From: Ailanthus altissimus | Lineage: Eukaryota > Streptophyta > Magnoliopsida > Sapindales > Simaroubaceae | NCBI GenBank assembly: GCA_946807835.1 | Contig: OX327697.1 | Coordinates: 17,370,001 to 17,434,000, forward strand | DNA length: 64,000 nucleotides | Reading direction: 5' to 3' | Part shown: piece after piece, positions 1 to 64,000 of the stretch | Layout of the letters: every line of letters starts with the position of its first letter | How positions within the stretch are numbered: the stretch's first letter is position 1 | Position numbers and translations under genes: made by a program | Notes under the pieces: model-generated | Seen by the model: the letters and a program-made list of their open reading frames with translations, nothing else | Databases searched by the model: none | What the model was told of the DNA's origin: nothing

Positions 1-599
1 TGTGGTGTTGATCTTACCATTCTATCCCTTGTAATCTTATGTTTAGCACAAAACCTATTAAACTCTCTATTGCAAAACTCGAGGCCATTATCAGTTCTGA
101 ATCTCTTCACTCTTTTGCCAGTCTGATTCTCAACAAGTGCTTTTCAAGTCTTGAACGTATCGAACGCTTAATCCTTGCTTTTCAACACAAAGACCCACAG
201 CTTCTTTGAATAGTCATCAATTAAACTGAGAAAATATCTGGCATCACTACAAGTCATTGTTTGAGCTGGTCCCCAAAGATTTGAGTGTATGTAGTCAAGA
301 GTCTCCTTAGTCTTGTGCTCACCAGTACTAAATCTCACTCTATGTGCTTTCCAAAGTACGCAATGCTCACAAAACTCCAAGGGCTGGAACTTATCCTCAC
401 CAAATGCCTTTTAACTAAATAACTCATTCAGGTTTTTCTCGCTTAGGTGTACCAGTCTAAGATACCATAACTTGGTTTGCATATTCTTATCATCTACAGA
501 AAATAATACAGAACTACTCACAACTTCACCCTTAAGCACATAAATGCCTTTGTGCTTCTCTCCTCTCATTACCACTATAGGACCTTTCAACACTCTCAA
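1..599 (-). pseudogene. D1 copia pol fragment: GAG-pre-integrase and integrase
   Basis: In element orientation, 599-411 reads as a GAG-pre-integrase domain (KLWYLRLVHLSEKNLNELFS, a decayed copy of the usual LWHxRLGH zinc-binding motif). This is followed at 380-168 by the integrase start (CEHCVLWKAHRVRF, then DYIHSNLWGP and SLIDDYSKKLWVF). The remaining bases to position 1 continue the integrase catalytic core in other frames. The first integrase aspartate motif, normally HTDLWGP, reads HSNLWGP here, so the first catalytic Asp is replaced by Asn. Frames are broken at about 400 and 167. Integrase would insert the cDNA into host DNA; this copy cannot be functional. Confidence 0.8.
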
Positions 600-916
600 A
601 ATCCCTCTGCCTATCTTGATGGAACACCCATTCTAGTCTAAAGTCCCTAGTAAATCAAGTTCCTTTTAAGGTCAGGAATATACCTAACATCTATTAAATC
701 TCTCACTCGTCCATTATGCAACCTAAGTTTAATACTACAAATTTCCATCATCTAACATGCAATATCATTACTCATTAACACCTTACCACCACTAATAGGC
801 TAAAAATTTATAAACCAAGACTTGTGCGAGCAAATGTAAAAATTACAGCTAGAATCAAGAACCCATTTTTCAGCATTCTTACCATCAGTAGCGACGAGTG
901 TCTTGTGTTTTCTTCT

Positions 917-1646
917 CTAAATAATCTTTTATGAAGTGCCATTCTTTCTTACAGTAATAGCACTTCCTAAGAGTCCTGGACGTTGATCTTGAGCCCTTTT
1001 TTCTTCCATCTCTATATGAGAGCCTTCCTCTTATAGATAAACCTTTCTGCATTGCCCTTGATCTGCTTCCCTAATAACTTTGAGTTTAATGATGATTTCA
1101 CATCACTCATCGTTAAACTTTCTCTGCCGTAGAGTAACGTATCAACAAAACTCTCATAACTCTTAAGGAGTGAACTCAGTAAGATAATTGCTCTATCTTT
1201 ATCTTTTATCTTGATGTTGTTAGACTCAAGATTAAGAAAGATCTTATTGATGGCATCTATATGATCTTTTATCGGCATCCCCTCTGACATGGATAGTTGA
1301 TACAACTTCTTCTTTATATGCAATCTGTTGGCTAATAATTTTTGCTTATATAGGGAGTCAAGCTTTTTCCAAAGACCAATTATCGTGGTCTTACCTGCTA
1401 CTTCCCTCAATACTTCATCGCTCAACAATAAAATGATTATGCTGTGACCTTTTCTTGAATGTCCATTCTTTCTACTTAAGCTCTAAATAACTCTGGTGTC
1501 TTTTCTTCTTTACTAGATGAAGTTACAGTCTCCTCTAATGTCGAGCCTAACTGTTAGCTCACCAATAACGCCTTTACCTTCATCTTCCATAGATTGAAGT
1601 CATTTGTACCATTGAATTTCTTTACCTCATACTTGAGTGTGGCCAT
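917..1646 (-). pseudogene. D1 copia gag (UBN2-type) with zinc knuckle
   Basis: Gag starts at the ATG at 1646 (MATLKYEVKKFNGTNDF), the usual N-terminus of this copia gag family, about 10 nt inside the primer site. Frame breaks follow. The best preserved part, 1428-1012, reads MLSDEVLREVAGKTTIIGLWKKLDSLY and later KLYQLSMSEGMPIKDHIDAINKIFLNL, which is the UBN2 capsid-like domain. Near 963-922 a CCHC nucleic-acid-binding knuckle is visible as CYYCKKEWHFIKDY. The fourth ligand Cys has become Tyr (TGT to TAT), so the knuckle is broken. The D2 copy at 44302-44889 is the closest relative in the window. Confidence 0.8.
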
Positions 1647-1655
1647 AACTGCTTA

Positions 1656-1674
1656 GAACCAAGCTCTAATACCA
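1656..1674 (-). other. Primer binding site (initiator Met tRNA), D1
   Basis: On the minus strand the sequence directly after the LTR reads TGGTATTAGAGCTTGGTTC. It differs by only a few C-to-T-type changes from the canonical plant copia primer site TGGTATCAGAGCC, which is complementary to the 3' end of initiator Met tRNA. It fixes both the orientation and the inner edge of the 5' LTR. Confidence 0.85.
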
Positions 1675-1677
1675 ATT

Positions 1678-2276
1678 TGTTAAAGCGGAAGCATATAAAT
1701 AAGTAATATAACCCAAAAAATATATCCAAAACAAGTAATTAAGGAACTTAAAAAGAGAAAGGTAGAAGAAGAACATAGAGAATTTATGTAGGTTGGTAAC
1801 TTGCCTATGTTTACGACGGATCAAGATCACTATTTCTTATTATTGAATCTCAAAGGTACTCACAAAATAGGTTTTTTTACAAGAAAGGCTCACAAAGAAA
1901 TACTCTCTCTTGATATCTATGAATTTTCTCTCACTAAGAATCATAAAGTATGTCTAAATCACAAAGTTTTCTTCAATACTCACTTAGATGTCACTAAGAT
2001 GTGTTTACAAGCCAATAGAGAACCTTTATATAGGCTTTAGGATGATGTAGGTTTACCTTAAATGTGTGGGAACCATTTCTCATGCTAGGGCCACGGTGCT
2101 GGGACACCCGCCTAGGCGTCGCGGCGCATAGGACCAGGTCACCGCGATACCCACACCTTGGCACCACCCATTGTGCTTTCACCTCCTTTCACGTTCGTCT
2201 TCGATCCTCACGTACCCTACGCACTTGGCTTATTCTCTAAATCATATCCTAATGATTTTTAATCAAGATTCAAACA
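1678..2276 (-). repeat. 5' LTR of D1 (about 600 bp)
   Basis: The inner edge is TGTTAAAGCGGAAGC on the plus strand, next to the primer site. The outer edge is placed by alignment to the D2 LTRs (32841-33437 and 44921-45563). Shared blocks include the 'aacttgcctacgtctacgg' region near 1797 and the 'cttggct...ctctaaatcatat' region near 2225. A GC-rich block (about 2085-2165) with short palindromic CGCTG/GGCGTCGCGGCGC runs sits in the middle of an otherwise AT-rich LTR; the same block occurs in both D2 LTRs. Confidence 0.75.
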
Positions 2277-2589
2277 AAACTCAATGTAAGGAGTTTGTAC
2301 TTTCAGCTTAAGATAAGCCATTTTTAAAAAAATAAAGATAAGTCGTTGTTAGTTTGCTGCCTTTTGTTATATTCAGTTAGAAAACTCTATTGCCATTTAC
2401 CACTTGCCATTTGCCACATGACACGAGCATGGTCCATCAAACTGGATCTAGAGTAGGGCCCAGCTTCATTTTCTGCAAGACCAACTAGATTGAGCTCCAT
2501 TTGGGCGTAGCTTGTAGCGATATGATCGAGTTCTTATAGGCTGACCATTTTATGTGCATAATTTAAATGGTCCCAATAGTAATTCCCAC
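2277..2589. other. Unassigned spacer between elements D1 and C
   Basis: About 310 bases with no open frame that I can relate to a protein and no match to the LTRs elsewhere in the window. It may be older host sequence or a very decayed part of element C downstream of gag. Confidence 0.4.
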
Positions 2590-3072
2590 CATCTGTTGCC
2601 TCATTGGTTATTGTTTAGAGATATATCCATTGTCTTAAACCTTTCGATTAATCCAATCCTTTTAAGGATATGAGGACTTACTGGACTGTCTTCAGCCAGT
2701 CTAGCCTAAAAGAGTACTTTGGCAACCTTGTAAATCTCAACCTAAAGTCGGTCACCAAAGAGCTAATTCAGATGGAGCATCATGCTGCTACCACTGTCTA
2801 TATGGAAAAGCTCCCACTACAACTCAGTAGACATAAAGGCGAAGATATAAGATTTAACCTTTAAATCATCATCCAACCATTTCTGATATGTCACCATTTC
2901 CTATAGGGTGGCATTATCAGAAACATCTCTGGGCAATTTTTGATCAATAACGTATCTAAACTTTTCCAAATCTAGAACAATTCTAAGAATCATGAGCCAA
3001 TCTGAGTAGTTTTTAGAGCCTTTGAGTTGCTGTACATCAAGTATGCATACCAAAGAGTTAGTGAAGGCCATT
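2590..3072 (-). pseudogene. Element C gag fragment
   Basis: The start is the ATG at 3072 on the minus strand, in the context that begins gag in elements B1 (11722) and B2 (63350). The following sequence matches the B-type gag segment by segment. It includes the region equivalent to LDDDLKVKSYIL in B1 (near 2860) and the LMISYIERLETI-like segment near 2640. Stops and frameshifts break it, and alignment is lost near 2590. The long plus-strand open frame at 2670-2864 is only the antisense shadow of this gag. Confidence 0.65.
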
Positions 3073-3279
3073 CGATCTTCATAAGATAATAAATAGAAGA
3101 TGTTAATAGAATTATTAAATTACTGATAAAAACGTTTTAGATCATGGTATGACAATTATACATTTTTTAAATTTAAAACATCCTTTCATTGTTTTACATA
3201 ATCCCTCTAATCTCTCAAATAAGATAACAACAGTTTAAACTTTTTAAACTATATAGTGAGAAGTATATCTTATTGGCAT

Positions 3280-3600
3280 TTTACTCCGGTCACACACTGT
3301 AGTGATTTAGGCCTTTGTAAACCCAATAAGTCGACAACTCTTGTCAATTGCATCTCATGCAACTTTTACTACTGATCTTAAATACACCTTATCCACACAC
3401 TGTAGCAATCTAGGGTAAGTGTATTCCAGATTAACTTGTCAATTATCAAATATATGTTACTGATACTACCCGCACACTATAGCAATCTAAGGTAATACGT
3501 TCGCATATATTTGTCTTATCTTATGTTTAATCAGCATAAGCCAAATCACACCAACCAAATCCCTCACACGTAGCAATCTTGGGAAAAAACCTACGTGACC
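3280..3600 (-). promoter_or_regulatory. Four-hairpin leader module of element C
   Basis: Four copies of a roughly 20-nt motif lie at about 3290-3311, 3393-3413, 3471-3492 and 3563-3583, spaced 103, 78 and 92 bases. On the plus strand they read as CACACTGTAGCAATCTA and close variants. Each is flanked by complementary arms, for example TTTAC...GTAAA with GGTC...GGCC at the first and AATACAC...GTGTATT at the second. The spacing matches the modules of E and B2. The module lies in the untranslated leader between the primer site and gag. Its function is not known; a structured RNA is inferred. Confidence 0.7.
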
Positions 3601-3912
3601 AGTCTAACATCGTATTAACAAGACGGATCATGATAAAATACTATTTTATAATACAATATTATTCAATCTAATTAAGAGATATTTTTAAATACTGGCTCTC
3701 ATCCCATGGGAAAGTAATTTCTCAATCAATCATTTATTTATGTGCAAACACAATTAACCCTTACCAGTAGGGCTTTTATTGTGGTTATTAACATAGAGAA
3801 AAATGATTTTAGTTTATAATGCAGACTAATAACTCTTATTACTGCATCTCATAAACTTCCACATGCATATTTAATTATTTAAACAATTTTTTAAAATTAA
3901 ATTTTGAGTAAA

Positions 3913-4110
3913 CAATGTCAACGTTGCGACGCTGAGCTACTAACACTGCGGCGCTAAGCCATAACACTGCAGTGCCAAGCCTCGAGCTCTACAATGCTGG
4001 GGCATAAAAAAACTTAGCACCATGACACTCACTATCCAACACTGCAACGCTAGAGCTTAGAAGTCCCTAATGCTGCGGTGCTAGATTCAGGACCGCGATG
4101 TCCTAGTATT
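3913..4110. repeat. GC-rich imperfect palindrome block in the C leader
   Basis: Short units of the form CACTGCGGCGCTAAG and CACTGCAGTGCCAAG recur with variation about every 20 to 40 bases in an otherwise AT-rich leader. Many units are self-complementary around CTGCAG or GCGGCGC. Comparable blocks occupy the same leader position in B1, E and B2. Confidence 0.6.
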
Positions 4111-4215
4111 TTCCACCTTGGTATACTCATTTCAATACTTGAAATGCACCACTTAACATCGGGACTTCACCAATAATATTCCCAAACACTCGAAACACAC
4201 CATATCAATACAAAT

Positions 4216-4228
4216 CACTATAACACCA
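4216..4228 (-). other. Degenerate primer binding site, element C
   Basis: The minus strand reads TGGTGTTATAGTG just inside the LTR edge, a decayed form of TGGTATCAGAGC. Its position relative to the LTR start TGTTGG at 4232 agrees with the other elements. Confidence 0.55.
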
Positions 4229-4231
4229 TTT

Positions 4232-5904
4232 TGTTGGTGTTGGTTAAAACTAAGGTGTATGTATGTGGTATTTGTATCCATTATTCATATATATGCATCA
4301 AATACATACATATACGCAACAAAAGTATCAAAGAAAATCGTGAACGAAATTTAAACCTATTAATTATATTGATATATTGGATTGAGATATTTTCACCTTA
4401 AAAGCCTTTGGATTAAAGTACTGCTTGTGTCCATCTGAAGTGATACTGTTGATAGTTCTAGTAATCAGCGGTGGGCTTGACTATCTAGAACAACAGCTTT
4501 GAATCTAGCACTATATTTAATAATTAAACCTTGAACTATTTATTTTACCATTGATCAACACTTGATCAATAAACACAAAAGCTTTAATGCTTAAATGGCC
4601 TAAGTTTAATGGAGAAGATAATGAATAGTGAATTCAACTCTTGAATTCAAAGTAAAAGAAACAAAATTTCCTTATTTCCCTTCTTAAATGGCCGGCCACT
4701 TTTTGGCATTAACACTTACACTTTTTTGTTTCATTTTTCACCCATACAAAACTAACCAAATTAACAATTTATTTAGTTAAATCATAGTTAACACTTAACT
4801 TAGGTTTAGATTAACCTAACTCAAGTTAATTCTTAACTCTTATTAGGTTAATATACTTGTCCAACAAGTATTTAATATTTAAATATTTAATTAACCTAAT
4901 TAAAGTTAACTATTAACCATAGTTAGGTTAGTTTACGTTTCCAAAAAAGTAAACATTAATTAAATATTTAATTAACTTAACCTAGGTTAACTATTTAACT
5001 AAAGTTAAGTTTTTAATTATTAAAAGAATGAATATCTCATATTTATTAATTAAATAATAAATATGTAAAATTATCCTCGAGTCCTTTACTTGGTTCCCAA
5101 GTTAACTCTTGAGTTAGGTCTCACCTAACCACACACTTAAGTAAACTTAACCCAAGGCTTACTATGTGTCATGTGTCATTAATTAATTGTTCAATAATAA
5201 TTGTTAACTAATTAATGTACTTAACTCTTAAGAAGTGACACATGTGCATCTCGAGTGTTTTTGAAACAATATTTGGTACGCTGCTCTAATGCACAACGAG
5301 TACTCTTCATATTGTGAGACTTTATAGGTCAATGCCCGATTTGTCAAATGGAACAATTCCATGAGTCCATGATCGATACTCTACACACACATCACATATA
5401 TTACAAATAAGTGCATTAGACCATACAAATTAAGGTTATAATGCATACGTATAGTCTTTCCATCAATTATATCCTGGTTGTGCAATGACATAGATTAGCA
5501 CCGTCAAATCCCCATAAGCTCATCCATGAACTTATCTTTAGATCCATATCTCAATGAACAATATACACAAACACCTTTACTATATTGTTCAACCCTGTGA
5601 AAAACTCATTTTCTGGGTTTATTGCTTATGGCAAAAAAACTTTCTGATATACAATCTTAGAGCATCGGATATATAACTCTCTATCTGAGCTGACGGATCT
5701 CAAATTTGAGCATACTAGATTCCATGAGCATCAAACCATACCTAGAGACACGTAGTAGTCAGACCATGAAAGGTCTTTGATGTCCATGGAGCCTAAGTAT
5801 GATGAATCACTTATAAGCCCACCATTGAGCTCAAATCAACTTGAGAGAATCTTCTATTGATGACTTAAATAGGATGTTTATTAGGGTTCTCATGATTCTG
5901 TTCG
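4232..5904 (-). repeat. 5' LTR of element C, inner part
   Basis: It starts TGTTGGTGTTGG on the plus strand beside the primer site and shares with LTRs A and E the run GGTGTATGTATGTGG, a later segment rich in GTTAAC/TTAACC units (about 4740-5160), and the 'ctcgagtg...gcacaacgagta' region near 5250. It stops at 5904, where element B1 begins. The LTR resumes at 17873. Confidence 0.75.
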
Positions 5905-7908
5905 TGTTAACGTATTTTAGGGTGTATGTATGTGATTATATACATGTTAAAAAAACTAAATACATGTATCATAAATACAATTTTGCAGTGAAATTAAGCA
6001 TATGATCAACATATACACATGTAACTTATATCATTAACAACAAAAGCTAACAAGAAACATACCCTTGAAGAACTTCGGTGACGATTTTAATTTTGGATTC
6101 CTCCTAACTCCAAGCTTGAGCTCACCTTGAAGTGCACTATTGTACAATTCTAGTTCACAACAATCTGTTGGGATTGAAAAGTTAGAATAACAGCAACTGA
6201 ATTTTCACTAACAAGATTTTGTTTCCTAAAAAATAAATAATAATAAGAATTGATTTTTCTTTCTCTCTAGTTTTTCTCACTACCTTTTGTTCAAAGAAAA
6301 ACTCTCCAAAACCAATAACTCTCTCCAATGCTCTCTCATCGCACGATTTTGCTTCACCCTTTATTAATTAATTATTCAATTCAACTTTTAGATGTGTTAA
6401 ACACGTCACAAGTGCTCTCAAAATTGATTAAGTAGCCAAAACACTAAAAAACAAAAAGTTTTGTGGCTATTATACCTAATTAGGTATATGTCTCCCACCT
6501 AAACAAAAATAATAAACAACTAAATAAATATAATTATTTATTTAAATAATATTTATTCAATTATTCAAAAACTATTTGAATAAATAATTTTTTTTACCTT
6601 ATTTGATTTTACTAACATAATTAATTGGTGAATTCATGGAACAAAATTGTGCCACTTGTCATTATTTAATTAGTTAACAACTCTTACCAAATAATTAAAT
6701 AATGTACTTAACATTTAAGTCTAGACAAGTGCACAACCTAAGGAGACTCTCTAGGTCCACGCTTGAATTGTCATATGGAACTCCTCCATACATTAGTGAA
6801 CTAAGTCACAGATACAAGTTATGGATATTATAAAGCGGCGCGTTAAACTATATAAGTTGAGATTATAATATATTCGTATAATCCTTCCATCATTTATATC
6901 CGGGTAGAGCGGAGATATAAATCAACACAGTCAAATCTCTATATGCCTAACCGAAAGCTTATCTCTAGAATTGTATTTTAATAAATAATATTCCCAAATA
7001 CTTTTGTGAATTATTTATCCCTAGGGTTAAACTCTTTTCTCGAGAATTACTGCTTATGGCCATAAGACTTTTTGAAATACAATCTTAGAGCATTATGATA
7101 TATTACTCACCAAAATGAGCTGATGGATCCCATATCTATGCACATCAATCTCCATAAGCATTGGACTATACTTAGCAACACCTAGTGGTACGACTATAAA
7201 AGGCTTCTGACATGTGTGGATCCAAATTATGGCGGATCACTCACAAGCCCACTGTGGCACTCAAGTCAAAGGACCACGAATACTACTCAGCTCGAAAGAC
7301 CCTCTATTAACAGCTTTATGGGATGTTTATTGAAGGTCTTTCTGAGTCTGTTCAATATTCAGTGCTTACTAAATACCTACATCTCTATACGAGCTTTCAC
7401 TAAACTCATGATCTGTTAAGACTAACCATCTGGACCATTCAGATATAAACATACACCGATCTATATATTTATTAAGGTATTACTGACAGACTAGCATCAG
7501 TGAAGATAAATGAGGAACATAATATTTGAGAACATATTTACATAATGACATTTTCTAGCACTATTTACAACACTTTGCAACAACGTCATTACTAATATAT
7601 TATCAGGTCTTTATCCTATTTTAGACAAGGCTCTAACTCTTTATACATAGTTGACTCTTATAACCTGATAACGTTTATCAGTGCCAACTCTTAACATTTA
7701 TAACTCTCAGTGTTGCTAATTCTTAGCACTGATCTAAACTTCTTTAGACCAGATCTGAACTCTTTCAGATCATACAATGTCTGAAACGTTACAAGCATCT
7801 TACCATATATAAAATATAATTAGCAATTTAATGAAATGGTAATGCTAGTATAAATATTAAATAAATATTTATACATAAAAGGTTGACATGTAAGTACAAA
7901 TCTCAACA
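5905..7908 (-). repeat. 3' LTR of B1 (about 2.0 kb)
   Basis: The plus strand begins TGTTAACGTATTTTAGGG and ends AAATCTCAACA, i.e. TG...CA. Both edges match the other B1 LTR (12896 and 17872) and, in reverse orientation, the B2 LTR at 60148. It contains the conserved TTGCAGTGAAATTAA segment, a counterpart of the CAGCGGAA run of the other LTRs, near its U5 end. The open frame at 7216-7419 is LTR sequence without protein similarity. Confidence 0.85.
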
Positions 7909-7919
7909 TCTCCACTTGC
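7909..7919 (-). other. Polypurine tract of B1
   Basis: The minus strand reads GCAAGTGGAGA immediately before the LTR start TGTTGAGATTTG. A purine-rich run at this place is the plus-strand primer of LTR retrotransposons. Confidence 0.65.
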
Positions 7920-9480
7920 TATAGTGTCATTCACAATGGTATCAAATGCCTATTGGCTCCATATTTTTTCAAATATTATTTGAGTTAAGGCTTTAGTAAG
8001 TGGGTCTGCTACATATATAAGAGTCTACTCTACTAACTATTACATCTCTTCTAGCCAAGATTCCTCTAATGATATAGTATTTTCTTTCCATATACTTAGA
8101 TTTTAAGTAGGCTCTCGGCTCTGTAGCTTGTATAATGGCTCCGTTGTTGTCACAAAATAATGGTATAGGATCTATTGCACTTTGAATTATTCTAAGTTCA
8201 ACGATAAATTTACATATTCACACAACTTCTTTTATTGCTTCTAAAGCTGTAATATATTCTGCCTCTGGTATAGAATCAGCTATGGACGACTGTTTATTGC
8301 TCTTCTAACTAACTTTAGCACCGTTGAGAATGAATACATACCCAGATGTAGGCTTTCTTTCATCTAGATCAGACTGAAAGTCTGAATCTGTGTATCCTCT
8401 CACTTGTAAGTCACTTTCTCTATATATCAGAAACTTGTCCTTAGTACCTTTAAGATATTCAAGGACATATTTCACAACTATTCAATGGCTTTCGCCTAGA
8501 TCAGACTGATACCTGCTTGTAACACTTATAGCTATACTGATGTCAGGTCTCATGCACATCATGGCATACATCAAGCTTCCTACAGCTTATGCATATGGTA
8601 TGTTAGACATTCTAACCTTTTTATTTTCACTTTAAGGGCACATCTTCCTTGAAAGATAAACACCATATCTAAAAGGTATATTAACTATCTTACAGTTGTT
8701 GAAATTATACCTTTCTAAGACATTATCTATGTACGATGATTGAGATAGTCTTATAAGCCTCCTAGCTCTATCTCTATAAAGTTTATACCCATTATATAGG
8801 AGCCTCTCCTAAATCCTTCATGAAAAAATTCTTATTAAGGTAGCTTTTAACTGACTGTAATATACCAATATCATTTTCTATAATGAGTATGTTATCCACA
8901 TAAAGACCCAAAAAGACTACCATGCTCTCACTGCTCTTTATATACACACATGATTCTTCTTTGTTCTAGATGAAACCATACCCTCTAAATTACTTTATCA
9001 AAATGAAGATTCCAACTTTCAGAATTCTGCTTAAGTCCATAAATAAACTTATTTAGTTTGCATACTAAACTAAAAGTTTGGCCAGATGTAAAGTTTTAGG
9101 TTGTTCTATACAGATCTCTTCTTCAAGATATCTATTTAAGAATTTCATTTTTACATTTATTTGTTAAATTTCATAGTCATAATAGGCAACAATTACCAAT
9201 AAAATTTAAATTGACTTAAGCATCGCTACTAGTAAGAAGGTTTCCCTATAATCGATCCCAGATCGCTAAGTATAACCTTTTGCCACCAGATGGGCCTTGA
9301 AAGTCTTTACTTTTCCATCAGGCCTATGATTCTGCTTGTATATCTATTTATAACCGATATGAACAATTTCTTCAAGAAGCTCAACTAAGTCCCAGACTTG
9401 ATTTTGATGTATTAAGTCAATCTCAGATTTTATGGTCTTTTGCTATTTTCCTGAATGATGTCCAACATCGCCTCTTTATA
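7920..9480 (-). pseudogene. B1 reverse transcriptase and RNase H remnant
   Basis: On the minus strand 8040-7920 gives a VADPLTKAL-like end of pol. About 8200-8050 gives DPIPLFCDNNGAI followed by KSKYMERKYYIIR, the copia RNase H core with its catalytic Asp and the family KHI-like motif decayed. At 8905-8891 the reverse transcriptase active-site box reads LYVDNIL instead of YVDD. The second catalytic Asp is therefore lost. Numerous stops and shifts are present, so no product is expected. It lies directly upstream of the polypurine tract, as expected for copia. Confidence 0.75.
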
Positions 9481-10787
9481 AGTCAAAGGATCATTTTCTT
9501 CAATCAAGAAAACACCAAGAGCACCTTTAGGTATTGAAACATACTTATCAAGTGACCTTGATATCCTTTCTGACCTACCTGAAGGGTATGTCAAAGGTAT
9601 TCTGATCAATCTTTCAACAATCTCTACGATCCATGAGAAACTGTTTCCCTAGAAAATGGCATTTTGAGCAACGAATATATTTCATTCCTCAAGATCATAG
9701 AACTGGTAACCCATTAAATTCTTAGGATATCAAATGAATCAATACTTTAAGACTTAATTTCCTTTCATTCTATATCTTATAAGGAGTAGAAGGAATAGCT
9801 TTCGATGAAACTCTGTTTAGTATATGAGCAGCAGTTTCTAGAGTATAGCCCCATAGATATTCAGGGAGATTGGTGACGTTCATCATCGATTAGACCATAT
9901 CCAATAAAGTTTGATTTTTCATCTCTGAAACACCATTGTGTTGTGAAGTACTTGGAGGACTATACTGAGTGAGAATCCCATTCTCTTTTGAATAATCTAA
10001 AAATTCACTGCTCATGTATTCACCACCTCAATCTGATCAAAGGCATTTGATATACATTTCGGTTTGTTTCTCTACTTCAATTTAAAACTCTTTGAACTTT
10101 TCAAGAGTTTCTAACTTGTGTTTTATAAGAAACATATATCCAAATTGTGATAGATCATCGATAAAGATAATGAAATATCAAAAGCCACCTATTGCAATGT
10201 GTTTCATTGGACCACATACATCACTATGTACAAGTTTCAATAAATCAGTGGCACAGTGTCCAATAATAATAAATGGAGATTTGGTCATTTTTCTTTAAAT
10301 ACAAGATTTACAAACTAGATAAGACTCTATGGTCAGATTAGGTATTTGACCATCTTTAACCAGACGGGTTAGGCATTTCACATCTATATGACCTAATTTC
10401 ATATGCCACAATTTTATATCATTTAACGTTTTCGAGTTATTATCAACATTCACTTGTACATTCATGACATTTCCTACTGCATCTAATATATAATGGCCAT
10501 CAATCAACTGACATTTAACTAATAAAATATTATCCAAATTATACAAACATAAGGAATGGTTCTGTATATACATATGATATCCTCCAGATGTCCAATACAG
10601 GAATGAAATTAATTTGCCGAATAATATCTGGCATATAATAACAATTATTCAATACACCAATTTTATTATATGGAAGAAGTAAATTAAAACATCCAATAAC
10701 CTCGACCTGTAGGAAATCTCCATTTCCAACACAAAGTTGTACTTCTCTAGGTTGTAACAGTCTAACTTCCTTTAGGCCCTGCAACAC
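9481..10787 (-). pseudogene. B1 integrase, GAG-pre-integrase and protease-side remnant
   Basis: At 10573-10295 the minus strand is open and reads DIKLWHMKLGHIDVKCLTRLVKDG, ending LVCKSCI; the HxxxH...CxxC pattern is the GAG-pre-integrase zinc motif. At about 10070-10000 the integrase core segment GGEYMSSEF is readable after two substituted positions. The stretch 10787-10539 (VQLCVGNGDFLQVEVIGCFNLLLP) corresponds to the region between protease and pre-integrase. The plus-strand open frame at 10092-10298 is antisense. Frames are broken in several places. Confidence 0.75.
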
Positions 10788-11722
10788 ATTGTAGATATGA
10801 GAACGACAAGTAGTATCTAATACCTAGCCAATACTAGCATCAAATGCTAAAGAAATGTCAATGATATGCAATTGCATACCTAAGGGGGTTTTCTTAATCG
10901 TGACAAAGTATTTTGGGCAGTTTCACTTTCAATGCCCATCTTTGCTGTAAGAGAAATATTTTCCGTTTACTTTATTCTTATGTTGGGGTCTGGACATGTA
11001 TTTTTTTTAGGACCCATTTTGGGTGCATACTTTACTTTCTTTTTATTCTTCCCTTTGAACTTCTTTGAATTCCTCGAAACAAAAGATGAAGCACCATAAA
11101 CATAGAAGGTCATGCCCCATTTGCTCATGTCCTCTTGAGCTGTTTTCAGCATGTTATGCAGATAAACATAAGTAGGGGTTAATCCTTACATGTTAAAGTT
11201 TATGATGAATTATGTAAATAAGCTTAGAAGTGATTGAAGAATCAAACTGTTCCTCAATGTATTGCTCAGTGAGTTATCCATTGTTTCTAACCTCTCAATA
11301 TCAGATATAATCTTGAGGACATAGGGACTCACTGGACTGGCATCGGGTAGTCTAGCTTGAAAGAGAGATTTGACAACCCTGTATATTTCAACTTGAGGCC
11401 AGTCACTAAATATCTCTTTCAGGTGAAGCATTATACTCTCGGCATTGTCCATGTGGACATGCTGTCTTTGGAGCTCCATAGACATTGAGCCGAGAATGTA
11501 CGATTTGACTTTCAAATCGTCATCCAACCATTTTCGATATGTCTCATTTTCTTTTAGAGAAACATCATCAGAAACAGCTTGGGGTAGACGCTGATCAATT
11601 ATATATCCAAGCTACTTAGAATCTAAAACTATTCTGAGATTTATAAGCCATTCAGCATAATTTTCTGCATCTTTGAGTTGGTATGCATCAAGGATATGAC
11701 CTAATAAGTTGCTTGAAGCCAT
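10788..11722 (-). pseudogene. B1 gag with degenerate zinc knuckle
   Basis: The ATG at 11722 (MASSNLLGHI) matches the gag starts of B2 and C. The best segment, 11527-11210, reads MDDDLKVKSYILGSMSMELQ and continues through VVKSLFQARLPDASPVSPYVL, almost identical to the B2 gag at 63540-63860. Near 10950-10905 the CCHC knuckle is recognisable only by GH and NCPKYF; the first cysteines and the residues around His are replaced by Ser and stops. The 11152-10967 segment (YVYGASSFVSRNSKKFKGKN) is the basic linker before the knuckle. Confidence 0.75.
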
Positions 11723-11929
11723 TTGATTTTAACAAGACAGAAGAAACGATGTTAGTGAAAATTTTCAATTGCTAATAAATAACGTTTTAGATCATGTGTA
11801 TAACAGTTATAAATCTTTTAATCTAAAAATGTCATCCCACTGTTTTACATAATCCCTTTAATCTCTCAAACACGAAAATGATAGTTTTAGATTCTTTAAA
11901 TTATATAGTGAGAAGTGGATCCCGTTGGC

Positions 11930-12045
11930 ATTTTACTTTAGCCTCATAATGTAGCAATATTGGCCTTTGTAAACTCAAAAGGTATACAACTCTTATCAAT
12001 CACCCCGACCAATCTCTCAAGCTGTAGCAATATTAGAAAAGACCG
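11930..12045 (-). promoter_or_regulatory. Reduced two-hairpin leader module of B1
   Basis: Only two motif copies remain, at 11942-11963 and 12015-12036 (plus strand: CTCATAATGTAGCAATATT and CTCAAGCTGTAGCAATATT). The first keeps its flanking arms TTTAC...GTAAA and GCC...GGC. Compared with E and C, about 200 bases holding the two middle hairpins are missing between them. Confidence 0.6.
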
Positions 12046-12519
12046 AAGTAAATTGTCTAATACCGCATTGACAAGACGGATCGTTATATAATATTATGTC
12101 ATAATATAATATTATTTAATCTGATTTAAGCGATTTTTTTAAATTTAATATATATATTTATATATTAATAATTATTATAATTATTATTACCATTAACAAT
12201 TATAATAAACTTTCGCATCTCATATGAATCTAATTTATAATTAGAATATTTATTTAAGCAAGAACAACTAAACCCCACCAATAAGGCTCCCATTGTGATT
12301 AATAAACATAAACAAATATATATATATACAACATTTAATACAATGATATAACAATTATAATTATATTAAATGAACCTGACATGTAAAATTTTTTAATTGG
12401 AGTGTATTGTTCAGAATGATTAGCGTTAAAAGTTGAACGTTATAGCATTATACAATATAATGCTCCAAAAAACTTTTTTTACTCTTTTTTTGTTTTCAAC
12501 CTTAAGCAGCTTGGGTTTC

Positions 12520-12775
12520 TGACTTATGAACGCCCCCATGTTCATCATTAAGAACACCCCGACGTTCAACACTTGAACACCTCAATGTTCTGCTCTTTTA
12601 ATACCCCTATGCTAAACACCTTAACGCCCTAGCGTTATCACAAATAACGCTCCAGCGTTATATAATGAATGCCCTAGCGTTCATCAACAAATGCCCCTGT
12701 GTTCACTAGTAAACTCTGCGGCGTTCATGTTAACATATGAACGCCCCAGTGTTCGGTGTTACCACTGCGGGGTCG
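12520..12775. repeat. GC-rich imperfect tandem block in the B1 leader
   Basis: Units such as GAACGCCCCAGTGTTC, GAACACCTCAATGTTC and AACGCTCCAGCGTTA repeat about ten times at 20 to 30 base intervals. Each is a near-perfect inverted repeat around a C-rich centre. The position, just inside the primer site, equals that of the blocks in C, E and B2. Confidence 0.7.
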
Positions 12776-12881
12776 TTTTTATAGAGCAATTTTTCTACAC
12801 TTCAAGATATAATTTTTACTATTTTTAGGCATTCCAAACTCGTCATATAGCACTCCAACAACCTAAAAATACAATAAACTT

Positions 12882-12893
12882 GCTCTAATACCA
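12882..12893 (-). other. Primer binding site of B1
   Basis: The minus strand reads TGGTATTAGAGC two bases after the LTR end, matching the initiator Met tRNA primer site with one transition. Confidence 0.85.
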
Positions 12894-13020
12894 CTTGTGA
12901 AAGTGTTTTAGGGTGTATGCATGTAATTTTGTACCAATTAAAAAAATTAAATACATGTATCATATACACAATTTCGCAGCGGAATTAAACATATGATCAA
13001 CATATACATATGTAACTTAT

Positions 13021-15232
13021 TGTTGGGAGTTGTCCATTCATGGGTGTATGCATGTGGATTTTGTGTTTAACAATAATATATACATATCTCATACATATAA
13101 TGAAGCAGCGGAAGCTTAAAACATTGCAGTAAACACAATCAAAACATATTAATTGAATTAACAGAAATGAAATTGAGGAATAACCTTTGAAGCCTTTGGA
13201 TGGAGATTGTTGAAGTCCACCAAAATGTTATCTTTGATCAATTCTAGTAATTAACAATGGTGGGTTTGATTATCTAGAATGACAGCCTTTGATCCAGCAG
13301 AAGTTTAACCACTTAAACTTATGATATTAATTTTTCCTTTTTGATTAACAATTAATCAAAACCTATTTTGCTAAATTGGTTTTATGCCTTAAAAGAAAAT
13401 AATGAATTCAACTCTTGAATCCATATTTTAGAAAACAATTTCTCTTTGAATTGGCTGACTAAAATTTGCAAAATCAAATTAACAAAAAGACTTATGAATT
13501 TAATTTACATTTGTCTTATTTATACAAATGAAATTAATTTCATTTCATTACAATTAATTTCACTTAATTTCAATTTGTATTTAACCTAACCTAATCTTAG
13601 TTAACTCTTAACTTTAGTTAAGTTAAATTAACATTTAAATATTCTAACTATAGTTAACACTTAACTTTAGTTAAGTTAAAGAACATTTAAATATTTTAAC
13701 TATAGTTAACACTTAACTTTAGTTAAGTTAAAGAATATTTAAATATTTTAACCATAATTAACTAACTTAATCATGGTTATGTTGACTTTTACTTAACCAT
13801 CAAGTATTGTTAATCTAATTTAACTAAATAGTTAACTCTTAACCTTAGTTAAACATAAATTATTTATTCAACAATTAAATAAATAAATATTTATTAGAAT
13901 TATTTAACAATTAAATAATTATTAAGTGAAATTATAATTATGTCCTTACTCGGTTACTAAGTTAACCTAAAGTGGGTCCCACCATTTGACTATATACTTT
14001 AGTTAACGTAATCTTAGTAAATTACTGGATTTTACTGTATTGAACTATTCAATACGGTACGCTGCCCAAGTGCTCAAAGAGTACATTTCATATTGGGACT
14101 CTCTAGGTCCACGCCCGATTTGTCAAATGGAACTATTTCACAAGTCCGTGAACGATGCCCCACGCACACGTTACGGATATTACAAATTAGCGCGTTAGAC
14201 CATACATGTTGAGGTTACTCTATATTCGTATAATCCTTCTGTCATTATATCCAGGATGAACGGGATACAGATCATTACCGTCAAATCCCGATAATTTCAT
14301 CCATTACTATATTATCTCCATATTCGTATCTTATGAACAATATACGCAAACACTTTTGCTATAATGTTCGAACCTGTAGGAAACTCCTTTTCCAGGTAGA
14401 TTGCTTACGGCCATAAGACTTTACAAGATACAATCTCAAAGTTCAGATATACAACCCATTTATGTGAGCTGGCGGATTCCATATCTACGCACACCGAACT
14501 CCATGAGCATCGGATCATACCCAGCGACACGTAGCGGTCAAACCATGAAAGGTTTCTGACATACGTGGAACCAAAGTATGATGGATCTCCCACAAGTTCA
14601 CCGTGGCGCTCAGGTTGTAGGACCACAAATACTACTCAACTCGAGAGGACCTTCCTTTGACGGTTTCATAGGATATCTATTGGGGTCCTCTTGAGTCTGT
14701 TCAGTATCCAGTCCTAACTAAATACCTGTATGTCTATATGAATTTCAACCAAGCTCATGGTTAACTAAGAATAACCATCTGTACAATACAACTATAGACA
14801 TACACTAATCTATGTGTATCACTGATAGACCCACATTGGTGAACGTAGATCAGGAACTCTTTATTTGAGAAGATACTTCCATAATGACATTTCTTAGTGT
14901 GTATTACAACTTATTGCAACTTTGTCATTACTAGTAGATTCTCAGGTCTTTGTTACATTATAGATTAGGTTCTAACTTTTTAGATCTCGCTGGCTATTAT
15001 AACCTGCTAACACTTAGCATTTATAACTATCAGCTTTGCTAACTCTTAGCCATGGTCTAAACTTCTTTAAACCAGATATGAACTCATTTAGATCATATCA
15101 TGTTTATAATGTTACAAGCTTAATTACCATTTAATAAAAGTTATCAGCGATTTAATAAAATATGCATTGTATAAATATTACAAACTAAATATTAATACAA
15201 ACTGGGATGGCGCGTAAGCACATACCCTAACA
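13021..15232 (-). mobile_element. Solo LTR A (2212 bp) with 5-bp target duplication
   Basis: It begins TGTTGGGAGTTG and ends CATACCCTAACA. The 5-mer CTTAT at 13016-13020 is repeated exactly at 15233-15237. Removing 13021-15237 restores the B1 LTR, as shown by the continuous copy at 6020-6035. Homology to element E shows that it is minus-oriented. A TATA box on the minus strand (TATAAATAAG, about 13515-13524) and a CAGCGGAA motif near 13107 lie where the equivalent parts of E do. It presumably arose by recombination between the two LTRs of a full element. Confidence 0.9.
13600..13757. repeat. Three tandem copies of a 52-53 bp unit in the U3 of LTR A
   Basis: Copies start at 13600, 13653 and 13705 with GTTAACWCTTAACTTTAG and continue through TTAAGTTAAA and ATTTAAATATT. 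The block lies upstream of the TATA box in element orientation. Each unit holds a near-perfect inverted repeat of TTAACT/AGTTAA. Confidence 0.8.
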
Positions 15233-16815
15233 CTTATATCATTAAGAACATAAGATGACAAAAAATATACCCTTGAAGAACTTTGGTGAAGATTTTAATT
15301 TTGAATTCTTCTTAACTCTAATCTTGAGCTCATCTTGAAGTGCACTATTGTACAATTCTAGTTCACAACAATCCATTGGGATTATGAAATTAGAATAGCA
15401 GCAACTGAATTTTCAGCAACAAGATTTTGGTTTTTGAAAGAAAATTAATAATTAGAATTGATTTTTCTTTCACTTTAATTTTTCTCACAACCCTTTATTC
15501 AAAGAAAAACTCTCCGAAACTAAAATCGTTTTCCAATGCTCCCTCCTTGCACATTTTTGCTTCACTCTTTGTTAATCAATTATTCAATTCAATTTTTAGG
15601 TGTGTTAAGCACTTCACAAGTGCTCATAAATTTGATTAAGTGGTTAAAAAATTAAAAAACAAGATTTGGTAGCTATTATACCTAATTTAGTATATGTCTC
15701 CCACCTAAACTAAAATAATAAACAACTTAATAAATATTATTATTTATTTAAATAACATTTATTTAATTATTCAAAAACTATTTAAATATTTAATATTTTT
15801 TTAACCTTATTTGATTTTACTAATATGGTTAATGGGTGAATTCAGGGTGAAACAATTTATGGAACAAAATTGTGCCACTTGTCAATATTTAATTAGTTAA
15901 CAATTCTTGGCAACTAATTAAATGATGTACTTAACATTTAAGTTTAGACAAGTGCACAACTTGAGGAACCATGAAATAAATTTTTAGTTTGTTGGAATTT
16001 ATGGGATGGAATTGTTCAATCTATAATGTTGCCCCAATGCACAACGAGTATACTTCATATTGTAAGACTCTCTAGGTTCACACCCGAATTATCATATGAA
16101 ACTCCTCCATACGTCTGTGAACAATATCCCACACACACATTACGAATATTACAAAGTAGTGCATTAGACTATACAAGTTGAGGTTATAACATATTCGTAT
16201 AATCCCTTAATCATTTATATTCAGCTAGAGTGGAGATATAGATCAATATCGTCAAATCTCTATATGCCTAATCGAAAGCTTATCTCTAGAATTGTATTTC
16301 AATAAATAATATTTTCAAACTTTTTTGTGATATTATTTTTCCCTAGGGTTAAACTATTTTCCCAGGAATTACTGATTATAGCCATAAGACTTTTTGAAAT
16401 ACAATCTTAAAGCATTATGATATATTACTCACCCAAATAAGTTGATAGATCTTATATCTACGTATACCAGACTCTATGAGCATCGGACCATACCCAATAA
16501 CACCTAGCGGTCAAACTATGAAAGGTTTCTGACATGTGTCAAACCAAAGTATAGTGGATCACTCACAAACCCACCATGACACTTAGGTCAAAGGACTATA
16601 AATACTACTCAACTCGAAAGACCCTCTATTGATGACTTTATTGGATGTCTATTGGAGATTTTTGTGAGTCTGTTCAGTATTTAGTTCTTACTAAATACCT
16701 GTATCTCTGTACGAGCTTTCACTAAATGTATGGTCTATTAAAACTAACCATCCAGACCATTGAGATATAGACATACACCAATCTATATATTTATTAAGGT
16801 ATTCACTGATAGACC

Positions 16816-17754
16816 ATGTCCTATCTTTAGACTTGTATCTCATTGAATAATATGTGCAAACTCCTTTGCCATATTGTTCCATCTTGGCGGAAGTCTTTCT
16901 CGAGATTAATACTTGTGGCCACAAGACTTTCTAAGATACAGTCTCGAAGCATCTGGATATCAACTCCCTATGCGACCCGATGGATCCTATATCTATATAC
17001 ACCAGACTTCATAAGCATCAGACCATACCTAGTGACACCCAGCGATCATACTATAAAAGATTTATGACATGTGTAGAACCAAAGTATGTTGGATCACTTA
17101 CAAGCCTACCATGGCACTCAGGTCAAAGAATCACGTATACTACTCAACTCGAGAGAACCCTCCGTTGATGGCTTATATAGGGTGTTTATCAGAGGCCCTC
17201 GTGAGTCTATCCCATATCCAGTCCTAACTAGATACCTAATTGTCAATATGAGCTCCAAGCTCACAGTCGGCTAGGAATGACCATCTATACCCTATAGGCA
17301 CCATATATTCTGATCTATATATAAAGGTATCCACTGACAGACCCGCATCAATAAAAATAGATTAAGGACAATTATTTGAGAACATACTTGCGCAACTAAC
17401 ATTTCCTAGCACCTGATTGTAACTCTTGTAACTATGTAGTTACTAGTATATTCTCAGGTTTATGTCCCATTATAAACAAGGCTCCAACTTTTGGATCTTC
17501 GCTGAGTATTATAACCAGCTAACACTTAGCTGTGCTAGCTTTTAACATTTATATATCTTAACGTGGCTAACTATGAGCCCTTATCTAAACTCCTTTAGAT
17601 TTGATCTGAACTCCATCAAATTATATAATGTCTATAACGTTACATTACATAATACCATATAAATAGGTATTAGCAATTTAATAAGAATGCACATTTGTAT
17701 AAATACACAAGTATATGTACATTCAAGGATGGCACGTAAGCACCAGCCCTAACA
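16816..17754 (-). repeat. Fragment of an A-type LTR replacing part of the B1 LTR
   Basis: At about 16815 the B1 LTR sequence jumps to a stretch ending GCACCAGCCCTAACA at 17754, which is the outer end of an A/E-type LTR. At 17755 the B sequence resumes (CAAGCATCTTACC). About 300 bases of B sequence are missing at the junction, so this is a truncated insertion or a recombination product. No clean target duplication is visible. Confidence 0.6.
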
Positions 17755-17872
17755 CAAGCATCTTACCATATATAAAATATAATTAGCGATTTAATGAAAT
17801 GATAATACTAGTATAAATATTTAAAAAAATATTCATACATAAAGGGATAGTACGTAAGCACAAATCTCAACA

Positions 17873-18292
17873 ATTCGTACCTAGTCCTTACTAAATATCT
17901 ATATACCTATATGAGCTTCAAGTTAATAGTCAGGAGGAACAACTATGTGTTTCCTACAGATATAAACATACACTGACTATATAAAAGGGATTTACCGATA
18001 GACCTGCATCGATGAAATAGATCAGAAACACTATATTTAAGAACATACTTGTATAATGACATTTTCTAGCACTTTATTGCAACTTTTGTAACTATGTCAT
18101 TCTTAGTATATCCTCAATCTTTGTCTCATTGCAGACAAAGTTCCAACTCCTTAGATTTTACTGATTCTTATAACCTACTAACTTTTAGCAGTTATAATTT
18201 TCGGTGCTGCTAACTCTTAACTCTGATCTAAACTCTTTTAGATCAGATTGAACTCCTTTAGATTATATCTCAACTCTTTTAAATTATACAAT
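17873..18292 (-). repeat. Outer part of the element C LTR
   Basis: The sequence continues directly from 5904 (…CTGTTCG then TACCTAGTCC, as in the homologous LTRs near 14697 and 17218). It ends abruptly at about 18292, where homology to the other LTRs stops and LINE sequence starts. Confidence 0.7.
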
Positions 18293-18304
18293 GTCAACAA
18301 CACC

Positions 18305-18700
18305 AAAATGTGCCTTAAACTGTATGTTATCTGCTTCTAAAATTTTCTAAGGGACATTGATAAGGACTATATATCTGCATCTATAGAAGAAGAACAACAA
18401 AATTGGTTAAAAAAGTATTCATGAACAATGGCATGAATGTCCTTCGATTTGGTGTTCCAAACATTATTAGACTTATATAATCCAGAAATGTATTTCTTGT
18501 TTTTCATTTAGAAGCTTAGGAGTGGAAATACTTCGTGTTTTTATCACCGTGATAAAGCCATTGAACCCGAGATCTTTTCTTTCAGTAGAACTTTAGCTTA
18601 TGGGACAAAGCATCAATTGATTTTTTTTAACAGCCCTACAATGCTTCCAAGTATTTTCTGACAATGAGTTTTTCAAAGAATCTAACTTAGTGTTTCAATA
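18305..18700 (-). pseudogene. LINE-1-type ORF2 remnant
   Basis: Read on the minus strand from 18620 downwards, one frame gives a Tyr-stop-Lys-Lys and then RSRVQWLYHGDKNTKYFHS. This is the linker between endonuclease and reverse transcriptase that is highly conserved in plant L1 elements (usual form RSRxxWLxxGDxNTKFFH). Further on, VWNTKSKDIHAIVHEYFFNQF matches the IxxIxxxYFxxLF segment expected after it. Stops and one or more frameshifts interrupt it and the rest of ORF2 is absent. No A-rich tail or target duplication is recognisable. It is cut off at the left by the junction with element C. Confidence 0.7.
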
Positions 18701-18885
18701 CAAGCTCACTGTAGTTTTCAAACTAATAATTTAACACTCAAGTGAAAAGCCCAACCCAGTTTTAAATGTCCAATAATAAATTATATAATTTAAAAATTAA
18801 AAAATATATATAAAAAAAGACAAGTTTTAGCTTAAGGGTGGTAATGGGGTTGGGCGGATTGAGAGGCCTTTCCCATACTCTACTT
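18700..18885. repeat. Dispersed repeat R1, copy a
   Basis: The run from AGCTCACTGTAGTTTTC through TTTCCCATACTCTAC is similar along its whole length to 26089-26255. No coding capacity is visible. It may be part of a non-autonomous transposon. Confidence 0.6.
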
Positions 18886-20581
18886 GCATTTAAATTGCTG
18901 CCTACTACAGTGGTCTTGGGCGGATGAAGGTATAACTTACGATTATCTTTCCCATGTTTAGTCCAAATTGTATATGTGGGGAAAAAATCTTTTTTTCAAA
19001 CTAGTGAACTCTTATTAACTTGAGACTATCAAACTCCAAGTTGTAACAAGAATTACATAGACATCTCAGTGACCTCCTATTTTTAAAATTAAGCATCACA
19101 GATTGCAAAAACTCATCAACTCTAACTGTATACTCTTTTAATAGTCTATTAATTAATATCCATATTTTATCCATGTCAAACACTACGGTTCCATAATTTT
19201 GCAAATATATAAACTTGTAGATTACAGAATTGAAATTATATAAACACTACAATAACAAAAAAAAAACAATTACAACCCCAAAATAGAAGCAAAACAACCG
19301 CTAAAAATCTAATTTTTTTGCTACATTAAAGTTAAATCCATCATCATGCACTAAAATACCATATTATTTTTTCTATCTTACAAGTCTTGACCTCTCTCAT
19401 TTTATAGTTAAGCCTCAATATAAGTTAACAATTAAGGTCATCATGTAACAAAATACTCAAACATTTGTTTATCTAAACCCATGCAATCAACCAAATGGAT
19501 TCAAGTCTTCCTATAGCAGGCAAGCCATAATGTAGACTGACCACATTGTTAGATTATGGAATTATGTATATGGTTCTCACTGTTACTAACGGTTGTAAAT
19601 GTTTGATCGAAGCTGTACAATAATTTAAAACTTAGGATCGAATTCTTAAAACTATAACAATTATTGCTATTATCCCCCTTTAATTTATACTCAAACAATA
19701 ACAGTAACAATAATAATTATTAAACAATTGAATAATGATAACAAAGCAAACCACTTGGATAAAGAAAGGTGCACAAATTTAACAAGTTTAAACAGAAACC
19801 TTAACTAATTAATAAAGTTAAAAAATGAATTTGATAACAAAAACAAGCTTGTGTTTATTCTTAACTCTACGAATTGATGTGAATGGAGATGGAATTTCTC
19901 ATTGGGTTTAGGTTCCTTTACTAATTTCGGCTCTGCCTCTCTCTTTGTGAATGGAGATTAGAAGATCAATTTTGGCTCTGCCACACACACAAACACCGAT
20001 TTTGGTTCCACCCCTCTCTCTGTGAATAGAGATGAAAAGATTAATTTTGACTTCATTGAAAATGGAAACTCTCTCTGTTGCACACATAAACACTGATTTT
20101 GGCTCTGTCATACATACAAACTCTCTATGCATAGGGGTTTAACCAAACGTTTGAATATGGATTACTTAGGGATTTTGTAGTAGTAGTTTAAAAAGAAGAA
20201 GAAGTGCAAAATAAAATGAAGAATTCTATACTTAGAAAAAAATCAACTTGTTTAACAAAAATAATAAGAAAACAATGCCATTTTGTCAATTTTGTTTCCA
20301 AATACCTTGTCCTAAAATGACAGCATTTTGTAGGAATATATATTAATAAGCCCTCAACATGACGTTGTTTGGGAGAATATTTTTTTCCCCCAAAAAGCTG
20401 CTGTTTTAGACCATAATATAATTGTTTTTAAAATATTAATTTTTATATATTAAATTTTCTTAAGTAATAAATTTATTAATTCTTTTTAATCAAAACTACA
20501 TCATTTTAAATTGACTAATACTATAATATCAGTAATTTACTAACACTTCATGCCTTTGATACTATAATATCAGCAAGTCAT
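18886..20581. other. AT-rich spacer with a short degenerate minisatellite
   Basis: No gene is recognisable. At 19920-20125 a unit of about 80 bases recurs imperfectly (ATTTTGGCTCTGCC, CTCTCTCTGTGAAT, GAGATGAAAAGATTAATTTTG). The minus-strand open frame of 74 codons there (20132-19908) is a product of this repetition. At 20521-20580 the run ACTATAATATCAG occurs twice. Confidence 0.5.
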
Positions 20582-23395
20582 TGTAATATCCAATTCCTAT
20601 TAGTAGTATTGGCACATCGATTTCGGTATAGAGCAATAAAGACACTGTAGGGTTACTCGATTTTAATCCTATTAGAAATATTTCTTTTATGAAGCGCATG
20701 AGAGATATTATACCTAATTTTGTAATTTCAGACTTGATCAGAGTGTCAGACGACCTTAAAATATTTTTAGAATTTTTCTCTATTGGCTTGGAAAATGAAA
20801 TTCTAATTTACTAAATGAATTTCCATTTAAGGGTTATGTATGGAACTAGCTTTTGTTGAGAAACATAATCTTATCCATATATTAGAGAATGAACCAATTA
20901 GAAACAATCTCATGGATTGCTAAGTTGGAAATTCTAGTTAGTTCCTTGGACTATTCTAACTAGATAGTTATAAAGGAACCAATTATATACTTAGTTTCCA
21001 ACTAATGGCAATTTAAAATTTTAGAGTAAGTTGAGGGCAAATTGGTTAGTTGAGGGCAAATTGGTCAATTGATGGAGCACTATATATATATAGAAGGTGT
21101 AGTTTTTTCAAGAGTGATCAAAAGCAAACATTTAGAGCAAAAGAGAGCAAAAGAGAGCAAAATTTGTGCAAGTGTTGGAGGGGCTGCTACAGTGAAATTT
21201 CAAATTTTTTTCATAATTTTTCATACTTAATCAAGCTAAAATAAGGTTACATATCAATTCCTAAGCTTAATTAAAGCCTCCATTAGTGAAAATCCAAGAA
21301 AAAGAGATAAGAAAAGCATTATTTTGTGAGATTTATAAGTTAACTTTCAAGATTGCTTCAATTGATGTTCTTGTGTATTCTTGGTTTAGATTGAGTTGAA
21401 TTCTAGTGTGGAGCTTGAAGGAGTCATCAAATTGAAGAAATTGGCAAGGTAAGAATTAGGGTTTTGGGTGATTTGAATGTAGAGACTTCAATTGGTTGTA
21501 ATTAGGGTATTAGAATGAAATTAGCTTGATTTTGATGTAATCAGAACAAGAAATTGAGAAAAGAAATGTGTTAGAACCTAGGGTGAAATTCTGCCACTCT
21601 AGGGAAGTTAGGGATTGAGTGGTGTTTTGATTGAGTTGTTGTGTGTAAATGGCGCCTTATGTATATTAAATGTATATGGTTGATGGAAAAATCACAAATG
21701 AAGAAAATGGGACATAATTGTCCATTTAGAAAGGTGAAGGGCAATTATGTCCAACTAAGTTATATGGCGTTTAATAATTTTCAGGGTCGTCGGATGGTGA
21801 GTTAGATTAGATTAAATAACTCTGTAAATGAAAATCGAAAAGTAGTATCTATCCGGGCTTTGTATGCCGATTATGGCATTTAATAGTTAAATGAGATTCT
21901 AGTATTCGATTTGGTTCTAAATGTCATTTATGGTGCGTAGGTGAAGAAAACCGAGAATGGTAACGGGAACAGAAATCTAGAGCAAAATTGAGCTCGGAGC
22001 GGTTGTGAGTGAAAATCTGTCATTTCCTTTATCTTTCGTTTATTATGTTTCCGCATAATGAAAATGTATGTTTTATGAGCTTTTAATGCATAAATATGAT
22101 TTATGATCTTGATATATATCTATAGATATGCTTTTACATATTTGGTTTAAGAAATAGTTTTAAAATTACTGCATCTATTTTAAAGGCTATTTGTACCCTC
22201 AGATTATAGTGGTGGTGATTGTATTAGACCTGGCCGGTATATCTCGTATACATGGGCAGGTTATGGAGGGTGTGTCACTAACTCTGAAAAGTCGGGATGC
22301 TGAGTCATGTGAGTCGCTCTATGTGTACGGGGTATTGTCTCGCTTTATGTATACGATGTAGGATTCCGCTGCATAGCCAGTGAGATATCTTGAGATGTCA
22401 CTGTGGGTACTGCTAGTTGAGGTGCCCCGTGACCTAGTCACGTATGCAGTGCTAGTTGAGTCACTGCGTGAGTATAGAGCTTTAGGGTTACCATTGGTAC
22501 AGTTTAGAAAGAAAATGGCCGAGCGAGGACTTTACTAGTTTTTGATCTACCAATAGCATTTTATGCATTTATATGCACATGACAGTTATTGTGTTATATA
22601 GATTTTGGATATTATTTTTCAAATATGTAGATAAAACCCGCTCGGCAAGATTTCATCAGTATATGATGTTAGAAACTATTTTACAGCTTTACATCAGTTT
22701 TAGAAGCATGATTTATGCATGTACTTTAGAATTTACTATCTATGCATAATGTTATTTTATTTAAAATCTTAATTGCACTCACTGAGCTCCTTTAGCTAAG
22801 TCGTTTTATGTTTTATGTTTTCTAAACTCCTTTCTCAGGTGCAAGTCTCTGTACGCAAGCTACTGATTCTCCTACAGTTGATTAGTGGGCCAAATTTGAA
22901 GATCATTTTTGTATATGTAAATGTGCTAAATAGTACCTTTTGCTTTCTGTATAGTAGTTGTAAACATGTATATTTGTATGTATGTTTTGAACCAATAAGA
23001 AGAGATTTTGATATTATGATGATAGTTTTTACTTTTATGAGTATGCTTATTTGGTGATTTAAATGAAATTATTGAATTGTATTGGATTTGGTTTAGACAG
23101 GACCGGAGGTCCTATTTGGTAGTATTGAGAAGTGTTTGAAATAGAAGTGTAATTTCTTTACAGGTTTTGTATGGATTTTCAGAAAAATAAGAGAAACTCA
23201 GCCCCTTTTTTTTTTTAACTTAAGAAGTGATTTTCATGTATATTTTAAGATTTTCTTAGTAATAGCAAGAACTAAAAAGGGGTTTGTCTCGCGAAATTTC
23301 TCAATTTACCCAGTTAAATTCTAAGGAATTTTTGTCGAAGTACCCGGTAGGGCCGCTAAGACCTATGGTAGAGGGTCTTGAGGCGGGTCCTGTCA
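20582..23395 (+). repeat. Probable solo LTR of Ty3/gypsy type (about 2.8 kb)
   Basis: It begins TGTAATATCC and ends GGCGGGTCCTGTCA, the TGTAAxxxCC...TGTCA style of plant gypsy LTRs. A strong TATA box (CTATATATATATAGAAGG) at about 21081, followed by GC-richer transcribed-looking sequence, supports plus orientation. The flanking 5-mers are GTCAT and ATCAC, only three of five equal, so the target duplication is weak. No internal coding region is present on either side. It could also be a different long non-coding repeat. Confidence 0.5.
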
Positions 23396-26088
23396 ATCAC
23401 TGATACTACAAAGAAGTAATAACGATCAATGACACAATATTGTTAAACCAGTATTCATTTACACCATTACAAAATGTGTCAGTAGCGTAATATCAATAAA
23501 GCCAATTTTTCTAGTGGTGATTTATCTTGTTGATCAAGTATTTACTAAGAACATCATCTTAATCTTTTAACTTATTTGCATCTTCAATAACTTCCTCATA
23601 CAGAGTAGTTTGTATCTTGTTGGTTATTGACCATGTTTACTAGGATTATTAGGTTACATACATCTTATTTATAATTTAAAATATTTCTCATCATGCTTAT
23701 CAGTCCATTCTCTAGTTCTTATAATTATTGGTATGTGGAGGGACTTGTTTACATTGGAATGGAAGGGCTACTTGTTTAGTAATTTATTTATGTACGAGGT
23801 TCTTATGTTTGCATAAGATTTAAGGGAAGTTATTGAAGTGATGGAGCATATGTGTTGAACTTGGAATCTAGGATGATTGTTAAGATGGTACTTATAAAGT
23901 TGTTAGTTTATTAAGATAGCAGAACATGACACTCCTCTTTGGTTGTGCTTAAAGATTGTCCAATATTTGTGGCAATGATTGTAAATAAAGGTCCCTTTAA
24001 AACTTTAATAACTTTTCCTCTTTGTTTATCACTATGATTATGAAGTTAATTAAATTTATGCCTGCTATTATTTCAATCTTCTCATTAGACCAAATAACAA
24101 CTCAAGTAACCTTAAACTTCTTATCATTATTCTAATTTGTTTTGAACATTTACCTAGTGACAACATTGACCAAGGCTTCCAAACTTGTAAAATTTATGTG
24201 ATTCTGCTCTAAGGCCACTTTAATCCAACAAAATAATACCTTAATCTTACAATCTCCCATTTATGTGAACAAAGTACGAAGAAATAAAGTATATACTTAG
24301 ACATTAGAATTATCACTTTAATCAATAATAAATAATAACATCATTTTTACAATCAATAAATATCCCCTTTACATAACACATAGCCTTTATTGAACAAGCA
24401 TATGTTCGTTAATAATGAACATAGCCTAGTATAACCATTTCATAGAAACAATATTTTTTGCATAAGAAATCAACAATCATCATTTAAAATGTTTAAAGAT
24501 AAGCAAAGTATTTCGGTTTAAGTGTAGTTTGATTGAGATTTTCTATTGGTCAAAAGAGTTTTTTTAGTGTATTTTTTTAAAAATTATTTTTGAAGATATT
24601 TAGTTATAAATAGAAAAAACAAATTTGGAGATTATAAAAACTATTTTACCTTTAATTATAAAAATTAAAATTTTGGGCTTTTAAGAGTAGAGTTTTTCAA
24701 ATTTTTTTTTTTTAAATTTGTGTATTGACACATATACCATAATAATAGTTTCATAATTCTATAGCATACTCTTAATAAAAAATATATATCCTATTTAACT
24801 AATATATTTTTAATGTTTTGTTGAAAGCTACTATATCTCTATATCTTTGCAACTACCATATCTCTACAAGGCTCTACTATTTTTTTTGTCATAGGTATGT
24901 AGTATTTTAATTTTAATTTTTATACCAAACACAATAAATTATTTAATTTATTGATTGTTTTGTATTAATTTTATTTGAATTTTTATAAAATTATATTTAT
25001 TAATTTTTTAAAGTTTAATTATTTTAGCCATTATTTTACAATGATTGCAAAATTAAATTTTAACATGAATCACTTTTGTGCTATCTATAAAAATATGTTA
25101 GTAAATTTTAAAGATTAAATTGTAAATTTTATTTTATGTAAAAAAGTTAAACTATTTAGAATTTGAATGTAAATTTTATTAAGTGCTCTTTTTACTAATT
25201 TATTAATAAATAAATATTTTTAATAATGTATAATAAAACGATCTACTACATTAAAAGAATTTTTTTAATTAACAATTAAAAATCAATATTTTCTTTAAAA
25301 ACTCTATTTAAAAATCCCAATTAAATGAGCTCCACGTAAAACATACATTTTTCAACCTCAAAAACTGTCCAAACTTTTTGACAAATGAAAAAAAAAAAAG
25401 TAATTCTTTACTAGGTGCTATTTTAGAATCTATTTTGAAACTTATTTCGACTCAGTTTCCAACCCACTTCACTCCCATTTTCAAACCCATTTCCTATTTC
25501 CATAATCCATTTAAAATATCCCTGCCCAAACCCATTTCAATCCCACTGAAGCATGAGCACTTTACACAGTTTCAACCGCCCTCTGTTTTGACTTAAATGG
25601 TCTCGATAGCGCTAAAAGAATCTGGTTAACATATTTGCTTCTTCCAGTTGTCTTCGAGTAATGAAATGAGATGGATTTCACTTTTTTAAAAAATGAGGGT
25701 TTCAGACTTAGGGATGTCATGGTTCTTTTGCAAATGGCAGGAAATAAAGTAGATTATAATAAGAGGTTCATACTTGTTCAGTTACTCCTATCTTTAAAGA
25801 CTTAAAATCTTTAACCTCTGTATTCACAGGAGCTCAAGTAAGATTTCTCTTTGATTACTAGGAACATGCTTGTTCGGCTCTCATTGTTTTACTGATATTG
25901 AATGCTAGGTGTGGGGACGTCAAAAACACCGGAACCTAAACTAGCCTGGGCTAGGCCCAAGTTTTATTAAAGTTCGAACACAAGCCAGGTTAAAAAGGCC
26001 TGTAGCTTAGCTAGGGTTTGAAATCTACATATTTTATATTTTTATAAAATAGACCTAAAGAGACTAAAGAGTTAAGTTTATTCCAAGT
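23396..26088. other. AT-rich DNA without recognisable gene
   Basis: Long A/T runs and no frame with protein similarity. At 24253-24263 the minus strand reads AAATGGGAGAT followed by TGTAAGATTAAGG, which resembles a copia polypurine tract and LTR start; it may mark a decayed minus-strand copia end to the left of 24252, but nothing else supports it. The 72-codon frame at 25378-25596 has low complexity and no known motif. Confidence 0.4.
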
Positions 26089-26255
26089 CCAAGCCCACTG
26101 TAGTTTCCAACCTAATAATTTCACACTCGTGTGGAAAGCCCATCCCAATTTTAAATTTCCGATAAATGATATAATTTATAAATTAAACAAAACAAATATA
26201 CAAGTTTTAATTTAGGGATGATAATGCAGTAGGGTGGCCTTTCTCGTACTCCACC
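26089..26255. repeat. Dispersed repeat R1, copy b
   Basis: It matches 18700-18885 from CACTGTAGTTT through CGTACTCCAC with small indels. At its right part it overlaps the left end of the possible TIR element described next. Confidence 0.6.
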
Positions 26256-26985
26256 ATCTTTTTTTTTTTAAAAAAAAATTTAATTCTTGATTTTACTCTA
26301 TTCTTTAAAATAATTTAACAGAGTGAAACATTTTCATGCAAAGAATGTTTTTTACATCCATCCCTCATTTTTTTATTTTTGTTTATTGATATTAAATATA
26401 AATTTATATTGACAAATTTTAACAATATAAATTTTTTATCTATTATATGTATAGAAAAATATCAAACTAATAAACTAGAATAATGTAACAATATCTTTTA
26501 ATAAAGTAAAAAGTAATTAGTAAATAAAATTTTAAATAAATAATAAAAATTAATATTTTAAATAATATTTTATTATTTAACATCAATGATTTTTCTATTA
26601 ATTATTTCATATTCTCATTAAATTAACAGTTGAATAATTCAAAAATAAAAGTCTTTTATTATTTATAATAAAAAAGTAAATTTTAAAAGTTTTTTTATTA
26701 TGTAGATTTTTATTAATAAAAATATTTTATTAAAGTATATTCTAATTAAATATAAATTATAAAATAAAAAATCAATAAATTATTTAATATATAAATATAT
26801 AATAAAAATTACATTTAATATTTTCATAAAAAATAAGACTGTGACGAGACCAAAAGGGTTAATTTTATTTCCACCCTCATTAATAATTTAGAGATGAATT
26901 TTTTTTTTTTTCAGTTTTCATCTCATTCAAAGCGAGCCCTGCGAATCTCCATCCCCACTGAATATTTTATCATTCTTATTTTAGC
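26213..26985. mobile_element. Possible AT-rich non-autonomous TIR element
   Basis: The left end (GGATGATAATGCAGTAGGGTGG) and the reverse complement of the right end (GAATGATAAAATATTC then AGTGGGGATGG) are imperfect inverted repeats. The 700 bases between are extremely AT-rich and non-coding. No target duplication is clear, so this is tentative. Confidence 0.3.
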
Positions 26986-28559
26986 CTTTTAGGGTTTTCA
27001 TGAAAATCCAAATTTATTAACTTAAGAAAGAAAGACTAACCTATTGTTGCAGCCCTTGCCTGATTGCCTTCCACATTTATTGGCCTTCGACACTGATTTG
27101 TTGCTTCTTTGATTGCTGGCCGCTCGCTACACCAACATACAACACATTGCACACCTCCAAACCAAAACATCTAGCATCAATTGTTGTCGACTTGTAAGTG
27201 TCGGGCTTTAAGCCAAATTGCCAATCTACTGTTGTCACCAACATATTTATCAACGACCCAGTATTTTAAAATTATTTTTATTTATACATTTTTTATATGG
27301 AAAAGAGGATTTAAACTTGAACCTCCCAAAAATTGAGGTAAGGATGTATCCTTTTATCACTAGATTGTTTACATAAATACTATTTAATATATATTTTTAA
27401 ATATTATAAAATAATTTAAATTTAATTATTGATATTTGTTAATAACTTAAAAAAATATATAACTTCAAAAAGAATAAATTACACATTTTAAATTACATTT
27501 TAAATTATATTTTAAGAATGATGTGTCAAATAATTATTAAATAATAAAATAATATAAATTTTTATTTAACACTCAATCATTATTTGACACGTTATCTTAT
27601 AAAATATAATTTAAAATATATAATATTATTTATTTAAAAATTCAAGCACTCTACATAAAATATCTAATATTGTTTATTTAAAAATTCAAGCACTCTACAC
27701 CTTAACCCTATGCTAATTTTGGACGCAGGCCATACATTTAAGTGTTTGGGCCGAACAAAGCGAGTAATTTGCAAACTCTAGCTGCATGCACTATGTATCG
27801 GCTGTTCATGTGTTAACCATCTTTGACCAAATACACAAAGTTTAAAAAAAGAAAAGAAAACTCTTCTCTATCTCGTACTGTTAGCAAAGCGTATAGCTAT
27901 GTAAATACTTTATAATGAATAAGCACATTAGGAAATATTCACGAACTACAAGTGCCCCCGTCTCAAAAATATAAAATAAAATGGAAGGTGGTTTTGGTAC
28001 TCAATGTGAAGGATCCTATTACACGATATATAATAATTGCAAAAAGTAATAATGGAAGCTGATGGTAATTTTGATTTCGGTTGTCGTGTATGTCTCCAGG
28101 CAATAAGACAAAGGTCTTAAAGAAGTGATACGAAACAAAACAAAATGGAAGATACGTGTGCACAAAAAGAAAGAAACGTTTTTATGGGGAGAATCGTACG
28201 TTGATGTTGCTTAAATATTTTCCCAACACAGTAGCTAGCTAGTGGTCTCCATGGAACGTTTCAAGTGACACTTATGCTCTAGTCATTATCCAACTTGAAA
28301 GCTGCTTTTATCACCGGCAGAACCGTAGAGCTTTTGGCACACTCAAAAGCCAATTAAAAACCCAACAAATTTAGTGGTAGTCGTTTCAATTGGCCTTTTG
28401 AAATCTTCATTACGCAATTATTCTTTTATTGTCGTCAATGAATTGATTTTTCATCCATTTGTGGGTTCCGATTTTGCAATCCTATCCAAATATCTGTATA
28501 ACGGGGGAGTTCAATTATGTCATAGTTCATCCATTTAATTAGTTGAGCATGACTAGTAC
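26986..28559. other. AT-rich DNA without recognisable gene
   Basis: No open frame with protein similarity on either strand. The 66-codon minus frame at 28163-27963 has no known domain. A direct repeat of about 25 bases (TTTAAAAATTCAAGCACTC) occurs at about 27629 and 27679. Confidence 0.4.
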
Positions 28560-29094
28560 TGTTAAAATTGGCTTATTTGTCAATTTTAATAAATTTTATA
28601 TTGAAGAGAGATGATATGAAAATAGTTTGGTTGAATTTATATAAGATAAGGTCTTTATTATTATTTATTATACTTTTTGAATAATTCTCTTTTTTAGGAT
28701 CTTTTTATAAAAATTTCATAGTTTAATCATTTTATATTTAAGTTCTTGAAATTTATAAGAGTTTAATATTTTTTTTTATTTTTGGACATTTGTAGTAATA
28801 TCCTATTATTTAAGTAATACAGTATTAGTTATACTATTTATATATTTGAAGTTTGACCCAATAATTTAAAATTTTGTATTATGACTCAAAAACTTTATAA
28901 CTTTTTTTTTAAAATAGTAGATTTATTCTAGCAACGCCCGAGGACGTAGGTAATATTACTGAACTTCATTAATTTGATGTTCTTTCTATTTTGCATATTG
29001 TTAGATGATAGTTGATTGCCTCGTTGTGGTATTATATTCTATTGCTAGCATAACAACAATGCTAATTATTCTTTGAGTACTTCTTGGCGTAATA
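28560..29094 (+). repeat. 5' LTR of element G (about 535 bp)
   Basis: The start TGTTAAAATTGGC is inferred from the usual copia LTR start. The inner end lies at GGCGTAATA two bases before the primer site. The run CGAGGACGTAGGTAATATTACTG (28930-28952), split by conserved and variable bases, is the typical GGACGTAGG...TGCCGAAC segment near the U5 end of one large group of plant copia LTRs. Confidence 0.6.
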
Positions 29095-29096
29095 AG

Positions 29097-29116
29097 TAGT
29101 ATTAGAACCTCAGGTT
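29097..29116 (+). other. Primer binding site of element G
   Basis: The sequence TAGTATTAGAACCTCAGGTT differs by transitions only from TGGTATCAGAGCCTCAGGTT, the initiator Met tRNA site of many plant copia elements. Confidence 0.7.
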
Positions 29117-29137
29117 TAGGATGGTGAGTGACTATTG

Positions 29138-29888
29138 ACATGTGTCTGAAATGTTACAAGTATCTTACCATGTGTGGAACACCAGATGACGTAGGTAACC
29201 CCAGGTTTTTGACATGTGTGGAACCAAAGTATAGTAGATCACTCACAAGCCCACCATGGCACTCAGGTCAAAGGATTACGAATACTATTCAACTCAGAAG
29301 ACCTTCCATTGATGGCTTTATAAGATGTCTATTGGAGGTCTTCGTAAGTCTGTTCCATACCCAGTCCTTACTAAATACCTATATCTCTGTACAAGTTTCT
29401 ACTAAGCTCATGGTTTGTTAACATTAACCATTTGGACCATACAGATACAGACATACACCAATTTATATTATTGAATTTCACCGATAAACTTACATCGATA
29501 AAATTAGATTAGGAACATTATGTTTGAGAATATACTTGCATAATAATACTTTCTACCACCATCTGCAACTCTTTGTAGCTACATCATTACTAATATATTC
29601 TCAGGTCTTTATCCCATTTCAGATAATGCTCTAACTCCTTAGATGTCACTAACTCTTATAATCTGCTAACTCTTAACACTTATAACTTTTAGTATTGCTA
29701 ACTCTTAACACTGATCTAAACTTCTTATATATAAACTCTCTCAGATCATACAATTTTTAAAACGTTACAAGCATCTTAGCATTTAATAATTAATAATATT
29801 AACAATTTTATTAAAAATGTTAATTGTATAAATATTATCATTAAATATTTATACATAATGAAATGTCACATAAGCACAAATCTCAACA
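29138..29888 (-). repeat. B-type LTR fragment inserted in element G
   Basis: From about 29196 to 29888 it matches the B1 3' LTR at 7203-7908, including the end AAGCACAAATCTCAACA. The first 60 bases are a scramble of later and earlier LTR segments (CTGAAATGTTACAAG next to TGACATGTGTGG). The outer half of the LTR is absent. The 97-codon frame at 29128-29421 is LTR sequence without protein similarity. Confidence 0.7.
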
Positions 29889-30430
29889 TTGTGGAAGGCC
29901 TTGGAGAATAAATATATGAAGAAAAGTAATGACAACTAGTTGTATCTATTGAAGAGATTGTTTCGTCTTCAGTTGAGACCAGGTACGAGTATCAGTTCTT
30001 ATATTGATGAGTTTAATAAGTTAATTGTTGATTTATTAAACTTAGAGAAAACATTCAAAGATGAAATAAAGGTATGTTATTGATTGGTTCTCTTCCAGAT
30101 GAACTAGATCATTTATGTATTACTCTCATCCATGAAAATGATAAATTGTCATTTGAAAAAGCTTGTTCTTCTTTAACAAACTATGAAATCCGTAGAAAGG
30201 ATCAGAGAGAACATAAAGATGAGTAAGTATATAAGTCGAGGGGTAGAGTAGGAAAAGATAAATATGCATTTTGTTGTGAGAAATGGCATTGGAAGAAAAG
30301 TTGTCCAAGGTTGAAAAGAAAAAGAAAATAAATGTCTATTTTTTATGCACGTGTTGTTGAGAGTGTAAGTGATGATAGTGTGTCAAATTTTTATTTAAGT
30401 GGTCATTAATCCATATTTTGTTCTGACGAA
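29889..30430 (+). pseudogene. Element G gag with altered zinc knuckle
   Basis: The sequence opens inside gag: LWKALENKYMKKS, then RLQLRPGTSISSYIDEFNKL, a UBN2-type capsid domain. At about 30265-30310 the CCHC knuckle reads YAFCCEKWHWKKSC; the first Cys of the CxxC pair has become Tyr. Several stops break the frame. The N-terminal 70 to 80 residues are missing because of the LTR fragment upstream. Confidence 0.75.
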
Positions 30431-32812
30431 TGGATTATGGATTTGGGTTGTACTTATCATATATGTCCACACTGAGAATAGTTCTTTAATTTTGAAGAGC
30501 TAAATGGTAGAGTTGTGTATATGGGCAATAATAATAGTTGCCATACTGTTAGGATAGGTTCAATCTAGTTGCAAAATGATGACAGATCAACTAGAGTTTT
30601 GACAGATGCTTGGTATATACCAAAGTTGAAGAAGAATCTCATTTATTTGGGAGCTTTAGCATTTAAAAGCTGTATTGTATCTATTTGAGATAGAATTCTG
30701 AGGGTCACTTTAGGCACTCTTGTGACTTTAAAAGGCACTAGGAGGAATAACTTGTATTACTATAATGGTAGTACAGTGATTGGATCAACGACTATAGTTT
30801 CTAATAATGATGTAGATTCACAGATTAATAGATTGTGTCATATATGGTTAGGGCATGCAAGTGAGAAAGCCTTATTCGGTTTGGTGAAAAGAGACTTATT
30901 AAAAGGTGCAAAGACCAATAAGTTAGGTTTTTGTTAGTATTATGTTATGAGAAAGTAGAAGAGAGTAAAGTTTGGCACCACTATTCATAATACTAAGGGT
31001 ATTCTTGATTATATTCACTTAGATGTATGGAGACCTTCTCAGACTACATCTATGAGAGATATATGCTACTATATTATTTTTGTTGATGACGTTTCTAGAA
31101 GAACTTGGGTGTGCCTTTTGAAATCTAAAGATGATGTACTTAGTGCTTTCCTTAAATGATAAAAAAGTGGTTGAGACACAAACTGGCAAAAAAATTAGGC
31201 ATCTCAAAACAGACAATAATAATGAGTATTACAGTGATCAATTTTTTAAATTGTGTCAAAATGAGGGTATTATACATCATTTTACTATGAGAGCTACACC
31301 ATAGTAGAATGAGGTGGTAGAATGTATGAACAGGATGTTATTGGAGAAAGTTCGGTGCATATTGTCTAATATAAAATTAGGCAATGAGTTTTAGGCTAAG
31401 GTTATAATTTATGCATGTCATCTTATTAATCGTCTACCGTCAGCTGCTATTGGTGATAGAACTCTATTAGAGATTTGGTCTAGACAACCTATTTCTGATT
31501 ATGATTCTTTACATGTATTTGGTTCCACTGCATATTATTATGTGAAAGAATCAAAGTTAGATTTCAGAGTCAAGAAAGTAATTTTTTGAGGATTTTCTTT
31601 AAGAGTGAAAGGATATCGTTTTTGGTGTCCGAGTTCAAAGAAGATTATATCCAATAGATATGTAACATTTGATGAGTCTTTTATGCTCAAGAAATAAAAA
31701 ACCAAACAATAATGAATAGTACTCTGTAACAAGTAGAGCATACTCAGCAGCAGGTAGAATTGGAAACAACTTCATTGAACCGGGTTAGATCTATAGAGAT
31801 AGATAATGGTACTCCTATGATAGATGTAATTTTGGGAGATGATAGAGAAGGTTATTCTTAGAAACCTCAATAGCAACAAGAATCTATTACAGTAAATAGG
31901 CTAAGACGTGAGATTTGGAAACCTGCTCGATTAGTTTAAATAATAGCCTATATACTTACAATTGTAGATGATGATGTTGCTTCCACTTATAGAGAGGCAG
32001 CAGTTATTCTAAAGTTGATCAGTAGAAGACAGCTATAGAGGAAGAGATGTAGTCTTTTCAGAATAATAAAACTTGAGAGCTAACTCAACTACCGAAGGGT
32101 AAAAAGGTAATTGGGTGCAATAGATATATACAAAGGAAGATGGATTTCCTAACAAGAAAAATGCCTGCTAAAAGGTCAGGTTGGTGGCTAAAGGCTATGC
32201 ATAGAGGGAAGGAATTAACTACAATAAGATATTTTCTCCAATTGTGAAACATTTTTCTATTAGAATTTTATTGGCTTTAGTAGCTTAGTTAAATATAGAA
32301 CTAGTTTAACTTGATATGAAAAATGCATTTTTACATGGTGACTTGGAAGAATAAATATATGACTCGGCCAGAAGGATTCAAAGTTGCTAGTAAGGAAAAA
32401 TTGGTTTACAAATTGAAAAGATCACTTTATGGTTTGAAACAATCACTGAGGCAGTAGTATAGGTGGTTTGATCAGTTTATAATGGGTCAGAGGTACACAA
32501 GAAGCAAATTTGATCATTGTGTGTATTTTTGGAGTCTACATGATCGTTCTTGCATTTATCTACTCTTGTATGTTGATGATATGTTGATAGCTTCAACGAA
32601 TGTCGAAGAAATTAAAAAATTAAAAACTCAGTTGAACCGAGAGTTTGAGATAAAAGATTTATGTGAAACTAGAAAGATACTAGGCATTGAGATTAGTAGA
32701 GACACAGAATGAGGCAAAATTCGTTTGACTCAGAAGTAATTTCTAAAGAAGGTATTACAATGTTTTGGTATTTCAAAGGAGTTAAAACCTATAATTACCT
32801 TATTATAGGTAA
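30431..32812 (+). pseudogene. Element G pol: protease, integrase, reverse transcriptase
   Basis: Protease: near 30435 the active site reads WIMDLGCTYHI, so the catalytic D-S/T-G has become D-L-G. Pre-integrase: CHIWLGHASEKALFGLV near 30840. Integrase: DYIHLDVW near 31010, FVDDVSRRTWV near 31078 and KTDNNNEYYSDQF near 31208. Reverse transcriptase: 32130-32712 includes KKNACxKVRLVAKGY-like and KLKRSLYGLKQSLRQ segments and an intact YVDD box at 32569-32580, in the readable frame 32482-32712. Many stops, mostly TAG, lie between. The sequence ends near KPIITLL at about 32805. Confidence 0.8.
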
Positions 32813-32823
32813 GATAAATATAC

Positions 32824-32872
32824 TAGGCAAGTTACTGAACACATAAATATACGTAGTTCAGTAACTTGCCTA
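32824..32872. repeat. Perfect 17-bp inverted repeat at a truncation junction
   Basis: TAGGCAAGTTACTGAAC at 32824-32840 is the exact reverse complement of 32856-32872, with a 15-base loop. The right arm is ordinary D-type LTR sequence; the left arm is an inverted copy that belongs neither to G nor to D. Confidence 0.9.
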
Positions 32873-33437
32873 CATCCACGGCGGATCAAGATCGCTCACT
32901 CTTATTATTGAATCATAAGACACTCACAAAGCATGCCTTTTAAAAAAAAGACTCATAAAGAAACACTCTCTCTTGCAACTAAGGGATTTTCTCTCATTAA
33001 GAATTACAAAGTATGTTTGATCACAAAGATCTCACTTCAATTTTACTAAGATCTATTTACAAGCCAATAGAAAGCCTTTATATAGGCTTTAGAACGTTCT
33101 AGGTTTATCCTAAATGTGTAGGAGTCGTATTAGGGAGTCCTGAAGCAAGTGAGAGATGAAAAATGATGAGACAAAACTGGAAACCTATCATTGCACTCAG
33201 CGCTGCGACGCTCAGCCCTTACCGCCGCGAAGCTAGTACACCCGCCTGGGCGTCACAGCCCTCAGGTTCTATTCTGAGTGCTGCAGTGCCTAACCATAGT
33301 CGCCGCGGCACCCACATCTAGGCACTGCACCTTCATCTTTTACCTCTTTTTGTGTTCGTTTTTGATCCTCGCGCACCTTATACACTTGGCTTACTCTCCA
33401 AATCATAACTCGATAATTTTCAATCAATATTCTCACA
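32841..33437 (-). repeat. 3' LTR of D2, truncated
   Basis: It matches the 5' LTR at 45010-45563, sharing 'cttgcctac', 'cggatcaagatc', the GC-rich block (33185-33310) and the end TTCTCACA. The U5 end is missing and replaced by the inverted-repeat junction. Sequence differences to the 5' LTR are frequent, so insertion is old. Confidence 0.75.
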
Positions 33438-34305
33438 AATCTCCTCATTGATTCAAAATCATTCACAAAGTAACTTGATCTCTCATCTCCGCATCTTCGG
33501 TCACGCTCACAAAGTAGTGACTTTGGTTAAGTCCTTATTCAATATGTCAGTAGGGTTTTTAGACGATGCTATCTTCGTTAGACTAACTTCACCACTTTGG
33601 ACAATCTCTCAAATGTAATAGAGCAGCATATCAATGTGTTTCGACCTCTCGTGGAACACTTGATGCTTGCTTAGGTGTATAGCACTCTGGCTATCACAAT
33701 ATACACGAGTGTTCACATATTCACTAGCCAATACCTCTACATATATGCCTTTCAACCACACGGCCTCCTTGATAGCTTTACCAACAGCTATGTACTCCGC
33801 CTCTGTGGTAGATAGTGCAACTACATATTATAGAACTGATCTCCAACAAACACCACATCCAAACACTGTGAATACGTAACCAGTCAACGATCTTCTCTTG
33901 TCTAGATCACCTGCATAATCTGAGTTTACGTACCCTCTTACCATTTTATTGTTGTCTTCATCTCTTTTATACATCAACCCCTAATTTGACGTCCCTTTGA
34001 GATATCTCAAAATCTATTTCACTATAAGCCAGTGATCCTTACCCGAATTTGCTATGTATTTACTTACCACACTCACAGCTTATGCTATGTCTAGTCTTAT
34101 GCAAACCATTGCATACATGATGCTCCCCACAATGCTTACATACGGTACTTTACTCATCTGCAGTTTCTACTTTTCGGATGTCGGTGACTGTGCTATTGAA
34201 AGTCTGAAATGCATGGCCAAAAGAGTAGAGACAGCCTTTGCATTGGACATACCAAACTTCTCTAGAATTTTTAAGTATATATTGCTGATGGGACAAGAAG
34301 ATAAC
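33438..34305 (-). pseudogene. D2 RNase H and end of reverse transcriptase
   Basis: On the minus strand the sequence reads ILEKFGMSNAKAV (about 34275), the end of the reverse transcriptase. It continues to a RNase H domain with AEYIAVGKAI-like and GIYVEVLASEYVNTRVYCDSQ segments (about 33800-33690). Then come SAIHLSKHQVFHERSKHIDM (33690-33630) and an ILNKDLTKV-like end near 33510. The open frames on the plus strand here (33667-33879, 34054-34323) are antisense. Stops are present. Confidence 0.75.
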
Positions 34306-35571
34306 TATTGGAATGGCACGTGAGTATCAGCTCCAAATTTAAATGACTACCAAAATTGTAAAATCTAAAAACCTAGAAATTATGAGTTTTGAATTTCATT
34401 TCCCTTTATATACTAATGCATAAATTTCAAACTAATTTGAATTTCATTTGTATTTAATTTAACTTAACCTAACCATAGTTAACATTTAACCTTAGTTAAG
34501 TTAGTTTAACTTAACCCTTAGTTAATAAATATTTAAATATTCTACCATAGTTAACTAACTTAACCATGGTTAGGTTAACCTTTACTTAACCATTATGTAA
34601 GGTTAACTTAACTTAACCATATGGTTAACCTTTAACTATAGTTAAATTAAATCATTTATTTAATAATTAAATAAATTAATATTTATTTTAATTATTTAAC
34701 AATTAAATAATCATAAAGTGAAATTACATTTATAACCTTACTAGGTTACCAAGTTAACCTAAAGTAGGTCCCACCATTTAACCATATACTTTAGTTAACT
34801 TAACCTTAGGTATTTGCTGAATTATACTGCATTGAACCATTCAATACGATGAATTGACAAAGTGCTCAAAGAGTACATTTCATATTGGAACTCTCTAGGT
34901 CTACACTCGATTTGTCAAATAGAACTATTCCATGAATCCGTAATCGATGCCCCACGCACACGTTACGAATATTACAAATCAACATATTAGACCATACAAG
35001 TTGAGGTCATAACGTATACATATAATCCTTCCATCATTCATACCCTGGATGTGCGGGGATATAGATCAGCACTGTCAAATCTCTATTTGCTCATCTTTAA
35101 ACTTATCTCTAGATTCCTATCTCGATAAACAATATATGCAAACACTTTTGCTATATTGTTTAACCCTGTGGAAAACTCTTTTTTCGGGTTTATGCTTGTG
35201 GCCACAAGACTTTATGAAATACAATCTCGGAGCATCGGATATTCAACTTACCTACGTAAGCTGACGGATCCCGTATCTACACACACCAGACTCCATGAGC
35301 ATCGGACCATACCCAACGACATATAGCAATTAGACCATGAAAGGTCTCTGACATATGTGGAACCAAAGCATGATGGATCACTCACAAGACCACTTTGGTG
35401 CTCAAGTTAAAGGACCACGAATACTACTCAACTCGAGAGAACCTTTCTTTGACGGTTTCATAGGGTATCTATTAGGGTCCTCGATGCTTTATTTGAAATG
35501 TTTATTGTATAAATATTAAACAATTAATATTCATACAATATTAGAATGGCACGTGAGCACCAGCTCCAACA
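34306..35571 (-). repeat. 3' LTR of element E, R-U5 part deleted
   Basis: The first 35 bases (TATTGGAATGGCACGTGAG and the following TATCAGCTCC) equal the U3 terminus seen again at 35540-35571. The sequence then jumps to GACTACCAAAATTG and runs through the U3 to GAGCACCAGCTCCAACA at 35571. A minus-strand TATA box (TATATAAAGG) lies at 34403-34412. A dense series of GTTAAC/TTAACC units occupies 34450-34800, as in LTRs A and C. Confidence 0.75.
34403..34412 (-). promoter_or_regulatory. TATA box of the element E LTR
   Basis: The minus strand reads TATATAAAGG. Transcription would begin about 30 to 40 bases further left, near 34370-34380, which marks the start of the R region. Confidence 0.6.
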
Positions 35572-35583
35572 AACCCCCACTTT
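35572..35583 (-). other. Polypurine tract of element E
   Basis: The minus strand reads AAAGTGGGGGTT directly before the LTR start TGTTGGAGC. The G-run is typical of a copia plus-strand primer. Confidence 0.75.
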
Positions 35584-38500
35584 CTTTAGTGCCATAAGTA
35601 TTGGTATCTCATACAAATACACTCTACGTGTTTCTCAAACACTATAAGAATCTAAGTTCAATGGGTCCACTACATTATTCAAGGATTGATTCCTAGATTT
35701 TATTATAACTCTTGTAGTCAAGACCTTTCTAATTATGTGATATTCAGAGTTCACATGATCAAAATACTGGTGTGCCTTATAGCTTATTGGCTTGAGCAAT
35801 TACCATTATTTTGCAATATAGTAAGATATGATCTACTGAGCTTGAAACTATTCAAAGCTCTACAATTAACTTGAATATTCATAGTACTTTCTTTGCAGGC
35901 TTCTCAAGTTGCAACATATTCTACCTCAAAGGCAGAATTAGCTATAGACATTTAATTACATACATTTAACTAGATCCAGTACTGATAAAGAGAAACACAT
36001 AATTAGATGTAGACTTTCTACCTTCTAGATTAGACGAAAGTCTGAATATATGCATCATTTACTTGTAAGAATTATTTCTCTATATTATATAAACGTATCC
36101 TCTATACTTCTTAAGTATTTCAAATATGTTACACAACCATTTAATGGTCGTGATTTGGATTAATCAGATACTAGCTTGTAACACTTACAACCATCCAAAT
36201 CCAAATTTCGTACATAAGACGGTATGCATTAATCTATTTCTAGGTTATGTATTTGAGACACTAAACACTCTAACTCTCTCATCTTCTTCCCAAGGACACT
36301 TCCTCTGAGAAAGATGAATGCCATGTCTAAAAGGGACTTTAATTGTCTCACAGTCAATCAAGTTGTACCTTTTCATGGACTTAGTCTATATACGAAGATT
36401 GAAAGAGTCCTGTAAGCTTTCTAGCTATATCTCCATAAACCTTTATACCTTGTATACAGGAAGCCTCTCTCATGTTTTTTTATGAAGAAGTTCTTTACAC
36501 AGATAACACTTATCTTATTTACTTGCTATATACCAAAATCGTTTCCAATATTGAGTATATATACCACTTAGAGAACTAAAAAGATAATCACACTCCTACT
36601 GCCCTTTCTGAACATACACGCTTCCTCTTCATTCTTGATAAAATCAGACTTTCTAATTTAACATATAAACAAAGATTCTAGTTTTGAAAAAACTGCTTAA
36701 GTCCATAAATGAACTTCCTCAATTTGCACATTATATTAGAAGTTAAGTTTGGATGCAAAAACATCAAGCTGTTCTATGCATATCTCTTACTCGAGATATA
36801 CATACCAAAACACCTTATTTACATCCATTAGTCAGTCCTCATAATCATAATATGCGACAATAACCTACAAAATCTAAATTGACTTTGGTATAGTTATTGA
36901 TGCAAAAGTTTTTCTCATTTTCGATCCTAGATCTCTGAGTGTAACCTTTCATCATCAATCAGGCCATGAAGGACTATTCCTTCAAATAGAACCCACATTT
37001 CCACTGTGTAAACTGATTTACTGCTAATAGAAACAATTTCTACAGAAAGCACAACTAAGTCCTAGACTTAATTGTCATGCGTAGAGTCAATTTTGGATTT
37101 TATGGTATCTTGTCATTTTTTCTAAACGATGTCAAACATCATCTCTCCATAAGTCAAATGATCATTTTCTTCAACTAAGAAAACACCAAGTACACCTTCA
37201 GGTATCAAACATACTTAAATGATGACTTGATATCCTTTTCGACCTATGAACATAGTGTGTTAAAGGTATTTCACTTAATTAAAATTAAAACTCTATCGAT
37301 GGTTCATCTATTGACTTCATCAAGTTCAATCTTTCTATAATCTCTACAATCCATAAAAAACTCTTTCTCTAAGAATGTGACATAATGAGAAACGAACATA
37401 TTTCGTTTATCTGAATTATAGAATTGGTATCCTATTATACTCTTGTGACATAAAATGAAATGTTACTTGCATCTTTTGATACAAGTTTATTCTATTGCAT
37501 AACTGTTATGAAAGCAAAATAACACCAAGTCTTAACATACTTAAGACTCATTTTTCATTTAGTCTATATCTCATATAGAATAGTAGGAACATTTTTTGAC
37601 GAAATTATTTTTAATAAGTGAGTAGCAGATTCTAAAGTATAACCCTATACATATTGTAGAAGATTAGTGATTCTCAATATGAATAAAACTGTATCTAATA
37701 TAGTCTGATTTCTCTTTTTCTAAACATGTTTATATTGAAGAGTATCTGGAGGACTATGTTGAGTAAGAATCATATTCTCGTTAAAATAATTTGTGAATCT
37801 ACTGATTATGTATGAACTGCTTCGATCTAATCGAAAGCACTCAATATCTACAAGGGTTTATTTCTTTACATTCATAGTCAGAACATTTTGAACACTTCGA
37901 AATTTTTCTGACCTGCGTTTCCCAGAAACATATGTCCATATGGTGATAGTGAAGTATCAAAATCACCTATAGCAGTAGGATTTATTGGACTAAATACATC
38001 TATATGTACCAGATACAATAAACTAGTGGCTTAGCATCTTACACCTACATAAAGATTTGGTCATATTCTCTTGAATTCATAATTCATAAATTAGTCAATG
38101 TTCTATAGTCAGATCAAATATCTGACCATCTTTAACCAGATGGGATAGTCGTCTCACGACTACATGACCTAATCTTATATTCATACTCAATATCTACAAG
38201 GGTTTATTTCTTTACATTCATAGTTAGAACATTTTGAACACTTCAAAATTTTTCTGACCTACGTTTCCTAAAAACATATGTCCATATGGTGACAATCACT
38301 ATAAAGACAGTGAAATATCGAAATCACCTATAGCAGTAAGATTTATTGGACTAAATACATCTATATGTACCAGATCCAATAAACCAGTGGCTTGGCATCT
38401 TACACCTATATAAAGATTTGGTCATATTCTCTTGAATTCATAATTTATAAATTAGTCAATGTTCTATAGTCAGATCAAATATCTGACCATCTTTAACCAG

Positions 38501-38990
38501 ATGGGATAGTCGTCTCACGACTACAAGACCTAATCTTATATATACCACTATTCATTATTATTTAAAGTTGCTGAACTACTATTTATTCTGTTCACTTTTA
38601 CACTTATGACATTTTCTGTTGTATATAAGATATAACGCCCATTCATTAACTGACATTCAGTTAGTAAAACTATATCATTATCATAAGGAAATTTTTCCAA
38701 TATTTTTATGATAACGCTCTCTGTCATCTACAGGGAGTGATATGATTCACCTAATAATGTTTGACACAAAATAGCAATTATACAATATTAATGCTGTTAC
38801 CAGAAATAAGAAGTAACTTTGAAGTCTTAACGACTACCACGAATAGGAAATCTCCATTACCTACGTGAAGCTTAACTTCTCATTTCTTAGCTATCAAGCA
38901 TTTCTCAAATAATGCAACATCTTGCAAATATGATAATAACAAGTGGTATCTCATACCCTTGCAAAGTTAACATCAAATGCTAATGAAATG
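35584..38990 (-). pseudogene. Element E pol remnant, strongly decayed
   Basis: The sequence aligns at the DNA level with B1 pol from the RNase H (near 35900, the CNxSSKAELA-like box) through reverse transcriptase (near 36540, where the YVDD box is destroyed) to integrase and pre-integrase (37800-38750). No frame stays open for more than about 60 codons. The short plus-strand frames at 35049, 35686 and 36126 are antisense or LTR noise. The integrase part is duplicated (37841-38540). Confidence 0.65.
37841..38540. repeat. Tandem duplication of about 346 bp in the E integrase region
   Basis: Copy 1 starts at 37841 (TCAATATCTACAAGGG) and copy 2 at 38187 with the same words. Both run through GACCATCTTTAACCAGATGGG to CCTAATCTTATA (ending about 38180 and 38540). 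Copy 2 carries a 13-base extra segment (GACAATCACTATA) that also occurs in the equivalent B1 region, so copy 1 lost it. Scattered substitutions separate the copies. Confidence 0.85.
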
Positions 38991-39345
38991 TTAATATTTG
39001 GTAAAACAGATATTTAATAAGTCAATCTTTCTTAAGTCAAGGGGCGATAAATAGTAATATTTACTATTTCTAACCTTATCACGTTGGAAATACTTTTCAT
39101 TATGACTTTTCTCTATCTGTGGTTTAGAAATATCAAATATTACTGAATCTAGAACTATTCTTAGATTTTTAAGCAAGTCTTAAATATTTTATTCAGTACC
39201 CTATAGTTATTGGGTATTTATCAAGATTACTAATGGATTGCTTGTACTTATCTTATCTCTATAAGACGAGTATCTTATCTCTATAAGACGAGTATCTTAT
39301 CTTTATAAGACATTTTAAGAGATATGTAGCAGAACATTTCTAATC
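38991..39345 (-). pseudogene. Element E gag scrap with a 22-bp minisatellite
   Basis: The minus frame 39176-38991 begins MLKNLRIVLDSV, equal to the LMNLRIVLN segment of the B2 gag, and then loses similarity; most of gag is deleted. At 39252-39312 the unit CTTATCTCTATAAGACGAGT plus AT is repeated just under three times in the position of the gag start, making the ATG unrecognisable. Confidence 0.55.
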
Positions 39346-39504
39346 GTTAATTAATAACGCTTTAGATCATGGGTATAATTGTTATATATTTTTTAATCCA
39401 AAAACGTCCTCTCACTTCTTTACTTAATCCCTTTAATCTCTCAAACGAGATAACGACAGTTTAAAATTTTAAACTATATAGCAAAAAATGGACCCCATTG
39501 AGAT

Positions 39505-39830
39505 TTTACTCTAGCCTCACGCTAAAGCAATATTGGCCTTTATAAATTCAACAGGTAGGCGACTCTTGTCAATTGCATCTCATACAACTTTTACTACTGA
39601 TTCTAAATACACCTTATCCTCACGCTAAAGCAATATTGTGTAAGTGTATTTCAGATTAACTCATCAATAGTCAAATATATGTTACTGACATTATCCTCAC
39701 GCTAAAGAAATATTGGATAATATGTTCGCATATATTTGACTCATCTCATGTTTTACCAATATTAGATCAAGTCACACTGACCAAATCTCTTACACTAAAG
39801 CAATATTGGAAAAGACCATAGTGACCCGTC
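39505..39830 (-). promoter_or_regulatory. Four-hairpin leader module of element E
   Basis: Motif copies lie at 39515-39536, 39618-39639, 39695-39716 and 39788-39809, spaced 103, 77 and 93. On the plus strand each reads TCACGCTAAAGCAATATT or a close variant. Flanking arms are complementary: ATTATCC/GGATAAT at the third copy, AAATACAC/GTGTATTT at the second, GCC/GGC with TTTA at the first, and a longer-range GTCAC/GTGAC pair at the fourth. The module sits between the primer site and gag. Confidence 0.75.
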
Positions 39831-40140
39831 TTACAGCGTATTGACAAGACGAACCATTTAAAATATTATCACATAATATAATAAATTTCAATCTGATTAA
39901 GAGAGATTTTAATTACAGGCTTTCATCATATGCTCTCATCACATGAGAGGTTATTCTCAATCATTTGTTCATTTTTGTACAAACACAACTAACCCCCACT
40001 AGTAGGGCTCCCATTGTGGTTACAAAAAAAAAATAAAAAAATATTATTTTCTTGGTTTATCATGTAAACTAATAACTATTATTATTACATCTCATAAACC
40101 CCCACATACAAAAATAAAAAAAAATTACTTTTTTTTTTAG

Positions 40141-40378
40141 TGTCAAAGCAGCAGCATTGGTCTTATAGTGCTGCTGCGCTAGGGCTTCACAAGCCTCAGC
40201 GCTATGGCGCTATCTTACCCGCGCTAGGGCACTGGAAGCAATGCTTCCAGCATTGAGGCGCCAGACATCCAGTGCCTCTGTGTTCATCCAGCGCTGGGGC
40301 GTCATACTTCCAGTGCCCCCGCGTTCATATGAACACTGCAGTGCTAGACATGAGTGTTGCGGCGTTCCAGGTGCAGTT
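40141..40378. repeat. GC-rich palindrome block in the E leader
   Basis: Units such as CAGCGCTATGGCGCTA, CCAGCGCTGGGGCGTC and GAACACTGCAGTGCTAG recur over 230 bases, flanked by AT-rich sequence. It occupies the same place as the blocks in C, B1 and B2. The 71-codon plus frame at 40241-40456 arises from this composition. Confidence 0.65.
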
Positions 40379-40480
40379 TTTACCGGTTTACATTTTCAAC
40401 ACTTAAAATGCACCCCAACAGACCCGAAACTTGTCTTACAAGCTAGCCAACACTAAAAAAATACCCATAACAACACTAAA

Positions 40481-40494
40481 TTGCTCTGATACTA
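40481..40494 (-). other. Primer binding site of element E
   Basis: The minus strand reads TAGTATCAGAGCAA two bases after the LTR end, one substitution from TGGTATCAGAGC. Confidence 0.8.
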
Positions 40495-40496
40495 AT

Positions 40497-41733
40497 TATT
40501 GGGTGTTGATTATTCTAGGGTGTTTGCATGTGGGATGTGTTCATCATACAAAAAATATACATATCTCATACATATATGTACATAATGAAAGATTAATACA
40601 ATGAACACATGTTATATATATTTATCAAATGAAAAACGAGATTGAGAAATTTAACCTATGACGCCTTTGGATTAATTTGCTTGAAGTCCACCATAAAATA
40701 AAACTTTGATCAATCCTAGCAATCAACAAAGGTGGGTTTGATTGTCTCGAATGGCAGTATGTTAATCCAACATTTAGTTTAACTCTTAAACTTGATTCAA
40801 AGTTAAACTTTTTAACTTAGTTAAATTTATTTTTTCTTTTATTCAACTCTTGAATAAAAACAAATTTAATTCATGTTTTAATAGCTAAATAAATTGGAGA
40901 AGATGATGAATAGAAAATATTTTCAACTCTTGAAACATTTCAATTTTCTCTTAATTTTCTAGCCAACCAAAAATAATTAACATTTGTTTTAATCAAATTA
41001 ATTAATTTGTTTTATCTTTTGTTCAATCCTTGAACAATTAAAACAAATCTATTTTAGTTATTATATTTAGTAGTCATTTATCTATTTATTTTGTTATTCT
41101 AACACTTAAAACAAAAAACAAGGAATTCAAATTGAAATGGCTACCAAAATTGTAAAATCTAAAATAGATTTGTTTTAATTGTTCAAGGGTTGAACAAAAG
41201 ATAAAATAAATTAATTTAATTTGATAGAAATAAATGTTAATTGTTTTTGGTTGGCTAGAAAATTAAGAAAGAAATGAAGAATGAAAATTGAAATGTTTCA
41301 AGAGTTGAAAATATTTTATATTCATCATATTCTCCAATTTATTTAGCCATTAAAACTTGAATTAAATTTTTTTTTATTCAAGAGTTGAATAAAAGGAAAA
41401 AAAAATTTAACTAAGTTAAAGAGTTTAATTTTGAATCAAGTTTAAGAGTTAAACTAAATGCTGGATTAACATACTGTCATTCTAGACAATAAAACCCACC
41501 TTTGTTGATTGCTAGGATTGATCAAAGTTTCATTTCATGGTGGACTTCAAGAAAATAATCCAAAGGCTTTATAGGTTAAATTTCTTAATCTCGTTTTTCA
41601 TTTGATAAATATGTATAATATGTGTTCATTGTATTAATCTTCCGCTGTGCACATATATGTATGAGATATGTATATGTTTTGTATGATGAACACATCCCAC
41701 ATGCAAGCATCCTAGAATAATCAACACCCAATA
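40497..41733. repeat. Head-to-head LTR palindrome of element E (arms about 560-575 bp, loop 101 bp)
   Basis: The left arm 40497-41057 begins TATTGGGTGTTGATTATTC and ends AAATCTATTTTAG. The right arm 41159-41733 is its reverse complement, beginning CTAAAATAGATTT and ending GAATAATCAACACCCAATA. The arms agree at roughly 94 of 100 positions by eye. The loop (41058-41158) is unique and ends in CTACCAAAATTGTAAAAT, which is the LTR sequence just downstream of the TATA box in the other LTR (34348-34370). The left arm is the R-U5 part of the 5' LTR. Confidence 0.9.
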
Positions 41734-42890
41734 ATAACATCTCTTCTTTCCCTCACAATATCCATACCCAATATTCTCTTCGCTGCTCCTAAATCCTTCA
41801 TCTAAAATTTGCCACTTAATTGCTTCTTGAGCTTCTATATTTCTTCTATATTCTTAGATGCGATCAATATATCATTGACGTATAGAAGCAAATACATCAT
41901 CCCACAAGTTATGTCCTTCAAGTACATACATCCGTCATACTTGCTCTTACTAAAACCATAAGCCATCATAAACTCATCAAATCTCCTATACCACTGTCTA
42001 AGTAATTGCTTTAACCCATATAATGACTTCTTTAGCAAACAAGCATGATCTTCTTTTTCGAACTCCTCAAACCTTTGTGGCTGTGTTATGTATATCGTCT
42101 CTTCAAGCCATTCATGCAAAAAAGATTTCTTTACATCCATCTGTTCTAGATGTAAATCAATGTTAGCACATATGGCTAACAAAATCCTAATAGATGTATG
42201 CTTGACAACTGGAGAGAATATCTCATGAAAGTTAACTCCCTTTCTTTGAGTAAAACCTTGTACAACTAACCTAGTTTTGAATCTTGTAGGCTCTATTCCA
42301 AGTATCCCCTCCTTCACCTTATACACCCACTTGCACCCAACTAGTTTCTTTTGAGGTCTCTCTACCAAGCTCTAAGTATTATTCTTCCTAAGATAACTAA
42401 TCTTTTTTTTCATGGCCTGTTGCCACTCTTTCTTGTTTTCACTCTTTATAGCCTCACCATATATCCTAGGCTCATCATACTTAAGAGTGTAAGCAGAATT
42501 AAAAGCATGAGCAACTAAATCTGCTTGTGCATACTTAACTGGTGGGTTAATCGTTCTCCTTAGCCTGTTTCTAGCTAGCTGGTACTCTTTAAGTTCCATC
42601 TCAAGAGTCTTAATCTTTCTTTGGGTGGACTTAGAGGAACTCGCTGGTGTTTTTAGTTCTTCTTCAAAGATCTCCTTATTGAAGTGCTGATTTGGGGGCA
42701 TATTAGATCTATTCTCAGGTTCTACTTCAACTTTTATTGACTCATGTGCTGAGTCTTCCTTGTGCATAGATTCTTTTTTCTCATCTTTTTGGGAGATTTT
42801 CAGCATCGTCGTCTCAACGAACGTCACATTATGGCTCATGATACTCCTTGGTGGTGTCAAATCTTTACACCATACCTTGTATCCTTTCAC
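41734..42890 (-). pseudogene. D2 reverse transcriptase (5' part) and hinge
   Basis: Frame 42368-41835 reads ERPQKKLVGCKWVYKVKEG, then RFKTRLVVQGFTQRKGVNFHE, LEQMDVKKSFLHEWLEE, LLKKSLYGLKQ and the active-site box YVNDILIAS. The usual YVDD is changed to YVND. Further on, to 41750, another frame gives MKDLGAAKRILGMDIV. The upstream frame 42890-42372 is the poorly conserved linker between integrase and reverse transcriptase. The domain is cut by element E and resumes at 34305. Confidence 0.85.
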
Positions 42891-43990
42891 TCATTCGGGA
42901 TATCCTATGAATACCTATTTGATAGTTCTAGGTTCTAATTTCCCCTCCTTAACATATATAAAGGCAGGGAAACCAAATATTCCGAGGTAGCTATATTTTG
43001 GAGGGTTGCTAGACTATTTTTTTTTAGCATTTTGAAGTCAATTGCTGAGGAGGAACTTCTATTAATCAAATAAGCTGCAGTCACTAGAGCTTCACCCCAA
43101 AATGCTTTGGACATCTTTGTATTGGTAAGCATGCATCTAACCCTTTTAAGTATGGTTCTATTCGTCCTCTCAGCTACGCCATTTTACTATGGTATTGATA
43201 TTACCGTTCTATTCCTTGCAATCCCATGGTTAGCATAAAACTCTTCAACCTCTCTATTGCAAAATTCACGGCCATTATCAGTTCTCAACTTCTTTACCCT
43301 TTTGCTAGCCTAATTCTCAACAAGAGCCTTCCAAGTCTTGAACACGTCAAATGCTTAATCCTTACTCTTTAACATATAGACCTATAGCTTTTTTGAATAG
43401 TCATCAATCAAACTGAGAAAATACCTAGAACCACCATGAGTAGCTGTCTGAGCTAGTCCCCAAAGATCCGAGTATATGTAGTCAAGAGTCCTCTTAGTCT
43501 AGTGCTCGCCAATACTAAATACCCTATGTGTTTTTTCAAGCATACAATGCTAAAAAAACTCTAATGCTTGAAATTTATCCTCACCAAATACCTTTTGACT
43601 AAATAACTCATTCAGGTTTCTTTCGCCTAGATGTCCCAATCTAAGATGCCATAACTTGGTTTGCATACTCTCATCATTTATAAAGAATAATGCAGAACCA
43701 CTCACAACTTCACCCTTAAGCACATAAATATTTTTGTGCTTCTCTCATCTCATTAGCACTATGAAACTTTTCAACACTCTCAAAACCCCTCCATCGATCC
43801 TGATGGAACACTTATTCTGGTTTAAAGTCCCTAGTGAGATCAAGTTCCTCTTGAGGTCAGGAACATACATAACATCTGTCAACTCTCTCACTCGATCATC
43901 ATGCAGCCTAAGTTTAACACTACCAATTCCATCATTTGACATGCAACGTCATTACCTATTAATATCTTACCACCATTGATGGGTTGAAAA
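42891..43990 (-). pseudogene. D2 integrase, pre-integrase and protease region
   Basis: Minus-strand frames include MLTNTKMSKAFWGEALVTAA and YLINRSSSSAI (43132-43070), the conserved end of the integrase core. The segment about 43440-43260 matches the D1 integrase. Frame 43942-43745 (MSNDGIGSVKLRLHDDRVRE then LTDVMYVPDLKRNLISLG) is the protease-to-pre-integrase region, with the LxDVLYVPxLKxNLISL signature. Stops and frameshifts separate the parts. Confidence 0.8.
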
Positions 43991-44099
43991 TTTACAAACC
44001 AAGACTTGTACCGGCACATGTGAAAAATATAACCAGAATTAAGAACCCATTGTTCAGTGTTCTTACCATCAGTAGCGACGAGTATCTCTGCGCTATCAC

Positions 44100-44889
44100 A
44101 GTTATCATCATAGGCAAGCGCAGCATCCGATTTCTTCTTGTCTTGTGCTCTTTTCTCATGAGAGTCCTTTATAAAGTGACCATTTTTCTCATAGCAATAG
44201 CCCTTCTTAGGAGTCTTAGACTTCGATCTTGAGCCTTTTTTCCTTCCATTTCTATATGAAAGCCTTCTTCTTATAGATAAACTTTTTGCATTGCCCTTGA
44301 TTTACTTCCCTAATAACTTTGAGTTTAATGATAATTTCACATCGCTCATCGTTAAACTCTCTTTGCTGTAGAGTAGTGTATCAACAAAGCTCTCATAACT
44401 TTTGGAGAGTGAACTTGGCAGGATAATTACTCTATCTTCATCTTTTATCTTGATGTTGATAGACTTAAGATCAAGGATGATCTTATTAAAAGTGTCTATA
44501 TGATCTTTAATCGACGTCCCCTCTGACATGGATAGTTGATACAACTTCTTCTTTATATGCAATCTATTGGTCAACGATTTTTGCATATAAAGAGAGTCAA
44601 GCTTCTTCCAAAGACCAATTACCGTCATTTCACCAGCTACTTCCCACAGTACTTCATCACTCAATGATAGAACAATTGTGTTATGAGCTCTTTCTTGAAT
44701 GTCTCTTCTTTCTGCTTTAACTTTAAATGACTCTATCGTCTTTTCTTCTTCACTAGATGGAGCTGCAGTCTCTTTTAATGCCAAGCCTAATCGTTGACTC
44801 ACCAACAATGCCTTATACCTTTATCTTCTATAGAATAAAGTCATTCATCTCGTTGAATTTCTCTAACTTATACTTAGGTGTAGCCATAT
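44100..44889 (-). pseudogene. D2 gag (UBN2-type) with zinc knuckle region
   Basis: Gag starts at the ATG at 44889 (MATPKYKLEKFNEMNDF). The expected Trp codon shortly after is a TAG stop. The long open part 44808-44302 reads MLVSQRLGLALKETAAPSSE, later LSLSDEVLWEVAGEMTVIGLWKKLDSLY and KLYQLSMSEGTSIKDHIDTF, the UBN2 capsid domain. The basic linker and the knuckle region (about 44290-44150) follow in another frame, with GYCYEKNGHFIKDS-like residues. This is the best preserved D-type gag in the window. Confidence 0.85.
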
Positions 44890-44898
44890 CTGCTTAGA

Positions 44899-44916
44899 AC
44901 CTGGCTCTGATACAAG
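44899..44916 (-). other. Primer binding site of D2
   Basis: The minus strand reads TGTATCAGAGCCAGGTTC, 17 of 18 positions equal to the initiator Met tRNA complement TGGTATCAGAGCCAGGTT with its extension. Confidence 0.9.
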
Positions 44917-44920
44917 TTTA

Positions 44921-45563
44921 TTGACGCAGAAGCACACAAACAAGCAATATTACCACAACAAATAGTGCAAAATAAACAATTAAAGAACTATAGAAAGAAA
45001 CGTAGAAGAAGAACACACATAAATTTATGTGGTTGGGCAACTTGCCTACGTCTACGGTGAATCAAGATCACTCACTCTTATGATTGAATCACAAGGTACT
45101 CACAAAGTATACATTTTACAAGAAAGACTTACAAAGAAACACTCTCTCTTACAATTAAGGGATTTTCTCTCATTAAGAATCATAAAGTATGTTTGATCAT
45201 AAAGATCTCACTTCAATTTCACTAAGATCTATTTACAAGCCAATAGAAAGGCTTTATATAGGCTTTAGGACATTCTAAGTTTATCCTAAACGTATGGGAG
45301 TCATATTAGGGAGTCCTGAAGCAAGTGGGAGATGAAATCAGATAAGACAAAATGGAAAACCTGTCATCGCGCTCAGCACGCAGTGCTGGTGTGCCCGCCT
45401 GGGCGCCACGGCGTTGGTCACTTGGTGTCGCAGTCAGGTTCTGTTCTAGGTGCGTACCTTCGTCTTTCGCCTCCTTTTGGTCTGTCTTCAATCCTCGTGC
45501 ACCCTACGTACTTGGCTTGCTCTTCAAATCATATCTCGATGATTTTCATTCAATATTCTCACA
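44921..45563 (-). repeat. 5' LTR of D2 (643 bp)
   Basis: It runs from TATTGACGCAGAAGC (D1 has TGTTAAAGCGGAAGC) to CAATATTCTCACA. A GC-rich block (45366-45440) with CAGTGCTGGTGTGCCCGCC and CGCCACGGCG lies in the middle. The three overlapping open frames of 61 to 108 codons at 45306-45658 are produced by this block and have no protein similarity. Confidence 0.85.
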
Positions 45564-45740
45564 CTCCTCATACAAGAAAGCACTTGAGATTTCTAGAGCA
45601 AGAATTTGAGGAGTTCAATTTGATAGATACAAAGCTTGTGCACTGGTGGAATGACTGAATACTCAAGGTTGGTTCTTTGGTTGGGTTGGTTGAACTAGAT
45701 GCTATAGATTTTAATCTTGTGAAGGGCTTTGATACCATAA
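45564..45740 (-). pseudogene. Scrap of another copia element (H): gag N-terminus and primer site
   Basis: The minus frame 45813-45568 contains FHQCTSFVSIKLNSSN, the conserved VSIKLxxxN start of a different copia gag group. Upstream on the minus strand, TGGTATCAAAGCC at 45737-45725 resembles the initiator Met primer site with one change. This suggests that D2 landed in the gag start of a minus-strand copia element. An LTR to the right would be expected but I cannot delimit it. Confidence 0.45.
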
Positions 45741-48030
45741 AGAGAGAAAAAAAAAAGAGAGAGAGAATGTTTTGGATTAATTTTGTGCTACATTTGATAA
45801 GAGGAAAATACACTTACAAATAATTACATCGTGAGACCAAACAGGCAGATGCTAAGTTAAAGAAGAAATCAAAAAATAAATTATAGAATTACAAAGTCAA
45901 TATATTTGGAATACTAGTTATTTTCAACAACAGTTTGGAGAGACTTCAGGGTGAAAGCTTAGACAGATTTTAGGAGTTATATGATCATAACACAATCCCT
46001 TAGACAACGCTCTGCATTCAGCGAAATTGGTTTCTAATAGCTGTTGTGATTGATTTGTTTCCTAATCATCTTTTTATTATTATTTATTTTTCTACTTTTG
46101 ATCGATAAACGGTGGTAGTTGCAATTTAACGTGGATTTTCTTGATGAGATTGCATCTGTTATAGCAAAACACAAGAATAATGTTAGTGATCACCCTTCCT
46201 CTTCCTCGGCTTAACTTGATGTGGCTTATGTAGCCAAGAGATCTTTTGTCTTCAGTACCTAATTTATTCGTACACACATCACAGCTTCCTCCTTCATGAG
46301 TTTGGGGTGATAATTTGGTAGTCATAATAAACTAGGATGGTTACAAAAAGTGCCTAGATATGAGTAAGAAAATCTGATTAGGTGCTTGATGTTACACAAA
46401 AGTTCCACACTAGTAACAGTGGATGCTCTGAAGAGTTATCTTAGTACCTTATGGAAGCCTAATTCTTTTTGTCATTTATTCCTGATGCCTAAAGGTTTTT
46501 TTAAACTTGCACTTCTCTTCTATTTAAAGACATGCAACAAGTTTTAAGGGCGATACTTGCACGTTAAGTTCTAGAAACCTTCGACTGTATTAATAGAAGC
46601 CAGACTTTGATCCTTATACAGCTAAAACTCATATGCACTCAGTAAGTTTGTTTTCAAATATATGGGGTTGAATTAGGAATATTTGTGTAATAATTATGAG
46701 AATTGCAAGGAGAGTTGGCCTTTTCTTTTTGATACTATGTTTGAATTATTTAGTTAATTATTAATAAAATTATATTCAATTCATTTATTTCTCTACGTTT
46801 AATGCCTCCAATTTGTTCTAAAATAAATTAGTTATTTTTTATTTATAAGTTTTACTACTTATAAGAGATTGACTTCGAATTTAAAAATATAACTTTAGTT
46901 GTTATAAGTTTGGGAAGCCAATAGCACTTCAATAATTAATTTAAAGATTGCTTAATGAATGTATAAATAGACAAGTTAGATAAAAATATCAATTATAATA
47001 TATATATATATATATAGGATCTCATTTGATACTTAAAAACGGTAATGAAATTAATCTTAATTTTATAATTAATAAATTGAATAAAGTTAGTCAATAATTA
47101 CTAAATAATTAGAATATAAAAAAATAGAGTGAAATCAAGACTATGATTTCAATTATTATAGGTTCTCTAATTCATAAGATTATTGATTTGTTTAATTTAA
47201 TTTTTTCCATTAATTTATAATTAAGGTAATTTAAATAAAATTAAGTTGTGAAAACTCATAATAATTAGTATTAATTGAGAGAACAATCTTCATGAGATGA
47301 TAATCTATTTATTATTTCAACGATCCATTCAATTGCAGGTTTTGTATATGTGTGTCGCATTAACATAGAACATCTTGTTGTCTTTGCAATTATTAATTGA
47401 ATGCAATCACCAAATCAGCTCTATAAAATTTCTATATTCTCATACTTTAAGGGAGAATAATGTTGCTCCTCATAGGTTGGCTAATTCAGAGCTTCTCTGC
47501 AATTCATTCATTCCACTGGCGGGCTGTTCCGCCAACTAACATTAATTCTTTCATGATTAAGGATATTCTTTTTCTCCCTTCTTATAAAACTTTGTAATGA
47601 TATTGTCTTCAGTCTATTGTTCTCTATTTACGTCTTACTTATACATGGGTTATTTATTTATTTATTAGAGGACTCACTAGTTTCCCCTAATTTTGTGTTT
47701 ATCGTTTTTTATTTAATAAATTATTCATCGCTTAGTGGAGGTCCATTTTAAATATTAAAAAAAAAAAACAATGAGAGATCGGACCATTTAACTTGTTGCA
47801 TCTAATGAATAAATGTTTGAGGATTTGGTTAAATCCACATGTGAACGCTTCTAAAATTATATTTAACGAGTTTCAAAATATGATAAAGATTCCATAAATT
47901 GGAAGAAAAAATCATAAATCGTAAAAACTGAAGTCACATTAATGATCAGTCGGAATTGAAATAGAGAAATAAGAAAAGCAAAAACATCAATGCTAAAAAA
48001 GTAGCCTCTGCGACTATTAGGTGAACAGTA
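45741..48030. other. AT-rich spacer without recognisable gene
   Basis: It may include the unrecognised LTR of scrap H at its left. A simple (AT)n run lies at 46997-47016 and an A-run near 47757. The 77-codon minus frame at 46325-46092 has no motif I recognise. No splice-consistent gene structure is visible. Confidence 0.4.
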
Positions 48031-48467
48031 TATTAAGTATTATATGTTAAAGTGGGCTTATATATATATTATTAGTTATTTATTTTGTTGTTTATTAAAA
48101 GTGATTAAATAAAATATTTATTATTGAATTTTTAAGATATCATATATGGCATGAACTTTAATGTGTAGAGATTTAATTATTTTATTTTATTTTTATGATA
48201 GGTCAAAATAAAATAAAATAAAATACTATAAATAATAGGTTGAGGTCCCCAATTTAAACCTTAACACATTATTCATTAACATTCTATTAATGAGTGATGA
48301 TAGTTTTTTTTTTTCATAAAAAAAATGTTTAGACGTGAAAGACATTAACCCTAATTTTTTTGCGTCTCTATAAATTTAAATATGCTTCTGATTTTATTTT
48401 TCTTTATGATTTAACATAAGATTTTAGTTATAGTGATTCTTTTACTAATTAAAATTTTTATCTAACA
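48031..48467 (+). repeat. 5' LTR of element F
   Basis: It runs from TATTAAGTATTATATG to TTTTTATCTAACA and matches 54331-54683, including TTAAAGTGGGC, ATTATTGAATTTTTAAG and CTTTAATGTGTAG. It contains a pentanucleotide run of AAAAT units (about 48203-48222) and a segment of about 85 bases that the 3' LTR lacks. Both LTRs begin TATT rather than the canonical TGTT. Confidence 0.8.
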
Positions 48468-48470
48468 AAT

Positions 48471-48485
48471 AATATCAGAGCAACC
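48471..48485 (+). other. Primer binding site of element F
   Basis: AATATCAGAGCAACC lies four bases after the LTR and matches the initiator Met site TGGTATCAGAGCAACC except for its first bases. Confidence 0.7.
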
Positions 48486-49835
48486 TCATATTGAATCATT
48501 GAGACTAAATTATGAGATATAAATTATACATTGATTGAATTATATTTAGGATTATAATTGCATGCATAATTATTAAAAAAAAATAATATGCCGCATGAAG
48601 TATTAATTCTCCATGCAACATATGTATAAAATAAAATAATAATAATAAAAAACGGTAGAGGCAAGTTCAATTCAATATGTATACAGTGTTATTTGCATTA
48701 ATATATAATATTATATATATGCCTTAACTTAGGTAAAGAATTAAATTTGTCTTTCTGTATGAATATATGAGCCGAATTGATTGCATCCTGATATATATAT
48801 TTTAATTTCACATTCAATTCAGCTATTCAATCAATGAATTGTTTCAGTGCTTTGAATTTGTCAGATTGTAATGAATCACGTTTGTGTTTCTATTTTGTGT
48901 ACTACGGAATTTGTTGAATGGGTTTTGACAAATTTATTCATGGATTTAACATGCAATTTTGTTTTATTTTTTTTACGAATTAAATTTTGAAATATAAAAA
49001 AAAAGAGCAAAAATTAAACTTTATTCAAAATCAAATTAATAATGTCAACATTGATAGATTATTTTTAATTGTAGTGTACATTAGTATCCACAAATTTTAA
49101 GATTTTATCAAGTCAATTTTATAAGGCTCATAAATTTTTTACCGAATCTAAGTTTATATACTCAACATATTGACCAAATCAAGTGAATTAGAATGAATTT
49201 GAACCCATTTTGAGTTTTAAGGTATTGTATAAAGATTAAGGTTTGGGTGATTTGGAAAAGGTTAAACTTGATCTGATCTAACCACTTCGGTCCCTTCCTA
49301 ATTTTAACATGATTTGATTTTAACTGTTGACTTTGATTATTTTATTTTTATCTATTTTTCTACAAATTAATATCTAGTATTTTAAAATAAATTAAATTGA
49401 ATTAAAATATCACAAAAGTGACATCTTTTATACATATTTATTTATTTTAAAATATGTGAACATTATTAAAGAACTAAATGATAGTGTTTAAATCTATACG
49501 AAAGTTAATAAGCCTAAAGGAAGATTATTTTTTGCTAGATAATAGACACATGTAGCAATAAATATGTGATAAACTTTGAGATTTTTTATGCGTATAATAT
49601 GTCAGTCTAAAAAAAGGTATATTATTGACAAGATTTATTATCAATATTTACTGATCAATTATTTTTTAGAGTATTGTTTATAAATTAATATTTCTGTTCA
49701 AAGATTAAATAGCAATGTAGTGTTTGATATCTTATAATGGCCCAATTTATCATATTTTATGCCATGTATGTATATGTATGCATGTTTAAATGGCTATTAA
49801 TTGTGAGCTTTTGTTTGTTTTATACAGTTAATGTT
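48486..49835 (+). other. Untranslated leader of element F
   Basis: About 1350 bases of AT-rich sequence between primer site and gag. It has neither the four-hairpin motif nor the GC-rich palindrome block found in the long-LTR elements of this window. Confidence 0.6.
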
Positions 49836-50690
49836 TCTTCTATATCTGCCAACTTGAACAACATTTTAGTGCTTAACGGCACTAACTTCAGGAAATAGAA
49901 GGAGCATATTACCATTGTGCTTGGGTGTATGGATCTAGACTATGCAATCTGGATGGAAGAACCTTTTGCCCCTACTGATACCAGTACTGCTGAACAAATG
50001 GTACTTTATAAAAAATGGGAGCGTTCTAACCGCATAAGTTTGATGATCATGAAGCACTCTATTTCAGATACCATTAAGGGCGCAATGCCTGAGGAAGAAA
50101 ATGCTAAAAAGTTCTTGAGCCAAATAGCAGACCGATTCCCTGGTAATAAAAAGGTCGAAACAAGCACTATTTTGTCTAAATTTGTTTCAATACGGTATAA
50201 AGACAAAGGAAATATAAGGGAGTACATTATATTAATGTCTAATCTTATTACAAGATTAAGGGCACTAAAGTTAGAGTTGTCTGATGACATTCTCGTGCAC
50301 CTGATCTTAATCTCTCTTTTTGCATAATTCTGTCCTTTTAAGATCAGTTATAACACTTAAAATGAGAAATTGACTTTTAATGAGCTCATTGCTCGATGTG
50401 TGCAAGAGGAAAAGAGATTGAAACAAAAAAAGATAGAGAGTGCTCATTTAGTAACTTTTTCGAACGACAATACTGTCAACAAGAAAAGGAAATGAAATAA
50501 TAAAGGAAAAAGAGCTGCAGACATTGGAACTTTATAGCCTAAGATGTAAAAGAAACAAAATACTGAAATCCCTTGTTACTTTTGTAAGAAAGTTGGACAT
50601 GTGAAGAAGAATTGTTCCATGTATGTAAAATAGCTTGATAAAAAGGGTAAACTTCTCAACTTTGTTTATTCAGAAGTTAATTTGACTTTA
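49836..50690 (+). pseudogene. Element F gag with intact CCHC zinc knuckle
   Basis: The domain begins around 49836 with ANLNNILVLNGTNFRK. The expected Trp that follows is a TAG stop, after which KEHITIVLGCMDLDYAIW continues. The long open part 49917-50327 carries the UBN2 domain (KFLSQIADRFPGNKKVETST and SKFVSIRYKDKGNIREYI). Frameshifts follow. At about 50573-50620 a complete knuckle CYFCKKVGHVKKNC is preserved, with C-x2-C-x4-H-x4-C spacing intact. Gag would form the particle core and bind element RNA. Confidence 0.85.
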
Positions 50691-53600
50691 ATACCAAGTC
50701 ACACTTAGTGGATAGATATGGGTGCAACTACTCACATAAGTGTGACTATACAGGGTTGTCTAAGGAGTCGATCGCTAATTGATGCTAAAAGGTTCATCTA
50801 TATGGGTGATGGTAACAAGGCCCTTATTGAGGCAATTGGATTATTTAGATTACAACTAGAATCTGATTTTTATTTGGATTTGTATGAGACTTTTTATGTA
50901 CCGTCATTTAGATGGAATTTAGTTTCTATTTTGTGTTTGGACAAATTTGGTTACTCCTCTTCTTTTGGAAATAGAAAGTTTAGTCTCTTTCACAATTCAA
51001 ATATTATTAGTACCAGTTCTTTAGTTGATAATTTATATCAATTGGATCTTCATGCCTCACAAATTAATAAAACTTTGCATGCAAGCAATTATGGTATAAA
51101 GCACAAATTAATTAGTGAGAATTCTTATGTGTTATGGCATAAGCATTTAGAACACATTTCTAAATAAAAAATTCAAAGGCTTGTGTTAGAAGGAATTCTG
51201 AATTCCCTTGATTTTTCAGATTTTGAAATATGTATTGAATGTATTAAGAGTAAACAAATAAATGTTAGAAGAGTTGGTGCCAACAAAAGTTCAAACATCT
51301 TGGAATTAATTCATACTGATATTTATGGTCCATTCCCTACGGCTTCTTGGAATGGTCAACAATACTTTATTACTTTCATAGACGATTGTTCTCGTTATGG
51401 GTATTTATACTTGATTCATGAGAAGTCTTAATCATTGGACGTTTTCAAAGCCTATAAAGGTAGAGTTGAAAATCAGTTTGGTAAGAAAATTAAAGCCGTT
51501 AAATCTGATCGTGGCGGTGAGTTTTATGGCAGATATGACGGATCAGGTGAATAATATCCATGTCTTTTTGCAAGATATTTGCAAGAATGTGACATCGTTC
51601 CTCAATATGCCATGCTAGGGACTTCAAGTCAAAATGGGGTAGCGAGAGACGAAATCAAACCCTAAAAGATATGGTTAGAAGTATGATAAATCATTCTTCT
51701 TTATTAGAATCTATTTGGGGCGAAGCCTTAAAGAATGTAGTATACATCCTTAATCGAGATTTAAATAAAGCAGTAGCTAAAACCCCATATGAGCTCTGGA
51801 CTGAAAAGAAGCTTAGTATTAGGCATTTGCATGTCTAGGATTGTCCATCTGAGGCTAGGCCATACAGGCCTAATGAAAGAAAGTTGGACTCAAGAATAAT
51901 AAGTTGCTACTTTATTGGATACTCAGAGAGATCGAGAGGTTTCAAGTTTTATGATCTCTCAAGCAGATCCTTTTTTGAGACAAGAAATGCTAAGTTCATT
52001 GAGAATGTTGAATATACTGGGAGTGCTAAACTTAGGAACATTGTATTTGAAGAGGAATATGTAACTGTTCCTAATATTGTAATTAATAATGACAGGCAAT
52101 TGCACCTGTCATTATATTGAATGCAAATATAGATAATCAAGATGTTCTTGAGATACTTTCTGTTAATATTGAAGAACTTGCTCCTACACATATAGAGGAA
52201 TAACAACAACAACCTCAATTAAAAGTGCCATTAAGGAGATCCATTAGGGAGAGGAGATCAGCTATTTCAGATGATTATGTCGTGTATCTCCAAGAACATG
52301 AGTTTGATATAGGACTGAAAGATGATCTAATAACTTTCAATCAATTTAAATAATGCGTGAACTCTTAGAAATGAATAAATGTCATAAAAGATGAGATGAA
52401 ATCAATGCAAGACAATGACGTTTGGGATCTTGTCGAATTGCCTAAAGGAGTAAATTGGTTGGTTATAAATGGATTTTCAAAACCAAATAGGATTCGAATC
52501 ACAATGTCGAAAGATATAAGGCACGTCTAGTTGCAAAAGGTTTCACTCAAAAGAAAGACATTGATTATAAAGAGATTTTCTCTCCAGTTTCATCGAAAGA
52601 CTCTTTTAAAATTATTATGGAACTTGTAACTCATTATGATTTAGAGCTACATTAGATGGACATAAAGATTGTGTTTCTCAATGGAAATATTGAAGAAGCT
52701 ATATACATGTTCCAATTAGAGAACTTTAAATCCAAAGATTCAAAACATTTAGTGTGCAAATTAAAGAAGTCTATCTATAGTTTAAAGAAAGCATCCCATC
52801 AATGGTATCAGAAATTTGATCAAGTGATTACCTCATTTGGTTTTAAGAAAAACGCTGTTGATCAATGCATTTATCATAAGATTAGTGAGAGCAAATTTAT
52901 TCTTCTTGTCTTATATGTGGATGATATTCTACTAGCAATGAGCGATATAAGATTATTGCCTGAAACCAAGATATTTCTTTCAAATAAATTTGAAATGAAA
53001 GATCTTGAGAATGCCTCTTTTGTGTTGGGCATACAGAATCACTGAGATCGTTCTTGTGGCATACTTGGCTTATCACAAAATGCATATATTGATAAGGTGC
53101 TTAGTAGATTTGACATAAAGAATTGTGCATCAAGAGACACACCCATTGCTAAAGGTGATAAATTTAATCTGCTTCAATGCTCAAGAAATGAGATTGAGAA
53201 AAAAGAGATAGAGAATATCCCTTATGCGTTGGCAGTAGAGAGTCTTATGTATGCTCAAGTTTGTACGCGTCCGGATATTGCGCGTGTAGTTAGAATGCTT
53301 AGTAGTTATTTGAGTAACCTAGGAATGGATCACTGGAGAGCCGTTAAAAAGGTTATGCGGTATCTACAAATAACAAAAGATTACATGCTCACATATCGAA
53401 GATCATTGAGTATTCAGACTTTGATTTTGCTGGTTGTCTCGATAGCAGAAGATCCACTTTAGGTTATGTCTTCCTATTGGCTAGGAGAGCTGTGTCATGA
53501 AAGAGTGTCAAGTAATTACTCATAGCTTCATCCACCATGGAAGCAAAGTTTGTAACTTGCTATGAGGCATCAAATCAAGCAATATGGCTGCGAAATTTTA

Positions 53601-53830
53601 TCATTGGGTTACAAATTATCGATGGCATTGAGAATAAATTAATTATGACAATAAAGCTGCTGAGTTATATTCTAAGAATAACAGAAGCTCATCAAAATCA
53701 AAGTACATTGGCATCAAGTTTCTTGTTGTTAAAAAGAGAGTTCAGAGTCTTTAAGTGTCTATTGAACATATCAGTACAAACTTAATGATTACGGATCTGC
53801 TTACTAAAGTGTGCCACATAAGGTGTTTTA
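50691..53830 (+). pseudogene. Element F pol: protease, integrase, reverse transcriptase, RNase H
   Basis: Protease: WIDMGATTHIS near 50709, with the catalytic D-S-G changed to D-M-G. Pre-integrase: VLWHKHLEHIS near 51130 and CIECIKSKQ near 51236. Integrase: LIHTDIYGPFPT near 51307, FIDDCSRYGYLY near 51376 and KSDRGGEFYG near 51500, so all three acidic positions are present. Reverse transcriptase: KARLVAKGFTQKK near 52520, CKLKKSIYSLKKASHQWYQK near 52757 and an intact YVDDILLA near 52914. RNase H: ESLMYAQVCTRPDIARVV near 53240 and MEAKFVTCYEASNQAIWLR near 53537. About ten frame breaks lie between these segments. Confidence 0.9.
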
Positions 53831-54321
53831 TGAGCATGTGGCTCGTATGGTGTGATTCATCCTAATGATATACTTATATAGTGAAAATTTGTTTCTTGAT
53901 GTTCAATTATAATTGACATGTTTTTTTATCAGACTAAAATATTACTCTTTATTTATTTATTAAAAACTCTAAAATAAAGTTATATTATTTCAATTGCAGT
54001 TTTACATAAAGTTTTGAAAGTATATTGTTGAACTCTTATGAGTTATAAAGTAGGACTAGTTGAAAATAGGCATGTTAAGGGATCACGTTGCATAAATTTT
54101 TCATGCTACACACCAATGCTTAATCTATGTCATTGATTATGTTGATGTATGTGACCATTGATGGGTCTAGTTATAAGAAAGATAACGAAAATCACTTTGA
54201 TCTTATATTAGTATAATTGATGGACCAGATTGTTCAACGATGTTTTTTATTAAGATAGCAAATATTGAGCTCATAAAGTTAATTGATAATGTACAATTAT
54301 AAAGTGACATATGTGACCCAA
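53831..54321 (+). other. Untranslated 3' segment of element F
   Basis: About 490 bases between the end of RNase H and the polypurine tract, AT-rich and without an open frame of note. Confidence 0.5.
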
Positions 54322-54330
54322 ATGGGAGAT
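54322..54330 (+). other. Polypurine tract of element F
   Basis: ATGGGAGAT, preceded by AA, directly before the LTR; this is the AAATGGGAGAT form common in plant copia elements. Confidence 0.75.
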
Positions 54331-54683
54331 TATTGAGTATTATATATTAAAGTGGGCCTACATATATTAATTAATTGTACATTATTGTCTATCAATTTTG
54401 TTGCCCATTAAAAATGATCAAATAAAGTTTATTTATTATTGAGTTTTTAAGGAATTACACATGACATGAGCTTTAATGTGTAGTCTAAACTCTAACGTAT
54501 TATTTATTTACATCCCATCAGTGAATGATAATAATTTTTCTCTCATAAAGAAAAAATTTAGACGTATTAATTTTTCTACGTCTCTATAAATTTAGGTACA
54601 CTTCTAAATTTTTTTTTCTTAATAATTTAATATAAAATTCTAACTATAATAATTCTTTATCAAATAAATTTTTTTATCCAACA
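54331..54683 (+). repeat. 3' LTR of element F
   Basis: It runs from TATTGAGTATTATATA to TTTTTATCCAACA and is about 85 bases shorter than the 5' LTR through an internal deletion near 54488. Its outer end lies only 37 bases from the probable polyadenylation signal of the transporter gene. Confidence 0.8.
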
Positions 54684-54719
54684 CAACAGAACAGAACAGC
54701 CACACGAAGCTTAACCCAA

Positions 54720-54725
54720 TTTATT
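54720..54725 (-). terminator. Probable polyadenylation signal of the transporter gene
   Basis: AATAAA on the minus strand, about 350 bases after the stop codon. It is the last such hexamer before element F begins, so the host 3' end has probably been preserved just outside the insertion. Confidence 0.4.
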
Positions 54726-55077
54726 AACAAAAAATGGCAAATTGAAGCAAAAGGATCGCCACTAGCTATCTCAGTGGAATCTGCATCAGACGTCAGCAAT
54801 TGTGCTTCGTAGGAAACAAATATTTATCGAATTATTCGGTGGGCCAATATTAAATAATTAAAAGCTTCAAATTAAAAAGGATTCTGAATTCCTCTTTCAT
54901 TCACTGAAAATTAGCTTACGTGAAGGATAACAAGCTCTCATAATTTAACTACAAAGTAAAAGCAAAAATATGAACGAAAAAAAGAGGAAGATTGAAAAAA
55001 AAAGGGTAAACCCAATAATTCTCTTCCTTGTATTATTTGTCTCTCTCTCTTTTGTCTGTATCTCTTTACTAAATGAT

Positions 55078-57107
55078 TTATGCCTTCTGTGCTTCCATGG
55101 CTGTGATGGAGCGTTGTGGTATTGGAATAGTAGTGATTATTACCGCTGGCTTGTTGGTTTCATCGGCGTTGTTTTGAATTTCAATACGATTATTGGCTTC
55201 AATGTCATCAGCAATTACTACGTGGCCATTTTCTCCACAGCTTTTGATGGGTTCGGGAATCGTCTCGGCTTCTTTTTCTTTGTATTCCTTGTACTTGCCC
55301 CACAACACAGCGTAAAGTCCCATGACAATCAGAACAGCCCCAAGAATTCTGAATTATAACCACCAAGTCAACAAAATAGACTTAGTGGTACTACTTTATA
55401 CACATGATGATGATTATTCATCTTTATTTGATAATGATTAAAACAATAAAAGAAAATTCTGGTGTTCAGGACAGTGATATTTCATGAACTATCCTTTTTG
55501 ATGAAAATGATGGGGAATTGAAGCAGAAATTGGTTTAATACTTGTTCATCATTTTGTTAATGAAATATCTATATCTATATATATATGATTAATTCTCAAT
55601 CTCTATTTTGTATTTTAGCTGGAACACATAAACATTGTCCAAAAAATTGTTACTGTATTTTCCGCCATGAGAATATAGAATGATTACCCTCCAACGTAGA
55701 TCTTTTCGGCGAGAATGAAGGAACCCATAATTGCCACAATGATCATCATCAGAGGGCTGAAAGCAGTTACAAAGACAGGCCCTCTTTTCTGCATGACCAG
55801 CCCCTGAACATAGTATGCAAGGCTTGATGACACAATTCCCTGTACAACAATTAAAATAGTATACATAAATGATCTATTCGAGTAAATTGAGTGGCAGATT
55901 ATGAGTGAAAATGGAAAGGAGAGAGACTCACAGCATAAGCAGCAGCCAGAAGATTCATGTCCCAACCAATTGTCCAAACAGAAGTTTTGTGTTCCATCAC
56001 AAAGGTAACAGCAATGGATTGTAGTGTTCCCAAAAAGCACACAATGGCTGTGAGTGAAAGCTGTGCTGAGTATCTCCTCAGTGTCACTGCCTGTAAATTA
56101 ATACATCAGAAATAAGCCACCAAAACATTTTGTATATGCACAAGTAAAAAATATCATGCTTGCTGAAATCTTTAATTACCTGAAGAATAAAGAATGAAGC
56201 CCAAGCAAATGTAGCCAAAATTAAGAGAATGGAACCCTTAAGCCAGTCTTTGTCACTAGCACCAGTTGCTGCAGAGACAGAAGATGTGTGACCGTGGATA
56301 TGGTCAGACCAAACCAAATTAATGATATGACCTTTATACAATGTCATCAACATGGCTCCAGCCACAGTCACCATAGTTCCCAGAACTTTTGCTTGGCATC
56401 TAACTTTTCTTATGTTCACTTTTTCCATCCTTGATTCAAGAAAACAAAAAAAAAGATTCGATTTATAGATTCAACATAAGGACAATGAAGCGAAAAAATG
56501 GCTTTAATATGAGATGAGGACATTAGAGTTACCTGCAAAGAACTGCCATGACAAATGTCATAGCAGGTAGCATGTTACTCATGGCACAAGAAAAGGTAGG
56601 CGATGTGAACTTTAACCCGGCATAGTAGAAGTTTTGATCAATCACAGGCCTATAATAAAAACAACAAATATATACTTATGTTGAGCTTGATCACTATCTT
56701 CATGGTCTCGATCATCTGTAAAGTGAAGAGGGCAAAGAAACTAACCCAAGAAGACCCAGGACAAACAGTTGCAAGAAAATGGTAAAAGTAATCTTTGGCC
56801 TAACTTTCCTGTAAAGAAACAAACAGAAGTTAGTGATTTACGAGAATAAGATTATATATACTTTCTCTAAACTTGATGATGATAAGTTAAATATATAATT
56901 ATACCTCTCAAGAACAAGAGCAAAGGGAGCGATAACTGCAGTAGCAAAGGCGTGTCTGTAAACAACTAGAACATAGTGGCTCATTCCTCGGTTAAGAGAA
57001 ACCTTGGTGATGATGTTCATTCCGGCATAGCCAAATTGCAAAGATATCATGGCAATATAAGGCTTACATCTTTCAATGAAATTGCCATAGCATCCTTGTC
57101 CCTCCAT
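55078..57107 (-). CDS. UMAMIT9-like: WAT1-related protein (UMAMIT/EamA-type transporter), seven exons, 404 aa
   Basis: Exons on the minus strand: 56905-57107, 56746-56808, 56533-56649, 56180-56429, 55932-56090, 55688-55839 and 55078-55348. All introns are GT-AG and the frame stays open for 404 codons to a TAA at 55078. The family (drug/metabolite transporter superfamily, former nodulin MtN21) has ten membrane helices in two EamA repeats, here about residues 15-150 and 190-330. It exports amino acids or auxin-related compounds at the plasma membrane or tonoplast. Clear signatures are ISLQFGYAGMNIITKVSLN at the first helix, GPVIDQNFYYAGLK at residues 89-102, TSPTFSCAMSNMLPAMTF, YYVQGLVMQKRGPVFVTAFS and SFILAEKIYVGG. 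The hydrophilic tail (about 330-404) is variable. I recognise it as closest to the Arabidopsis At5g07050 (UMAMIT9) group; the exact substrate cannot be told. No defect is visible, so it is probably functional. Confidence 0.93.
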
Positions 57108-57271
57108 TTTTTTTGCCCCCTTCTGATTTAAGGAATTGTGCTTTAGGCAAATTAAAGAGTTGCGTTAGAGGCAAATTATGTGGAAATTTGATGAAGAGGA
57201 GCGGCAAAGTAGAATAGGAAGAACACTTGAATTTGCTTGTCTCCTAAGTGAAAAATGGTCACAAGATCACT

Positions 57272-57279
57272 TATTTATA
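57272..57279 (-). promoter_or_regulatory. TATA box of the transporter gene
   Basis: TATAAATA on the minus strand, 165 bases upstream of the ATG. Transcription would start near 57247, giving a 5' untranslated leader of about 140 bases. The small plus-strand frame at 57178-57399 is antisense to this promoter and has no similarity. Confidence 0.65.
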
Positions 57280-57349
57280 GGGGTTCTGGCCTCTATCCAA
57301 AATAGTAATTTTATTATGCGTACGTGTGAAAATGAATCTCACTCTCCCA

Positions 57350-57429
57350 CACGTGAGTGTTGCAATGAAACCCTGGATCTATTTGAATATTCTGATTAGT
57401 ATTATAATAGGTGATGTGGATTCCACGTG
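57350..57429. promoter_or_regulatory. Two G-box (CACGTG) sites upstream of the transporter gene
   Basis: CACGTG occurs at 57350-57355 (context CCCACACGTGAGTG) and at 57424-57429 (context TTCCACGTGGTG), about 75 and 150 bases upstream of the TATA box. A related GTACGTGT lies near 57320. G-boxes bind bZIP and bHLH factors and are common in light- or abscisic-acid-responsive plant promoters; regulation here is inferred. Confidence 0.55.
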
Positions 57430-60147
57430 GTGGGAGGTGGGATTCACTTGATTTAACCTTAGTGGCAAGTGATATTGAGGGCTACCAAAACGAAAGTTGA
57501 TTTTGGTGCATGCTGATGCCATTGGGGGCCTCATGCATTAACATGGTGGTGGGCCCGGTGGGGCCTGCTTACTCCGCCTCTTCGACGCGGCATTCCGACG
57601 CATTGATCGGCCGGAATCCAGAATCCGAAGGCCACAGAACAAAAGCTTCAACGTTAATTAATTATACACATCGTTCTACTTTAAGGTGAGATCATCATCA
57701 TATTACCAGGCATGGCTCGATTCTATAATCATAAGTTTCTTTCGCTTAATCTAAAGGTTATTCTGAACTATTTTTATAGTATCATATATAAATTCTTAAT
57801 TTGCAAACTTGATGCAATATTTATTTATTTTTCTATTATTATTATGCAAAATATATAATGTTTGTGGGACAATGGTCATTTTATAAAGTTGGAATATTAC
57901 ATTATTTATTTGGAATATATTTGAAAATCGCTATTCTATAAATTTTTCCTTTAATTATTTTCCGATGATATTTATATGTATACTACAGATTCAGGCATCA
58001 GTAATTAATTTTCTAAACAATTACTTTAAAAGATGAAAGTATTTTTAAATTGTGAATCTTTAAGAATTGTGACGTCACCTTCCATTAAAATCTTTGTCTT
58101 CGCAGCTAGTGATAATTATTTGACTATTAAATATATCTTAAACAAAAAATTTTAATTTTTTGTTAAAGTGCTTATGTCAAAAAACTGTATTATGTATTGC
58201 AAATAATGTTTTGTAATGAATGATGTTGTTTCATCTTAAATATATTGTTCCCGTAGCTGTTCATAGAAAATTTCAATCAAAATGCCCATCACTTTTTCCC
58301 CCTTTTTCTTCGCTTTTATTCTTTAGGGAAGCTAAGTATAGGTGATAAATAATTAATTCCTTGTGGGATAAGTTATATGGCTGCAGTGAAGACTTTTGTA
58401 ATAGAAATTTGCCCTATTAGTTGATCACGTCATTAAAATTAAAAGAAAAAAGAAGGTATGTAGAGGAAACATCTGTATATGTTTTTTGGGTTATAATTTA
58501 AACCTAGCAACTTACGCCATTGTGATCGAAAAGAATTTTCAGCATGAAAATTCCACTGTCGACATTCTTCAATAGAAGAAAGGCAAGCCATAACTTATAA
58601 AATTAGCTAGAAGTTCATCCTCGTATTATCGATTATACTTTTCTTTTTCTTTTTTATCCCTATTTTTGTAGAGTCACCTCACATATCCATGAAGCATCGG
58701 GTATATTTCATCACATCTCTGTTACAAATATTCATTAAGCATCAGGTGGATTTGCCCATTCGTCTATTATTCTTTATTCTTTATTCTTCTTTCTTAATTA
58801 TTTTATTTTATTTTTGAAATTACTTGTTTTTTCTGCAAGTCACGTTATTTGAAAGTTCCACATTAAGTTTTAAAATTTTATCTTCTTGATCTTTACGTGG
58901 ACCCATTCTTTTTAACTTTTCTTTTCAGAATCCTTCTTTTTCTTCGTTTCGAGATTACAAAAAGATGACCACTTGGAGCTGTTCTCTTAGTTTTGTCTGG
59001 TGCTATCACAAGCATGATCACTTGCCATAAAATAAAGGCTTAACATATTTTTCTTTGCAATGACTTGGTTTATTTCTTAGTGCTAATTGCTTTGTCGCGT
59101 ATGGGACAATCTCACTCCTGCCGTATCTTAGTATGGCAAACTATAATTGCTGTAACAAACTACTGCTAAGAAGTTAGAGAAGTAATTAATTCACGCTTCA
59201 ATTTTCATGTGTAGTCATTAAGATAATACTCTACGTATAGAAATGAATTACTTGGTTATGTGTTTCGTAGGATAAATCATGTTCATCATATGTATTATCA
59301 TTTTGTGATAATATAAATATATATATATTTTTTTTGGGATTTCGACTCAAAGCTCATCTCCTTTAAAGGTCGACTCAGCCCACAAACCTTAGGCAACCTA
59401 GAGTCCTTGAGCATGGTCAAACCTCCTTACAAAAGGTGTAAGAGGATGTCATGAGCCCTCTCAAGTCTATGTAAAGTAATTAACATCAGAATTATGAATA
59501 CAAGGGGTACTCAGCAGGCATCACGAACAAAGTAGGTTGTTTGCGTTAATTAGCGTAGGTCAACCAAGACATCAATATCCCATGAAGGTCGAGCACAACT
59601 CCCCTTGAACTAAGGAATACTTGACTAAGAATTTTTCTTTTGTGAAGATTGAGATGAATAATCGAGATAGATAACTGATCATCTTAAAGGCACGATCTTC
59701 CTTTAATTTCAAGATCCTCAGAATCTGAGACTCCCTGAAGAAAATCTTTGACGATCAAGAAACAGGCCCTAAATAAAGAAGTAAACAACTTGTCGTAGTT
59801 AAACTAGAAATCAACCATCGAAGAACGCTTATTAATAGGGAGGAGATTTATGAAGAAGGGGGAATGTAATTTTTTTTATAAAGAAGATGAGAACTTTGTA
59901 ATTATTCTTCTTTATATTGAACCAGTATTTCATAAGTACAAATATTGTTTAATAGTAAATTGATAGGAAAATTAAAAGCTTGGTAGAATGGATATAGATT
60001 TGAATTGAGTTGAACCATTATAACTCACAATCTTTGCATTATCATCATTATTTTATATCGCTCTAAGCTATTGTTTCTCAAGAATTAATAAATCTAACTT
60101 CTTAACTTTAAATTGACCAAATTTTAGGCTCAATGGGTTGGTGTTAT
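57430..60147. other. Intergenic DNA between the transporter promoter and element B2
   Basis: No gene is recognisable. A short GC-rich stretch lies at 57545-57630. About 59335-59900 is a less AT-rich island (starting GATTTCGACTCAAAGCTC) with no open frame; it could be an old LTR but I could not find its ends. Confidence 0.4.
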
Positions 60148-61924
60148 TGTTGGGATTTGTGCTTACGTGCCATCCCTTTAGTGTATAAATATTTGCTTTA
60201 TGTTTATACAATTATGATTTCTATAAATCACTAATTATATTATATAAAAATATGATAAGATGCTTGTAACGTTTTAGACATTATATAATCTGAAAGAGTT
60301 CAGATCTGATCTCTAAAGGAGTTTAGATCAGAATTAAGAGTTAGTAAAATCTAAAGAGTTAGAGCCTTGTCTGAAATGGGACAAAGACCTAAGAAAATAT
60401 TAGTAATGACATAGTTGCAATGAGTTGTAAATGGTGCTAGAAAATGTTGTTACACAAATATGTTCTTAAATTTAATGTTCCTGATCTATCTTCACTGATG
60501 CGGGTCTGTTAGTGAAGACCTTAATGTATATAGATCAGTGTATGTGTATATCTGGATAGTCCAGATGGTTAGTCTTACTAGACCATGAGTTTAGTGGAAA
60601 CTCGTATAGAGATACAAGTATTCAGTAAGGACTGAATATTGAACAGACTCACAAAGATCTCCAATAGACATCCCATATCTGTAATATGTGTGTGGGACAT
60701 TGTTCACAGACGTGTGAAATAGTTTCATATGAAAAATCGGGCATGGACCTAGAGAGTCTCACAATATGAAGTGTACTCGTTGTGCATTAGGACAGCGAAT
60801 TGGATTGAACAATTGATCTAACAATTTCCAGCAAAATGAAAAATGTTTCAATGTTCCTTTTATTATTCACTTGTCAATAATTGAATGTAAAATACATTAT
60901 TGGTTTACAAGAGTTGTTAACCAATAAGAAATTGACAAGTGACATAATCTTGCTCCATAAATAATTTATCATGTATTTACCTATTTACCTTACTTGGTAA
61001 ATACATATATGGTAAATGTAAATATTCAAAATAGTTTTGAATTATTAATATTTTATATATTAATCAAATTATTATTATTAATTGGAATAAGTGGCAAACA
61101 CCATTTACTAATGGAGAATGCACTTGTTATTAATAATAAAAAATGTTGGCCACTTAGAAATTCTTAAATGATGCACTATGGAAGTGGTGAGACCACTTAG
61201 TATTGTTTAAATGCCATTTACTCTCTAGAAATTGATTCAAATGGTTGAATCAATTTGTTGAGTGAAAAATATGATTGATTAATGTTTGTAATGGCAAGCA
61301 TGGATAAGTGGTGGTGGAGCACTAAGAGAAGTAATCATTATTTGCATTTAATTAAGAATTGAAAGAGTTCAATTTGTGTATGAGAAGAGAGAATTTCGTT
61401 CTAGGAGAGAATTGAGAGCATTTTCTAGGTGTTTTTCTCAAAGTGTTGAGAGAAAATGCAAAGGCTTACTAAGGTTCAACATAAAGAGTTGTAAAGAACT
61501 AATGAAAACACTTAATTCTTCTCATCTCTTGGTAGTAATCATTCATAAGGACAAATTATTTTAAGTGTTAAAACAATCCTTTACTGGAAATTCAAGGCTG
61601 CCATTCTAGCTTTATAATCCCACCGAATTTAGTTGTGAACTAGAATTGTGCAAGGAAACACTTTAAGGTGAGCTCAATAAACTGAAGATTGGAGTTCTTG
61701 AAAAATTGTAAAGCTACCTTCATAACTGGATAGGTTATTTATTTACAATTCATTTTATATCATGCATGAAAATATATATGAGATATATATGTGCTTGAAT
61801 GATCATACATGTGATTATATGCTTAAGTTTGTTACATAGTGTATAACATGTATGAATACTTCCGTTGGGCTTTTAATTTTTGAAATTATATGTATCTATA
61901 CACATCACATACCATATCACAACA
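60148..61924 (+). repeat. 5' LTR of B2 (1777 bp)
   Basis: It begins TGTTGGGATTTGTGCTTACG and ends ATACCATATCACAACA, two bases before the primer site. The start matches the reverse complement of the B1 LTR end at 17872 and 7908. The 62-codon frame at 61376-61564 has no known domain. Confidence 0.85.
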
Positions 61925-61926
61925 AG

Positions 61927-61937
61927 TGGTATCAGAG
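61927..61937 (+). other. Primer binding site of B2
   Basis: TGGTATCAGAG, fully canonical for initiator Met tRNA at these positions. Confidence 0.88.
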
Positions 61938-62189
61938 TATGCTGATATGGTGTTTGATGTTTGATGTTGAGATGTTGTTGTTTTTAACATGTTGATGTTA
62001 TATTGATGAACAACATGATGATGTTTGATTTCAAGCATGTTGATGTGTAGAATTAAACATGTTGTTATTTTGTGAATTCTTAAACATGTTGATGTTTATA
62101 ATTGTTCATATGATATTTGATCATGTTTTATATCGGATAATTTGGGTGCCGGAATAGAAGAAAATTGATTTTCGTGCACCGGGCACAGT

Positions 62190-62525
62190 AACAGTGTCCA
62201 ACGCCGAGGTGTTGGATTATGGTCGCTGCCGCGCCAGCCCATTTTTGGCCAATACCGCGGCGACAGGTTGTAAGCGCTGCGGCGCCCACATACTGGAAAC
62301 CAGCGCCGAAGCGCTGGATTATAGGCGCTGCAGTACCAGCCCATTTTTTGGCCAGTGCTGCGGCGACAGGTTGTGAGCGATGCGGCGCCCACATACTGGA
62401 AACTAGCACTGAGGCACTGGGTTATGGGCGCTGCGGCTCTAGCCCGTATTGTGGCCAGCGCCGCGGCTCCCAGACTATTTTTTATGAACGCTACAGCCCC
62501 CATTTTCAGCGCTACAGCGTTCGAC
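62190..62525. repeat. GC-rich tandem repeat of 102-103 bp in the B2 leader
   Basis: The word GCGCTGGATTAT and its variants end at 62220, 62322 and 62425, giving a period of 102 to 103 bases and about 2.7 copies; the unit also includes CCAGCCCATTTTTGGCCA, GCGGCGACAGGTTGT and GCGGCGCCCACATACTGGAA. Sub-units are hairpin-like, e.g. CAGCGCCGAAGCGCTG. The overlapping open frames of up to 143 codons on both strands come from this low-stop composition and are not genes. Confidence 0.85.
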
Positions 62526-62814
62526 ACTGTTACAAAATAATTTTTTATTTATTCATTTATTATGTTTTGAATTGTTTTGTTGCTGTAATGTACTTCAATA
62601 ATTGTCATAACATGATGTGATCATTCAAATACGTTGATAATCACAATAGGAGCCCTATTTGTGGGGTTAGTTATGATTACGTATTTTTTTAAAATGATCT
62701 ATATTATTCATTTGGATGAAATGAGTATGTTATTAATAAATCTCTCTTAATCAGATTGAAATATTTTTATTATGAGATAATATGAAATATGATCCATCTT
62801 GTCAATACCGTATT

Positions 62815-63150
62815 AGGCGATTCTCTTTGGTCTTTCCCAATATTGCTAAAGTGTGAGGGATTGATCAGGTTGTTTCGGGCTATGTTGGTTAAACATGAGA
62901 TATGACAAATATATGTGAACGTATTGCCCAATATTGCTAAAGCGTGAGGGTTATACTGGTAGCATATATTTGCTGATTGACAAGTTAATCTGGAATACAC
63001 TTATCCAATATTGCTATAGCGTGAGGATGAAGTGTATTTAGGATCAATGTTAAGAGTTGCATGAAATGCAATTGACAAAAGTTGTCTACCTTTTAGGGTT
63101 TACCAAGGTCAATATTGCTATAGCATGAGGCTGAAGTAAATGCCAATGGG
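62815..63150 (+). promoter_or_regulatory. Four-hairpin leader module of B2
   Basis: Motif copies at 62837-62858, 62928-62949, 63005-63026 and 63109-63130 (spacing 91, 77, 104) share the loop AATATTGCTAWAGCRTGA. Each is enclosed by its own complementary arms: TCCC/GGGA with GGTC/GATC; GTATTGCCC/GGGTTATAC; AATACACTTATCC/GGATGAAGTGTATT; and TTTAC plus GGTC with GGCT plus GTAAA. The same order of stems occurs in E and C. The module ends about 220 bases before gag. A structured RNA with four equal loops is inferred; its role is unknown. Confidence 0.8.
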
Positions 63151-63349
63151 ATCCACTTCTCACTATATAGTTTAAAGATTTTTGAACTATCGTTTTCCCG
63201 TTTGAGAGATTAAAGGGATTACGTAAAATAGTGGGAGGGCGTTTTTAGATTAAAAATTGTATACCTGTTATACCCATGATCTAAAACGTTATTTATTAGT
63301 GATTGAAATATTCCGCTGACATCTTTTTCTTTTGTCTTGTGAAGATCAA

Positions 63350-64000
63350 ATGGCTTCAAACAACAATCTAGCTCGCATCCTTGATGCGCACCAACTAAAA
63401 GGTGCAGAAAATTATGCTGATTGGCTTATGAATCTCAGAATAGTTCTAAATTGTGATAAGCTTGGATATGTAATTGATCAGCGTATGCCAAAAGCTGTTT
63501 CTGATGATGCTTCTCCAGAAGAAAAGGAGACATATCAGAAATGGTTGGATGACGATTTGAAAGTCAAATCGTACATTCTTAGGTCAATGTCTACGAAGCT
63601 CCAAAGGGAGCATGTCCACATAGACAGTGCTAGGAGTATCATGCTCCACCTAAAAGAGTTATTTGGTGACTAACCTCAATTTAAAATTTATAAGGTTGCC
63701 AAATCTCTCTTTCAAGCTAGACTACCCGAAGGCAGTCCAGTAAGTCCTCATGTCCTCAAAATGATATCATATATTGAGAGGTTAGAAACCATAGATCTCT
63801 TACTGAGCAATGGATTGGGGAAGAGCTTGATTCTCCAATCACTTCCAGGGTCATTTGCACCGTTCATAATGAACTACAATATGCAAGAATTGACTCTTAC
63901 TTATGCTGAGCTGCATAACATTCTGAAAATAGCTCAGGAGGACATGAACAAAGGGGGCACGGTCCTCTATGTTTAGGGTACTTCATCATTTACCCGAAGG
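63350..64000 (+). pseudogene. B2 gag, runs off the window
   Basis: The start is the ATG at 63350 (MASNNNLARILDAHQLKGAE), equal to the starts in B1 and C. An upstream in-frame ATG at 63332 exists but is not conserved. The sequence continues NYADWLMNLRIVLNCDKLGY, the DUF4219/UBN2-like start. A TAA at about 63671 interrupts the frame where B1 has a Trp codon; then VAKSLFQARLPEGSPVSPHV and ISYIERLETIDLLLS follow. A TAG at about 63974 is the second break. Gag would package the element RNA. Confidence 0.85.

Follow-up and report, generated by a model that had tools for sequence, protein, structure and literature searches.

The window, by which we mean the whole 64,000-nt stretch of DNA analyzed, contains the 5' part of a retroelement, here called B2, in which a primer-binding site is followed by a copia-type gag, the order required of a plant Ty1/copia LTR retrotransposon. 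The primer-binding site (TGGTATCAGAGT; 61927..61938, plus strand) has one mismatch to TGGTATCAGAGC, which we take to be the usual initiator-Met site, and the gag open reading frame (ATGGCTTCAA...; 63350..63673, plus strand) is stopped after 107 amino acids. This first gag piece gave no Pfam match, but a similar piece of a relative in the window, E12 (11213-11611), matched Retrotran_gag_2 (Pfam, 6.7e-8). No relatives of the gag pieces were found in a protein database or in viral contigs, and one piece compared with solved structures had no match. B2 leaves the window before pol; in E12, gag_pre-integrs scored above and Pol_BBD below the cut-off, and an RVT_2 match at 41835-42368 falls outside the downstream side of a further relative, E39, and seems to belong to another element.

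An earlier note, made from the letters of this DNA alone, had described four 18-nt loops on different stems between primer site and gag, and this anatomy was borne out. The loops begin at 62839, 62930, 63007 and 63111, the first of them 912 nt downstream of the primer-binding site and 511 nt upstream of the gag ATG at 63350, and all follow the consensus AATATTGCTNNAGYRTGA; C-G pairs close each loop, beyond which every hairpin continues in a complementary stem of its own. Hairpin 1 (62826..62869, plus strand; loop 62839-62856, AATATTGCTAAAGTGTGA, one mismatch to the pattern the note had given) was identified by pattern matches, the covariance model and arm-swap energies, its own arm (-14.3) outperforming all 10 arms of other positions. 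Hairpin 2 (62906..62972, plus; loop 62930-62947, AATATTGCTAAAGCGTGA) has a two-tier stem marked by lineage-level compensations, hairpin 3 (62993..63039, plus; loop 63007-63024, AATATTGCTATAGCGTGA) was supported by the same three lines of evidence as hairpin 1, and so was hairpin 4 (63099..63140, plus; loop 63111-63128, AATATTGCTATAGCATGA), which carries a 3x3 internal loop. The loop centers were as described, with GCTATAGC in copies 3 and 4 and GCTAAAGC in copy 2. A possible degenerate fifth unit, hp1b, lies at 62880..62897 (plus strand; 5 mismatches); it was not listed by covariance model R1, and its E39 counterpart, which still reads AATATTGGTAAAACATGA, reached only E=1.1.

Fold predictions depict the whole leader as structured, with a possible closing helix of UCUUGUCAAU and either of two AUUGACAAG copies. 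In B2, RNAalifold placed the 5' strand of such a helix, around part of the array, at 62797..62806 (TCTTGTCAAT, plus strand), and the four-leader fold placed a 3' strand at 63071..63080 (ATTGACAAAA, plus strand); the RNAalifold partner of TCTTGTCAAT was the later ATTGACAAG copy when four leaders were used and the earlier copy with 41 leaders. A long pairing was also predicted for B2 between array and gag (63238-63290, GCGTTTTTAGATT with GATCTAAAACG). A further predicted hairpin, around AGCCCTA...GGGGTT, precedes the array in 4/4 leaders (approximately 62650-62670, and approximately 40010, 12290 and 3780 on the minus strand). Further upstream in the B2 leader, positions 62198-62467 hold a second, GC-rich repeat array of two units of approximately 102 nt that are 81.5% identical and rich in self-complementary CCAGCGC...GCGCTGG stretches; comparable GC-richer segments occur upstream in E39, E12 and E3.

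Beyond the leader already noted, and the possible fifth unit near 62880, the window proved to hold three more leaders with the array, all on the minus strand. The E39 leader (39517..39807) has four units, all with center TT (loops 39790-39807, 39697-39714, 39620-39637 and 39517-39534), and the E3 leader (3292..3580) has four of a TAGATT..GTGTGC lineage (loops 3564-3580, of 17 nt, 3472-3489, 3395-3412 and 3292-3309). The E12 leader (11944..12034) retains only hairpins 1 and 4 (loops 12017-12034 and 11944-11961, center AC), the stretch between them being deleted; one ATTGACAAG copy, the later closing-helix partner, is left there as ATTGATAAG. The window thus has 14 units in four leaders. A covariance model built from them and run over the whole window with filters off returned those 14 at E<=1.2e-5, with every other match at 0.4 or above; as the units match by construction, the informative part is the gap to the remaining matches. 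The loop pattern itself, allowing <=3 mismatches, matched 11 times in the window against 0.51 expected, a count reached in 0/100 shuffles. A blind detector that knew only that loops should be the same, arms unrelated and stems of at least 5 pairs reported two pairs in the 64 kb, both belonging to the array module, with one of them read from the opposite strand; three block-shuffled controls gave no pair.

The motif is abundant in the 939-Mb genome, with 12,069 matches at <=1 mismatch versus 3 for the reversed pattern. For quantitative analysis we used two samples. The first was found by the loop, and hence is biased to conserved loops; the matches listed, all on contig C1, amounted to 61 loci, and statistics were computed on 54 of these plus the window, the last 7 being left out. 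The covariance model finds 202 units at E<0.05 in the 54 loci and 26 in the other 7. Exactly four units were present in 42/54 loci, with spacings of mostly 91-93, 77 and 102-104 nt. The second sample was blind to the loop: a pattern for the 5' arm of hairpin 2 (AAATATATGYGAACRTATTR) gave 3127 matches versus 4 in the control, 70 of the matches listed (contigs C1-C3) were taken, and their loop slots were placed by aligning them to references in which the loops were masked; 15/70 leaders are also in sample 1. Of 267 slots located, 262 were exactly 18 nt long, with four slots in 60/70 leaders, three in 7 and two in 3. The canonical loop has 16 fixed sites, and 263/267 slots lay within 4 mismatches of them, 139 being perfect; the remaining 4 had 5-8 mismatches, three of them through deletion. 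Removal of near-duplicates left 44 leaders and 158 units. In viral contigs the pattern had 2 exact matches (L001 and L002), which, judged by their surroundings, look like chance and were rejected.

We next asked how well the stems are maintained. In the window, 12/14 units pair better with their own 3' arm than with any arm of another position (mean -11.0 vs -4.3 kcal/mol), and in the loop-blind set the own 3' arm beats those of the leader's other units in 132/148 units (mean -11.7 vs -4.0). The 14-unit alignment has 91.1% of cells paired, compared with 76.9% after shuffling and <=51% when slid. For 41 complete leaders of approximately 430 nt, the share of paired cells over 130 predicted pairs is 92.3%, far above slid controls (35-45%) but hardly above column shuffles (91.9%), because most columns vary little.

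Covariation over many copies, on which the earlier note had wished its structural reading to be judged, gave a divided answer. On the favorable side is a modest excess of double changes in the 41 leaders (71 cells vs a shuffle mean of 54.6, with 2/300 shuffles as high), together with differences between lineages: pair 3 of hairpin 2, C-G in most lineages, has become U-A in 5/6 leaders of the TT clade (the sixth U-G), pair 9 of the same hairpin is G-C, G-U or A-U by clade, hairpin 3 pair 14 is G-U, G-C or A-U by clade, and hairpin 2 pair 16-17 (n=50) is U-A in 43, A-U in 5 and U-G in 2. The unfavorable side comprises the near-equality with column shuffles and the hand-placed stem pairs, 1/41 of which reached p<0.01 vs 1/139 unpaired controls. 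For the 14 units the covariation score (0.537 vs 0.248, above all 500 shuffles) counts units at different positions as variation, and pairs with two-sided change did not exceed shuffles (4 vs 3.1; 169/500). Of the 88 pairs in the four-leader fold, 11 show two-sided change, and the covariation term of this fold is small (-1.19). Some mismatches are fixed, namely U.U at hairpin 2 pair 5 (9/11 AC1 and both B2-type leaders) and C.A at hairpin 3 pair 3 (5/6 TT and 8/16 AC2 leaders), and many stem changes are C-to-T or G-to-A, as the decay of dead copies gives, which blurs the pairs. Clear compensatory differences exist at the lineage level, while statistical covariation in the stems is weak.

The stems also bear on two simpler accounts of the repeat. 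Recent duplication of whole hairpins was rejected since the arms of different units are unrelated (identity approximately 0.33 between units, compared with 0.72-0.75 at one position; sample 1). A repeat of 20 nt downstream of an LTR could alternatively bind a DNA-binding protein, making the array a DNA-level motif such as a transcription-factor or chromatin site, but each copy is flanked by its own complementary arms, some with compensatory changes, and within every one of the 54 sample-1 loci the units share a strand, an arrangement a DNA site would not need. We consider this explanation highly improbable.

The loops are more conserved than the arms. In the loop-blind set, transversion distance between leaders was 0.040 for the loops (16 sites, center left out) against 0.113 for the 3' arms and 0.119 for the 5' arms, i.e. 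loops have approximately one third of the transversions of arms. At A/T loop sites the letter was kept in 1536/1580 cells, versus 1766/2063 for 3'-arm columns with an A/T majority. At G/C loop sites 160/183 changes were transitions, as methyl-C decay gives, and we place no structural weight on them. Together with the own-arm pairing, these distances uphold the earlier suggestion of selection on RNA structure, in the form of a constraint on both pairing and loop sequence.

Pair counts further indicate that the tip most likely folds on itself, through an inner pair 3-18 and a short stem of 6-8 with 13-15 capped by a U-N-N-A tetraloop. Pair 3-18 is U-A in 148/158 canonical loops, and the sampled table for sites 3 and 18 lists T-A 150, T-C 3, G-A 11 and G-C 16, although other single pairings within the loop also reach high percentages. 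An alternative inner register (2-16, 3-15, 4-14, 5-13, 6-12) was rejected: it left 84.0% of cells paired vs 91.1% for the register kept, and 7/14 cells of its 4-14 pair mismatch.

The central dinucleotide varies by lineage, the main classes being AC, TT and AA, and an AT center looks like the C-to-T product of AC. Within the window, loops at different positions of one element are more alike (identity 0.875) than loops at the same position of different elements (0.755) or unrelated loops (0.755), with 5/20000 label permutations as extreme, while the arms show the opposite trend (0.77/0.73 at one position, 0.32-0.39 otherwise). The centers behave likewise in both samples: concordance of center class (AC or AT, TT, AA) was 0.888 within vs 0.53 between leaders in sample 1 and 0.833 vs 0.386 in sample 2 (0/5000 permutations each), where the permutations ignore the kinship of leaders and the concerted switches number about four. 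Outside the center, canonical loops of sample 2 are equally alike within (0.850) and between leaders (0.846), so the concerted signal in canonical loops resides in the center alone. On a midpoint-rooted tree of 41 leaders with the loops masked, the TT leaders come together in a single clade (0.968), the all-AA leaders fall into one group of weak support (0.635) and the AC leaders are placed elsewhere; several loops thus appear to have changed on single branches. A few leaders are mixed: B2 and L023 have centers AA, AA, AT and AT, and L003, L039 and L048 each have a single odd loop. Another leader, L098, has TT, AT, TT and AC and is a possible recombinant or intermediate.

The earlier note had proposed that palindromic loops could mediate kissing-loop dimerization of genomic RNA. 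In loops 3 and 4 of B2, GCTATAGC does form a palindrome of 8 nt, and the part of a Ty1 study covered here describes dimerization through complementary hairpin loops (PMC5454406). However, the palindrome occurs in just 8/158 loop-blind loops, and in 23/211 loops of the first sample and window; the AC, TT and AA centers are not self-complementary; and the sequence examined around the array in 20 leaders contained no conserved cis complement of the center. An apical loop that is self- or mutually complementary and kept across relatives, as in a DIS-type element, was thus not seen, and the proposal does not stand up well; we give it very little probability.

Small RNAs offer a different reader. 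The tract CC + 18 + GG measures 22 nt, and its variable dinucleotide at 12-13 would face nucleotides 10-11 of a small RNA of that length, so that the tip could be a small-RNA target or, by analogy with decoys, a site whose variable dinucleotide faces the slicing position. A free center should nevertheless drift independently, yet the centers are concordant; a silencing target is not expected to be kept in active elements; and the tip shows inner pairs. We therefore regard a small-RNA site as very improbable.

Gene conversion between units, or recent duplication, could make loops alike without any selected function, and conversion would produce homogeneity within an element and is compatible with the few leaders that carry one odd loop. 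It would, however, have to end at the loop edge every time, the unrelated arms argue against duplication, and the loops are more conserved than the arms. The E3-type lineage is informative here. Its loop is TAGATYGCTNNAGTGTGC, a pattern with 218 exact genome matches vs 1 in the control, and our sample of it comprises 14 leaders and 53 units, 36 of them non-bait. G3 (30/36 non-bait units), U14 (35/36) and, mostly, C6 (28/36) are common to all four loops, whereas other sites separate hairpin 1 from the rest: site 18 is C or U in 23/23 non-bait units of loops 2-4 but A in 12/13 of hairpin 1, and T1 is found in all loops 2 and 3 and 9/14 of hairpin 4 but in no hairpin 1, which keeps A1. This partial change, in which hairpin 1 shares G3 and U14 with the other loops and retains A1 and A18, is evidence against simple whole-loop conversion, and we judge an origin by conversion or duplication alone very improbable. 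In the non-bait loops 2-4 the U-A pair 3-18 is replaced by G-C (16/23) or G-U (4/23), in hairpin 1 it becomes G.A in 10/13, not a standard pair, and the inner stem changes from U6.G15 to C6-G15 and from G7-C14 to G7.U14. AC and AA leaders recur in this lineage, with a center concordance of 0.816 (0/5000).

Because the tips are all alike, are conserved and do not depend on the stems that carry them, they are expected to be read either in trans or by each other, and mutual reading is unlikely since the palindrome is rare, the main centers are not self-complementary and no conserved cis complement was seen in the 20 leaders. Binding of the loops by Gag or a host protein, which the earlier note had offered as its other possibility, is still the best reading. 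We propose, at roughly even confidence, that the B2 leader contains a conserved four-hairpin RNA module that serves as a multivalent recognition element for one trans partner, our best guess being Gag in RNA packaging. Each hairpin presents the same 22-nt tip (CC + 18 nt + GG) on a stem of its own, and all four tips would be bound equally by one trans-acting partner, with a specificity that drifts along with the element. The candidate partner is the element's own Gag, which would engage several sites at once and thereby select and condense its own genomic RNA in the virus-like particle, making the array a putative multivalent packaging signal between primer site and gag. Since the partner appears to change with lineage, an element-encoded protein explains it best, and Gag must recognize the element's RNA; the step to Gag itself is suggested by the position of the array and by Gag in other retroelements. 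A host factor for translation initiation, nuclear export or RNA localization could instead bind the loops, so that the array controls messenger use of the RNA. The anatomy would be the same, fold predictions give the long leader a high degree of structure, and concerted changes fit any single trans partner. A host factor would, however, be common to all lineages, and center switches in separate lineages are less expected than with an element-encoded partner; we rate this as unlikely, at perhaps one chance in a few.

Packaging by Gag would be in keeping with other systems. Retroelement packaging regions lie between primer site and gag, and the array is so placed, conserved and predicted to be structured, as in psi-type signals; in those 12 of 19 leaders examined whose primer site matched with <=1 mismatch, it lies 600-912 nt downstream of that site. 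Retroviral psi signals, e.g. those of MMTV and FIV, are cis-acting, structured and near the 5' end, and are bound by Gag for packaging (PMC8096270, PMC10726167). They belong to other elements, and the parts of these sources covered mention no four-unit set with one tip and unrelated stems, so that the array is set apart from them by description. The TIPIRT domain of Ty1, a region for translation, packaging and initiation of reverse transcription with kissing loops (PMC5454406), resembles the array leader as a structured 5' region of LTR retrotransposon RNA and holds packaging determinants. As far as the covered part of that source describes it, Ty1 combines a pseudoknot, located in its first 326 nt, with two hairpins that carry 7-nt motifs complementary to each other, whereas the array has four equal, non-complementary loops. 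For BARE, a plant copia element, RNA is packaged selectively and the dimerization and packaging signals of BARE2 are conserved (PMC3735527); the covered text, in which the word 'hairpin' occurs 0 times, describes no repeated hairpins or shared loop, and the comparison is one of description only.

Among RNA viruses, packaging signals may be stem-loops with a shared, short loop motif at sites across the genome. The array, in which several hairpins of unrelated stem share a single loop motif, may work like such multi-hairpin signals, as a putative member of that class. Multiple dispersed packaging signals are described for single-stranded RNA viruses in the covered parts of three sources (PMC6281560, PMC3593212, PMC7793301); like the array they are several RNA sites of a common type, and there the coat protein contacts them in assembly. 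The array differs in having all four sites, nearly fixed in spacing and sharing a tip of 18-22 nt, within a single leader, in tips that tend to change in concert, in a partner whose binding is putative, and in its host, a plant LTR retrotransposon. No Rfam family (4227 searched) matched the window at or above its gathering score, the six loop 18-mers as strings were absent from the open-licence literature searched, and titles and abstract starts of open-licence literature on leader hairpins, packaging and dimerization revealed nothing resembling the array. An enod40 paper (PMC10578108), covered in part, was considered and set aside. We suggest, with somewhat less than even confidence, that the tips form a receptor array that switches specificity together as the element's RNA-binding protein diverges, which would be a new, multivalent RNA module in a plant LTR retrotransposon leader.

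If this is true, plant copia elements would possess a defined packaging code in which protein-RNA co-evolution has left a visible record. The means by which plant LTR retrotransposons select their own RNA are poorly mapped, and the array provides a compact candidate with thousands of motif copies in one genome. It allows the question to be tested using short RNAs and a single protein, and constitutes a natural experiment for the co-evolution of an RNA site and its reader. It is in addition a precise marker of this element family.

Subfamilies differ in preservation. In the TT subfamily (L011, L015, L029, L069 and many sample-2 loci) many leaders are nearly identical and have all four loops perfect, so that this subfamily seems to have been amplified most recently; the sampled AC, AA and E3-type leaders are more decayed. 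At one locus, L056, two leader arrays occupy the same strand at a distance of approximately 400 nt; in the stretch examined, the second array shows hairpins 2 and 3 only. The window also carries many copies, at 68-86% identity, of a partly tandem repeat family of approximately 0.2-1.2 kb (5275-18269, 29203-29889, 34458-35483 and 60148-61083).
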